Source: Alligator mississippiensis (lineage: Eukaryota; Chordata; Crocodylia; Alligatoridae). Taken from it: DNA of 64,000 nt. Positions 1 to 64,000 of the stretch are shown here, piece after piece (the stretch's first letter is position 1; the number at the start of each line of letters is the position of its first letter). Location of the stretch: positions 168,462,933 to 168,526,932 of the forward strand of contig NC_081824.1 of the NCBI RefSeq assembly GCF_030867095.1. Direction: 5' to 3'. The notes beneath the pieces were generated by a model that made no database searches, was not told the origin of the DNA, and saw only the letters and a program-made list of their open reading frames with translations. Both the position numbers and the translations under genes were made by a program.

Positions 1-3000
1 TCTGCCTCTCTTGTTCGTGGGCAAGAGTGCTGTGTACAGGCACAATTTGGGAAATCAGCTCTGGGATGGGTGTGGAGCAAGGGAAGGATTTACAGAGTAA
101 GGAGAAGGGGCTTGCTTTGTTGTCTTGTTGGCTCACCCTGGTTTGAGAACAAGCTTAGCATCTCATGACTGAGGCTGGCAAGGACTGGGGTTGACTTGAG
201 GGGGCAAAGTAACTTGTTATTTTTACTGGGCTAATTGAAAGTTAGGAATTAAAACTGAATCCCTAAATTTGGATCTTCCTATTTCCCTGTTGGGGAGTGT
301 TTTGTGGAGATTCCCCCTGTCATATAACAATTAACACTTCGGTTTGTCACCTTTTCAATCCTTGGCATCTGCTGAGGCTACCCACAAGAGCCCAGTTAGT
401 GCTAAGTAATGAGCCTAGTAGGTATTATGGATACCTAGGTACTAAGGACTGGAAAGAACTGAGCCCCTTCTCATGTTCTTTTTATACATGGGCCACCAAG
501 GAGGTGTGTATGGGTCTCTGCCACTTTCACCGTTGCTCTAGAGATGAGATTCTCTTTCAGATTTCTGAGCCAGTCCCCCTCAGAAAAGACCACATCTGTA
601 ACTGGATTTTGAAGAATGTTACATTCTTCATATCAGTGCCTCCTCTAAGCAGCCTGTAGAGAGGCCTTGACCTGAATGCCAGAGATAGCGAGTCTGTGGC
701 AACTTCAGGATATGACTCCTTGTGGTATGCCCCTGTTCCCTGACTGCAAACTAAGGCTGATACTTCCAGTTTTCCCTGGGGAGTTGTGTGGACAAGACCA
801 TTAATGCCTGCGAAGTGCACAGTGTATGATGAAACACCAGAGTAAGGTCTACAAATAAATGAAGAGAATACACTGAGCAGTGACTGGCCTACTACTCAGA
901 ATGAAGCAGGATGCTGATGTAGGCCACTGTCCAGCACACTCCGTAGAGCAGGGGCACTGATGCCAAGTAAAGCCTGAGTTGTCTCTGTCCTGTTTAAAGG
1001 GAGTGGTTGCTCAGGGTTTGTTCTTGGGTTCTTTTACTTGACTGGCTATCCATGATTTAAATGTATCCTTTCTACCTCCTTCTGCTCCATCCTCTCTTCC
1101 AGACTTGGTAACTGTTCTCTTTTTGGTCAGCGTGTCATTACATTGTCTTATTGCTAATGCACTTGGACACAGATGCTCCAGCAGCAGCAGCAGCTCACAA
1201 TCTGCCTTAAATCTGGAATGATACGATATGCTATCTCTCTAGAGCATCCTACTGGGAGCTGTGCTTAGTGGATCACTAAGGCTCTCCATGCTGTTATGAA
1301 AGGGTTTAAGAACAAAGAGTTTTAATGCTGGGAATGCTTTCTTTATATGGCTCAGAGAGTGTTTCCTGCTGCTGTTTTTGAGGTGTGTAAGGTGCTGAGT
1401 CCTAGGGGGTACCCAGAGGAGAGGTGAAAGAGCCAACACATATTCCTCAGTTAAAATGAATGAACTTCTCTAAAGTTGATAGGCAACAAATTAAATAATT
1501 ATTAAAAATACTTTCACATGGTGCATAGTTAATCTGTGAAGCACACTACTACATAACAGCATTGAAGCCAGGAGCTTAATGGGACTCAAAAGATCAGTGA
1601 ATGAGAACATTCTGAATTATTTTAGAATAAAATACTACATTTAGAAGGAATAATCACCCTCATGTCAAGGAACGAATGAACATGTAACTAGTAGGGGTTA
1701 GGATGAAAGGGCATTTATTTTGTAATGGTGTGCTTTATTTTCTGAAGCATCTAGTACTGACCGGAGTAGCAGGCAACATACTGAATCATGTCTGATTCAG
1801 TCTGGCAGTTCCTAGAAGGTGCAAAGCATGTTCAAGTGCTCATTAACTTCCTCTTTACGATCATTGCCCTTGGAAGACCCCTCTTGGTAGTCTTAGCCAG
1901 GGAACTCTGTCCAAGAAGATAATAACATGAGAGGGTTTTAAGTGTTAGAGGGGATCCTTGGAAAGAAAGAGAACAGGATCTAGAAGCTGATTTTCTATTA
2001 TTCATGAATGGGTGCTGCTGGATGTGTGTGTCAGGCAGGGGGACACCATTTCTCACAGCTTCTTGCAGGTGCTATTTAGAGGAGAAGGAACATATGGAGT
2101 TTGGCCTCTCCACGTTGCAAGCTGGCAGTGGACTTTAGTCCAAATGCTACTGGAAACCTTGTTGGCTAGAGGATGGAATTTTTCTAAGGAGATTCTAGGG
2201 AGATCTGACATGTTTTTATGCAAGCTTCAGTTTCTGTACTCTGCAGGATGCCTCCTTTATCTTGCTGTCCACCTCCCTCTGTGCTGAAGACCTAGCGTAG
2301 AGCTGGCATTGCTTGTTTGTGAAGGGACAGGCTGGTAAGGGGAAGAGAATCCTGGTAAGTGGCAGGGAAGGATGTGTAAGAGGGCATTTGATGGTAACGT
2401 CTGCCTGAGTGTGATGGGAGCTCTCAAAGGCTATGCCAGAGTAGGAGGATTTCCAAGGCTGGCCACAGATTCTGAGTCCTGTGACATTTGTGAACACAGC
2501 ACCCAGGGACTTTGCTGGGTACTTCCTCGGCATCCAAGGGCAAAAGTCAGCTATTTATTTGCGTGGTTTGTGTGACTGCATTCGGTGAATAAAGTGACTG
2601 TAAAAGTCACCCGATATCTGTGAAACTGAGGGAATAGAGTTGAAAAATGAAATGGCGTAAGTTCAGGGTAGGGTTTCCTGCAGGACTCCCACTGGCTTCT
2701 AGGGGGCCTTGCTTTGGGGTTTGACTTGTGGCCACCACACTTCATGGGTGGTGTGGCGTTCTAGTTGGATTGGTGGTGGAGGCCTCATAATGCTATGAAT
2801 TCATGTTGCATTTCCAAAGGATCGGCAGATTCAGAGCCGTGGTCTCAACAATAAGTTCCTTTGGCCAGATTCTATTTTCGTTTTTTTTCTGTCAATAAAG
2901 TTCACTCATGGTTTGGCAAAAAACAGGATTGTGGAGTTTCTGACTGTACTGCATTTAAAGTCTCAACCTTAAAGTTCCATCAGTGTCATCCAGGTTTTCT

Positions 3001-3017
3001 TTAACATTAAAAGTTCT
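1..3017. other. No gene recognised
   Basis: Only short frames with non-protein-like translations. No splice-flanked conserved block, RNA gene or clear repeat is seen. Confidence 0.6.
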
Positions 3018-3512
3018 GAGTGCCGTACTTCAAGAGGGATGTGGCTAGCATTGAGAGGGTCCAGAGGAGGGCCACTCGCACGGTCAGGGGGCAGCAGGGC
3101 AGGCCCTATGAAGAGAGGCTAAAGGGCGTGAATCTATTCAGCCTCCACAAGAGAAGGCTGAGAGGGGACCTGGTGGCCACTTACAAACTCATTGGGGGGA
3201 CCAGCAGAAATTGGGGGAGGCTCTGTTCCCCCAGGCACCACCAGGGTTTACTAGGAATAATGGCCACAGATTGTTAGAGATAAGGTTCTGGCTGGACATC
3301 AGGAGACATTACTTTACAGTTAGGGCTGCCAGGCTCTGGAATGGACTCCTAAGGGAGGTGGTGCTCTCTCCTACCTTGGGGGTCTTCAAGAGGAGGCTCG
3401 ATAGATATTTGGCTGGGGTGTTATGACCCCAGCACTTGTTCCTGCCTGGGGCAGGGGGTTGGACCTGGTGATCTGTTTAGGTCCCTTCTGACCCTAAGCA
3501 CTATGAAAAGAA
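3018..3512 (+). mobile_element. CR1 LINE 3' fragment
   Basis: Translates to the C-terminal end of CR1 ORF2 (YFKRDVASIERVQRRATRTV, NLFSLHKRRLRGDLVATYKL, LDIRRHYFTVRAARLWN, RRLDRYLAGVL), followed by the 3' tail ending near CACTATGAAAAG. It is 5'-truncated, as most CR1 copies are, and has at least one frame change. The tail matches the 47-49 kb copy better than the 12-17 kb copy, so it is the same subfamily as the former. Confidence 0.9.
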
Positions 3513-5047
3513 GAGAGCTGGGGTAGCACCTATGTTCTGGGGGTATCATATCTAGAGCTGTATAAAACCTCAGGTGAACTTGACTCTGGTATTTATTACA
3601 GATGAAGATAAGAGGCTTTTGCAAGGTAATTAGACAATTACTGTAATAAGTTTTCTTACCACTGTCTTTATATGTGCTGGTCTTGGTGACTGCCTCATGG
3701 CTCTTGGCCATAGAACTGGGCATCCATCGCTTCCTGTGTTCAGAATAATGTTTAAATACTCCTCTCAACCTAATCACCTAAGCTAGATTTCAGTCTCTGC
3801 TTTTGCTGTTCTTTAGCAGGGACTTCATTCCTGCCAAGTGGGGAAACTTCAACGGGTAAAGAGTTGACTGCATTTTCAAGTGGCCAGCAATTTCAAATGA
3901 ACTAAAGTAGTTACAGCTGCTTCAGATGCCTTGGATTTCCCACTGCTGGTGTGTGGTGTTAAATCACTTTGTCTTATCTTTTAAATGTTTTTTCCCTTTC
4001 CTGTTTCTGAGATGCTCACAAATGGTCTACTGCGAAATATACAAAGTATCATTGGAAAACTAGAAAGATGTTTCCTTTTAATGAGAGCTGTTGCAAGCAA
4101 CAGTATTAGGTATATGACTTTTAAGTTTACAGTGTTCTGTTAAGCTGCTAGAGCTTTCTAAACAGAAAGTTTCTGGGTCACTAATGCATGAAAATGTCAC
4201 AGCCTGCCTCCATGGTCATAGTGCAGTTTTTCAGGGGTCCAGTCTGTGGCTGAAAAAAATGAAGCTTTGTTCAGAAGGGTCTCAAGTTTTCACTGAGAGC
4301 AAAACCCTGTATTAGCAGGAGATGGTTGGTTTAATCTTTGCTTGGGAAATTAATTTGGGGAAGCCTCTTGATTTGATTCCTGAAAAAAAAACCAACCTAG
4401 CTGTTACAGGACAGCAGAATTCCTGTAGAGTGTTTTGTTAGCGTTGGCACATCTCTTACAGTTTCTTTGGTGTAGTAGGGTGTGGTGTAGTCAGGGCTCA
4501 AACTAGGTGGGGAGAGCCCTATTACTATGTAGCGCAGTAGATAATTTATTACTAGACTGACAACTTGCAATATAAACATTAGCCCAAGCATGATCTTGTA
4601 CCAAAGCCCCACCCACGCGGGGAGCCAGGAGTCTTCCTGCCACGCGCCATAAATCGTTTATGGTTTGCTCATGCCAGTGTATTTGCGAAGCAGCTGTGTA
4701 TTGGGATTAGCAGTTTGCAGAGGGCCCATGCTGGGCTAAATTAGGGTCTGTTGCCCTGATGATGAATGCTGGTAATGGAGTGAGTGGAATAGCAGAAGTG
4801 CTTCTCTGTAACGGAAGGCAATTTGTTCAGGAATTGGGGGGAGGGGGGCTGGGGGATGTCACTGGGAAGGGCCGTGAGCTGTGTTGACTTGGACTCTGAG
4901 GTTAGCAAGGTGCAACCCATTGTGCTGCTCACTAGCTGAGGTGGACTGCCTGATTGCCAGCTGCCTAGAGGGGTTGGGGAGATTGGGTTATTTGAGTCAG
5001 TTGGGTTATTATGTGGGATGCAGATGAGCTGTTCCCGCTCTGCAGGG
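3513..5047. other. No gene recognised
   Basis: AT-richer non-coding sequence. A short CpG-containing patch near 4610-4660 is too small to call. Confidence 0.6.
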
Positions 5048-5349
5048 TAGCGGCTCTCAACTTTTTCAAACTGGCAGCACCCCTTGATAAACTCGAGGAG
5101 CCTCTTGGAAAATGCCAGCTCTTAGGTTTCTCATGTTTATTTGACTCCAGAAAAATAGTAGAACAATTCTTCTATTGCAACCAACTCAGAAAGACCATAG
5201 CAGCTCAGAATGTTAACACTACAGATTCCTATTTGAAAATTCTGGGTTTATCATATGAATCATGTTTGCATACCTAACAGTGTTTACCTTGCCTGATGCC
5301 CCAAATCACCCTTGAAAGGATCTCAAGGCATCCTGGTTGAGAATCACTG
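5048..5349. mobile_element. hAT-like non-autonomous DNA element, copy A
   Basis: About 302 bp bounded by imperfect terminal inverted repeats (tagcggctctcaact at the left, ggttgagaatcactga at the right) of the CAGTGGTTCTCAACC type seen in hAT elements. The interior aligns along its whole length with 46112-46408 in the same orientation (shared blocks: agaaaaatag, caactcagaaag, tttatc). It has no coding capacity. Target-site duplications are not clear. Confidence 0.7.
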
Positions 5350-8300
5350 ATATAGGGGCCGAGACCTAGCAGCCACTCCCAGATGCAGTTTTGCAAGCCT
5401 CAGTGTAGTGCATTTTCTCTGGGTTTGTTGCATGCGAGCAGATCCAAACATTTTTATGAAGCCACCTGGATATAAGCTCCCTTGCAGGAAAGTTTTACCT
5501 GGAGCACAGAAGGTGCTGTGGTGCTGGTTACAGTATAAGGATCCACACTGGAGCTGGACTCTGATTATTCTTTTCATTCCTTTTCTTGGCTATTCAGAGT
5601 TTTATATAGTGAGTTTCTCATGTCTGACTCACAAGAGGGAGGATTTTTATGCTGAAGTCCCTCCTGCCCCCTTTGATCCCTGGGGGTGCAATATGTAAAT
5701 AACTTGTAAATGTGTTTGCACTGTCTGTCAGTGCCTGGCACCATGGAGCCCTGAAGTCAGTTGATGCCTCTAGGTGGTACCGTAGTATGTGGAGTACTTG
5801 GACCTGGCACCGGATGAGACCAGCCAGTGTAGGTTAGGCACACGCTGAGCACTGGATGAAGCCCTGTTGTCATGTAGCACAGAGAGGAGTAGGTCATTTT
5901 TAGCTGGTGGGTATCTCCATGAGTGAGTCCTTCCCTGGGTGGCTTGAATTAAGAATCTATGTGGAATGTGCTTCAGAAAGACCCTCTCCCCCTTCAGATA
6001 TTACCACTGAGTACAAGTGCCTCCCGACTATATACTGCGATGTGTCCCTGCACCCAACAGGCCCTGCTGGGGTCAGGGACAAGGCAAGACAGATGGGCTC
6101 TGGTGCTACTGACTTCTAATTCTGTCACTTTGCAGGCAGCCTCTCAGTCTGTTTCACTGAGCTGCTGCACAGATGCCTCTCTGGAGTAGGAATGTTTTCC
6201 CCTGAGCTAGGTTCTTGAATTCAGCTGTTAAGAGATTTCTTAATTGACCTGCCTGTGCTTGGGGCCACCAGGTGAGTCATGGGAGGGGCTGCAGCATTTG
6301 GACACATCAGAGCTGGCGAAAAGGAGCGGAACAAGTTCCCACCACACTCTGTGCCTTAGCCCCTTCAGGTTTGCGGTGATATGTTGGTTTGGGGAGTCCA
6401 TGGTGAGGGCATGGCCCTCCATGCCCTTATGAACTCCTTTCTACCTTTCTAGTTTCTGTGGATGAAAATATTTAGTCTCCAGCCTCTGCTTGATCTTGTG
6501 TGCCTCTGCTGAGACCGCTGGAACCTTTTAATGTCAGATGTATGTTATTGATTCCTGAGAAGTGAACTGAACGGAGACCTGTCGTCACACTGTCAGGCCC
6601 TACCAGTTCTGGCCTCCTTTTTATGAAGTTGTTTTTTCCCACTGAAATGTGTGTGGGCTCCTGAACATTTGGAGACTGATGATTTTTGTCCGGTGGAGTG
6701 GGGGAGGGCCACGCTATGCCATGCCAATTTTAGTTTTGGGTGACTTTTCACTGAATAACCAAAGCAGATGCTTCCTCCCCTCATTTAAATGGAACCCCCA
6801 GGCATATATCACATGGTAAGAGAGGGGTATAGGCATGTGATCATATTTCTAGCACTCTTGCTCCTCCTGCTTGCTGGTTTGTTTTTTTTTATAGGACCAA
6901 CCTCTCCTCTACCCTGGGGACACAGTGCAGAAGAATTGTCACCTATATCATCCAGAGCAGATGCAGAGGTTTAATCGCGGTTCACTTGTCAAACTTTCCT
7001 TGAGGCCGTTCTACCCCAGGGTATGACTTTGCTCATGTGTTCCACAATACCGCCTTAATCTTCTAGTATTGCTCCAAAGGGAGTGATCCAGGGCAGTAGA
7101 AATCACAAACACTAACCAGGATGAATATTTAAGAAGAAGGAACCAAGGGTAGCAGAGGAGTGTGTTGTTTTTTTTCACCCCCCCACCCCCCCAGCCTGTT
7201 TGTCTCCTTCTGTTTTTTTCTCCTGCCCAGCTGTGTAGTAGGTTAGCAGTACGTGTCTGTTCTTATTCTTATAAAAGTAGACTTTGTTCTCTGGAGACTG
7301 CTAATCATGCCCCATGGGGGTGTAATCAGTTATAAGGTATTTAATACAGTGCAGGCGGGAACAGGCCGCCTGGCCGGGCTGGCAGATTGCAACACTACAA
7401 TTATAAAGGGCCCTTTTCCCCCATTCACCCGCCCACCAGTGGCAGGATGAGGGCTGCACCTTGAGAGGGTATTACACATCTGAAAAAATAAATGTTGGAT
7501 GGGGGAGGGAGAAGGGAAGCTGCAGAGACTCTGCCTGTTCCTGGAAGCAGGAGAGGGAGATCTGAATGCTTGCAGATTTCAGCCATTGCAGCTTGCACCG
7601 TTGAGATGTGGGAGTCTGGAAGCAGCTGGAGTGAGGATGGGTTGCGGGGGATGGCCCTTGGCAACTGGTAGCAGCGGAAGGGGCTTCCTTCCTCTGCATA
7701 AAGGCTGAGTTGGGTTTTCTTGGTGCACATGTGGTTGGTGCTGAGGAAGCACTGTCTTCTACTCCCTGTAACTTAGGTGCTTCTGTACACCCTACTGGGT
7801 TCCTGCCTGCATCTGGAGGGCTTAATATCTTTATAAATCCCATCCTTAGTGCCACTATCTTGTGGGGTCCATGTAGGTGGGGAGACCCCATCTAGTGTGG
7901 TGTTGTCTTCAAACACAGAACTGTTCCTTGCGGTCTGCTTTTTGGATCTTTAAGCGGAATGCGTGAGGCAAAGAAAGACTGTCCTGAAACCATCTCTGAG
8001 CCCCTTTCTCCTAGGGGTGCACTGCCTTCTCTGCAGCCTTCCATTGTCCATAGGTGAATGTCCTCTTCCTCTTTTCCAAGCTCTGCCTCTAGTGAGCACA
8101 GCTCATCTGCCACTTAATTACCACTGCTATACTCTGGATCCTCTGGGATTAGGGATTAATAGCTCTGCTCTTCCCTCTGCCAGGTTCCAGTTCTGCTGCA
8201 GGGATGTGGTAGTCCCTCAGTTCTAGTTGGGGATAGTGCTGCTGCTTAATAACCTCAAGAAAAGGGTGAGAGAGCAATAGCTTCCTGGCTAGGGAGCTAG

Positions 8301-8970
8301 GGTGCATTTGTAACTCTCTTGAGCCCACTGAGGCTCTGTAAGAAGATTGCCTTGCACAGAGGTTACCAGGCACCTGGGATCTTTGTGCTCTGACTGGCTT
8401 CTGCTTGTGTTGGCACAAGTGACTATGCTGTGCACTGACAGGGAGAGGGAGGCATCTTGTATAACTGAGCACAGAGCAGTTTCTCCCTCCAGATCCCCTT
8501 CACTTTTCCTGCCCCATTGAGGGCAGAGAGTTGTTTCATACCTTGAGACAAGTTTGCATGCAAGACCAGACTCTCAATAAAGGGAATTAAGGTCTCTTGC
8601 AAGAAGCTGAAGGCCCCAGCCTTTTTCAGTGGCTTTGTGCCCAAATGCACCCATTGGCTTTGCACCTGTGTTGAACTCTGCCCGTTCCTGTCACCAAGAC
8701 TCACTTGCAAGGTTGTCCATTAACTTACTTCTAGGAGAAGGAGGGAAATGCCCTTCTGGGGCTACTCCCCAGCTCTGTGACTGGCTCTGGATGTTACTTG
8801 TGCACAGATGGATTCTCAACTCCGTGGCTTGTATTTTCCCTTGTTAACGTGCCCTATGCTGGTTGTTTTGCCCTACAGCTCTGGGAAATATGGTTGCTCT
8901 TGCTGTCCCTTGGCTAGTTGGGCTTGTGGCCAAGGCAGGGCTCAGTGGCCAGGCTGGTGGGTATGAAGGC
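5350..8970. other. No gene recognised
   Basis: Non-coding. Simple runs of T and C near 7165-7195. Overlapping frames of 100-140 codons at 7425-7890 are on opposite strands and not protein-like. Confidence 0.6.
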
Positions 8971-9103
8971 AGCCGGGCGGGTGCGTGGGCTGGCCCGCTT
9001 GTTCGTGCCGCCTGCCTTGCATGGAATGTGGTGTGTTTGCCTTTCTCGGGCTGCGGTCGCAGGCCACATTCCTGCGCAGCGAGTCAGCGCACAGCAGGCG
9101 GCG
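8971..9103. promoter_or_regulatory. Small CpG-dense patch, possible promoter
   Basis: About 15 CpGs fall in roughly 130 bp, with GC well above the surroundings. It is not within a repeat that I recognise. It could be a promoter for the TJAP1 leader exons, but no TATA box or initiator fixes a start. Confidence 0.25.
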
Positions 9104-10312
9104 TGCTGTTCATGCCCTGCAGCTACATGCTTTCAGCTCCACATCAAAGGTGTGTTTGGTGTGTAGCTTGTGCCATTCCTGGCCACACCTGGAGGCCTGC
9201 AGGCACGGGAAGGGGAAGGGGGGGTGGAGCTGGGGCTGTGCGCTCAGACGGCATTCAGGGTTCAGACTTCTCGCGTGTGCAAGCGCAGCAGCCAAGTCTC
9301 TGCTAAACCACATGAGGAATGCGGCAAGAGCGTGGAGTGGCACGGAGTCACTCCAGGGGCATGTCCTAGCAGCAACACTGCCTTAATAGGTGCAGCAAAA
9401 TAACTCGAGCCTGCTGCCTCTGAATGATCTGGCTGTTTGCTTGGATGTGTGTATCGGGGGAAGGGGGGAGTTAATTTCTAGCAGTAAAGCCAGTTAAGGT
9501 TGATTTGTTCCCCTGCAGGCTCCAGCCCAAGTGGCAGATGATTGGGTGGCTCATACCATCCTGCGGCACTTGGTACAAAGTGCAGATGAAATAGTGCAAG
9601 GAGAGAGTTGGAGAGGCTCCAGAGCCTTTGACCCATGCAACTGATCCTTTAAGTCAGAGATCTGAATGTCCCATTGCCATGCATCCAATCTCCCTAGAGG
9701 GTAATTTTTTATTTATTTATTTTTTTTAAATGGGGGTTTGGGTCTGTTACTCCTGCCTCTTTCTGTTGCTCACATCTGAAGCAACCAGTTCCTTGGTAGC
9801 ACCTCCAGGACTGGAGGACAAACGGTATGAAAGTTGAGTGATGACTGTAGTTGCGGGGATGCAGACCTGTGATACTGTGACCCTCTTCCTAGCATCCTGG
9901 GAGGAGCAGGCATGTGGCAGCCTGGCCATGTAGGCCATCTGCCCCAGCGAGGCCTAAGACTTCATTGTCCTGGGGTGGGGGGTGAATTCTGCCATGGCCT
10001 GGAGGAGCAGTCTGATTCCAGTGGGACTGTGGTCATGGCTTTTGGAGAGGAAACAATAGGAAACACACTTCCTTTTGGTGTATTGTCTGTCCTGGATGAG
10101 ACTCTTGGTCTCTGCAGGTCCCTTAGGAACTCCCAGCCGCCCCAAGGGCTGTGACTGAAATCCAGGCCAGTCTCTTTCAAAGCAAAGCTGCTGCCATCTA
10201 CCATAGGCCTTTCTTGCTCCCAAGGTGCAACAGGCTTTCTGGAGCACTTCAGTTTGCCAGGGTAGTTCTTTCTTCCCCCCTAGCCACAGTTTCCAGATCT
10301 GTTGCCCTGTGC
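9104..10312. other. No gene recognised
   Basis: Non-coding, with a T/A-rich run at about 9700-9730. The 218-codon minus frame ending at 9954 crosses the hAT-like element and is not credible. Confidence 0.6.
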
Positions 10313-10584
10313 CAGTGGCACCCAAACTTCTTGCTCTGCGTGCCAGATCCCATGTATGAAGTTGGTTCCTGGGCTGGACTGATCTAGTGAGCGCTGCCAT
10401 GTTATCTGGCCTCTGGTGCCCCCCATGGCTCTGGAAATTTAGCAACAGGGGAATGGTAATTAGCACTGCCACTGATCCCCAGCTCCCAGCTGCCAAATTT
10501 TCTGGAGCATATGAAAGCCCCACAGGCTGGATGACAGCTCCATGGGCCAGATCTTGCCAGCAGGCCAGAGGTTGAGCACCCCTG
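10313..10584. mobile_element. hAT-like non-autonomous DNA element, different family
   Basis: The left end cagtggcacccaaac and right end ggttgagcacccctg form an imperfect inverted repeat of the CAGGGGTGCYCAACC type typical of hAT elements. The interior differs from the 5 kb and 46 kb copies. No convincing target duplication. Confidence 0.5.
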
Positions 10585-12309
10585 TGCTTCTGGCACTGAT
10601 GTTCACTCACATTGTCCCTATTGGTGTGTCCAGTTGAGTGTAGTCCTAGTCAAGTGTGAATTATTGAGGTGGCAGGGACAAGAGCGCTCTATACGACAAC
10701 ATGTGGTTTTCATCATAGGACTCTCATCCGAGGCCTTCTGATCAGAAAAGGCCCCAGAAATCACTCCCACTGGGTTCTCTTCTCCCTTGCACTCTGTCAC
10801 TTGATTTGTATCTCTTGTACCTCTGGTCTTTAGGTCTTCTTAAGTTTGAAATAGCTCTCTTGGATTCTACAGAATGCTTTTGATTGACCCTGTGACCATG
10901 ACTAGCTGTTGTGCATTTTGGCTTACTCCTTGTTTGCTGTGAGAGAGGCTATTACTCTCATCCTTGGGGGTTTTACTATAGGAGTTGGTGCTGTTGTGTG
11001 TCATCCGTCTGTCTGTCCATCCTCCTCCCCACTTTCAGGTAGCTGGGAGGGTTTTGCAGGGAACTGAAGTGAAAGGGAGATGATATTGGCCAGGGAGTGG
11101 GAAGAATGGTTCCTTTAATTTCCCATCGGTCAGTGTTAAAGAAAAGTTGAAGATAGATGTAGCCAGTTCTTAAATTCAGAATCCAGGCTCCCTTGCACCT
11201 TGTGTCAGGGGTTGCAGGGTTTTGATCCAAAACTTCCACATGAGACAGCTGCTCCTTACAGTTCAAGGGTTTTTGGTGATATCTTTTATTGGACCGACTG
11301 TAATTAGTTGGGAGAGATGAGCTTTCAGGCACGAAGTGCCCTCTTTCCTCAGGTCACTTCTTCATTTTGTGCCCAACTTCTTTCTCAGCTATACAGTTTA
11401 TCCATTCAGTAAAAGAAACATGAATGCATGTGTGCACACATGTGCTTTGTAACCCCCTTTTCCTCCTGTATTTCCTGTACAGTTGGTACAATATTCCAAC
11501 TCTTGTGATTCAGGCAGTGAACAGCTCTCAGAAAATAGCTAGAGCTCCCCTTTGTGGCTAATGAGGGGAATGGAGGGAGCACAGTACAGACTGGACTCCG
11601 TTACCTATGGTTTAAATAGGGACTATAGAGTCTTATTACCTGGATTAGCTTTTGTGACCTCCCCTTTGTTCTTACGAGTGTAACGCTCATTTGCTTTTCT
11701 CTCTTAGCGCTGCCCCATCCCCCATCTATCGATCTGTCTCTTCCCTCTACCTCCTTTGTCTTTTTTATTCTGATTTCTCTCCTTGTATTCTACTTTCTGC
11801 ATGTCCTTTCACAGTATCTGATTGAGTGAACTTGTATGCACGAATATTTGTGCACTTGCTTATTTGCTCACATGCACTTTCTTTCTATATTTGATTTAGT
11901 TTGTGTATAAAGTTGCATATCTGCAACCTACTGCCAATCAGGGTAATAATCAATATGTTGTCCCAAGCCCTGGTGTTCCAGGAGGGTTGCTGTGGTTCCT
12001 TTATCCATAGCAGATTCTGCAGCCCACAGTTGTGGACTTTGCAGGGCCCTGTGTGTGGCTGCTGGACGAGGCAGAAAGAGCAAATGAGCAGCCTGCTTCA
12101 CAAGTTTGGTCGGCACAGCCCTCTCAGCAAAATAACCACATCCCATAGACGAGCACTGGACTCTTAGTTCCTTGAATGTGTTTTACAATATGGCACTGAA
12201 CTGTAAAAGGGCAGCCTGCCTCCTTTAGGAGCCATGGGGCCTGAAGCCAGCCAGCCAACCTCTCTTCCAAGTTGCAGCCGCTTTAAGGATGCTGTGTGTG
12301 AGGAGGGAT
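10585..12309. other. No gene recognised
   Basis: Apart from the repeat at 11265-11365, nothing is supported here. Confidence 0.6.
11265..11365. repeat. Interspersed repeat, copy 1 of a pair
   Basis: The tatcttttattggaccgact...gagctttcaggcacgaagtg pattern is shared with 17150-17260. It belongs to a family common in reptile genomes whose class I cannot fix from sequence alone. Confidence 0.55.
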
Positions 12310-12400
12310 TTCATAGATTCCATAGACATTAGGGCTGGAAGGGACCTCGGAAGATCATCGAGTCCAGCCCCCCGCCCAAAGGGCAGGAAGTCAGCTGGGG

Positions 12401-15308
12401 TCATAGGATCCCAGCAAGATAAGCATCCAGTTTCATCTTGAAGGTGTTCAATGTAGGCGCTTGAACAACCTCCGGTGGCAGGCTGTTCCAGACCTTGGGG
12501 GCTCGGACAGTAAAGAAATTCTTCCTTATGTCCAGCCTGAAACGATCTTGTAGTAGTTTGTGACCATTCGACCTTGTCATCCCTTGGGGCGCTCTGGTGA
12601 ACAAACGTTCCCCCAGATACTGGTGGTCACCCCTGATAAACTTGTAGGTGGCCATCAGATCACCCCTGAGCCTGCGCTTTTCCAGGCTAACGAGCCCCAG
12701 GGCTCTCAGCCTGTCATCGTAGGGTCTGCTTCCCTGACCTCTGATTATGCGCATGGCTCTTCTCTGGACTCTCTCAAGCTTCTCCACATCCTTTTTGAAT
12801 TGTGGAGCCCAAAACTGGACACAGTACTCCAGCTGCGGCCTCACTAAGGCCGAGTACAGGGGGAGAATGACGTCCCGGGATTTGCTTCAGAAGCATCTAT
12901 GGATGCAAGCCAGCGTTTTGGTCGCTTTACTAGCCGCAGCATCGCATTGCAGGCTCATGTTCATCTTGTGGTCAATGATGACCCCCAAGTCTCTTTTTTC
13001 CATAGTGCTAGCCAACATAGCACTGCCGAGCCTATAAGGATGCTGCAGGTTTTTTTTCCCCAAGGTGGAGAACCTTGCATTTATCGGCGTTGAACACCAT
13101 CAGATTCTCGTCCACCCACTTGCTGAGCCTGTCCAGGTCAGCCTGGATCATCCGCCTGTCTTCTGGTGTGGATGCTTTGCCCCAAAGTTTGGTGTCATCT
13201 GTGAACTTGGCCAGTCTGCTTCTGACTCCAGTGTCCACATCATTAATGAAGATGTTGAACAATGTGGGTCCAAGGACAGAGCCCTGGGGGACCCCACTGG
13301 TCACAGGACACCACGATGAGTGACTTCCATCAATTACTACCCTCTGGGTCCGACCCCGGAGCCAATTTTCCAGCCAGTGGATCGTGGAGGACCCAAGGCG
13401 ACAATTGGCCAGTTTCTCCAAGAGACGATCATGGGACACCAGATCGAAGGCTTTTTTGAAGTCAAGATATATGATATCAATCTCATCTCCCTTGTCCAGG
13501 TGATAGGTCACCTGGTCGTAGAAGGAAATGAGATTGGTCAAGCAAGACCTACCCGCAACAAACCCGTGCTGGCTATCCCTTAAGATGTTGGCGTCGGCCA
13601 GTCCATTAAGGATGGCCTCCTTAATAAACTTTTCTAAGATCTTCCCTGGGATAGAAGTCAGGCTGATGGGCCTATAGTTAGCCGGATCCACTTTCCTCCC
13701 TTTCTTGAAGGTAGGCACCACATTGGCCTTCTTCCAGTCTTCGGGCACTACACCAGAGCGCCAAGAGTTTTCAAAGATCCGCGCTAGAGGCTGGGCTATG
13801 ATGCTCGCCAGCTCCTTGAGTACCCTGGGGTGAAGATTGTCAGGGCCGGCTGACTTGAAGGTATCCAGCTTCTCAAGATGTTCCTTCACGAAGTCAGCAT
13901 TAATGGAGGGCAGGGGATCACCCTCACCCAGACTTCCCGGCCCTATAGCGGGCATGGGCGTCCCATGGGGCTGATGAAAGACTGACGCAAAGTACCTATT
14001 TAATAGGTTGGCTTTTTCCTGGGTGTCAGTTGTCAGTTGCCCCATCTGGTTCAGCAGGGATCCAACGTTGCCCCTGCTTTTCCTCCAGTTCCCCACATAT
14101 CTGAAAAAGGACTTTTTATTGTCCTTGGTGCTCAAAGCTAGCTGGAGTTCAGTTGCAGCCTTGGCTTTCCTGGTCAGCTCCCTACAGGACCGGACCAGTG
14201 CAGAATAATCCTCCTTGGAGGTGACTCCCATCCTCCATCCTTTGTAGGCTTTTCTTTTTAGCCTCAGGAGGTCTGCTAGGTCCCTGGAGAGCCAGGGGGG
14301 CTGCTGTGCCCTCTTGCTGCCTTTCCTCCGAGATGGAATAGACTTAGTTTGTGCATTGAGGATCGCTTCCTTGAGGAGCAACCACTGTTCCTGAACTCCC
14401 CTCTCCCTGTGGTCACAGTCCCTTAGGGCCTCACTGACAAGCCTCCTGAGCTTGTCAAAGTCGGCTTTCCTGAAGTCAAGGACTTCCGTGTTGCTGACCG
14501 ACTTGCCAGCTTTTCGGCGGATGGTGAAGGTGATCAGCTTGTGGTCGCTGTCACCCAGCTTCCCGTCGATCACTAGGTCGCCGACTAGGTCATCCCCAGT
14601 AGCCAGTACCAGGTTGAGCAGTGCTTTGCCTCTCGTTGGCCCATAGACTTCTTGAGTCAGGTAGAGGTCATCCGCGCACGAGAGGAAGCTCTGCGACCGC
14701 TCAGATTTTGCTGAGCGATCCTCCCACGAGATGTCTGGGTAATTGAAGTCACCCATGACAACCATGGTCCTGGAGCAAGCTGCCTCAGCCAGTTTCTGGG
14801 CAAACTCCTGGTCAAGCTCAGGACTTTGGGTGGGAGGTCTGTAATAGACTCTCACCATTGTGTCCCCTGTGCCGTGTTCCCCACAGATTTTAACCCAGAG
14901 GGTCTCCAGCCGTCCACCCTGGTCGCCAATATCGGCTTGCAGAGATGCGTAGCTTTCCTTAACATAGAGAGCTACACCCCCGCCCCTTTTCTCTACACGA
15001 TCCCTCCTGTACAGAGTATAGCCATCTATCCCCGTGGTCCAGTCATGGGTGGAGTCCCACCAGGTCTCCGTTATCCCTATGACATCGTAATTGTTTGCAC
15101 TGAGCAGGAGGATGAGCTCCTCCTGCTTATTCCCCAAGCTCCTGGCATTAGTGTACAGGCAGGCAAGTGCCCCCTGGGGGGCTCCTTCCTTGCCCACAGA
15201 TTTTACCAGGGCTGGGGCTGGGGTGGGCTCCCTTGAGTGCCGTGATCTGCTGGCTTTGCAAGTATTGCTCAGCGGGCCAGCAGTGGCGGTAGTCCCCCCG
15301 TCCCCCAA
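12401..15308 (-). pseudogene. CR1 ORF2 endonuclease-reverse transcriptase, frameshifted
   Basis: The main frame (15308-13032, 758 aa) holds an AP-type endonuclease: NARSLGNKQEEL near 53, GITETWW near 78, GDFNYPDISW near 187 and GDSDHKL near 246. The reverse transcriptase follows: YRPISLTS, YLDFKKAFDLVSH, SGVPQGSVLGPTLFNIF, and FTDDTKLW near 702, where most CR1 copies have FADD. The C-terminal part (RPQLEYCVQFWAP to DAYLAGIL) lies in another frame at 12844-12401. The frame is lost in an A-run near 13040 and a TGA lies near 12893. As a LINE ORF2 it would nick DNA and copy RNA. This copy appears inactive. Confidence 0.9.
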
Positions 15309-15313
15309 CGGGC

Positions 15314-16786
15314 TTAGTTTAAAGCCCGGTGGAGCAGGTCAGCCAGTCTGGCTGAGAAGAGCCTCCTCCCTAGGGGAGAGAGGTGGAGACCATCTCTTCC
15401 CAGCAGCTCGCTGCCTCTCTCACCGAAGAGTGGGCTGTGGTCATGAAAGCCAAAGCCTTCCTGACGACACCAGCGCTGCAGTCTTTGGTGCAACCTCCTG
15501 TCCCTCCTGTCCCTTCTCAGCCCGTAGCCTGAGACTGGGAGGATCGACGAGAACACCACCTGTGTGCCCAGACCCTTAAGCCCTGCTCCCAAATCCCTGT
15601 AGCGCCTCATGACCTGGCTGGGAGCGCTCCGAGCCGTGTCATTGGTGCCCACATGAATAAGGAGCATGGGATAGTGGTCTGTGGGTTTGAGGAGCTTGGG
15701 GATCGTCTCTGCAATGTCCCGGATGTGGGCCCCTGGGAAGCAGCAGACTTGCCGGGCTAAGGGGTCGGGGCGGCAGATTGGCCCCTCCGTCCCCCTCAAG
15801 AGGGAGTCTCCCACAACAAACACCTTACGTTTTGTCTTGGGGAGAGCAGGGGCGGGAGCTGCAGTTAGGCCCATGTTGTCTGTGGGGGCCGGGAACTCAG
15901 CAGGCTCTGCTGGGGCAGCAAGAGGCGCATACCTGTTGCTCAGTTCTGGTGGGGGAGGGGCCTTGGTGTGGCGGGCCTTAGGGCCCTTGACCACCTTGCT
16001 CCATGCCCCTGGCTGGACACAGCAGGAGGTCCCAGAGTCCTCCTTTGGCGTGGAGGGAGACTGTGATCTACCCTCTGCCTCCCGGGGGAGAAGGGCCTGG
16101 CAGTAGGAGTCTATCTCCTGCTCGCAGTCCCTGATAGCACGCAGTCTCTGGACTGTGGCCTGGAGCTCCTCCAGCTGGCGCACCAGAGACCCCAAAATGG
16201 AGCAGACCCCGCAAGGGGAGGTCACCATGCTCCCAGGCCCCAGAGCCTGAAAAAGGGACAGGCAGCCCCCGCAGCCGAGAGCCAGGGGCTCCGTCTGGGT
16301 GGCCGTCTCTGAGGTGCCAGAGCTGGGGGCTGCGGAGCCCAAGGGGACCCTCGGGGTGCGGCGCGTGCCCATCCGTGTCATGCCTCTGGTAGGCTGGCTA
16401 CGGCTGGGGCTGTCTACCCTGGGGGGTGCGCAAGCAGGGTTCGGGGCCCTCTTGCGCGCCCTCCCGCGCGAACTCCACGCTAACTCACGCGCCGGCAGAG
16501 AAGCGCGCCTGTTTGCGCAGCCTGTTCGTGTGGCTCCGGTCGCGTGGCTCCCTGGGGGGCTGGGCCAAGTAGGGGCCTGGGCAGGGCTTGACCCGACCCG
16601 GCTCCACTCAGCCCCCGCCTCCCACACGCACACTAAGGGGTTAGCCCCCTCTTTCCACGGGCCCCGCTTATCCCGGCTGTGCTGGGGGTCGGCGGGGGGC
16701 TCCGCGGCTGCTGGAGGGTTTCTGGGGGGCTTCGGGGGAGCGGGGGCGCAGTGAGCTTTCACCCGCGCGTCTCTCGCTGCTTCCAA
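15314..16786 (-). CDS. CR1 ORF1 protein with SGNH/GDSL esterase domain
   Basis: A complete 490-aa frame. The N-terminal third is Pro/Arg-rich and low complexity. A cysteine cluster (CGGCLSLFQ, CGVCSIL) follows near residues 180-205, then a short leucine-rich helix (LVRQLEELQATVQRL). The C-terminal half is an SGNH hydrolase-like domain: VVGDSLLRGTEG near 321, HVGTNDTAR near 378 and DGLHLSPLGRR near 466, which supply the Ser, Asn and Asp/His motifs. Known from the family: CR1 ORF1 proteins with this esterase domain bind RNA and are thought to act in the retrotransposition particle. Activity of this copy is not shown. Confidence 0.88.
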   Translation of the reverse strand: MEAARDARVKAHCAPAPPKPPRNPPAAAEPPADPQHSRDKRGPWKEGANPLVCVWEAGAEWSRVGSSPAQAPTWPSPPGSHATGATRTGCANRRASLPARELAWSSRGRARKRAPNPACAPPRVDSPSRSQPTRGMTRMGTRRTPRVPLGSAAPSSGTSETATQTEPLALGCGGCLSLFQALGPGSMVTSPCGVCSILGSLVRQLEELQATVQRLRAIRDCEQEIDSYCQALLPREAEGRSQSPSTPKEDSGTSCCVQPGAWSKVVKGPKARHTKAPPPPELSNRYAPLAAPAEPAEFPAPTDNMGLTAAPAPALPKTKRKVFVVGDSLLRGTEGPICRPDPLARQVCCFPGAHIRDIAETIPKLLKPTDHYPMLLIHVGTNDTARSAPSQVMRRYRDLGAGLKGLGTQVVFSSILPVSGYGLRRDRRDRRLHQRLQRWCRQEGFGFHDHSPLFGERGSELLGRDGLHLSPLGRRLFSARLADLLHRALN

Positions 16787-17149
16787 GCCTAACTGGGCTT
16801 TTTCCTGGTCGGCAGGCCCTTTTTGATAGGGAGATCAGCAGGCAAGCGGGCAGTGGGGGCTTAATGTGCAGCAAGGCCTGCAGTGAGCTCAGTCAGGGAA
16901 AGGAGGCTGTGAAGCAGCTCTTGCTTTTTGAGGAGGCTGAGGACTTTTTTCACTGCTGAAGCAGGTATAGATTTAACCTCCTTGTAACTAACAGGCATGA
17001 ACTGTCTTGGTTGGCAGGGGGGAATCACAGGGGAGACTAGGCATTTAGCTTTATGGCCATGTCAGCTTGAGCTGCAGGGCCTGGTGTTGCCCTTGGCAAG
17101 TTGACTTCATGGTCAGCCTCAAATGCGAGGTCTTCATTGCAAAACTCTA

Positions 17150-17260
17150 GAGCTGTTGGTTCAAAAATTTTACCTTTTATTAGACCAACTAAGAAATTGT
17201 AAAAAAAAATCTTTTTCTGCAAGCTTTCAGGTATATGCGCCCTTCCTTAGGCTTAGGGAA
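17150..17260. repeat. Interspersed repeat, copy 2 of a pair
   Basis: The taccttttattagaccaact...gcaagctttcaggtatatgc pattern is homologous to 11265-11365 and in the same orientation. Confidence 0.55.
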
Positions 17261-18237
17261 AATTAAAGATGGTAAAAGTCCCCATAGGTAGAAAATAAAC
17301 TTCATTTTGCACAGAAGTCTTCATTGCAGCTCTCCCCAGCATGAGATCATTAGGTATTTGGTGGTTAAAAATCCTACCCTGGTTCTAGCTGTGCAGGCTG
17401 GCCCCTGAGCTAGACAATATCTGTGAACTTCAGCACAGCCATAGGAAGGAGGGCTGTGCAACCTGATGCTGCAGGGAAAGTGGGCAGAATGCTATCATTA
17501 GTAAGGAATGGGTCTGGGAAGGGGGTGGCACAACTTTTGGAAAGGGGGCAGACTGCCTTCTTGTTTGATGTTCACTTTATACTGCTGTCCTGGTAGAGGA
17601 AGCAGTATCCTCTGCTCTTTAGGGGAGGGAGAGATTTACTCACGCCTAGGAATACAGCTTGCAAAAAGAGGCTGAGTTGTCCTTAGCTTGGGCCTGGGAT
17701 GGGTTGTGGCTGTCTTAGAAAGTGTCCCCTCAGCAACTGAGCTGGGCTGGAGGCTGAGAGAACTGTGGGTGGCAAACTGGCTAGTTGACTGCAATGCCAA
17801 AGGGATGCACTCTGGGTCTCCACCCCACTACAGTGACTGGACTGCCCTGCCTCTAACAGAGCTGGGGGCAGGGGAATTATGTGCATGCTCTGGCCTCTGG
17901 CTTGGATCTGAATTAGTTAGGCCCAGTGTACTTTTTCTTCCTTGTTCTGACCACGTGGCCTAGAGAAACTATTGCTTCCAGCACATAGGTCAGCCTGCTC
18001 TGATCCAGGTGAAGTGCTGTGCACTGTGACATGGGTGACCTGCACTTGTACCAGGGACAGCAGTGACCATGGACCCATATGGTGGAAGGCTGAGGGGCTA
18101 TATGGTCACATATAGGGGCATTTATAGACATCTTCATTAAACAAGTGTTAAAATTCCCTCGCCACCATTTTTCAACACAAAGACACTGATATGCATGATG
18201 GTAATTACCATGTTCCAGCAGACTCAATTAATCAAGT

Positions 18238-18275
18238 CTGCTCTGACTTGCTGTAATTACAGCGTGTCAGAGCAG
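18238..18275. repeat. 38-bp near-perfect palindrome
   Basis: CTGCTCTGAC and GTCAGAGCAG flank the 14-bp palindrome GCTGTAATTACAGC, with only two unpaired positions per side. A second palindrome with the same core, ATGGTAATTACCAT, lies at 18198-18211. Probably part of a small palindromic DNA element. Confidence 0.7.
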
Positions 18276-19559
18276 CCTTGCTGTATGTGTATAGGTGCTT
18301 ATGGTGCCAGGGTGACTTCACCATCCAGCATTAGTAAGTCCGCGAATAAAGAGAGGCATGGATGCAGGTAGCAGGATAAAGAATGGCCACCCTGTTCCAG
18401 TGAAGGATTGGGCAGCAGCTCCACTCCTAACTTCCACAGGGTGAGGATTGCAGGATGTGGTCACTGAACAGGGAAGGCTTTTGTGGAAGCTCAGGGTCAG
18501 CTTTGTATTCCTCTCTTCTAGTTTAATGGGCTTTTTGCTCCTGATTACACCTAAATTTCTGTAAATAATGGCCTTCCTTTCAGTACTAGTTGGTCAAGAG
18601 CTGTTACAGGCTGTGCTTGAGAAGAGCTTTCATAAGCAATACCTGGGCTAGATGGAGGGGAGGGAAGGCATCGCTATCCAGGGACTACCCTGGCACTATT
18701 CTTACATGGCCCCAAACTGGTAAATTTTTGCCACAGTTTGATTTCAGCTGCAAGCTGTGTTCTCAGTGCTATACAGAATATGGAACATTCCTTTCCTAAA
18801 AAGCTTTTTGTGATGGATGACAGAGAGGATGGCTCTGGTTTCCATGGCAATGCTTTTAAATTTGACTATGCCACCTAGGAAATGTAGGACTTCCAGCTGG
18901 CTGGTGTTTGAAGCTCTTTCAGAAGGAACAGGGAGTGAGGTCGTGCCGTGCTGGTTCTCGTCTGCTGTTGGCCAGTGCTGCTTCTTCCACTGGGTTCTGG
19001 AGAACAGGGGAAGGGAACATTCCCCTGGGGCCAAAAATGGTGTCTGCCATGTGAACTCTGCAGCTGGAATTGTGGACATGCACTTAATTATCCAGCCCCA
19101 GATGCAGCTGTAAATCCACACAATGGCTAGGTCTGTGCCATCCTCTGCCTCACATCTCTGACCATCTGTTGGTGAAAGGGTAATTAAACCAAAACAGTTC
19201 TTACTGCAATTGAACCCTAGGAGCAGAGAGAACTGAGCCTGACATAAACATCCTTCTCCCAGTAGGAAGTCAGAATTGGGGCTGTATTTTTCACTTATTT
19301 AAAATATGAGAACATTTGACTTGGTGCTGCTCATTTATCTGCTTCTCCCACGTGTGCTCGCCCTCTCTTCCCTCTTCCTTCCCTCCCCTCCCCTCCCCCC
19401 CAACCATGTTTTTTCTGGACACAGGTGTGTGAGTCTATTCAGTGGAAATCACAATGCAACATTATGCCTGCAACTTAATTTCCAGAGGTCAGTTCCCCCC
19501 ACACTTGTGACTTTTCCATATGAAGCTTTCTGAAAATACACTGCAGCATGGTGTGAGCT

Positions 19560-19690
19560 AGAGGTGAAAACACTGGCAGAGCCCACTGTGTCTTTGATCC
19601 ATTCCCAGCTCTGCCACTGACTTGTTTTGCAGTTTTTTGTGCAAGCTTCCTGTGCCTCAGTTTCTTCACCTGTGAAATGGATCTAGCTTT
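19560..19690 (+). mobile_element. MIR-type SINE
   Basis: Contains the MIR core: cattcccagctctgccact, then tgtgcctcagtttcttcacc and tgtgaaatgg. Old and diverged. Confidence 0.8.
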
Positions 19691-21744
19691 TGCTCACCTG
19701 GATATTGGGTGGATATTGTGAACACAGATCCATTAATGTTCAGGCAGTCAGAAAGGAAATGCTGTTGAAGAGAAACATGTTCTAAATTGTAAGATACTAA
19801 AGATGCTGATCTGAGGTAAGGATAAAACACTTGATCCATTGCCAGAAAAGAAATGCATCATTAATAGGGCTGAGCTTTTAATAGCACGGGTTGGGAGAAA
19901 TTGTAATTTCTTCTTTCCCAACAACTGCTGCTGCTGTATCCCATGTGCCTATCTAGAATATGTTACCTGGGGGCCAGAGCTTCAGAGTGGCCCAGTCCAG
20001 CCAACAGCAACCGAATGACATTGTAACTGCTTGTAACTTTGCAGGATAGCTGTCATGGATAAGAAAGAGTTGCTTCTAAGGGCAGCTTAGGATGGAAGGA
20101 CTTGGTCTTTTGCTGAGACCCTTCAAGGGAGACAGTTTTTTAGTGTTTCTGCAACTGCATTTTGGACGGATTTGGAGGGAAATAATGATTCCAGTTTTAT
20201 TGGTTGTCTTCAGGCCAGTGTGCAGTGTTGGGAACAGAAATGGGTAGCTGTTACTCCCTTTTGCCAGCAGAGGTAGGCTGGCAGAGGTGGGGGATATCGT
20301 GTCACCCCATTGTGCTTAGTAGGGTGCTGCCTACCTGAGCCAGGGGGTAGGGAAATAGTTTTTAACATCTGGTTGATTTTTATGTTGATAGCAAAAATGG
20401 GTTATCAGTAAATTACTCATGGGAGACTCAGGCCTTCTTCACACACAGCTTCTGAAGTCTGTTTAGCTTAATCAGTAAAACTGTTGTATGGATAATTAGC
20501 ATGTCTCTTGTGCAGGCATCCTTAGTTCAATTTTGAGTGCTTTGATATCAGTTCATTATGGGGTGCCCTCTAGCTGAATTGGGAGTGCCCATGTAGGAGG
20601 GTTACACTGATTTACCTATGTCGATTTCCAAACCAGATTGGGTGGACTAAAACACAGTGGGTGTAGGTGAGACCATGTTGGGGGGAGCTGCTCCATTTCA
20701 TTAGGTATTGAATGGAGTGCAACATTGACCAGAGCTGTGGTGCCCCGGAATGAGTCTCCTATTCTGTGGCATTGACAACCCCTACAACAGTGTAATGGTC
20801 CTTTGGGTCCCTGATATCATTATGGGGTGAGTGACATCTTGGGCTGTGGGTTTCAACAGGGCAGCTGGTGTGGATTGCTGGGGATTAGATCATGTTTATT
20901 GAATACCTTTTATGGGGGCTGAGAACACTGGCCAAAATGTAACTGTTCTTGCTTTTTGTGCTTCAGTGCTTCATTTTGGATTTCAGATCCCAAGAAGGCA
21001 TTTTATAGGTTACTCTTTCTGCCTCCCATATCTGGCCCCAGAATACAAGAGCTGGCAGAGCCCTGGGGAAGGAGATTCCTGCTTAATGACTTGTTTAAAT
21101 GCTTGTGCAGTCACTTTCTTGCTGCTCTCCAAGCTGCTTGCTTGCTGTAGCTCTTGCCTTGCTGCTCACAGAGAGTGAGGAGTTAGGGCACTGCCTTAAC
21201 ACCCCCCTTGGGTTTTGCTAGCATTTGCTTAGGACATGACCTTGTGTCAACACTTGATTGTGCTTGTGCTGTCAGTGTCCCAAGTCCAGTCCTCCGGAAG
21301 TGCTGACCACTCATCTGACCCCTGTGAGCTATTCCCTAAGAACATGTGAGATGCTAATGCATCTCCCTTTAAAGACGTGCAGCAAAGCTGCTAAATGTCC
21401 TTGCTTTATTGCTGCTGCTTCTGCCTCAGGATGCTTCCTTAACTCTGCCTATAGAGCAGAGCTGTAGGAGCACAGATACCAGGAGGTTTTGTTTGGGGAA
21501 GGAATAAAAAAACAGGGGACACAAATATGTAGTGTGTGTTTGGGGGAGGGAATATATGTAAACCAGAGACTTGCTGTCAGACCACCTTGGAGGTCTGTAG
21601 GGATCACAGCACAAGTTCAAGTAGGCTTGTGCTGCTCTCATATTTGCCTTCAACCAACATGTTGTACAGTAGGAAGTGACCCAGATGATTTGGTAGATGA
21701 CACTTCTGAGCAATGCTTTGGGCAATATTAGCTGGAGTCCTTAG

Positions 21745-21925
21745 AGAGCGAGGCAATTAGTTGCATTAGTCTAAGTCAGGCAGAAGGCAAGGTAGATGTA
21801 CATCTTGTGGACTAATTAAATTGGAGATGAATCAGCATCTGATTAAGCGACTGTTGCTCATGAAAGCTTATACACCTCTGATTCAGTTTATCCATAAAGT
21901 GCATGTCTACCTTGCCTGGAGCTGT
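21745..21925. repeat. Interspersed repeat with inverted ends
   Basis: The aggcaaggtagatgtacat block near 21788 is the approximate reverse complement of atgtctaccttgcctg near 21905, making a loose foldback. The left part also matches 62665-62745 (ttaatctgaagtcaggcaaa type). Confidence 0.5.
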
Positions 21926-23619
21926 TAAAGAGCCTTTAGTACTTCTTAAAATTAGGGTGCTAGTGCTGCATGTCTGACTACATCCTAGCTTGGATATTTT
22001 CTGCATCACTTATATTCACCCTACCTTTTAGTTCGATATCAGGTTCTTTGCCTTGCATCCTAACCTGTTGTATAGTGGTGCTGTGAGCTGCTGTTCAGCT
22101 GGAGCTACATTTCTGTAATGTATGGATGCAGTGACTTCTGAGCACAATTGAAGTTTATAAAGTGATTCAGGATGTAAAGTGCTGTTGAAATCGAAACCAC
22201 AGTAAGTAACAGAATAGGTGTCCAGGGAACTGGAGTGTGGCTGAGCTGAAGAAACAATCATCTTTGTTTTGGAGAGCAGCTTTTAGTAGCGGCCAGGCTT
22301 TGCCAGGCATCCTGGCTGTTTGCTGTTAGGCTGCCCCAGGAACAGCTCTTTAATGAAAGACTGCCTGAGGAGGAACCTGGATTGTGGTGAAATAGGGCAT
22401 GGTTATGAATGTCAGATACCCTATGGTGCCTGTTATATTAGCCTTCCTGACTGCCTTGCTGGATCAAAAGAGGTTTTTAGAAAAGGAGACAGGAAGCTAA
22501 AGCAAGGGGGGCAGCCCCTCATGCATGGTAGCCAGGGTTATAGTTGTGAGGAAGCTTTATCTCCAAAGTCATGGCTATTCTGCCAAGGCTGGGAAGAGGG
22601 AAAGAAACTGAGCTGTCATGAGCTTTACAATGTCCCAGAAGTTGTTGGCTGTGCTAGGCTGGCACTTGGTGGCTGAGAAGCCAGGGTCTGCGCGTCCCTT
22701 TTGGGAGAGGGAAGGGTTATAAGTTTGAAAGACTTCTCCCCTAGTACTCTGTGTAAAGGGAATGAATTGCTGTTACCTCAGAGTCCTCTGTCTCTCCACA
22801 TGTCTGGAGGGAGGTCTTGTTTGCTGCTGAACCTGACTGCTGGAAATCTTGGAGTTGTTGCTGCACGTGATTTGTCCCAGTCTGTTTTCATCTGTTAATG
22901 ACCTCTGGAAGGGGATTTGAGCTGTTGCAGGTGTTAGCTTGGGAACAGGAGGGTGATGACTCTTGAGAAGTATTGCTGCTGGGAGGTGGAGAGGGCAGGT
23001 CCAAGGGACAGAATGAGCCAGGCCTCTGACCAGGAGCTAAATCCTGCTATGATGTTGGGTTGCCGTGAGCTGCTCTGGCTGGCAGCGCCAGGACCACAGG
23101 CTGCCTCTGACACAAGATTGCTGACCCCTTAATGAACAGGGGGCAGAGTTGGCCTGTGCTGCGCACCCAATTTTAGGGGCTTGTTCTCTCTTCTGCTCAG
23201 CCCACCCTTGCTCAGATAGCCCCGTCTGCTCACATGTGTGAGCCTCCCCTCCTCTGGGATCCGAAGGGAGATCCCAGGTATCGTGTGCATGGGGCCTCAG
23301 CTGTGGTGTTGCTGCCAGCAGATTCAGAAAAGTCAGCAGCCTGAGCTTATCTTGGCTGGGCTGCTTTGCTGGCTACAGCCTTACTGCAGTAAGACAGGTT
23401 GTATGCAAGTGCTAGATAGGGATATAGCTGAGGGGAAAGGTGCAACCCTGCCATGATTCCTGAAGCTGTCCTGCCGTAGGGTAACAGCCCAATGCCTTGG
23501 CAGGGTGCTGCTGGCTCCAGCCCTGGCGTGTGGCTGTGTATTGCTCCGCGCATGCCCATGTGCACTTGCACGTGTCACTGATAGGTGCCTGACACTGAGT
23601 TTCCTTTCTCATGTTTCAG

Positions 23620-23715
23620 GAGTCGTCGGCCAGATGCTGCTAGATACCGGCAGGCGAAAAGTAGACTTGCAGACAGGAGGACACCGATGTTTGGGTGCGT
23701 TGTCACTTGGGATCT
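23620..23715 (+). other. Candidate 5' untranslated exon upstream of TJAP1
   Basis: A 96-bp segment has a pyrimidine-rich acceptor (ttcctttctcatgtttcag) and a good donor (ATCT|gtaagt). It holds several CpGs in an otherwise CpG-poor stretch. It may be a leader exon of TJAP1. The case rests on splice-site quality alone. Confidence 0.3.
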
Positions 23716-26700
23716 GTAAGTCCTTGTTCTGACGGAAAGTTACCCAAGGATGCTGAATTGCTCTAGTAGTGATCTCTGATTGCTGGGGTGGGCAGGTGTG
23801 TTATGAGTTCCAGGGGTGTGGTGGAGGGAAGTGCAGTTGTCTTTCTCCCAACCCATTGTATAAGGCAGATGACCTGAGATGGAAGGTCGTGGATGCCAGG
23901 AGGGGAGGGAGATAAGTCATATTGAGACTAAGGAGTTGCCTGCAAAGAGATGGCCAGACCTGGAGCTTGTTCATTCTGAACACTCCTGTGTAGATCCCTG
24001 TGGGCCATTAGTAGCAGATCTCCTGAGGGAACTCCCTCTGTAAGTCTGGTAGTAGCTGTGTGGTGCTGGTGACTTCGGCAGTTGCTTCCTGCTGGCCCAG
24101 TGGAAGTGGCATCGATCCAGTGTGTGTGGGAGGGCGCCTCTTTATGGCTGAGTAGGTATGAGCTCTGTTGGGAGTTAACTTGCTCTTGTGCCCTGAGGGA
24201 GGTAGCTGTGTTGTTGTGAAGCTGCCTTTCCTGTGGTAGTCAAGGCCTGAAGACAACATGATAGTAAGGAAAGGGGCCAGCCCACTTGTTGGGGCAGGGC
24301 CGGTGCCAGGGTGTCTCTTCAACTTGTTCCAACAGAGCTCAAGCTGTGCACAGTCCCTGTTGCCCATGTGCTCCTTTCCCCTTCTGTCTGGCTCTCCCTC
24401 TGTGCGAGTGCAGATGCTTTCTGCCTCCTTGGGCTAGGTGCCAGAAGCAGGGGAGGTTGGCTTCAGGCAGGCATTGGGAGAGGGAGGGCCCAGTGGATTT
24501 GCTTCAGTGATGGTGGCTGTGGGGGAAATGGCTTTCTGCCTGGGCTTTTGCATGGTTGCTGTCCTATTCCAATACCCTAGGTTCAATAGTTGCCATGCTG
24601 GGCTTGGTCCTTTAGATGAGGAGGGTGTCTCTCTCCTTGGATTTGTATCATGCGTTTGCTGGGGGCTGCTGCACCTGGGGGCTGCCTGTAGAGATACAAG
24701 CTACAGAAGGCAGTATCCCTTCTTGTCCTGAACCAGGCTCTGTAGAAACTGCCATTGCCGCATCAGCTAATGGTAGATAATAAGTAGGTTAGCTAAAGGT
24801 CTCTGCTGTAAAGCAATTGGCAGTGGAATAGTTACCTTTGCCAAATCTGCCATGAGGTTTCAGAGGTAACCACCCACCAAGGTAGATGGGGGAAGATCTA
24901 GTTGGAGGGGTCCCAGTCCTGGGAGAGGTTTGCTTTTGACCCCTGTGGAAGCAGGGTTGGCAGACACTTGGAGTTCTTGTTTTAGGCTCTGTGGAAAGCA
25001 GAACTGCACCTAGGGCATATTGAGAAGGTGCGTCCAAAGGGCTGAAAATGTAACTTAAATGCCGAAGCAGAGGTTGTGCTGTTCACTTTCCACTTGGGGC
25101 CTCCAGCCTGGTGAAGAGATTCTCCAAAGCCTGCTAGGGTCTGTTTTTCCCTAGAACCTGCTTTTGAAACTCATATTCACTTTATTTAAATAAGGGTCAG
25201 TGGCTGACTAATAACAGGTGCACTCAGACTGTGGATTGAGGTGGGGAAGTGAGGGATCCTGGCCTTCTTTGGCTTTCCCTTCCTAGTTGTCTGTGTATAA
25301 GCATTGAGCTCTTCCTTACAAATGAGGTTGCACTCTTGTCCCCCTCATACACCTCTACCCCAGACAGATGCACATGGATAGTGCAGGAGCTGGGCTGTTG
25401 CCAGGTATTGGGGCTGGAGTGTTATGGGACGTACAAATGTATTCTGTGATGGTTGTTAAGCTTTCTTTGTGTTTTCCCCCACAGAACATCCGAGTGAGGC
25501 TTTGAATTGGAGCCCAGGCTGGTAAGTGCACAGCTTGTCATGGGCTAGAAAGATGGCTGTAGGGCTTTGAGATGCCTGCACTTGCTCCTAGTGGCTGGGA
25601 AGGAGTTAAATGAAGGAGTACTCCAGGTCACTTGGCTGGTGGCATGGCTAGCAATTGGAGCTGCTGCACTCCTCTCCAGGAAGGAGAAACACCTGCCCCA
25701 TAAGCTGGCCCATCTCTCAGCTGATGTGCCTTGGGTCTCGCAGTGGGCTGCATGGTGTGTGGGCCCTGGTAGTCCCCTCTGAGCGCCTCTGGGAGTTTTG
25801 TAGTATAGTAGTGCTCAGGGGCACTAATAAGAATTGGGACCCTGGTATGTTGGTTGTAAACCCAAAAGTGGGTATGATCTGTCTCCAGCTTTCCTTTCCA
25901 GCAGGCTGAGACAAAGGTGGGTCTCCATGGATTTGACAGGAGAGGGTATAAAATATAAGCAGATAAGGTCAGAGCAGGTGTTTCATGCATAGTGCGGGAA
26001 GAGGTTGAAGGGGCCATGCGGGATCTTCTGTGTTGGGGGCAGAGAGCAATATGTTAAGAGACTGAGGTTGTTAGGCTTTGTATAAACAAACAAATTAGAG
26101 CCATGTAGCACCGAAGCACTGTACAGAGAGGTAACAGTTGTTACCCCAGAGACCGCAATCTATGGGCATGGGCAGATGAACAATGACTTGTTTGAAACAG
26201 AGAAGACTTACTATTAAGGAGTGTGCATCAGCTACCGTGGTGTAACTGTTTCCACTCCTAGCCCACAGTGAGTGCAGCTAAATTATGGTAACTTAACCCT
26301 GTTTCATTTAGTTTTCTCTTACTAAGAGATGGGAGTGGACAGATGAAATGGCTGCAGTGGATTCAGTTCAGCTGTGGTAAAGCCCTCCTTAAAACCCTGC
26401 TATTGTTTCTGTCCATGCCTTAAATGTCATATAAAACAAGACTGAGCAAGAGTGGGTACGTGCAGGGGAGGTTCTGGCCTCCTCAGCCTAGTAATCTTGT
26501 TTTGGCCAACATGCATTGTGCACATTGCAAAAGTGATGAGGAGCCAGGTTTCGAACCATTGAACTTAAGACATCCCCTGACCTTTTGGCAAGGGGAAATG
26601 ACCTCCCTGAAAGGTTTGCTGGCCAAGAGTCCAGGCAGCCTGCATGTGGAAGGGGGCTGAGTGGCTGGCTCAGCATCTGATCTGGGGGAGTAGCTCCCCC

Positions 26701-27900
26701 AGATAGAAGGGGCTAGTGCAGAGTTCATCCAGGGTCTTGCATAGTGAAGTGTTTCCCCTATGCTCCAGAGATGCAACACAATTGCTGAAGGGAGAGGAGG
26801 TGCCAGGGAGCATGGAAGAGATGGATGGTCAGTGCTGAGAGGCAAGGAGGTGGCCAGCGCTTGGATATGGACAGCAGGGGGATTGGGCATTAGGGCCATA
26901 CCTGAGCGGGGCCATGGTGTTGCCCAGTTGGACATGCTGAGGGGCAGCTGGCATACCTGTGGCACTTCAGTGAGTTGGCACCTCCATTGCTGCCTGGCTT
27001 GGGCCACTGCTCACACCTTGTCTTGCAATCCTGGTTGACCACCAGAGTCTCCCTGAGCACTGCCCTCTGGCTCAGTTTCCTCTGAAGGGCAGCAGCCTCC
27101 TCCATGCCCAGGAGAGCTGTTCTAATTCTGTCTGTCTTTGTCCTGCTTTAGGTCCCATTTGCCCTGAAACATGGGAATCCTTGCACCCAGAACAGAGGGA
27201 GCACTGGTGGGCGTTGACTGGCGTGGTCTCCCCCTCAGCTCTACAGCTGAGCAGTGCAGAATCCAGTCCTGGGCTCCAAAGCCAGTGGTAGTCAGCTTTG
27301 ACCTGATTGGTGCCTTCTGGTTTTGATTTCCCTCTTTTGAGAGAGTGAACAGCTCCAACGGTGCTCTCAAGGCCTGGCCTGGCATGCCTCTTCTTGGGAG
27401 CAATCTCTCTTTAATAATGCAGACCAAGAACTGCCAGGCTCTGGCTGTGTGCTACATGACTGCAGCCTGTGTCAGCAGTGACAGAGGGAGATCAATAGCT
27501 CTTGCCTCAGCCATCACTGCTGCCTGTTAGGCTTGCAGTTTCCATATTGAATAAAGGCCTTTCCTAAAGAGCATGATCAATATGCTGCTCTGAGGTCTGT
27601 TCTCGTTTGCTATATATAAACTGGATGCACGCCGTACGTGAGTGAGCATGTGCAGGGGGTAGGATGTGCCAGCTTGCCACTCTTGCCAGCTGGGAGGAGG
27701 ACACGGCTAACTTCTCCTCCATCCCCTTTTCTTGCAGTTGCTGCTCCAGGTCCTTGAGTTGCCTTCTTCCCCTTTTGTGGCAGCACATTGGATGGGAAGC
27801 TCCTGGGGAGCCTAGGGCCTCTGATCTCCTGTTGGAGAGGCTGTGGGGCTGGAAGGGGCACCAGTGAAACTCTCTTCTGTGCCCTTTCTGCTCTTGGTAG
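23716..27900 (+). other. Probable TJAP1 leader introns
   Basis: Non-coding except for the candidate leader exon at 25485-25521. A weak old repeat may lie near 26100-26170. Confidence 0.45.
25485..25521 (+). other. Candidate 5' untranslated exon of TJAP1
   Basis: A 37-bp segment lies between a strong acceptor (tgttttcccccacag) and a consensus donor (CTG|gtaagt), 2.4 kb before the TJAP1 start exon. It has no long frame, as expected for a leader exon. There is no transcript evidence. Confidence 0.45.
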
Positions 27901-27932
27901 GTGACCTGTTGGCCCCCCAAGCAGAAGGGAGG

Positions 27933-28058
27933 ATGTCAAGCACAGCTCCTTCCAAGAAGCCTTACCGCAAGGCACCGCCGCAGCACCGGGAGGTCCGCCA
28001 TGATGTGCCCATTCTCCGAGAAGACCAGGACGGCGTGATTTTGGCTGAACAGAGTCAG
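27933..28058 (+). CDS. TJAP1: TJAP1 coding exon 1 (start codon)
   Basis: The exon follows the acceptor ctcttggtag, which ends at 27900, so its untranslated part is 27901-27932. The ATG at 27933 gives MSSTAPSKKPYRKAPP, the family's N-terminus. An upstream in-frame ATG at 27843 lies before the acceptor, in the intron, and was not used. The donor CAG|gtaaca after codon 42 (EQSQ) is in phase 0. Confidence 0.93.
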
Positions 28059-31000
28059 GTAACAGATTACCGGGCGGCTAAGGGCCTGGCACCATTACAC
28101 CAGCAAACAGGGTTTAGTTATGCCGAGGCAGGTCAGCTCAAGCAGGCAGAGGGAACTGAGGCTGGCAATCTTAACTTTTCCTCCTCCTGCTCCCTGGAGT
28201 CGAGCAGTGACAAGGAGTTGGCAGGGCGCAGGGCAGGCCTGAGCCTCAAGAGCTGGACCCTGTCATCCAGGCTGCTGCCCTTTGGGAAAGCAAGGAGGCG
28301 GAGTGGGAAGCCATGTAAGCCCCACAGCTGTGGGCGCCTCAGCAAGTTCATGAGCCGCAGTGTGGAGACAGTAGTGTCTGGGGACGAAGGCCAGGCACCC
28401 ACCTGCTCCTTCAAGAGTGGGAGCTTGGAGCGCTCCCTCATGTTCAAAGAGCCTGCTGAGGTCCTGGCACCTGGGATGTTGCGGGTCTCCTCCACCCATC
28501 TGCCTCTCAAAGGGATCCTGAAGCAGCCAGGTCTGTTGGGAGTGTGCCCTGAGACCCTGCGCAAGTCCCGATCAGTGGAGGCCTTGACTCGGGGCCATGA
28601 CTCCCGCAAGTACAGTGACACTCTGCTCTGTCTCAGGAAGAGGGAGAGGCGCTCACAGGAGCGCAGCAGCAGCAGTGGCAGCAGTGCTGTCGACTCCACC
28701 AAGCGCAAGGAGAAGCTCACTGAGGAGAAAGTGCAGTTCTCCAAGTTCCTGGATGAGATCTCCCAACGGGTGCTGAGCCCCAGTCACCTGCGCTCTGTTG
28801 GAGAGAGCAGAGGAGGAGGCCAGGAGTCTCCTTCCTCCCCCAGAGTCTCCACACCAGAAGGCCAGAAGGAAACCCAGTCTGAGGGTGCTAAAGCCAAGCG
28901 AGCAGCTGAGAGGAAGCTCTGCCAGAGGCAGAGAAATGCAGAGAAGAGGTGTGAAGCTCAAGAAATGGCTTCTAGCCAAAGGCAACCCACTGAGGAGGCT
29001 GAGCAGTCCCCTCAGCCAAGGAAGAAGCTCATCTTTGTGAGGAAGGACAGCAAGGAGAAGCTCATCTCTGTGGAGAGGAAGGTGGCAGATCTATGCCAGG
29101 ATGAGCTGCAGCAGTTGGCAGAGCGGGGTTTGGCAGGGATGTCCTCTGGGCAGCAACAGCTGCTATCTTCATGGAAAAACAATCAGGAAGGAGAAAGGGA
29201 CAGAGAAGAAAGCTGGAATGAGCAGCCAGTGCGGTCCCAGCATCTTGGTGCCAAACCTGGTCAGAAGCACATGATGGCACCAGGCTGCCTGGAGAGGAGA
29301 TCCTTTTCCCCTCCAATATACTGGAGCCAGGAAGAGGGGTGTCCTTCACCTAGAACCTCCCCTTCCTTCAGCCTGGCACTAAATAAGGTATGTGCCAGGG
29401 TCCTGGAGCCCAGGCCCTGGACCGGAATAGGCACAGATCCCTCCTTCCCATCCTGGCTGTCCCCCCTCTCCTGCCATCCCCCAGAAAGGCTAAGGCCCTA
29501 CTCTGATTGTGTGTGGACGGGGGTGGTGGGGGAAGCCAAAAGGCTAATGTATATATCTGAACTCTGGGGGTGGAGGGGTCAGGCAAAGTTTTTATCCTTG
29601 CCTTTTTCAACTCCCTTCTCCAACTTGGAAGCAGTGGGAAGCTCCTTCCGAGTTAACTGCTGGGTGCACAAAAGGAAAAGTACTGAATTTCTGTCCCCTG
29701 AGGGGGCAGAAGAAGGCTAGGAGTGCCCAGAGTGAAACCATGTTGTTTTGAAAGCACACAAGTGCTGATGCCCTCTGCTAGCCTGCTTGGAGGACAGCCC
29801 TACTCCTTTCTTTGCTGTCACTCAGCCTGAGCACCTTGTTTCAGCGGGGAGCATCTCCCTCTCAGTGATTGTCAGTTCTGAGGAGAGCTGATGCCTCTTT
29901 ATCCCCTTTGCAAGCTTCTTGGCCTTCTGTAGTTTAGAACCTGCCTAACAGGTTGCCAGGTACCAGCAGGTAGGAATGGCCACAGCTGGTTAGCCTCTTG
30001 GCCCAAGAAGGAGGGTCCTCGTGTCCTGCCTGTAGCTGGACACTGGTAAATTGGCCCCAGTTTTGTCCAAACTCCCTTGTCTTGCTCTGGTTAGGTCCTT
30101 GTTTGAAAGTGCTTTCAGCCCCTCCCCTTCTGTCCACCTAGCTGGCATCTGGGCTGAGGAATCATTTCTCTGACTGCCTGGTTCTTGTGCCCTTGACTTC
30201 CTGGGGTCAGCTGGGCTCTCAGTGTGTAGAGCTGATGTAGGGGCAGAGACTACCGGAGCAGGGTGTGGGGCCTGGGGCCAGTCAGCCTGTGCAGGGCCCT
30301 GCCCCTGGACATAATGGATTTGGCAGTGCGGGGTGCCAAGCAGCTGGAAGCGAAGCCGGCGGCAGTGGTGAGTCGTCACAGCTATTCTGCCTGGCTCTGC
30401 CGGGGCCAGGGTGGTCACCCCGATTTGTGTGCATACCTCCCCTGGGATGGCCCTGTGTAGGGGAGTGATGTTGCAGAAGATGAGAGCCCATACAGCAGGC
30501 TGGGAGGGTGTCTTGCTGTATGCAGAGTGGTCTGATGCAGCATAATTGGTTGGGGGCATAGTAAATAGGCTGCAGAGCTCAGGCCCTGCACACTGTAGAC
30601 TACAGTGTTCCCCAGGTGGTTTGGAGGAGGAAAGGAAGTGGGATAATAACACTGCATATTACAGCCATGATTGGGCCAGCTTCTATACCCTGGTATTGCT
30701 AGCACCAAACCTCTGTCAAGGGCATCTGTGTAGCAGGGTGCGCTTCACAGAGTAGAGACCTGGGCTGTTCTTAATAAGCAGATTCTGAGGTGCAGCATCA
30801 TCTTGGGAACCTTCCTGCTGAAAGAAGCTTTGCTTAGCCAAGGTTTGGGGCCTCCATCTGGTATTCCCCATTAAACAGCTCAAGGAAGCAGCAGTGTCCC
30901 AGGGGTTCCCTGAGGACAACCAGGGCTTTAAAAAAGGCCTTGAAGGGTCATTGGAAGTTCCTCCTCAGTTCTTATTATCCCACAAATGCAGAGAGCTTGC

Positions 31001-34000
31001 TCCAGGGTGCAAGGCCCTTCCAGGAAGCAGGCTGGCTGGCATATAGCACTTCACCTTCTGGTTTGGAGCCAAGAGGTACCTAGGAATTTGGCTGTAGCGT
31101 GACCTGCTCCAGCTGTGTATCAAGAAACAGTCAGTACAGAATTATCAGGGGAAGTTGATGGAAGTGGTTCTTTCCAGCTCTCAAACAATTGTAACCAATT
31201 GGTAGTGAATGGTTCAGAGGTTTTAGGGTGTGCTGGCCTAAGGGATTTTCACTGAGACTTGCTGTGAGGCTGCAGAGGAATGAGGCAGCAGGCATGGGGG
31301 TGTGGGTTTTGGGAGTCCTTCAAATTGCAGGTTGGGGCAGGACAGCCACACAATCTCTGCTGGCCTTTGCTTTAACACAGAGCAGTGTTTTCCCTGAGAT
31401 AAACCACGTGGACTATCTTGATATCAGCCTGGTTAAGAAGTAGTGTGTGCAGAGGCCAGCTTTCTTAACCAGGCATGACATGGGGGGATCATTTCCTTGG
31501 ATTTTGCCTCTGGATGCCTGTGCGCGAGTGACTCATGCCTTGAGAGAATCTTACAACTCTTTTCTTCTCTGCACAGGAGCCCTTGACAGACGCAGAAAGG
31601 ATGAAGTAAGTGTTTGGTTCTCCACTCATACTCTGGCCACCCTGGCATTTCTTTGTGCTCACTGATTGCCAGCACCTTCTGTACCATTGACTTACACTTG
31701 CACATGTGTCTTTAGGTGTACAAGATGAGTTTCCCCTCTAAGTTGTTTAGCGAGTCTTGGGCAGGGTTTTCTTCTGTTCACCTGGTCAGATTCTGCTTTG
31801 TTTTCCCATGTTCCTTGGGGAGCGCTTGCTGAGTATAGTTGCCTAGTCAGTGGAATGGTTCTCCCACTTCTCAGTCAAAATCAGTAGGTGTGTAATTATT
31901 TAGGAAATGTAGCATAGGCTGTCTTTAGCACCCTCATAATTGAGGGGTGATGGTACAGACACCTTTAATTGTAACTAACTCTCCCCCCCCACATCAGCAA
32001 GGGGGAGAAAACTCAATGCCACCACTTCTGTGTGATTCAATTGCTAAAGCAAATGAAGTTGTGGCATCTTGCTGCAGTTATGGATAGGTACTGATAGGAG
32101 GCAGCTTTTGTTCCCTATTCCTCAGAATCCCTGTGAACAGCAAAGTGGTTCAGTTGGAGAGCAGCTCTGTCTCTGTGCTATGGAGCACGGTGAGAGCATT
32201 ATGGTTTGAAGTGTCAGGCACCCACTTGAGCAAGTGTCTTCCTTGGTTTGGCAAGAAGAGAGTCTGTGGCATTGTAACAGGATCTGTGGAAGCCTGCTGG
32301 AGCATCTCCCTGCAATAGACATATCTATCTCTGCCAGTTCTGCTTGCTGGCCCCCTCCACTACATGTTTAGGATGAGAGGGTTTTCAACAGCTCTTGTAT
32401 GTCCAGCTGCTGTAGGCTGGGCTGGGATGAATTATTGAGTGGGTTTCATTCTCTGCTGAGGGACACCGGAGCCGTGCAGCCCATCTGGCTAGCAGGCTTT
32501 ATCCAAATGCCGTAACCTGAGAGGGAGCCAGTGACATGGATGGCTGGGCTGCTGTGCATTGCTCTCAACACCCCTGCCAGCAGTTTGCGATAGGCAGCCG
32601 CTCAGAAGGATAAAGGTGGTTCAGCAGCTGTCCATGCGCTTTGTTCTTGACCTGTAAAGCTTCCCCAACATCCCTGCCCTAGAGTTTGGAACAGGGTTGC
32701 TCCACTAAAGCCTAACCAGATCCCTCCAAGGGTGAGCATGTACACAGCCACATGTTTTACCTCCCTGTGATACGCATTGATCAGTGGCTCTGGGAGAGGG
32801 GGCCTGAGATGTTTCCACTAAAAGAATCACTTCACATCACAAAGGTCTGTGTGGGGAAATGGCTGTTCTCTCCCACCCCTCCAGTACACACATACACTTT
32901 GGAGGAGTTGAGTTAAACTGGAAACAGGAACCATTCCAATCACCGGTCCCACAAGAATAGCGTAGGAATACCCTGGCTGCCTGTGGTGTAGCCCCTGCTC
33001 TCAGGATCCTGGAGTGGGTCAGGTGTTGGCATGAGACCTGCAGCCTGGGGCACTTGCTGAGCAATGCCTTGCTCCCCTGTGCTTCAGGCTCCTGCAGCAT
33101 GAGAATGAGGAGCTGCGTCGGCGGCTGGCTTATGTCACCAGCAAGATGGAGGCAATGGAGAGGGAGCTGGAGTCTGGCCAGGACTACCTGGAGATGGAGC
33201 TGGGCCAGAACCGTGAAGAGCTGGAGAAGTTCAAGGACAAGTTCCGTAGGTATGGAGAATAAGAAAAGGAGAGGATTGGGACCTGGAGAGCGTACTTTAA
33301 CCAAAGGCTTGCTCAGCTGTTTGGTTGGTGAAGGCCACGCTTGGGGTGTTTTAACCTGAGGCATGCAGCATCCCCAGTGATATGCCACTCACAAGAAAGG
33401 ATTAGGAGAGTTGCTCTGTGCCTATGATTGTAAGGCAGCTGCCTCTGGGGTGGAGCAGAGGAACACCATGCCACAGTACAGGGCAGGGAGGAAGTGAAAA
33501 GGGAATTTGTCGAGTTAGTTATTAGACACAGTGAAAGGGCCAAGCTGGAATTTGGCCTAGATTCTAGGGTTAACGTGAATTTTCTGACAGTTAAAAAGGG
33601 GCCAGAGGATCACGAATGACTGGGGGGTGGGGTGCATGTTTGTGTCTCACCCAAAAATAACATTCCCTCCTTTAGTTCCCACTGTCTTTGACTGTGCTGG
33701 TCAGGGCTGACTTGGAGCAAAGCACCCAGTATTGAGACATCCATCTGGAGTAGTTGCCTTTTGTGGTTTCCTTGGGGGAGGTCTCCCATCCAAGGATTGG
33801 CTCAGCTCAGCCCTGCTTAGTTTGAGGTCTGAAGGGATCAGACATCATGTGGCAAAGCTGGGTATAGTATTAGCATGCCTGGCTGTCTGCTTTGAGGCAA
33901 GCAGTGTTTCTGCATGTCTGGCATTTGGGCTGTGGAGAGGACTTGAATTGATGGCCTGGATTCCTTCTCTCCTGGACATTCATGTCTCTGTTTAGGTTAC

Positions 34001-37000
34001 AGAACAGTTACACTGCTTCCCAGAGAACCAATCAGGACCTGGAGGAGAAGCTGCATACCCTGGTATGACCTCCTAAGCCTCTCTCTCAAGAGGAGGTGGG
34101 GGGTGTTTGGGATGTTACAGAGATTGTCTTTGGGGTGAGGAATCAGGGGGCTAGGGATTGCTGCAGCTGAAGAGGGAGGTTTTGACAGTGGTTCCCCAGT
34201 CCGAGCCTGGTGTCCTGAGATGGTTACTTCATTTGTGTGGACCCCACTTTGTCATGCCCCTGAGCTTGGCTTCCTCTCAGTGTAACTGCACCTAACTCCA
34301 CCATGTTGGATCAGCACCTTTTCCAGGTGATAGGGATGTGATGCTCCCTGAGGACAGGGGAGGGAGCTGCCCCTGGGGGTGGGTGTCAGTGGGGGTTGTC
34401 AAAACAGAGCCAGCATGTGTGTGTGTATGTGTGTTTGTGTCTACTGTGTACATTCATAACGCTCATGGCTGTTTCTTTTCTCTCCCTCCCTCTCTCTCTC
34501 CTCCCCATGCTGCCGTGGCGCACGCTGGGTGCGCTCACCTCTCAGGCCTCTCTCAGCCAAAGCTGGATCTTTGCAGTTGCGTCTTTCGTTTGTGTGTTTT
34601 TTTTCTTTCTCCTCTTTACATGTCTCAGCCTGTCAGTTTCATTGTCAGTCACGCACGCACCATCCCAGATCGAGGGGCCCCAGTCTTGTCTGGCCAAGGG
34701 TTCACCTGGTATCCAGCAACACAGCTGCCCATAGAGGCAGCAGGTCCTAGCATGCACTGCTCCAGCTGAATGTGAGCACTGTTTGTGATCTGGCTGGAGC
34801 ATTGCATGCTGGGAGCATTGTGCCCATAGGCTGAAGCACTGTTAGAGGTGAGGGTAGCCATGAGCCCGCTTTGGCCATCCCTGCTGTAGACAAACAGACA
34901 CCAGTGCGAGCCATCAGTACCTGATTGCCTGCACTTAACATAGGATGCACGTGTAGTTCTAGCCTTAGCACCAGGAGCTTCCAGAAGTTAATGTGCAGGT
35001 GCCTGATGAGTTGGCCCATGTTTCAGAAACATCTTATCCTCATGTCCTGCTCTGCTTGTTACGCTGCACCCTGGTCTCACTGCTGCCCACAGTTGGACTA
35101 TGTTGGTCACATTGACAGGGCTTCTGTAGCCCATTTGGGGCAGGTAGAGGAGCTGGTCCCTCTGACTGCTGTTAGCCTCCTTGGCTATATTTCCCCCTAA
35201 GTGGAAGCTTCTGAAGAAGTGTTCCTGCCTTTGGGACAGCATTAAGCAAGTCCCAGAAAAAGCTGTAGACAGACCCTTTTTCACACCAAAACAAATCCTG
35301 AGCTCTTCTGAAGAAACAGAGCCTTTTACCTGCTGAGTCAGCACTGACTCCCGTGCGTTCTCTGGGCAGCATCTTGTCCTGTTGCCTAGAGTCAGGGGAG
35401 GAAAGGCTCTCAGACACTTGGAGAGTGACCTTTGCTACTGGTGAAGGCTTTGGGTTGGCAGTCTGGTATGTCTCCAGGGAAGCATGAGGGTGAGCTCCTC
35501 CCCTGACATCCCTGTATCCCAGTCTTGACTCCAAGGCTGAGAGGGACTTCAGTCTCTGAACAGTGTTGCTGCAGCAGGTGTAGAAGGAGCCACTGTGCTG
35601 GGAAGGATCAAACTCCCTTGCTTCACTAGCTGACAATCATGGCATGTATTCTCCAAAGCCAGCACAGGGTGGCTGGCTCTGTGCGCCATTAGAGTCCCTC
35701 CCTCTGTGGCGAGCCAGGCTGCTCCTTGTCCGTCTGAAGGCTTCGTCCTGAGCTCAACACATTTGTGCTGTGCTTGGGTGAGGCAGGGCGAGAGGCGCCC
35801 TGTGCTGGTGAGATTGACACCTCGTGTTCTTGTGTCCCAGATTAAAAAGGCAGAGATGGACCGGAAGACGCTGGACTGGGAGATTGTGGAGCTTACTAAT
35901 AAGCTGTTGGATGCCAAAACCACTGTCAATAAACTGGAGGAACTAAATGTAAGCGTCATTTGGAGCCCTTGACTGATGTCTGTGATGTCTGTTCTTTAGC
36001 TTCTTCACGAATAACTTATGGCAGGGAGGGGAGGAGGCGGGGGGGCTGGGGGGATAAGGAGAATAAGAGGGACTAACACGCAGACAGTTTTGGGGAGCTG
36101 TAAGCATCAGTGAGGATGGGTGTGTATGGAGGGGGGAGAAAGCAGGAGACAGCAATGTGGAAGTTGGAAAGTGGGAGTCAGGAGTGAACGAGATTGGAAT
36201 TTGCAGTGTGATTTGGTGGCAGAACAGGTGTACTGGGAAACAAAAGGCTGGTATTCCCTGATCAGAGGTGGCAGTGGCGAGGGGCCTTCTCCACAGGTTT
36301 GGTGTACTGCATGTGATTCTGGGTACCTCCTTATGAGACTGGTTGGAGGGAGTTAAGAGTAGTGACAATAACCTGGGGGTTGTCTGAAGGGTGAACTCTG
36401 CCTGGTTGGGTTAAGAGGTCTGGGGTGGGAGGGGGAGGGACTACATATGGGACAGTACAAACTCCCAGGAGTGAGAGGCTAAATACAGAGACAGGTTGTA
36501 AGTTAGGAGTGAAGGGAGAGTGTTGAGCATGTCAGCTGGAGTGCAGATAGCTGTACTGACCTGTGGGAGAGCCTTGTGAGGATGGGGACAGAGAAGCCCT
36601 GTTGTGAGTAGACTGCCCTTCTGTGAGTGTCTGTTCAGGTTGGGTGTGAGTGAAGGTGGTAAGGTGAGGCTGGTGCAACTCTCCCATCCCCATGCTTGTC
36701 CCCTTCTTGGCAGGAGCGATACCGGCAGGACTGTAACCTGGCAGTGCAGCTGCTAAAGTGCAACAAGTCCCACTTCAGGAACCACAAGTTTGCTGATGTA
36801 AGTAGCAGCTCTGCAGAGGGGGTGGGGAAGGGCTCATAGCCCCTCTGTGCCTGGCCCTCACTTGACACAGGGTTGCCTTTTCCTCTGGGTGTGGAGAGGG
36901 AGCTTCCTGAGCACTGGGTGTGTCCCAGTGACCTCCCTCCCATAGGCATCAGGCAGAAGTGAGAGGAGAGTGAGGCAGTCTGAGACCCCTTCTGGCTCCC

Positions 37001-40000
37001 CTTTCACACCAGCTCCATTTCACATCTCTGTCGAAACTGTCATAAAAAGCTGCCTTTCCAGGGCATGGGGGGGTGGGGTGTTTCGGGCATAATAGCTTTG
37101 AATTTGATAGCCTTTTGGGTGCCTGGTGGGAGCTGGCAGGAAAACAGGCCTCTCGCTTGCCTCTTTGTCCACTTCTGCTTATCACCTGGCCATATGTGAG
37201 GCCTGTGCTGTCTGCTGAGGACCTAGCTGGCTGATCTGCCATTGAAGGGTCCCCTGTGCCAGGTTCCCTCACACTTGCTGGGGTTGTGAGGTGGAAGAGA
37301 AGACTTGGGGTGTCAACCAGTATGTCAGCTCCCAGCCCTGGCGAGTACTTCTCAACCCAGAACGGGTGTTTGAGCTTCATGAATGCAGGAGGCCAGAACC
37401 TTGCGTGTGTGGGCCTGGGGACCAGCATAGCCCGTCCCATGCTGCCCTGCCTTGCCCTGGTGGGTGAGTGAGGCACCTAGGCCTAGGGTATTTCACATTC
37501 ATCCTGACGTTTCATGCACCTGAAGCAGTGGGCGGGCTTCAGCGCCATTATTCTCATCCTGTATGTTCATTGTTCCCTAGCCCCTTAGAGGTTCCTCTCG
37601 GCAAACCCCTGGTGCTCGTTTCGTGAACTAGCAGGTGACTGATATGTCGTTCCCCAGACGTGTCTCAAATTAGCACTCCTGAGGTCATTGTATCAGTTAC
37701 TGCTGTGGTAACCTTGACCTCTCCCAGCTGTCTCCCCTCACAGGAGGTTTGCATTCTGCCCAGAGAGCCAGGCCTCACTCAGATGCCAGTGGAGGTAGAG
37801 TGGAACGGAGCAGTTGTAAAGAAACCTGCTTTGTGCCCAGCTCTAGCCACACTGGGGACCCACTTGTCTGTATGCAGGGTCCCTCTTGGTCCAGCTCTGA
37901 CAGTCTTAGGTGTTGGCATGTTGCAGCAGGGATTCTGCTTATCTTCATTGCCACTTTCCTATCCCTGCCTATCAATGGACAACAGTGTTTAATAGGCAAG
38001 ATGCTGGGGAGTGGAATAGATCTATGGAGCCTGGCTAGGCAGTGTGAGTGTTGGTGCTAACCCCTTACTAGATTCCAGTCCTAGATGTGAGTGAACTGTT
38101 CCCTGGGTTCTTGACTCCCTCTGAGTGTCATCTCTCCTGGATTTGAGAGCTCGGCCCCAGGAACTAAACCTCTGCAAGGTGGAGGAGTCAGCCAGAGTTT
38201 GCTCCTGCCCAGGCATTGATGCCTCGGCAAGGCGACTGGGCAGGGTGAGAGTTGGGAAGTGCTAGGACAGCCATTGATTCTGATCCCAGAACAGGGCAGG
38301 CTGCCAAGACAGCGGGGCTGTAATTACTGCTGGGGCCCTGAGAGCTGTGGATCCTGGCACTGGGAGCTGTTCAGTCACTTCAGTGCAGCCACCAGCTCAT
38401 TTTTTCCACAGATCAATAGCTCTCTTTGTTGAATGTGCATTGTCTAGGCCTCCACTCCAGCCCAGGAGTTGAGAGGCCCGAGCCGTGTGCGCTGTCTTGT
38501 TTCTTCTTTTGAATGGGGTCCATCGGTCAGGCCTGGTGTGGGCTCCTGTGGGCTCCATCCACAGCTGCCTTCAGTTAACTCTGCTGGGGAGCCAAGGGCC
38601 TGTTCTACAGGGAGATGTTCTGAAGTGCTTGGGGACAGGGGAATGTAGTGTGTGCAGCACTGCAGGGTGTTTGCTCTTGCTTGGTGGAGCAAGTGTTGTA
38701 TTTGCTGCTTTGTGTCTTGTCCCAGCCTGTCCTGGCATTGTGGAATCTGAGATGCTGTCTCAGCCACTGCTTGATGCCCTCTCTCCTTCTCCACAGCTTC
38801 CCTACGAGCTGCAGGACATGGTCAACAAGCACCTTCACAGCACTCAGGATCCCCCAGGCCCTGGCCAGGAGGCAACGCACACCCTGGCCCCATCTGATGT
38901 TGTGCCCACCTCAGTCATTGCCAGAGTCCTGGAGAAGCCCGAGTCATTGGTGCTGAACTCTGCCAAATCCAGCAGTGGCAATTGCCCCATGGCTGAGGAT
39001 GTCTTTGTGCATGTGGACATGAGTGGAGGAGGTGTGCCTGATGCCTGCCCCAGCCCAGGCCTGCCTGGGAAGGAGGGAGGAGAGGCTGGAAAGCAGCAGA
39101 ACGGAGGCTGCAAACCACAGAGCAGTGGGGAGAGCTTGACAGAGGAGGCACCTGCCTTTGAGAAGTTGAGCCCCTACCCCACGCCCTCCCCTCCCCACCC
39201 CATGTACCCAGGGCGCAAGGTGATTGAATTCTCAGAGGACAAGGTGAGGATCCCGAAGAACAGCCCCCTGCCCAACTGCACCTATGCCACACGGCAGGCC
39301 ATCTCCCTGAGCCTGGTACAGAGCGAGGACGAGAGTTGTGACAGGCACCGGACACTCCCCAATAGCCCTGCCTCTGAGGGGCGCCACTCAGGCTCCAGCT
39401 GCTCCTACCAGCCCTCACCCAAAGCGGCACGGGCCCATGGCTCCTCACAGAGCAGCCCTTTCAGCAGCCCACCCCAGATCCCCAGCGCCTTCGCCAGCTC
39501 TGCCAGCTCTGAGGAAGACCTCCTGGCCAACTGGCAGCGGATGTTTGTGGACAAGGCACCCCCCACCTCGGAGCGGGTGCTGGTGAACCGCACTGCCTTC
39601 AGCTGCGACACAGCGCCAGAGCTCCAGAAGCGCTTCAGCCGCTCCATGCAGGAGCTGGGCAGGGCGGTTTCTGCCTACTCAGATGGCGAGGAGTCTGCGC
39701 AGAGCTGCAGCTGGACTGTGAGCCGGGACTCGAGCGTGGACACTGACAGCACTGAGTCTCGGGCCCGCAGGAGCCACTTCTCTGACTATGGTATGGACTT
39801 CTCCCAGGACGAGGCCCAGAAGTTGCTCCAGGGCAGTGGAGGAAGCACTGCTGAGCCTAACAGCCCCCCTCCAAAGAGCAAGAGCTATGTGGACCTGGGC
39901 TCGCCTGGGAGCCCAGCAGAGGAAAGGGAAATCCTGCTCCAAGGGAGCAAAGAGAGCAGCCATGTGGGCACCCTGGAGGAGAGCGGGGAGTGCAGGGGCA

Positions 40001-40110
40001 AGCTTCCCTCTGGCCGGCCACACCGCAGCCCCAAAAGGATGGGGGTCCACCATCTCCACCGCAAGGACAGCCTGACACAAGCCCAGGAGCAGGGCAACCT
40101 GCTCAACTGA
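27933..40110 (+). CDS. TJAP1: Tight junction-associated protein 1 (TJAP1/Pilt), seven coding exons
   Basis: Coding exons are 27933-28058, 31577-31605, 33088-33249, 33996-34062, 35841-35948, 36714-36797 and 38797-40110. All junctions are AG/GT and the phases agree, giving 629 aa (human about 557). The start MSSTAPSKKPYRKAPP and the end RKDSLTQAQEQGNLLN match the known TJAP1 termini almost residue for residue. Residues about 43-175 form a charged heptad-rich coiled coil (ENEELRRRL, EMDRKTLDWEIVELTNKLLD). The rest is Ser/Pro-rich and probably disordered, with conserved blocks such as PTSVIARVLEKPESL, AEDVFVHVDMS and RKVIEFSEDKVRIP. From family knowledge, TJAP1 associates with tight junctions, binds the guanylate-kinase domain of DLG1, and is also found at the Golgi. 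The extra length over human lies mostly in the last exon. The gene is convergent with LRRC73, as in human. No frameshift is seen, so it looks functional. Exon 1 has a second, longer splice option, listed separately. Confidence 0.96.
28059..29387 (+). CDS. TJAP1: Optional 443-codon extension of TJAP1 exon 1 (alternative 5' splice site)
   Basis: The frame from the TJAP1 start codon stays open past the short donor for 443 codons to AAG|gtatgt at 29387|29388. That donor is also phase 0, so it can join the same acceptor at 31577, giving a predicted protein of about 1,072 aa. The insert (residues 43-485) is rich in Ser, Arg, Lys and Glu. It has an Arg/Lys-rich stretch near residue 130, LPLKGILKQPG near 190, KSRSVEALTRG near 210, KEKLTEEKVQFSKFLDEIS near 262, and a charged helix-like stretch (AKRAAERKLCQRQRNAEKR) near 325. 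It does not look like a transposon. I recognise no named domain, and the mammalian TJAP1 that I recall lacks it. The frame runs open to 29720, so intron retention is a weaker alternative. Seen: the open frame and donor. Inferred: expression. Confidence 0.6.
29388..31576 (+). other. TJAP1: TJAP1 intron after exon 1 (long form)
   Basis: Intronic. The frame stays open to 29720 but becomes less protein-like past the donor. It contains the candidate alternative first exon at 30314-30367. Confidence 0.7.
30314..30367 (+). CDS. Possible alternative first coding exon of TJAP1
   Basis: An ATG with A at -3 and G at +4 begins an 18-codon frame (MDLAVRGAKQLEAKPAAV). It ends exactly at a consensus donor, GTG|gtgagt, in phase 0. 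The next acceptor at 31577 is also phase 0, so this exon could supply a different N-terminus to the TJAP1 coiled coil. The segment is GC-richer than its surroundings. No homology supports it. It may equally be chance, or an untranslated or cryptic exon. Confidence 0.25.
31577..31605 (+). CDS. TJAP1: TJAP1 coding exon 2 (29-bp microexon)
   Basis: Flanked by tctgcacag and gtaagt. It encodes EPLTDAERM plus two bases of the next Lys codon, identical to the family sequence at this point. It starts in phase 0 and ends in phase 2. At 29 bp it is easy to miss by ORF scanning, because its frame runs straight into a TAA formed with the donor. Confidence 0.93.
33088..33249 (+). CDS. TJAP1: TJAP1 coding exon 3 (coiled coil)
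   Basis: The acceptor is gtgcttcag and the donor AG|gtatgg. It encodes LLQHENEELRRRL and continues through ELGQNREELEKFKDKFR. It forms the main part of the coiled coil and is near identical to mammalian TJAP1. It begins by completing the Lys codon and ends in phase 2. Confidence 0.95.
33996..34062 (+). CDS. TJAP1: TJAP1 coding exon 4
   Basis: The acceptor is gtctctgtttag and the donor CTG|gtatga. One base completes Arg, followed by LQNSYTASQRTNQDLEEKL and HTL. It ends in phase 0. Confidence 0.95.
35841..35948 (+). CDS. TJAP1: TJAP1 coding exon 5
   Basis: The acceptor is tgtgtcccag and the donor AAT|gtaagc. It is 36 codons long, from IKKAEMDRKTLDWEIVEL to KLEELN, and among the most conserved parts of the family. 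It is symmetric, phase 0 at both ends. Confidence 0.95.
36714..36797 (+). CDS. TJAP1: TJAP1 coding exon 6
   Basis: The acceptor is cttcttggcag and the donor GAT|gtaagt. It is 28 codons long, ERYRQDCNLAVQLLKCNKSH followed by FRNHKFAD, with phase 0 at both ends. This is the end of the coiled-coil region. Confidence 0.95.
38797..40110 (+). CDS. TJAP1: TJAP1 terminal coding exon 7
   Basis: The acceptor ccttctccacag ends at 38796. The open frame upstream of it (from 38485) is intronic. It is 437 codons plus TGA, from LPYELQDMVNKHLHS to QAQEQGNLLN. It is Ser/Pro-rich with conserved islands (AEDVFVHVDMS, KVIEFSEDKVRIPKNSPLPN, SASSEEDLLANWQRMFVD, SPKRMGVHHLHRKD) separated by variable linkers. It is GC-rich, and the several long antisense frames across it are shadows. 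Confidence 0.96.
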   Translation, partial: LPYELQDMVNKHLHSTQDPPGPGQEATHTLAPSDVVPTSVIARVLEKPESLVLNSAKSSSGNCPMAEDVFVHVDMSGGGVPDACPSPGLPGKEGGEAGKQQNGGCKPQSSGESLTEEAPAFEKLSPYPTPSPPHPMYPGRKVIEFSEDKVRIPKNSPLPNCTYATRQAISLSLVQSEDESCDRHRTLPNSPASEGRHSGSSCSYQPSPKAARAHGSSQSSPFSSPPQIPSAFASSASSEEDLLANWQRMFVDKAPPTSERVLVNRTAFSCDTAPELQKRFSRSMQELGRAVSAYSDGEESAQSCSWTVSRDSSVDTDSTESRARRSHFSDYGMDFSQDEAQKLLQGSGGSTAEPNSPPPKSKSYVDLGSPGSPAEEREILLQGSKESSHVGTLEESGECRGKLPSGRPHRSPKRMGVHHLHRKDSLTQAQEQGNLLN

Positions 40111-41444
40111 GGCTGGGGAGGAAGCAGCACCCAGGTGCAGTGCTGTAGCTGCCTCCACAGGAATGGGGGTGTCCAGCACCCTTCACCCAAGGGTGGGGGT
40201 GGAGAGGATGACCCCAGGCTCAGCACCTAATGCTTTCTATTTATTTTGCTTTTGGTACTCAGAGGAGTTGGGATCCGCCCTTGGCTCCTCACACCCACAG
40301 CATCAGAATACATGCTCGGGTGTGCATGTACTAGCACACTGGGCTCTGTGTCTGCTCCTTGTGCTTCATCTGGGCACTTCACCCTGGTGTGTCGTCCATG
40401 TCCTCCCCCCCCTGCTCATTCATCCCTGTGCCAGTGCCCCTCCTTGCCTTGGCAACAGCAGTCATGTTCATCTTCATTCTGGTGCTCATTGCAGCTTTAC
40501 TCCAACCTTTCAACTTGTGCCAGTAAGGCAAGAGTTTTGCTTGTTTTCATCTTGCCCTTGCGAGGCCATGAGCGGGGCATTAGGACTCTCCCAGCGGGTG
40601 GGTGTTCCCTGCTGCCCATCCCCCTGGTTCTGTCTGGGAGCAGTGGCTTGTAGGCATTCTGTTTTTGCTGCCTTGCTTTGCTTCTCCCACCCTGTGTGGA
40701 GAGGATGGGGTGTGGAGAGGGTGGGGTGGTGCTCCTCCTCCCTCTTGAGCATCTTAAGTTGAGCCCCATCAGTGGGCTCATGGAGCCCCACCACGTGGCT
40801 CTTGTGGAGACAGCACCCTGGGAGAGCCCTCATCCCCTCTGCCCTGGGCTGGTTCCCTGAGTTGGGGCCCTGCAGTTACCCAGCCAGGCATGTTGTGAGG
40901 GGTGGGTGTGTCCCCATCTCTGTACAGGCGCACTGACCTGTGCCTCTCATTTGGATAGTGCTAACACTCTGCTCTTGGGGGGTCCCGTTTTCTTCTGCCA
41001 GACCTCTGGTTTTAAAATTTGTGGTGTTTCCTGCCCCCATCCCCACCCCTTTCTCCATAAATGAGCAAGGTGGTCAGGAGCCCATCTGTTGGCATGGGGG
41101 CGTGGTGAGCAAGTCCTGCCAGAGGGGCCCACAGCCTCTCCCCCCACTTCCTGAGCTTCCTCCTGCAGAGGATCTATGTGGATCCAAGAATCAGATGTGT
41201 CCTGCTCCAGGGGAGCATGGAGCCAAGAATCAGTGAAGGAGAGTGCTGGGTCTGTGGCACTGCTCTGGGCAGTGCCTCAGTAAGGCCCAGGGTTATCTGG
41301 GAGAGAGGGCGAGGTCTGAGGAGCAGTGCTCATCACTGCTAGGTGGTACTTTCTGGCCCAGTCATGGCCTGTTGTAGGGCTCTCTGCCTGGGTGCCCTTC
41401 CTGGCTGGGCTCCGGGCTGGCCCCAGTGCCTATCCAGGGCCTTT

Positions 41445-41462
41445 TGTGTGTGTGTGTGTGTG
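41445..41462. repeat. (TG)9 microsatellite in TJAP1 3' UTR
   Basis: Nine TG units followed by a G-run. Confidence 0.9.
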
Positions 41463-43054
41463 TTGGGGGGTGGATTGTTCTGTTTTGATTTTTTCTTTCT
41501 GTGTTGTGTGTTGGTCTGGTTTCCCTTCTCAGTGTTTTGTGCTCCATGTCTCAAGGGCAGTTGGGGGGCTGGGGGGGGATACAGGTCTGTAGTGTTGGTG
41601 TCTTTATTTTGGGGCTGGAACCATGGTGTCAGTTACTTCCAGTACGCCCCCCCCCCAATACTTGAATCTCCAATGACAGGTATTACCCCATGGGAGCCCT
41701 GGGCAGACAGCCCCGCTCCTTCGTATTCTGAACCAGGTGCTGCGGTGGCGTCCTGCCTCCCTCTGTGTTGGCACTTTGCTCTTAGGCTGAGTGGGGAGAG
41801 TGCAGGCCCTCTGTGCAGGGAAGAAGCTTCCACTTGCATGCCAATACAAAGATGCAGGTTGCAATTGTCCAGGGATCCCACTCCTGACATGTAGGCAGTG
41901 CCCCTCCCTGAGTCCTTCTGTTTGCAGCTCATGGCAGACAGAGCTTAAGCTACATCTTGGCTCTCACCTGGAGGCTCCAGGGCCTGTGAAAGGGAATTGC
42001 TGCCTTCTCTTGTGGGTGTCTGGACCCTTCAGGGGCTGCTTTCTGTATGGGTCATCTTTGGGCAGTGTTTGTAGCTGCAGTCTGTGTACTTGGCTTGTTC
42101 CTTGCCACTGAGCTCAGTGTGGAAGTACTGCTTGCTAGTGTCAATGTGGGACTCAGTGGGACTTGCTAACAGATCAGTGTTGATGGTGGGAGCCTCTGCT
42201 TAGCCTGCAACGTGCTATTCCTCAGTGCCCTGGAGATGGGGCTGCCCTGCGTTGCTTGACTCCTCCATTGCTGCATTCTTTTTCTCGTGTGTTCTCCATG
42301 CCTCGAGCAGAAGCTGCAGGGTCCATGCTGCTGCTGCCGCCTCCTGGTCCCAAGGGCTCTCCTGATGATCAGGCACTGGGGCCCAGACTTGCTCCCATGT
42401 GAAAGCAGCTTGCTAACTCTCAAATTTCCTAGGCTGCTTGGTGGCTCCCCACTGAGCTGCGAGTTCATGCTGGGAGCAACAGTGGTGCTGTTGGCACAGA
42501 CCTGGCCTTGGCTGTCTGGTCCTTGTCACTTGAGCCAGTTAGTGTAGGGGGACCCAGTGACAGCCGTCATAGTGAGAGCAGCTTCCACTCATGGCTTCAG
42601 CTGGGGGTGTGTGGCTCCCCTGCAAGGGCCGTGCTTAAAGCCACCTGGTTGCTGGAGCAGGTAGAGAGGGCCAGTGTCAGGCAAAGCTCATCGCCTTTCT
42701 GCCTTTGATCACAGGAGACTGGCAGCAAAGTGGGGAGGGGGTGAAGAGGGGCAAAGGGAGTGCCCCTGACCTCCAGCTGCTCCCTGCTTATCCTGCAGTG
42801 CCATCTCCTGAATCCGACTGGGCAAGAGCAGAGCGCAGAGCCAGGAGTGGAAGAGCAGCCTGCTCCCAGGCACCTCCCATGGGACAGCATGCGTTGCCCT
42901 TGGCACTCCTACTCATCTTGGGCAGTATTGACTCTGGGGGCCTAGAGTAGCTCCTACTCTTCAGCCCCCAACTCCAGACTGTTAATCTGCAACTAACATG
43001 TTCTCGCTCTCTTTTTTCTGAGATTTTCAAACTGATGTATATTTTAAGACCAGA

Positions 43055-43060
43055 AATAAA
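43055..43060 (+). promoter_or_regulatory. TJAP1: TJAP1 poly(A) signal AATAAA
   Basis: A canonical AATAAA sits in an AT-rich context (attttaagac before it, ctattttaaa after it), closely resembling the end of mammalian TJAP1 transcripts. Cleavage would be about 15-25 bases downstream. Confidence 0.75.
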
Positions 43061-44854
43061 CTATTTTAAAAGTAGGCCTTGGCTGTGGTGTGCTGGGCAC
43101 TCTCCATGCTGACAGCAAGCCAAGATCTGGGGAACGTCTTGCTTACTGGCTTGCAGAGTGTCCTCTGTTCTGTTGTTGTGCAGGGGTGCTTACCCGCTTC
43201 CTGCTCTTCAAGGGGTAAAGCAACCAGGCGAGACTGCTTTCTAGGGTGCCCTCTGCTATTTCTTTCCCCAGCATCATGGAGCAGGGGGAGGGGCTGGGTC
43301 CCATGCTGGAACCCTGCTGGGCAGGGCCAAGGGTGACCTGGCACAGAGTGTGCATCCTGATTGGGGGGAAGCCGCCAGCCTACGCCTGCTCAGGAAGATG
43401 CATGTACTGGGCCAAGAAGTGCCCCTTGCACCTGGTTGGAGCCAGCAGCGGGTGATGGTTTCAAGGTCTGGTCCAGAGAGTGGAAAATGATAGTGTTTGT
43501 TCAAGACCACTCTCATAAGAGTACAGTCTGCTCTTTGTTGACTGGGGCAGGACTGTCCTGTGAAAGGAGTTCCCAGAGGTACCTGGCTACCTGCTCAGCA
43601 GTTACCAGTGTTACTGTTCCCACTGGTATTGACATGTGTTGTCTGACTTGAGCCAGTATGCCTTTTAAATATTAGGGGGTTCATTTGTGTAGCCCAAAAG
43701 ACATTGTCTGAAGAGCCTTATTTCCTGTTCTGGAAGACAGGGCCATGATGTTTAGGGACCTGCCTTACCAGTCAGGGTCCATCTGCTAATGCCTCCTGGT
43801 AACTACTGTTTGCGTGCACCCAAGAGAAAGGCCAAGGGCTGAGGGAAGAAAGGGTTTCTGACTCTGGCTAGCTGCTGGGATGGGCTGGGCTGGTGCTGCT
43901 GGGACCCAGAGGTTCCAACCTTCAGGTTCCAGTGTTCCCCCACCTGCTTCTTGGGGCTGAATCTGGTGTTTCCCCTTCTTTGGGGATTTATTTAGTGGCT
44001 CTCTTAGCTCCAGCTCTTGGAGTCATGTGATCATATGAGATGGGCATGTTTCTTAACCTTGTAGAGAAGCTGGAAAATGCCCCCAAGCAGTCTCTGCTGT
44101 GCAGTCCTAAAGGGGCACAAAGCAAAGGAAAGCATCTCTTGTGTTCAGCTTGCTGAGTCTTTTGACTTTTATTTATCTGCCCGTGTGGGGATGGGAGAGG
44201 ATGGAGGGGTGGCTGCTTTGTGCGGTTTGGGTGCTTTAGCATTAGTGGTACTGCAAGCCCCAAAGAAAGAGGTCCCTTTGATCTGAAGTGGAATAAGGGC
44301 TGAGGTTGCCTTGAGAATCTAGGGAGGCTCCTGGCCAAGAGCTGAATGCCCAGCCTCTCCATAGCGTTGCGGGCTGTGCAGGAGCTGCCTACATTGCTGG
44401 ATACTCCAGGTCAGCTCCCTGGGGAAAGGTGGGAAAGGTGCCCCCTGGTACTTCCTGTGGGCAGATGTGTGTGGGGTTTTCCCTCTTGGGTTGCAGCTCT
44501 GGCTTCCTTTGTCCCTATAATTAATGATTTTATTCTATGCTCCCTGGAGCAGCAGCTGCTGCTGCAGTTTAATCCTCTGGCCTAATCCCAGCCTTGAAAC
44601 ATAATCTCCCCCCTGCCTAGCTCCAACAAGGTGCAAGGGGCACTTGGTTCAGCATGTGCATCCTGCTGGACAGGCACAGGCTGAAGCATGCTCTGAACCA
44701 AGATACCCTTGGTTCTGCCCAGTAAGAGCCCTATCCCTCCTCCCTACTCCACAGTGCTGGGGAAGAGGTGAAGCGGAAGCAGCTGGGCCATGCTGGGGGG
44801 GGAAGCATGATTCTGATTCCAGTGTGCTCAGGCTTGAAGGACTACTTGCATTCC

Positions 44855-44970
44855 TCTCATACAGATGGGGAAACTGAGGCAGGGTGCAGAGAAGGGGTCT
44901 GGCATGTAGTCAGGCAGTGGCAGAGCTGGGGCAAGGACCTCAGAGCCCCAATTTGCAGGCTCGTGCTTTT
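44855..44970 (-). mobile_element. MIR-type SINE
   Basis: The reverse complement of the MIR core is seen as cagatggggaaactgaggc followed by gtggcagagctggg. Confidence 0.8.
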
Positions 44971-45659
44971 GCAGAAGGGATGGAAATCAGGAGAGTCCCA
45001 CCTCTCCCTGAATTTACCAGTCACATACCCCATTGGTCATCTTGGCTCATTCTGCTGCAGAGTGGACTGGCTGCACACTGCAGCATTCTCCGCTGTGCAA
45101 AGCCTGTCCCTGTTGCAGTGGGGCTCTCCCCCATTCGCTGCTTCTGCCTGGGCACTGGGGGAAACATCCTGGGCAACTGCAGAGACTGACGCTCAGCTGC
45201 TGCTCCCCTCCCCCTGCATGCGGAGAGGGCTGCACAGTGATCTGCAATCAATAGCCACATTCTGATCTCATCACATGACAGCTGGCGCTCTGGATAGAAA
45301 TGAACACATCACGGCCCTGGCCTCAGTAGGTAGGAGCCAAGAGCAGTTAGCAACTGTGTGAGCAGCTGCCAGCTCACTCTTTGCCTGGCACTTTTGCATG
45401 CTTCTTAGGAGCCCATCAAAGCCCCTTGTCCAGCTGCCTGCCCCCACTGGCGGGAATGCCTTTTCCCCTCATCTTAGAAAGCTGCCCCATATGTCCCACT
45501 GGGAATGTGAGAGGGTGCCTGGTATTTGCACAGCTCCCTCTTTGGGCTTGGTTGCTTTTGTTCCCCCTTGGCCCATGATGAGGGCCCCTTGTAGCTAACC
45601 CAGGCATTTTTCTGATCTTTATCATTGCAGTATCTTAGTGCCTCACGCTGTAACAAGTT

Positions 45660-45735
45660 TATCTTCACAGAACCTCTGTAGGTTATGCTGGCACAGTCAC
45701 AATTTTGCAGATGGAACTGAAGCAAAGCTGGAGGA
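45660..45735 (-). mobile_element. MIR-type SINE fragment
   Basis: The aacctctgtaggtt...ttgcagatggaactgaagc pattern matches the 3' half of MIR in reverse. Short and diverged. Confidence 0.5.
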
Positions 45736-46111
45736 GGAACAGATAAAGGTATTTGGGCTCCTGAGGATGCAGACAGAGGTGCAAGTGGATTTTCTAAAGC
45801 TGTGAGGCATCCAGCTCTTAACTACATCTGATCTGCACAGGGCTGGGGAGCAGGGCCCAGGGAGCTGGTGTTTCATGCTGCTTGGGCTCGCCCTCTTCAT
45901 GTCTTCACTCTGCTATGGGCAGGAGACCCTTGGTTCCTAGTTGGGGACTCATCCATTTTGCTGCTCTATTCAGTGCTGCATGGCAAAACAAACCAGTGGT
46001 GACAGCTTGAAAGAGCTGGGTGGCTCTGGTATCTGTCAAGTAAATGGAGAGCACTTCTTTTTCACTCTCCCTTTCCTCTTGCCATACTCCAGGACACCAC
46101 AGGGCCTAGAT

Positions 46112-46408
46112 CAGTGCTTTTTAACCTTGTGGGACGCAAGGCACTCCCTCAGAAAACGTCTAGACTGAGCTTTCATTTGTCTTTTTTGATTACAGAAAAA
46201 TAGAGCAATGCTCCTATTGCAAAGAACTCAGAAAGCTCATAGCATGGCAAAATGATTTTGACTCTCTGGATTCCTGTTTGAACACTCTGAGTTTATCTTG
46301 TGAATCACATATAGGTGTTTGCACATCTAGCACTGCAAATAGTGTGCAGCACCTTTTAAAAGGATCACAGCACCTCAGGTGGTTGTCTCACCTGGTTGAG
46401 AATTTTTG
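46112..46408. mobile_element. hAT-like non-autonomous DNA element, copy B
   Basis: About 297 bp, with ends cagtgctttttaacc and ggttgagaattttt. It is homologous to copy A at 5048-5349 and nearly the same length. No coding capacity. It lies between TJAP1 and LRRC73. Confidence 0.7.
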
Positions 46409-47124
46409 CCCTACAGCCTGTTAGATATGCACTTTTCTTCATCGGGGCAGTGGAAACAGCAGAGCTGGGAGACTCCTACTGATCTGACACTGCTGTAGTA
46501 CTGCTGTTCCTAGCAAAGCTGGTCCCCCGTGGAGCCCATCCAGGCATGGACTCACCTATGGGGAGATAGAACTGCCTAGGGCCTTGTGCATCAGTCTGGT
46601 CCTCTGCCATTGCAGCCAACCACATCCTGGGGTCACACCTTTTAGGGTGACCAAGATCCATCATAAAAGCTCAGACTCTGATAATGTCATGGGGCAGGGA
46701 CCAGTGCTTAGTTCAAACATCTCACCTCACTGCTTGTTTCCTCAGCTGAGTGGACATGAGGCTGGACCTGGGTGGCTGGGAGCCTAGCTGGCAGCTAACC
46801 GATCCCTAGTAAGATCTGTGGAGCACTACTGCCCCCACGTGGCTCTCCTACTCTCCTACTTTTTGTGCTTTACCTCCTCACTTTCTTTACCCACCCTCTC
46901 CCACACAAGCTCATTTTTCATCTCATGTTTTGAAGCACAACCTGGAGCACCAGCCTCCCCTTTCCTGACTAGCTGCTGAATCTGGCAGGGGAGGAAAGAC
47001 CTTGCAGTACTGGGTTCAGGTCATTCTAGCTGGGCAGGAGGCATCATGGAATAACATGCATTTCTGAAAAACTCCTTCTGCCCCCACCCCACAAAGCACT
47101 TGGCTAAGAGCATCTAGGAATCCT

Positions 47125-48867
47125 CCCAATTGGGGCCAGATGAGCAGGACATGCTTGGTAATCTGGTGGTAGCACCAGACAACAAAGCTAATCTCTTTAA
47201 CAGGTTCTTTGCTTCCATTTTTCTGAGCAGGGACCGGGTCAGCCCCCGCACTGGGATTCTGCATGGACATAGGGGAGGCGCAGCCAGGCCCAGGGTCAGT
47301 AAGGACCTAGTCAGGGAACTTCTGGAGGGACTAGACATATTCAAATTAGCAGGTCCTGACGATCTCTACCCCAGAGTGCTGAGGGAACTGGCAGAGGTCA
47401 TTGCGGGACCCCTGGCATGGCTTTACGAGCACTCATGGTGCTCTGGCGAAGTGCCAGAGGACTGGAAAAGGGCTGACGTGGTCCCCATTTTCAAAAAAGG
47501 GAGGAAAGAGGACCCAGGAAACTATAGGCCTGTTAGTCTTACCTCGGTCCTGGGGAAGCTCTTGCACATCTTCAAGGGACCAGCAGGGGAGATTATGCTT
47601 AAGGGCAACCAACATGGGTTCATTAGAGGCAGGGCCTGTCAGACCAGCCTGGTTGCCTTCTACGACCAGGTCACAAAAGCCTTGGACGCAAGTGTCATGG
47701 TGGACGTAGTCTTTCTGGACTTTAGGAAGGCCTTCGACACTGTTTCTCACCCCATCCTCATTAAAAAATTAGGCGACTGTGGTGTCTACGCCTACACAGT
47801 CAGACAGGTCGCAAACTGACTGGAAGGCTGCGCCCAGAGAGTGGTGGTGGACGGGTCATTTTTGACCTGGAGGGATGTGGGCAGTGGAGTTCCCCAGGTC
47901 TTGGTCCTTGGGCCCACACTGTTCAATATCTTCATTGGCGACTTGGACAAGGGGGTGAAAAGTACCTTGTTCAAGTTCGCAGATGACACGAAGACGTGGG
48001 GAGAAGTGAGCACGCTAGAAAAGAGGGACAGGCTATAACTAAATCTGGACAAGTTACAGAGGTGGGTGGATGAGAATAGGATGGGTTTCAATACGGACAA
48101 GTGCAAGGTGTTGCACCTGGGGAGGAGGAACCATCAGCAGACCTACAGGCTGGGGAACTCCCTTCTTGTCAGCACAGAGGCAGAAAAGGATCTTGGAGTC
48201 GCTATTGATTCCAAGATGAACATGGGCTGCCAATGTGGGGACGCAGTCAGGAAGGCTAACCGCACTTTTGTCATGCATCCACAGATGCATCTCAAGCAGG
48301 TCCAAGGAGGTGATCCTCCCCCTCTATGCGACATTGGTCAGGCCGCAGTTGGAGTACTGCGTCCAGTTCTGGGCACTGCACATCAGGAGGGATGTGGACA
48401 GCATTGAGAGGGTCCAGAGAAGGGCCACTCGCATGATCAAGGGGCAGCAGGGTAGACCCTATGAGGAGAGGCTAAGGGATCTGAACCTGTTCAGCCTCCA
48501 CAAAAGAAGGCTGAGAGGGGATCTGGTGGCCACCTATAAACTTGCCAAGGGGGACCAGCAGGCAACGGGAGGGTTTCTGTTCCCCTAAGCACTACCAGGA
48601 GTAACAAGGAACAACGGCCGTAAGTTGACTGAGAGTAGGTACAGGCTAGACATCAGAAGGCACTACTTCACAGTCAGGGCGGCTAGGAGCTGGAACCAAC
48701 TTCCAAGGGAAGTGGTGCTTGCCCCTACCCTGGGGGTCTTTCAAAGGAGGCTAGACAACCACCTAGCTGGGGTCGTTTGACCCCAGCATCCTTTCCTGCC
48801 CACGACAGGGGGTCGGACTTGATAATCTGCTTAGGTCCCTTCCGACCCTACCAACTATGAAAATATG
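47125..48867 (+). mobile_element. CR1 LINE 5'-truncated copy (RT to 3' end)
   Basis: Starts within ORF2 (VVAPDNKANLFNRFFASIF). It includes reverse transcriptase blocks: FKKGRKEDPGNYRPVSLTS, VVFLDFRKAFDTVSH, GPTLFNIFIGDLDKGV and FADDTKTWGE. It ends with the CR1 tail near CCAACTATGAAAAT. Several stops and frame changes are visible, plus a deletion just after SLTSVLGK, so it is older than the 12-17 kb copy. It lies between the 3' ends of TJAP1 and LRRC73 and widens that gap. Confidence 0.92.
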
Positions 48868-50223
48868 AGGCTCCCAAGTGCAGGCTGAGGAAGGCAGAAT
48901 GGACTCCTGCAATGGCATAAACCAGCTGTCACAGAGGTCCTGCCCCTTGGCAGTTTCAGCTGATGCATGGCAGCTTCAACAGCAAAATGTCCTTCAGCCC
49001 CACATAGGGGAACTGGTACTGAGCTGGACCAGTGTCTCCTACTGAATCCTCTTCTCACACTCAGCAGCAGCCCTAAGGGCAGAATGCCCCTTACTGAGAT
49101 GTCCTCAACTGCCTGCAGCCCTCCCCATCTCTATGGCCAACTCTACAGCTGTCTCACAAAGGTCAGGCCTCCTCCCTCCTCCATAAGCTAGAGGCAGGAC
49201 TCCAGCTTGAAAGGGCTGAGTCCAGTTCCATCAAGCTAAGGTTTTGGTACTTGGATTCCCACCAGGAAGATGGCACACAGAGCTTGCTCCCTGTTGGAGA
49301 TGTGCTGTAGGCAGTAGGAGTGGACAGGGTGGCAGGGCTCTGTTCCTACAGCAGCACAGAGAGGCCTCTGATGCATGAAGGCCCTTATGGATTAGGTACT
49401 AGTGTATGCTCAAGTGCACTGGCTGTGATGTTCTTTACATCAAGGAAAGAACCTTGAACTTTGGTTCTGGGCCACAGGAATGGAGATGGAACTGTAGATG
49501 GCCATGGGCTGTCTGCTCAGATATACCCCCTCAGCTGGCTTTGTGAACATCAGCAGCCCAGGCCTGACATTTGCTCCTGTCTTACCTTTTTCTCTGGATA
49601 AAAGTACATTCCAGCCACTAAACTCTGGAGGTTTGGGGCCTCCTGTCCTCCACAGATGCATCCTGGACCACTCTGGCCTGCAGTTTCCATCAGCTGGAAA
49701 TAGTCAGTGGAGGGCTGGTCATGTGGCTGCAGGTAGCCCAGGAGCCCCGTGGTACTGTTCTGCTTTGGAAAGCCTGGCTGTTTCAGGGTCTCGCCCTTCC
49801 TCCTTCTTTCAGCTTGTTCAGAACTCTTCCCTCTGAGTTGGAGCAGGAATGACAGACTCTCTTGCAGCAGAAAGCTGTGCCATGTCTGTGACTTTTATAA
49901 AACTCTCATCAAGACACTAGTACAAGCAATAGAAAGACCATCTGATATACACATCTGAATAAATACAACCTCTAGCATGTGGGCCAGGAATATACAGTCA
50001 GGAAGGGAAACGAGATCGAAACATGCAGCAACTGGACAATCACAAGCAGCTGACAGGGCACGTGACAAGAGACTTGTGGTGAGGTTCACTTATACCCAGA
50101 CCCAAAATTTTTGAGTCCAAAGGTGGTGTTGCTGGGCTGAGGATTGTACGGATGTGCAGTTGGGGCAGGCAGGCCTGGTGGATGCATGTGGGCTTGTGCA
50201 TGCAGGGCGCATGTGGCGCACAC

Positions 50224-50267
<44 letters not shown>

Positions 50268-50315
50268 TGCACACAACCCACACACGTATAGGGAGACTGC
50301 TTTGCTCAGTACAGG
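48868..50315 (-). other. Downstream of LRRC73 stop; 3' UTR end not fixed
   Basis: Reading leftward from the LRRC73 stop codon, no canonical minus-strand AATAAA is seen before the CR1 fragment. A TATAAA-type variant lies near 49893-49898. The 3' UTR includes the (CA)n run. Confidence 0.5.
50228..50266. repeat. (CA)n microsatellite
   Basis: 39 bases of uninterrupted alternating A and C, about 50 bp past the LRRC73 stop codon and so probably in its 3' UTR. Confidence 0.97.
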
Positions 50316-50386
50316 TCACATCTCCGTCTCTGCTAATAGACTGTCGCCAAGACCTGATGTCATCAAGACCATCTGGGAGTTGGAAT
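50316..50386 (-). CDS. LRRC73: LRRC73 terminal coding exon 6 (23 codons)
   Basis: The acceptor is catctgctttgcag. Two bases complete the split codon, then SNSQMVLMTSGLGDSLLAET and EM are followed by TGA. This is the family's conserved C-terminus, aligning to human without gaps across the junction. Confidence 0.92.
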
Positions 50387-53300
50387 CTGCAAAGCAGATG
50401 GAAGCAAGACTGTGAGACGTTTGGGCTGAAGAAGAATTTGGGTCCTCTTGCCAGATGCAGCGTTGAGGAAGGAGAAATGATGCTTGAATCTGATGTGGAA
50501 GGAGCCAGAAACTGATGGGAGAATTTTGAGGTGGGGAGCTGACTAGGCCCCTGCTGTCTGTGTAACACAGCAGAGTGGAGCTCTTAACATGCCTGTACCA
50601 GCATCACAGTGGAGATCCAGAATTACTGTCTCTGAACAATTCAGTGTGTTCAAGTTATGAGGGAATGGCCAGCCCAAAACCTCTTCCAAGGATCTGACGC
50701 CAAGCTGGGTTCTTCCTTTTGTACTCATCGTCACAAGTGAGATGGGTTCTGTTTATGAAATTAAACCTGAAGGGATACCTGGGCAAGCCCACTGCTTTCA
50801 GCCTCTGCCCACACAGGCTGTGTGGGTGAAGCCTTTCCTGCTAGATTCCACCCTACTGTGCTAGGGCTGGAGTTACCTACCTCTCTGTCTAAGCTGATCC
50901 CTAGAAGCTCGCTCTCTTTGTGCTGGAGGGTGGACAACTATATTCCTTGTTGAGTTTTAAAGAGGGAGGTGATGTCAGAAAGCTGCTAAGAGGCTGTTGC
51001 ATTGCCCCTTCCTGGCTGCTCTTAGTAGCACTGGCCAGTATGTGACCACACCAAGGAACAGCCTGTCACTGGCACCAAAACTGCTCGTCAGACTCATCCA
51101 AGTGACAGAGCCCCTTTAGGGATGAGTTACTGGAAGATCTGGCTGTCTCCCAGCCAGAAAACACTGTTCTCCTCCTCAGATGCTGGAGACAGATTTTTTG
51201 CAGAGCGGCTGAACTAGGAAGCACTGGGGTCCAGCTTTGGGCAGTGGAATTTGGAGGGTGGGGTCTACAAATTAGCTGGTTTGAGCAGGACCCAGGTATC
51301 AGCAGGAGGTTGTGTCACTGGTGTGCTGGGATGCATCAGGGTGCAGATTTTTTGACATGCTGTGACCAGTTAACTTGTGTGCTGTTTACACATTAGAATT
51401 GGGGAGGGATGGAAGGGAAGGGAGTTGTCGATAAAAATTTGGCCAGATCTAGGTGTTGCTCTCAAATCTTTGTGCTGCTTTGTCATCGCAGTCTAGACTT
51501 GTTTGGTGCATTGTCGACAGCTGGACTTGTTCCTATTGGACTGGCCACTTTGGGAGACTGGTTTAAAACAAAAACCAGCAGGATTAAGATCGATCCTCTG
51601 TCGGCCTTTCTCCCTGTTAGCCCTGCCGGAGTCCTATCAAACACCAATATAATGCTCACAGGCAACTCTGTGACATCCCTGTGCTTTGCCTACAAGCACT
51701 GCACCAACAGAATATGGCACCTGTGGATCATCATGAGGCTTAAGTCATGAAGCAATGAAGAGACGTGTAACCTGCAGGCGAACTGAGTGAAGCAGAATGG
51801 AATGGTGAACTTCAAAACTGGCCAAGACACCAAAGGGAACCTCAGTAGTTATGAAAAGCCCATGAGATCTTTAATGCCTGTGCCAGTTCAAAGTCTTTAC
51901 TGAAAGAGGTTCATGCCCATGTTACCCTGTCTCCACACCCACAGCATTGTCCTGGGACACTGGTGTAAGGAAAAGCCAACTATGGCTCACCTCCACATCT
52001 GGAAGCATCTGGGTTGTTCTTAGAGGCTCCCTATCTGAGCAATGGCATGATCATGGCTGCTTAACTTGCAGATCCCACCTTGAGGTTGTTTGAATTCCAG
52101 CCCACAAAGAGAGACGGGCCCCCTTCCCTGTACCAGCCCCACAGCAAGATGCTCACTTGCCCAGAGAACATCATAAAGACCCGATTCCCTCCTGCCCTGC
52201 CCCATCCTGTCCCATGTCCCCTCCAACCTCCCCAGGCCCTCAGAAATCTTACTGTTCTGGCAAATCCAGGGATTCTTTTCCCTGGCTGTAACTTCCCGAG
52301 CCTCATTCTCCTCCTCTTCCTCACCCTCGGAGAGCAGGTCAGAGATCTGTTGCTGCAGTTCAGGGCTGATGTTGTTCTCTGCCAGAATGAGTGTGCGCAG
52401 GGCTGTTGGGTAATTCTCCACCATGTCCAGCAGGGTCTGACCAGAACAAAAACCAGAAGCAGGTGGACAAGCAGCACAGACAGACTGGTGGGGGAGGAGG
52501 TTTAGAGCTACTGTCTACATACTCCTGCCAGCACATTTTAGTTCCACCCTTCGCTGGCTCCAAACTCTCTGCACAAGGGCTATACCCAAAGAGGGAGTTA
52601 CTCCTGCATACCTGCAAGCTCCCCTGCTGCCTCCAGGCATGACCCATGTAAACAAAGTCAGAGGAGATCCAGAATGGCAAATTTCACTGCCATGAGCCAA
52701 GGTTCTCAGGGAAGAGACTGCAGGGGATTTCATCCAGGCCGTAAGCTACAAAACCCTAACCTCAAGCTCTACCCCCGCCCCTACACACACACACGCCTAA
52801 ACACTGAACTGCTGCCCTAGTTATAAAGCTAGTTCCTGAATCTTCCCCCCCACACTTTTTTCTGAGAACCAGAGAAACCAGAATGACTTGCTCAATCCAA
52901 CTTGCTTGAGGCCAGAGCAGGGGAACAAAGAACCTTGGGCTGAGGCCAGCCCAACACCTCCAGTGTCTGAGAGCCTTGGGTCGACAGAAGGAACAGGCGG
53001 ACATCAGCACACATAGTGGAAGAGGCTGCTATAAGGGGAGGGGTGAGGGGTGCAGAGATCCCTGGCATGGGGGAGGAGGCTGAGGCAGGGGCTGAGGATT
53101 CTACAGATGGCGGAGGCCCATGGCCCTGAGGTGGCAATGATGCTAGATCAGTACCAGGCACTCCTCACCTGTGCTGACTGATTGGTAAGCCCTGTTCCTT
53201 CCAAGTCCAGGACCTCCAGGGTGCGACTGGAAGCCACAGCGACAGCCAACATCCCCGCTACCTGGTCACCTGGAAGAGAAGGAAGTCAGGGAACTCAGCA

Positions 53301-56300
53301 GTGCCTGGCTTCATGCAACTCAGACCACACATGCCCTTGGGCTAGAGATACCCTGGGAATGCCTTCTGGGAACCCCCCCTACCAACACTGCCAGCCAAGC
53401 TCCAGGTGCCAAGGACCCCTGGGAGGAAGGAATGAAAGGCTGCTGGTTGCAAGGAGAGACAAAGGCGGGGACTGACTGCTGACTGTGGGAACGGCTGGGC
53501 ACATCCAAGAAAGACAGACGAGGAACACAAAGTGGAATAGTTTCCCTTGCAAGGAAACTTGCCTCATCCATAGCGCCTTCCAGCCACCTCACCAAGGGTC
53601 TGAGAGCCTCCTACCTCTGTGCTTGCGTTTCCCCTATGGGAATGTAGCTGGCTTATGAATGAGAAGGAAGCATGTACCAGTCAGAACAAGAACCCAGGAC
53701 TCCTGGCTCCCAGGGTTCTGCTCTTACCATTAGACCATTTCTTCTCAGAGCCAGGCATAAAACACAGGAATCCTTGTTCCCAGCCCTTAACATGGGCTTG
53801 CTTCTTTTCCAGCAGGGTTGGAAATAGAGAGGATGAATACCAAAGCATTTTTCCTGAAAAATCCCCAGAGATGCAGCAGGGCTGGCCATAGCAAATTGCT
53901 GGTGCCTGTACCAGTGATGGGATTTTCCCTGACTTTTGTTAAAAGAAGGGCTCCATCAAGTCCTATGCCAGAGGCTCTCGCCACAAAAACAGACAGCATC
54001 CAGCTTGCTAGGACAGAGCAGAAAAAGTAGGCCTGGCCTGGCATCCTAGGCAGTATAGGGCAAAAAAAACCCTGCATGACTTGCTTTCCTGGGTCACAAG
54101 AAGCAGCCCCTGAAGTGACTAATTGTCCTGAATTTTCCAGGACACTTCTGAAGTTTGAGGCTGTGTGCCAGAGTCTCCCAGACATTCCTACCCTGGGACT
54201 TGTCCTGAATTTGGAAAAAATCAGTTCTATATCATCCAATCTTTTCACAGCATCCATGCAGCACCAGGCAGCTTCCCGCCACATCTTTGGAGAAGCAGAG
54301 CTAACTAGCCTACCAACACTGTCAAACAAAGGCAGCTCTACAGAAGCAGTTTGCACCATTTCCAGTAAGCAGAGCTGCCTTTATATGGTGATGTTGGTAA
54401 GCTAGTTCAGTGGTTCTCATCCTTTCTTGTACCAGAACCCATCTGTAAACTCAATGGCCAGTCCTGACCCAGTGCCCCTCACTCCTGCCCCACTCCCTCC
54501 TGCCCCCAGGTCCCCATTGTGTGGAGCACTGGGTGGGTCTGTGGGACAGAGGGACCCCAAGCAATTCCTTGCAGGCTGAATTGTGTCAGCCTGCAAGAGA
54601 AAAGCCACGGTTTCCCACATTTTATCCTTTAAAGGAGAATCCATTTTTTAAATTTGTTGATCCATTTTTAAAGTTTATTCATAACCCTTTCATATATTCC
54701 TGCGACCCACTTTTGGGTTGCGACCCGTGGGTTGAGAAACACTGGGCTACTTAGCTCTGCCTATCCACAGATGTGGCAGGATGCTGCCTGATGCCGCAGG
54801 GGCACTGTGAGCAGAAGATTGGATGATATGGAACTGAATTTTTTCTCCGAATTCAAGACAAAATTCCCAGGTCAGGGACTTTTGGGGGCCATGGTGTGTC
54901 CAAAGCTGCAGCCCAGGTTCTGCTACCCCAAATTTGGTCTTGCCTGGCCTGGACTTTGCTTTGCCAGCTGCCTACCCTGCAGCCTGAGCTGGAGAAGACT
55001 CAGTTTCTATAGCAACCACTGCCAATCTCTTCTCCTTGCTATTCTCTGGGGAAGGAGAGCAGGGTGCGGGCACCTTCCCTTGCCAGGCCAACGACTGAAG
55101 CCTTGAGGGACTGGGAATGGGGGGAGCCATGGGCGGGCAACACTGGAGCTAGGGGACGACACAAAAAAGCCCACATGGCCAGGGGCAGGGACAGAGCCCA
55201 GGATGGTTCCTGCAGCTGACAAGTCCCTGTGAAACATGGTTAGTGGGCCTCAGTGCATTTCTTAGAAGGACACGTGTCCTCATCACACAATATCACCATA
55301 ACTGGGACCCACTGCTCCCAGCACAGAGGACTAAAGGGCCATAGGGAGTGGATTCCTCCCCTCACTGCCCTGCCCTGCCAGTGCTAGGGTGGTCCCTGGT
55401 CTGAAGCTGTGAGATGGGCACATTCAGCAGCGGCAAACCCACCCCAGCCCCATCCTCTAGTGGTTCTCCCGCATGCCTGCCCTCCCCAGCTCACCCAGAG
55501 GGTTGTAGTCCAGGTTCAACACTCGCAACTGGGAGCTGTGAGCCACTGCAATGGCCAGGCGCCCCCAGCCTTTGGCTGTGACACCCGGGTTTGCACTCAG
55601 TGTTAACTCCTTAAGGCCTGAAGAAAAGAGAGAAGCCAGGTAACACCTTAAGGGGCCAGGCAGCTCAACCAAACCTCCTGGAGAGAAACCAGGCCAGCCT
55701 ATCAGAGAGCAGGGAAATGGCAGGGTTCCAAATTATGCAATCCACTGCATTTTGATTGGCTAAGGGATGTGATTTGCATAATAACTACAGCCATTTATCT
55801 GCTTAAACACCATCTGCAGCCCAGTCTCTTAACTTGCCCACAACAAACATGGCTGCCTGACCACATGCTACCTTCAACCTGGCATCTGCTTAACCCAAAC
55901 AGCAAATATGATAGAATCAAAACAGGAGTAGGTCTCACTAAGTGGAGGCAATTGACAATACGGACAAGGGAGAGCGGAGAAAGCAGGTCCTGAGGCCCGG
56001 GGTTAAGGGGGGCCGCAGGTGAGAGAGAGGGGAGAGGGGAAGGTAAGCACTGATGCCTGTGTTCAGAAGAGGACAAGTTGTGGAGCAAGGTGTGGTGGTG
56101 GCAGTCGTGCATATGCTAAGCATATAGATGATCAGCAGCCATTCCAGGTGCCAGGGTGAGACAGCGGAGACCACAGTTCACTAGAGGGCACTCTCTGCCA
56201 ACTCAATGACAGCCATATCCTGATTAAAAAGCCCACTGGCCTCAGACATCACTCGCAAGGATGGGGGCCTTGGAGCGTATTCAGCCAGGAGACAGTAAAA

Positions 56301-58166
56301 CCCCCGTGCAAGATCCTTCGCTGATCATTTCTCACAGAGACCATATGCTGTGCCTCCCAGTTCTGGGTCAAGGGCTGAGGCAAGCGCTGCAGATGCACTG
56401 GCATTCATTGTCAATGCACTGATCGCAGCCCAGATGGCATGAGTGCAATACAAATCTTAACTGCAAGCCCTGTCTCCTCAAACAAACTATCCCATCATGA
56501 GGCAAAACCAACTGGCCTCCCCATCCACCATTGCCACAATCTGTGGTCTACTGGACAAACTCCAGGCTCCACAGAACGACATAGGAGAATGCAGGACCCT
56601 CACCCGGTGGAAGCAGCTTCTCTACCAAGGGGCTGTTCAACCCCAATTATGCCTGGGGGACGGAGGAAACTCACTAGAGAGAGAAACATTATAACCTGCT
56701 CCCCGAGAGTGTGGGAGGGAAGGAACAACAGCCTGGCTCCGAGCAGGGTGACTTGCATTACCTATGGGTTACACTGGACCTGGCAGGCCCTGCAGCCCCT
56801 TCTCCTTACCTGACTTGGCCCCGTCAGGGGGCAGGAGCCCACAGATGAGGTTGATGCCCTCGTCGCCCAGCATGCAGTCTCCCAAGTCCAGAGCCACCAG
56901 CGAGGGATGGATGGAGAGTGCCGGGTTAAGGAGGGCCAAGCCAGCGTCTGTCAGAGGGCTCCCATGGAGGCTGTGTGGGGAAAGGCTTGGAGTCACAAAA
57001 GAGGCTTCCTCAGGCCACCAGGGGGCTTTTTGGCCAACATGAGGAGGCAGACGGTCTGAAAAGGGGAGCATCACCAAGCCCAGTGCCTGGTGGCAGTGGC
57101 AATGCTCCAACATGCCTAGAGATGCCAGCTCCAGGAGCAAGGGCACGGAGCAGATGGACACCCAAGGGGCTCTGGTGACAGGTGGCAGAGGTGCAGAGAC
57201 AGACAGCCAGGGTGAGGGAGGGATGGGGTGTTGTGGAGGTGCAGAGACAGCTGATATGGGGCAGGGGGAAAGAGACAGGGTGTCCAGGAAGGGCAGAGAC
57301 AGTCAAAGGGGGGAAAGGGACAGGGCATCCCAGGGGTGCAGAGATAACCTGGGAGAGGGGAACAGGATAGGGTATCCCTGGGGCACAGACACAGCTGGGG
57401 TGGGGGGTGGAAGGGACAGGGTGTCCCAGATGTACACCTGGGAGACAGGGGGAGTGCAGGGGGTGTCCCAGAGGTGCAGAGACAGCTGAGGGGGAAAGGA
57501 TGGAGTATCCCTGAGGCACAGAGACAGCCAATATGGGGGGGGAGGGACAGGGACAGAGTGTCCTGTAGGTGCAGAGACAGGTTGGGGGGGGGGGAGGCAG
57601 GGAAAGGGACGGGGTGTCCGGGAGGTGCAGACAGCCAATATGGGGGGTGGGGGAGGTGGAGGTAGGAGAAGAGACAGGGTGTCCTGTAGGTGCAGAGCCG
57701 CAAGGAGGAAAGAGGGACGGGGTGTCCCAGAGGTACAAAGACATCTAGGAGACGGGAGAGGGGGAAGCAGGAGGTGCGCCAGAGGTGCAAGCACAGCCAG
57801 TATGCAGGAGAAGGGCCAGGGTGTCATGCAGGTGCAGAGACAGGCGGGGGGAGGGGTGTCCCGGAGGCAGCCGAGGGGCAGGCGGGGCACTCACAAGAGC
57901 GACTGCAGGGAGCGGTTTCCGCGCAGGCCGTCGGCCAGCTGCCGGACGCGCGGGGCGCTGCTCACGACGCCCAGGTTGAGGTTGAGCTGCGCCAGGGCGC
58001 GGGTCTCGGCCAGGCCGCGGCAGACGCGGGCGAAGTCGCGGTCGGCTAGGCGGCAGCCGCGCAGCGACAGCAGGCGCACGGCGCCCTCCCGCAGGCTCTC
58101 GCACACGTCCCGCGTCTCCGCGCCTGACAGCGCCTCCCCCGAGATCTGGATGGAGCCCGGCAGCAT
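50316..58166 (-). CDS. LRRC73: Leucine-rich repeat-containing protein 73, six coding exons
   Basis: On the minus strand the coding exons are 58166-57895, 56970-56810, 55617-55495, 53269-53169, 52436-52253 and 50386-50316. All are AG/GT with agreeing phases, giving 303 aa (human about 316). The protein starts MLPGSIQISGEALSGAE and ends LGDSLLAETEM, matching LRRC73. It contains ribonuclease-inhibitor-type leucine-rich repeats (LLSLRGCRL, LAQLNLNLG, LVALDLGDCML, ELTLSANPG, VLNLDYNPL, EVLDLEGTGL, TLILAENNIS) and then an acidic tail (SEGEEEEEN). There is no signal peptide or membrane segment, so it is probably cytosolic. Its function is unknown. It is convergent with TJAP1, as in human. The difference from human length lies in the tail. 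No breaks are seen. Confidence 0.95.
50387..52252 (-). other. LRRC73: LRRC73 intron 5
   Basis: Intron between coding exons 5 and 6. Uncharacterised sequence at about 51400-51780 carries a 113-codon plus frame that I do not recognise. Confidence 0.75.
52253..52436 (-). CDS. LRRC73: LRRC73 coding exon 5
   Basis: The acceptor is tgttctggtcag. It encodes TLLDMVENYPTALRTLILAE, then NNISPELQQQISDLLSEGEE and an acidic stretch, ending NPWICQN. The donor AACA|gtaaga leaves phase 1. The open frame continues into the intron as far as 52020, but homology shows that it splices here to the small last exon. Confidence 0.9.
52437..53168 (-). other. LRRC73: LRRC73 intron 4
   Basis: Intron. A short (AC)n-like run lies near 52785-52795. 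Nothing else. Confidence 0.85.
53169..53269 (-). CDS. LRRC73: LRRC73 coding exon 4
   Basis: The acceptor is ttctcttccag. It encodes DQVAGMLAVAVASSRTLEVL and DLEGTGLTNQSAQ. The donor is CAG|gtgagg and the exon ends in phase 0. At 101 bp it is too short to stand out by ORF length. Confidence 0.93.
53660..53750 (-). mobile_element. MIR-type SINE fragment (tRNA-related end)
   Basis: The aacccaggactcctggctcc...gctcttaccattagacc pattern is the reverse of the MIR tRNA-derived head as seen in reptiles. It lies in LRRC73 intron 3. Confidence 0.6.
54150..54915. repeat. Foldback (inverted repeat) interrupted by a hAT-like element
   Basis: The left arm (about 54150-54350, read on the minus strand) matches the right arm (54360-54407 plus 54745-54915, plus strand). 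Shared blocks include gttggtaggctagtt/gttggtaagctagtt, agatgtggcgggaagctgcc/agatgtggcaggatgctgcc and agattggatgatat. The centre is near 54355. Arms of about 200 bp are moderately diverged. The source family is not recognised. Confidence 0.65.
54408..54744. mobile_element. hAT-like element inserted in a foldback repeat
   Basis: 337 bp with ends cagtggttctcatcc and ggttgagaaacactg. It is flanked by similar 8-bp sites (AGCTAGTT, GGCTACTT; 6 of 8 match), as expected of an old hAT insertion. It interrupts the right arm of the foldback at 54150-54915, in LRRC73 intron 3. It contains a polyT/AT-rich stretch but no frame. Confidence 0.65.
55495..55617 (-). CDS. LRRC73: LRRC73 coding exon 3
   Basis: The acceptor is tcttttcttcag. 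It encodes LKELTLSANPGVTAKGWGRL and then AIAVAHSSQLRVLNLDYNPL. The donor is CTGG|gtgagc and the exon ends in phase 1. It covers two leucine-rich repeats. Confidence 0.94.
55618..56809 (-). other. LRRC73: LRRC73 intron 2
   Basis: Intron with no recognised repeat or exon. Confidence 0.85.
56810..56970 (-). CDS. LRRC73: LRRC73 coding exon 2
   Basis: The acceptor is ttccccacacag. One base completes Phe, followed by LHGSPLTDAGLALLNPALS and LVALDLGDCMLGDEGINLIC to PPDGAKS. The donor is TCAG|gtaagg and the exon ends in phase 1. Confidence 0.94.
57180..57875. repeat. G-rich minisatellite in LRRC73 intron 1
   Basis: A run of about a dozen diverged units of roughly 55-60 bp. Each is built on ggtgcagagacagc, then a G/A-rich run, then agggacagggtgtccc. 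It fills most of intron 1 (56971-57894). The long proline-rich frames on either strand here are artefacts of the repeat. Confidence 0.85.
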
Positions 58167-58420
58167 CTTCCCGCCCCATCCGCGCCCGCACGCGACGCCC
58201 CGCGCGCCCGCCACCGGGGCAGGGCAGGGGGCAGAGCCGGGCAGGGCAGGGCCGGGCCGGGGCCGGCGGCCGCAGGTGCCTCCTCCCCGCGCGGGCGGGC
58301 GGGCGGGCGGGGCGGGGCCGGGCGCTGCGTGGGCGCGATCCGGATTCCCGCGGCCCGTGTGAACGCACGCGGCCCCCCGCGGGAGACACGAGGGCGCCCC
58401 TGCTCCGCACGCGCCTCTGG
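57880..58420. promoter_or_regulatory. LRRC73: CpG island over LRRC73 start, with GC boxes
   Basis: CpG-dense sequence spans LRRC73 exon 1 and the 250 bp upstream. A run of GGGCGG-type GC boxes (Sp1-like) lies at about 58291-58319, 130-150 bp before the ATG. No TATA box is obvious. Such islands are typical promoters for genes of this kind. Whether it also fires rightward is not shown. Confidence 0.7.
57895..58166 (-). CDS. LRRC73: LRRC73 coding exon 1 (start codon)
   Basis: The ATG at 58166 gives MLPGSIQISGEALSGAETRD, the family start. An in-frame ATG 16 codons upstream (58214) lies in GC-rich leader sequence and was rejected by homology. The exon ends CTCTT|gtgagt in phase 2. It lies in the CpG island. 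Confidence 0.93.
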
Positions 58421-58564
58421 ACGCTTTCCAGAAGCATTTGGATGCTTCTCTTGCTCGGAGCCTCTGGCCCTAGCTGACTCGGGCAGTGCCCGAAGTCCCT
58501 GCCAGCCCTCATGTCTGTGAAGTCTGTGAACCCCCCGCGGCTGTCACCCGGCCCCGCGGTGAGT

Positions 58565-58671
58565 AGCAGGGCCCTGGGGCATCTCCTGGGCTGGGGAAAC
58601 CCGGCCAGGGCAGAGGGCAGAGGGGGAGTTGCCGGGTTTCCCCAGCCCAGGAGATGCTCCAGGGCCCTGCT
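58565..58671. repeat. Strong inverted repeat, 40-bp arms, 27-bp loop
   Basis: Arms 58565-58604 and 58632-58671 are reverse complements with one mismatch over 40 bases, and pairing continues with mismatches for a few bases beyond. The spacer (58605-58631) is purine-rich. It lies about 400 bp upstream of the LRRC73 start codon, just outside the CpG island. The near-identity of the arms suggests recent origin or gene conversion. Confidence 0.9.
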
Positions 58672-58819
58672 TCTCAGCCGGGGGCACCCACGGGCGTGAG
58701 GGGCACAGCCTGGGCCTTGCAGCGCCCCACAGAGGCTGCAAGCGGGAGAGGAGCAGCAGGGAGCACCCCCCCCCCCCAATTCAGACCTGGTGCCCTCTCC
58801 CTGCCAGCCCCCTTTTCCC

Positions 58820-59790
58820 CCCTCGGGCTCCCATCGGCCTCCCTTAGTTGGGAGGCCGCTGGGGACACAACCAACAAGAAGGTCAAAGGCTCAGAACAAG
58901 TGCTACAAGGGGAGCCGCAGAGCAGAGCGTGCCGGACAGCGCCCACTGGCCCTCGAATAGGTCCAAGGAGCCCATGGACATTGCTGTGTGACACAGGCCT
59001 GTTTGATACACATCGGGAACATGGGCTGTTGCCTGCAAGAAAAGCTGAACGCCCCCCTTAATTTTGTGGGGGGGCACTAAATGCATATCAAGTAATTATG
59101 GGAGACAACTAAAGAAGAAAATAGATAGCAAGGGTCAAAGGTTCAAAACGATGGCATCAAGGGGGGGGACACGGAGCAGAGAGCATTGGTCAGTGCCTGC
59201 TGGCCCTTGAATGCCTCCAAGGAACCCATGAACACTACCATGTGACACAGGACTTTTAACACGTCAGGGAAAATCACAGACCAGGGTCCACCAAGGAAAC
59301 GATAAGCCCCTTTAGCACTGGGGGCCAATAATGATGTGTTATAGATCACTTGGGACAAATAATAATGAAAACAGGGACAGGAGTGGTGGTCAAAGGGTAA
59401 CAACTAGTGTGTCAAGGGGGGGACACTGAGCAGAGCAGTGGACAGCACACACTGGCTCTCAAACACATCCCAGGAGCCCATGGATACTGCCGCATGAAAC
59501 AGGCCTATCTGTCAGTCTTTAATTACATGAACCCAGCCCGCCAAGTTTCTCATTGGCCTCCCTTAGGCAGGGAGGCTACAGGAAAAGGAGACGACAGATT
59601 TCTTGGCTGCTAAAAAAACAGGGATGGGAGTACTGGTCAGAGGTTCAAAACGAGTGCCAAGTGGGGATATGGAGCAGAGCATACTGGGCAGCACCCACTG
59701 ACCTTTGAACACATCCAAGGAGCCCGTGGACACTATCGTGTGACACAGGAGACTGAGCAAGATGGACCCATGATCTGACTCAGTAAAGAG
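58820..59790. repeat. Tandem array, four diverged units of about 250 bp
   Basis: Equivalent points (ggtcaaaggttcaaaac-type) recur at 58881, 59133, 59388 and 59635, spaced 252, 255 and 247 bp. Each unit also has a gagcagagc...cactggcc block, a tccaaggagcccatggacact block and a tgtgacacaggc block. The first and fourth units are preceded by a ggcctccctta element. The units differ by substitutions and small indels. The last unit ends in gatggacccatgatctgact, resembling the 3' tails of some retroposons. Confidence 0.75.
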
Positions 59791-62700
59791 CAGTTCTAAT
59801 GGGGATGCCTTGAGATCCTTTCACAGGTGCCGCAGGTGCCACACAATGTTAGCACTGTTAGGTGGGCAGACACGACGCACAAGCTACAACCAGAGATTTC
59901 ACACAGGAACCCATAGCGTTAAAACTGTTCTGCCCTGCTGGGGCCTTCCTGAGTTCTTTGCAATGAAAGAATTGCTCTAGTACAAGGGCTGCTAATGATC
60001 CAGCCTGCAGGCTGACCCTGTGCCATTTTTCTGGTCTGTGAGGCCAAAACTGAGTACCACTACTCTAGTATTTCTTTGTAGTCAAAAAATTAATGAAAAC
60101 TAAGAGCTGGCATTTTCTGAGGGGAGCCTACAGTCTAACAAGAGGTGCCTTGTGTCTAAAAAAGTTGCAAACATAGGATAACACAGGGCTCATCCAACCT
60201 TGCCCCTCCCCCCCCCAGTCCCCTTTTGCAAGTTTAGTGCATGTCCCAGGACAACCAGGGGTAGGAAAAGGACACGATGACAGGCAAGGAGAGATTGTGG
60301 CAGGACCAATGAAACAAGCACAGACCCTGATCCCAGGCACATTGAGGGGTTGGCCTGGAAAGGAGAAGAGAGAACTTTAAGTGGCATTTTCAGGGCTGCT
60401 GTTGCCAGCACCATCTTCTGAAGCAGGGTCCAGGTAGGCAAACAGCGGGTGCTGGGGCTGAGCCAGGTAAGACTGGGAATTAGCAGGCTGCATTTTGCAC
60501 CATTGCAATGCATTAACAAGGCATAACTACAACTCATACAAAGATGCCTGTACGAGTGCAGTGACTGAGAATGCAATGCAAAGTTTAGGGTAGTAGGCTA
60601 GCCACAGCCATAACTTCCCACTGTTGGCTTGGCGTTCAGGGAAGTCAAGCACTTTCCCCCTCCAGGCTGTGGAAAAACAGGATGGCCATTTTGGGTATTG
60701 GGTCTAGCCAAATCTTTCTGAGATTTCGTGTCATCAAATAGCCGGGCCGGTGGAAGAGCCTGTCTGAACTGACCCCTGTGATCCAGAACAAGTGACTTTG
60801 TGCCTGCAGGTTTCCCGGAGGCCAGGGCACGGGAATAAACGTGTTGAGCACAAGACAGAGACCCCGAGTCACCGAGGTGGAGAAGTGCTTCCGGGCAACA
60901 AGGTTTGAGCAGCATCCTAGCTGGGCTTTGCCAGGTGTGGCTGTTGGCCACTTTTGTTCGAGGCTTGCTATCTCGGCCTCCATCTTCCAGGGCTAATGCA
61001 TGCAGACCGGCCTTTGTAACATCCTGCGCTCAAAGCCGGGATGCACACAGCTTGCACTAACAACAGGGTTGGGAAGCACCATCATTTGCACCTCAGCACC
61101 ACACACTGGGCAGGGTTTCCTGGCTCCAGGCCCATGTAATGAACCTGCTTAGCATGAGGAATGCAAATGAAGGGGCATGACCTTCTTCCTGTCACCCTGC
61201 TCCCTAGAGGCCCGATCAGAGCGAGCTGGGGAAACATGAAGTGACTGTTCCCGAGGGAATTCTACACTCGGAGGAAAATGGGATGGAGAGAGCCTGCAAC
61301 TTCAACTCAGGTAAACTGCACAGGAAACCAGGGGAGCGGAGTGCAGGTTGGGTGAAACCACACAAGTAGGCACTAAAGAAAAAGGCTTGGTGCTGCCTCT
61401 AGAAACCTCCAAAACGGGTAATGAAGGGTGCAAACCCAGGCCCCCAGTGTCAGCCACAGGCTCACCGGTAGGTGAGTGGAGATAGAAAGTGAGGGAGAAA
61501 CAGGATCCTGGGGAGCCCATCCTACCATCATGTGCCTTCTATCTTTGGTGCGGAGAGCGGGTCACCTGAGCCCCGGATCACATTTCGCATCCCAGCAGAG
61601 AGATGCTAAAGGGGAGCAGCCAAACAAGGGAGATAAGGCTTTGGCTTCAGGTGACAACTCCAAGGCTTTGGCAGCAGCGTCCAAGTTCCTGTGAACAGTG
61701 CCATGCCATGCTCTGGTGCTTTCCACCCAGGGCTTGTTTTACTGAGAAATGCAAGTGCCCTCCCCGCTACTTCCCTGCTGAGCAGCAATGGTATGGAGAG
61801 CAAGGAGGCAGAGGAAGGGAAGAGCAGTTTTGACAAGGCTCAAAAACCCAGTGAGGGGAATGTGGGCATGGAGAGGCATCCACACAGGAGCTGCAGGAGG
61901 GGCCCTGCCCTGTCACACAAGCAGCAATTCTCTGCAATCAGATGTCCTGCACAAGTGAAAGGGATGCCTTGCAAACAGGAACTCTGGTTTCTTACATGTG
62001 TCTGCATAGCTGAGCAGGAATAAGGCCCTTTGGCTTGCAGGGTAGGTGAGCAGAACAGGCCGAGCGTCCAAGCACTCCAGAAACACAGCCAGCAGCCAAA
62101 CTGGGAGGGTGCCTGGACAGCCAGCTAAGTCTTCTCTGCCTCTAAACAGCATGGGTTTGAGAGGAAGATGCTGTGGTCTCTCTCCTGCAGCCACCTCCAG
62201 GCACCAATTAGTTACTGTTCCACTTAAAGAGCTATTATTAGAGTGGCTGTGAGAAGAGGACCCCCTCCCCCCCCGGGATATGTTTGACGTATGGCTTCTG
62301 CTGTCAATCCAAGGCATCATTTGGGACACAAGCCTGGTACTTTTGAAAAAGTCCTTGTGCCAGAACCTTTTGTTGTCTGCTCTACACAGCGAGAGCAGCT
62401 TGCAGCTGCTTAGTCTTCTTATCACATCATTCCCTGTTATACTGCTCCCTGCACTGGGGGGGGCACAAACAACAGCAAGGCATTGGGCAAGAAAGCTTAG
62501 AGGTTGGTAACCTGTTCCTAGTTCTGGCGCCATCAGGTTTAGCAACCTCCACACAGGCTTATGCAGCAGTACATTGTGGGGTAGGAGTGAAACAGGTGTT
62601 TTTAGGCAAAACCTCCACATTTTGAATCACTGCTCCTGGGTGGGAAGGAGTGTATGAGAGAGGCAGCTGGCTGTGTTAATCTGAAGTCAGGCAAAAGGGA

Positions 62701-64000
62701 GGGTAGAGCTGCACCTTATAGCATAAGCTTTTGTATACTACGATGCTTGTGGCATACAGCAATAAGAGGAGGCTGCCTTGGTTGGTCTGACTCTGCCACC
62801 AACGATTATTGTGTAAAAATAAATAAATGATATAAGACCAGCAACTGGATATTACTTTTACTTTGCCTGGCAAAGAAAATGTGGAATCAGCCGAGTATGG
62901 CTTTTCCGAAAGACCTGAGGGTTCTGGAGGCAGTGATAAAGAACCAGCTGCAGAAAGGGAAGAAACCCTGGAAACTGTGGACTAGAGAGACCAACTGCAC
63001 TGCCCACACAGCCTCTTCAGTGGGTTTCACTCCTATTCTGTTCCAGTGTGCCCAAACACTCCCTTCCAGCTGCCTAATAAAAGCTGTCTTTTGTAAGGGT
63101 AATCCCCTGTTGCTGTAGTGTCACTCACAGGGCTCCTGAGGAAATTAATTTAAAAAAAATTTGGGTTATTTTGAAGTAACTTGAAGAGTCATGGTGAAAA
63201 CCAGCAGTGCTGGAGCTACAAACCCAGATGTGGTAACAGGCCCAGGATATTTTTCTTTGTAACTGGAGGCCAGGAACCTAATACTATGGGGTGCTCTTGC
63301 AGGTAGGCTGTGAGGCACAGTGCTAGAGCAAAGAATCTAGAGGCTGAAAAGCTACAGTCAGCATCTGATCCCATTTTCTGCTTTTCTACCTTCTTCCACA
63401 ACAAAGATCAACAAAGGCTGAGCTCACCATTAAGTTGCAGAAACATAACAAGGCCCTTTCAAATTAGAAAAGTTGTTTTATCAGTTTTTTGCTCTAGCTT
63501 GCCAGGCCTGGTTAAAACTTTGTGATGACTAAGGTTAAACTAAAACCTGTAATCTTGTTTTTGGGGAGAAAAAGATGTAGCAATCACCACTTTGAATGGG
63601 GATAAGTGAAGCATAATTGGGAGAGTAAAGGTAAGGCTCTAAACCAATAGGATTAGGGAAATTATCATAAAACATGCTTGTGCATTAGGGTAGGTAAGCT
63701 AATGAAAGGTTAAGGGTGGGGAGAGACAGAGAAAATGGTTGGACACACCTTCAAGATTCCTGAGGCAATATGCTGTCTTGCGGACTTAAGTGCTATCTGA
63801 TTATCACTCTGGGATTGAACATCTGCTTAGCAAGGTAACTAACTCATTGCTTGTGAATGCATTGTGTTTCTGTCTCAAAGCACATTTATTATAGAGTGGA
63901 ACCCTTCTCTCTCCTTGAATGTCTCAAAACTGACCACACCTCAAGCACAACTGTTCAGGTAACAAGTCCTGCTAAGGATCCAGTAGTGCAAGTGAAAAGC
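59791..64000. other. Right flank, no gene recognised
   Basis: Apart from the repeat at 62.7 kb, nothing is supported. In human the next gene is YIPF3 (minus). None of its conserved membrane segments appears here, so it would lie further right or have moved. A moderately CpG-containing stretch at about 60740-60960 and an AATAAA at 63076 have no exon attached. Confidence 0.5.
62665..62790. repeat. Interspersed repeat related to 21.75 kb copy
   Basis: The gttaatctgaagtcaggcaa...gtagagctgcacctta...aagcttttg pattern is shared with the 21745-21925 repeat. The family is common in turtles and crocodilians. Confidence 0.5.

Follow-up and report, generated by a model that had tools for sequence, protein, structure and literature searches.

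In Alligator mississippiensis, the 443 codons that follow the first 42 codons of TJAP1 are quite probably a real coding module of the gene, read when the 5' splice site at position 29387 is used instead of that at 28058, conforming to a plan of the TJAP1/BEGAIN family and carrying a docking site. Positions refer to the window, the whole 64,000-nucleotide stretch analysed (C1:168462933-168526932), and genome searches were run against its own assembly (2.35 Gb, 195 contigs). Splicing from 29387 rather than 28058 would produce a long first coding exon, so that the Mint-binding N-terminal peptide would be separated from the dimerising coiled coil by approximately 443 additional residues, largely disordered and rich in Ser, Arg, Lys and Glu. 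The most conserved piece of this insertion, a predicted helix of 25-30 residues (EEKxxFSxFLDEIxxRVLSPxxL), would most likely provide the scaffold with one more docking site, to which a partner would bind, with the choice between the two 5' splice sites switching docking on or off. The original plan of the family would have comprised a long first exon that leaves phase 0 at its donor, a short following exon that leaves phase 2, and a coiled coil. A docking role for the helix is the simplest reading, because the helix is conserved in sequence and the part of this dimeric scaffold that surrounds it is charged and disordered; the scheme presumes that the extension is transcribed and translated and that the long donor is used alternatively rather than constitutively.

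The TJAP1 model consists of seven coding exons on the forward strand. Its start codon, an ATG at 27933 surrounded by AGAAGGGAGGATGTCAAG, lies in an exon preceded by an acceptor AG, the last base of which is 27900. Codons 1-42 (27933..28058) include KPYRKAPPQHREVR at codons 9-22, which agrees position by position in 12 of its 14 residues with human TJAP1 9-22 (KPYRKAPPEHRELR), reported in the available part of PMC10820826 as the Mint1-binding peptide recognized by the Mint PTB domain. The first coding exon is followed by a 29-nt exon (31577..31605, flanked by AG and GT) ending in phase 2, by coiled-coil exons at 33088-33249, 33996-34062, 35841-35948 and 36714-36797 (span 33088..36797), and by the last coding exon (38797..40110), which encodes the Pilt C-terminal domain; in the 629-aa model this domain (PF15453 in Pfam) spans residues 282-628, with E=4.6e-166. 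On the basis of this domain match and the N-terminal peptide, the gene is TJAP1. Translated after splicing, the model is 629 aa long when the short donor is used and 1,072 aa when the long donor is used, with no internal stop in either case. A product of about 1,072 aa, with the new module placed between the N-terminal 42 residues and the coiled coil, had been proposed in the sequence-only reading, and the spliced model agrees on both counts.

TJAP1 of mammals likewise possesses the N-terminal peptide, the coiled-coil exons and the Pilt C-terminus; its reference protein, approximately 557 aa in length, corresponds to the short form and is not known to have 443 residues of this kind separating its N-terminus from its coiled coil. 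In the portions of text available, TJAP1 is described as a Golgi and tight junction protein (PMC10820826, PMC13305319) whose precise function is called "essentially unknown" (PMC10820826). In addition, a figure legend of a microexon study lists Tjap1 as one of the pre-mRNAs whose enrichment with MBNL1 and SRRM4 was tested (PMC12148930). As seen in that legend, the link between Tjap1 and MBNL1/SRRM4 microexon work is suggestive, and the microexon concerned need not be the 29-nt exon found here.

The sequence-only reading had described the TJAP1 start frame as open for 1,329 bp up to AAG/gtatgt, and the same is found here: positions 28059..29387 of the forward strand comprise 443 codons and no stop, and beyond 29387 the frame continues open to a stop codon whose last base is 29720. 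Stops number 0, 10, 23, 9, 8 and 19 in the six frames of 28059-29387, and none of 2,000 dinucleotide-preserving shuffles of the extension was open (minimum 4 stops, mean 13.6). In the TJAP1 introns, six in number between 29388 and 38796, stops occur at 0.0406 per codon and no sense frame stays open for more than 157 codons; 443 open codons would be an event of ~1e-8 at the intron stop rate and of 1e-6 at the shuffle stop rate. A chance open intron that yields no protein would be favored by the base composition of the extension (57.6% GC), GC-rich DNA being conducive to long open frames, and other frames of up to 381 codons occur in the GC-rich 57.5-58.9 kb region of the window. However, this explanation is contradicted by the paralogues described below, as well as by the shuffles and codon usage, and is highly improbable. 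The residue make-up had been characterized as rich in Ser, Arg, Lys and Glu, which is roughly right, the commonest residues being S 65, L 43, E 42, R 41 and K 35 of 443. When the full 485-aa product of the long exon was used as a query, only its self-match was found in the 2.35-Gb genome at E<=1, a search that did not reveal the paralogues; the extension is therefore no repeat and, with no Pfam domains detected in it either, its earlier description as not transposon-derived stands.

Codon usage was evaluated with a model trained on TJAP1 exons 2-7 versus five introns. In bits per codon, the extension scores +0.091 when read in frame, while its five remaining frames range from -0.142 to -0.425; a null of 288 overlapping window-frames (16,900-27,728) has a mean of -0.525, a standard deviation of 0.068 and a maximum of -0.375. 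The open sequence beyond 29387 scores -0.426. Synonymous choice alone yields z=6.0 against intron-based recoding, although in this synonymous-only test one antisense frame is equally high (-0.010 vs -0.021). Taken together with the open frame and the paralogues, these scores support the view that the extension is protein-coding in character and in frame.

Several features of the codon signal limit what can be derived from it. The cumulative score peaks at 29126 and drops by 21 bits across the last 87 codons before 29387, and thus the boundary at 29387 is not fixed by codon usage. When the window's 75 open stretches that reach 120 codons or more are ordered by best segment, the extension comes seventh; ahead of it are a single transposon frame, the final TJAP1 exon and, at 57.5-58.9 kb, four frames that overlap one another, so that the segment score alone is insufficient to pick it out. 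It is also conceivable, if rather improbable, that the extension is a relic: an old, formerly spliced coding module that this lineage has recently ceased to use and whose frame is still open by inertia. Such a history would fit a codon signal that is weaker than that of the rest of TJAP1 (+0.456, a value obtained on the training set itself) and fades past 29126, but not 443 stop-free codons in an intact frame that ends at the best donor of the gene.

The most decisive evidence on coding status comes from paralogous frames in the same genome. With a 113-aa piece around the conserved core of the extension as query, five non-self matches were obtained genome-wide at E<=10, the best of which is C15:3875836-3875943(-) (E=0.046). 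In this match, LHKAKSVEAL...EEKQRFSEFLDEITQRVLSPARL on C15 aligns with LRKSRSVEAL...EEKVQFSKFLDEISQRVLSPSHL in TJAP1. A reciprocal search from C15 returned the TJAP1 extension as the best of 9 non-self matches (E=0.026, the next being 1.34). The alignment of the two modules scores 119, a value reached by none of 1,000 shuffles (maximum 84) in a test that, like the other alignment shuffles reported here, leaves the Ser-rich make-up common to disordered proteins uncorrected; the reversed C15 sequence scores 46. Downstream on the same strand of C15, RLQEDYSSTQRSNRLLEEKLLTIV is similar to RLQNSYTASQRTNQDLEEKLHTLI of the TJAP1 coil (tblastn gives E=0.02 in a search of 25 loci and E=8.7e-4 when only two C15 loci were searched), the preceding exon shows a weak match, GQQGLEQTWAELEALKEKFSR (E=3.6), and a motif look-up located MAAERQALNQHVAELLERLI as well.

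Because TJAP1-like coil exons follow the module on the same strand, the C15 locus (3.87 Mb) is, as judged from these similarities, a third TJAP1-type gene, which is unnamed. Like TJAP1, it has a long first exon with LHKAKSVEAL and EEKQRFSEFLDEITQRVLSP and a phase-0 donor, followed by a short exon ending in phase 2 and then by coil exons. Unlike TJAP1, its first ATG opens MAEQRRPAG, without the KPYRKAPP peptide. No convincing Pilt C-terminus was found in C15:3860001-3878000, where only low-complexity matches occur (best E=0.012), and the TJAP1 C-terminal peptide, searched genome-wide, matches only itself.

The fifth of the five matches, C2:283523953-283524114(-), has an E-value (4.6) that carries no weight by itself, and it lies in an open frame on the side of BEGAIN. 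BEGAIN, a synaptic scaffold partner, is the paralogue of TJAP1, with DLK1 and DLK2 as their neighbors, and the gene name on C2 is based partly on coil similarity, the coil exons of BEGAIN and TJAP1 being 47-58% identical. A BEGAIN-like coil exon is located at C2:283388828-283389001(-) (E=5.4e-8), and further coil matches occur on C2 at 283378862 (E=4.1) and at 283274960 (E=0.0018, with one TAG within the scored stretch). The open frame is situated 134,952 bases 5' of the first BEGAIN coil exon on the same strand; by chance, five random matches would put 0.0003 of a match in a given 250 kb on one strand. When the C2 frame was itself searched against the 2.35 Gb, the TJAP1 extension was its sole non-self match (E=4.6). 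Its alignment scores are reached by 1 of 1,000 shuffles against TJAP1 and by 3 of 1,000 against C15. The C2 frame is tied to BEGAIN by position and strand, and it would be spliced to BEGAIN. Similar to the TJAP1 extension, it has a related core, an acceptor and a phase-0 donor, but it is AT-richer and lacks the SVEAL block ahead of the core. BEGAIN and TJAP1 are both named in PMC7205035 (TJAP1 within gene lists in the passages available) and in PMC4476183.

The three frames share a conserved core and an exon plan. In TJAP1 the core, EEKVQFSKFLDEISQRVLSPSHLRSVG, covers residues 264-290 (28722..28802, forward strand) and is common to the C15 paralogue and, more weakly, to the frame 5' of BEGAIN; a second block, LRKSRSVEAL (28557..28586, forward strand), is common to TJAP1 and C15, where it reads LHKAKSVEAL. 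A pattern derived from these same three frames, K..FS.F[LI][DN]E[IV][ST]..VL[SD]P..L, describes the core in all of them, and 10 of the 12 invariant columns of the three-row alignment fall inside it. Among the 27 core codons, differences at codon positions 1, 2 and 3 number 6, 5 and 9 between TJAP1 and C15, 14, 7 and 17 between TJAP1 and the BEGAIN side, and 13, 9 and 21 between C15 and the BEGAIN side. Third positions vary most, as they do under protein constraint, though 27 codons are a small sample.

In each of the three frames, the best donor in the parts scanned coincides with the end of the module and leaves phase 0. The long frame on C15 ends at AAG/gtaggg (8.68 bits), first of 27 GT sites from base 300 (second, 5.62), and that on the BEGAIN side at ATG/gtgagc (9.05 bits), first of 28 GT sites from base 500 (second, 4.04). 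The short exon that follows the long exon measures 29 nt in TJAP1 and 38 nt in C15 and ends in phase 2 in both, as does the next coil exon. The BEGAIN coil exon begins with one base completing a codon, a phase that agrees with the plan of TJAP1 and C15. The succession of long exon, short exon and coil is thus found in full in TJAP1 and C15, with BEGAIN agreeing for the long-frame donor and the coil phase.

Structure prediction places a helix at the core. AlphaFold2 run on the single 485-aa sequence gave a mean pLDDT of 49, most of the extension being predicted as disordered or without confident structure, and this model is informative for little more than the location of helices. With the three-row alignment, a core helix was predicted over 252-280, with a mean pLDDT of 94 at 266-275 (KVQFSKFLDE), and a second short helix was predicted from Ser-Pro onward; this model, built on a 115-residue fragment with shifted numbering, is poor overall (mean pLDDT 60.8, pTM 0.27). 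The amphipathicity of the core does not exceed that of shuffles, 15%, 6% and 29% of which were as high.

A different role was considered for the same region, in which the extension would be a protein phosphatase 1 (PP1)-docking module, GILK and KVQF recruiting PP1 to the TJAP1 scaffold in the manner of Rif1. GILK (residues 194-197, 28512..28523, forward strand) resembles a SILK-type motif, and KVQF (residues 266-269, 28728..28739, forward strand), within the core, resembles an RVxF-type motif. The two occur in the same order as in Rif1, which like inhibitor-2 is a PP1 regulator with SILK and RVxF motifs, and KVQF starts 72 residues after GILK. SILK matches arise in 1.6% of residue shuffles, RVxF matches in 20%, and ordered pairs 7-110 apart in 0.04%, although the test, the patterns and the distance range were picked after the motifs had been noticed. 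In the part of PMC5437018 available, Rif1 SILK (2128-2131) and RVSF (2150-2153) are reported to bind PP1, a spacing narrower than that in TJAP1 (22 vs 72). The two paralogous frames match neither pattern, and their cores read KQRF and KLKF; the conserved feature is therefore not the PP1 pattern. Moreover, RVxF motifs bind PP1 in extended form, whereas KVQF lies inside a confidently predicted helix. With the motifs not kept in the paralogues and the core predicted to be helical, PP1 docking was downgraded as the leading mechanism and is an unlikely explanation of the module, while GILK and KVQF could be a TJAP1-specific addition. Among the matches listed, TJAP1 and PP1 catalytic subunits are co-named in PMC7205035 (TJAP1 in gene lists) and PMC11744720.

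Protein family collections hold no match to the module. With the extension as query, Pfam gave no row above the curated cut-off (best DUF2852, E=0.08-0.09, 13 bits vs 22.5), and with either paralogous frame it gave none at E<=1; all three were also without a match at E<=1 in NCBIfam, a prokaryote library. A PDB sequence search with the extension gave a best row of E=0.36, and tblastn of viral and prokaryotic collections, which is uninformative on vertebrate conservation, found no relatives. Six peptide strings from these sequences are absent from the paper texts searched, and no such module appears among the literature matches listed, most subscription papers lying outside the search; long predicted forms of TJAP1 or BEGAIN may already be present, without comment, in automatic annotation databases. 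The module is probably undescribed, the extension and its two relatives alike being outside all Pfam models.

The relative use of the two TJAP1 donors affects how the long form is to be regarded. As the earlier reading had it, both donors leave phase 0, and hence both fit the 29-nt exon at 31577. Scored in bits with a donor position matrix, the long 5' splice site AAG/gtatgt (29388..29393, forward strand) reaches 9.47 and ranks top of the 85 GT sites in 27960-29760, and the short site CAG/gtaaca (28059..28064, forward strand) reaches 6.92 and ranks fourth. With its donor outscoring the short one, the long exon might be what is spliced by default. A fully constitutive long exon, with 29387 as the normal donor, 28058 little used, the 1,072-aa protein as ordinary TJAP1 and the mammalian short form as derived, is a serious possibility, though less probable than the alternative use of the two donors: the long donor is the highest of the seven in TJAP1 (others 6.01-8.23), and each of the two paralogous long frames has a single outstanding donor in the parts scanned, again at the end of the module. 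Set against this, the short donor is comparable to the other donors of the gene (6.0-8.2), is likewise of phase 0 and has a near-equal U1 duplex energy (-8.0, compared with -7.9 for the long donor), and the short protein is the form known from mammals.

Regarding its age, the module probably predates the TJAP1/BEGAIN split, because the core recurs in the C15 gene and more weakly in the BEGAIN-side frame, in each case with a phase-0 donor. A gain in sauropsids, one of the origins suggested when the extension was first noted, is disfavored by the related long frames that precede the coil exons of two paralogues of the same genome; loss or oversight in mammals therefore remains. A broader proposal is about evenly balanced between being right and wrong, namely that this is an ancient docking module, older than the divergence of TJAP1, BEGAIN and the third gene, which resides in long first exons outside the reference mammalian proteins, such that TJAP1, and perhaps BEGAIN too, would come in two forms that differ in having or lacking the conserved FSxFLDEIxxRVLSP helix, as set by the 5' splice site or the first exon.

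The case also provides an example of how same-genome paralogues can bear on the coding status of a long open intron. If the TJAP1 and BEGAIN family has lost, or has had overlooked, an N-terminal module, the short proteins that have been studied would be without a conserved interaction site. Functional studies on short forms would then have missed the docking module, and a search for the partner of the module would be a direct experiment.

In the constitutive last exon of TJAP1 lies KVIEF (window 39217-39231, + strand), a loose match to the PP1-docking pattern RVxF, which a pattern scan returned as the only RVxF-type match of the short isoform.

Retroelement sequence also occurs in the window. 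A LINE on the minus strand (13032-16834) retains two long, open frames, of which one (13032-15338) encodes a reverse transcriptase and an endonuclease, and the upstream one (15314-16834) a GDSL-lipase/esterase domain; a second reverse-transcriptase fragment of 233 codons is located at 47118-47819 on the plus strand (all domain assignments by Pfam). Separately, the GC-rich stretch at 57490-58890 carries long, overlapping open frames, on plus and minus strands alike, and these score as coding. A Pfam search with a single one of these frames, 57891-58469 (-), gave no hit at E≤0.01; the stretch is possibly a CpG-island first exon.

Beyond the window, in the same genome, a third gene of the TJAP1/BEGAIN type was found at 3.87 Mb on C15 (L025:1141-2265 and L031, minus strand), comprising a long first exon, whose first ATG gives MAEQRRPAG, together with coil exons; a search of C15:3860001-3878000 revealed no convincing Pilt C-terminus nearby. 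At 283.524 Mb on C2, 135 kb 5' of BEGAIN, an open frame (L029:1081-2067, minus strand) is bounded by an acceptor reading ctgatgcag/GAAGTGACATGG (slash, splice site) and a strong phase-0 donor. This frame is probably an undescribed exon that would open the coding sequence of a long form of BEGAIN.
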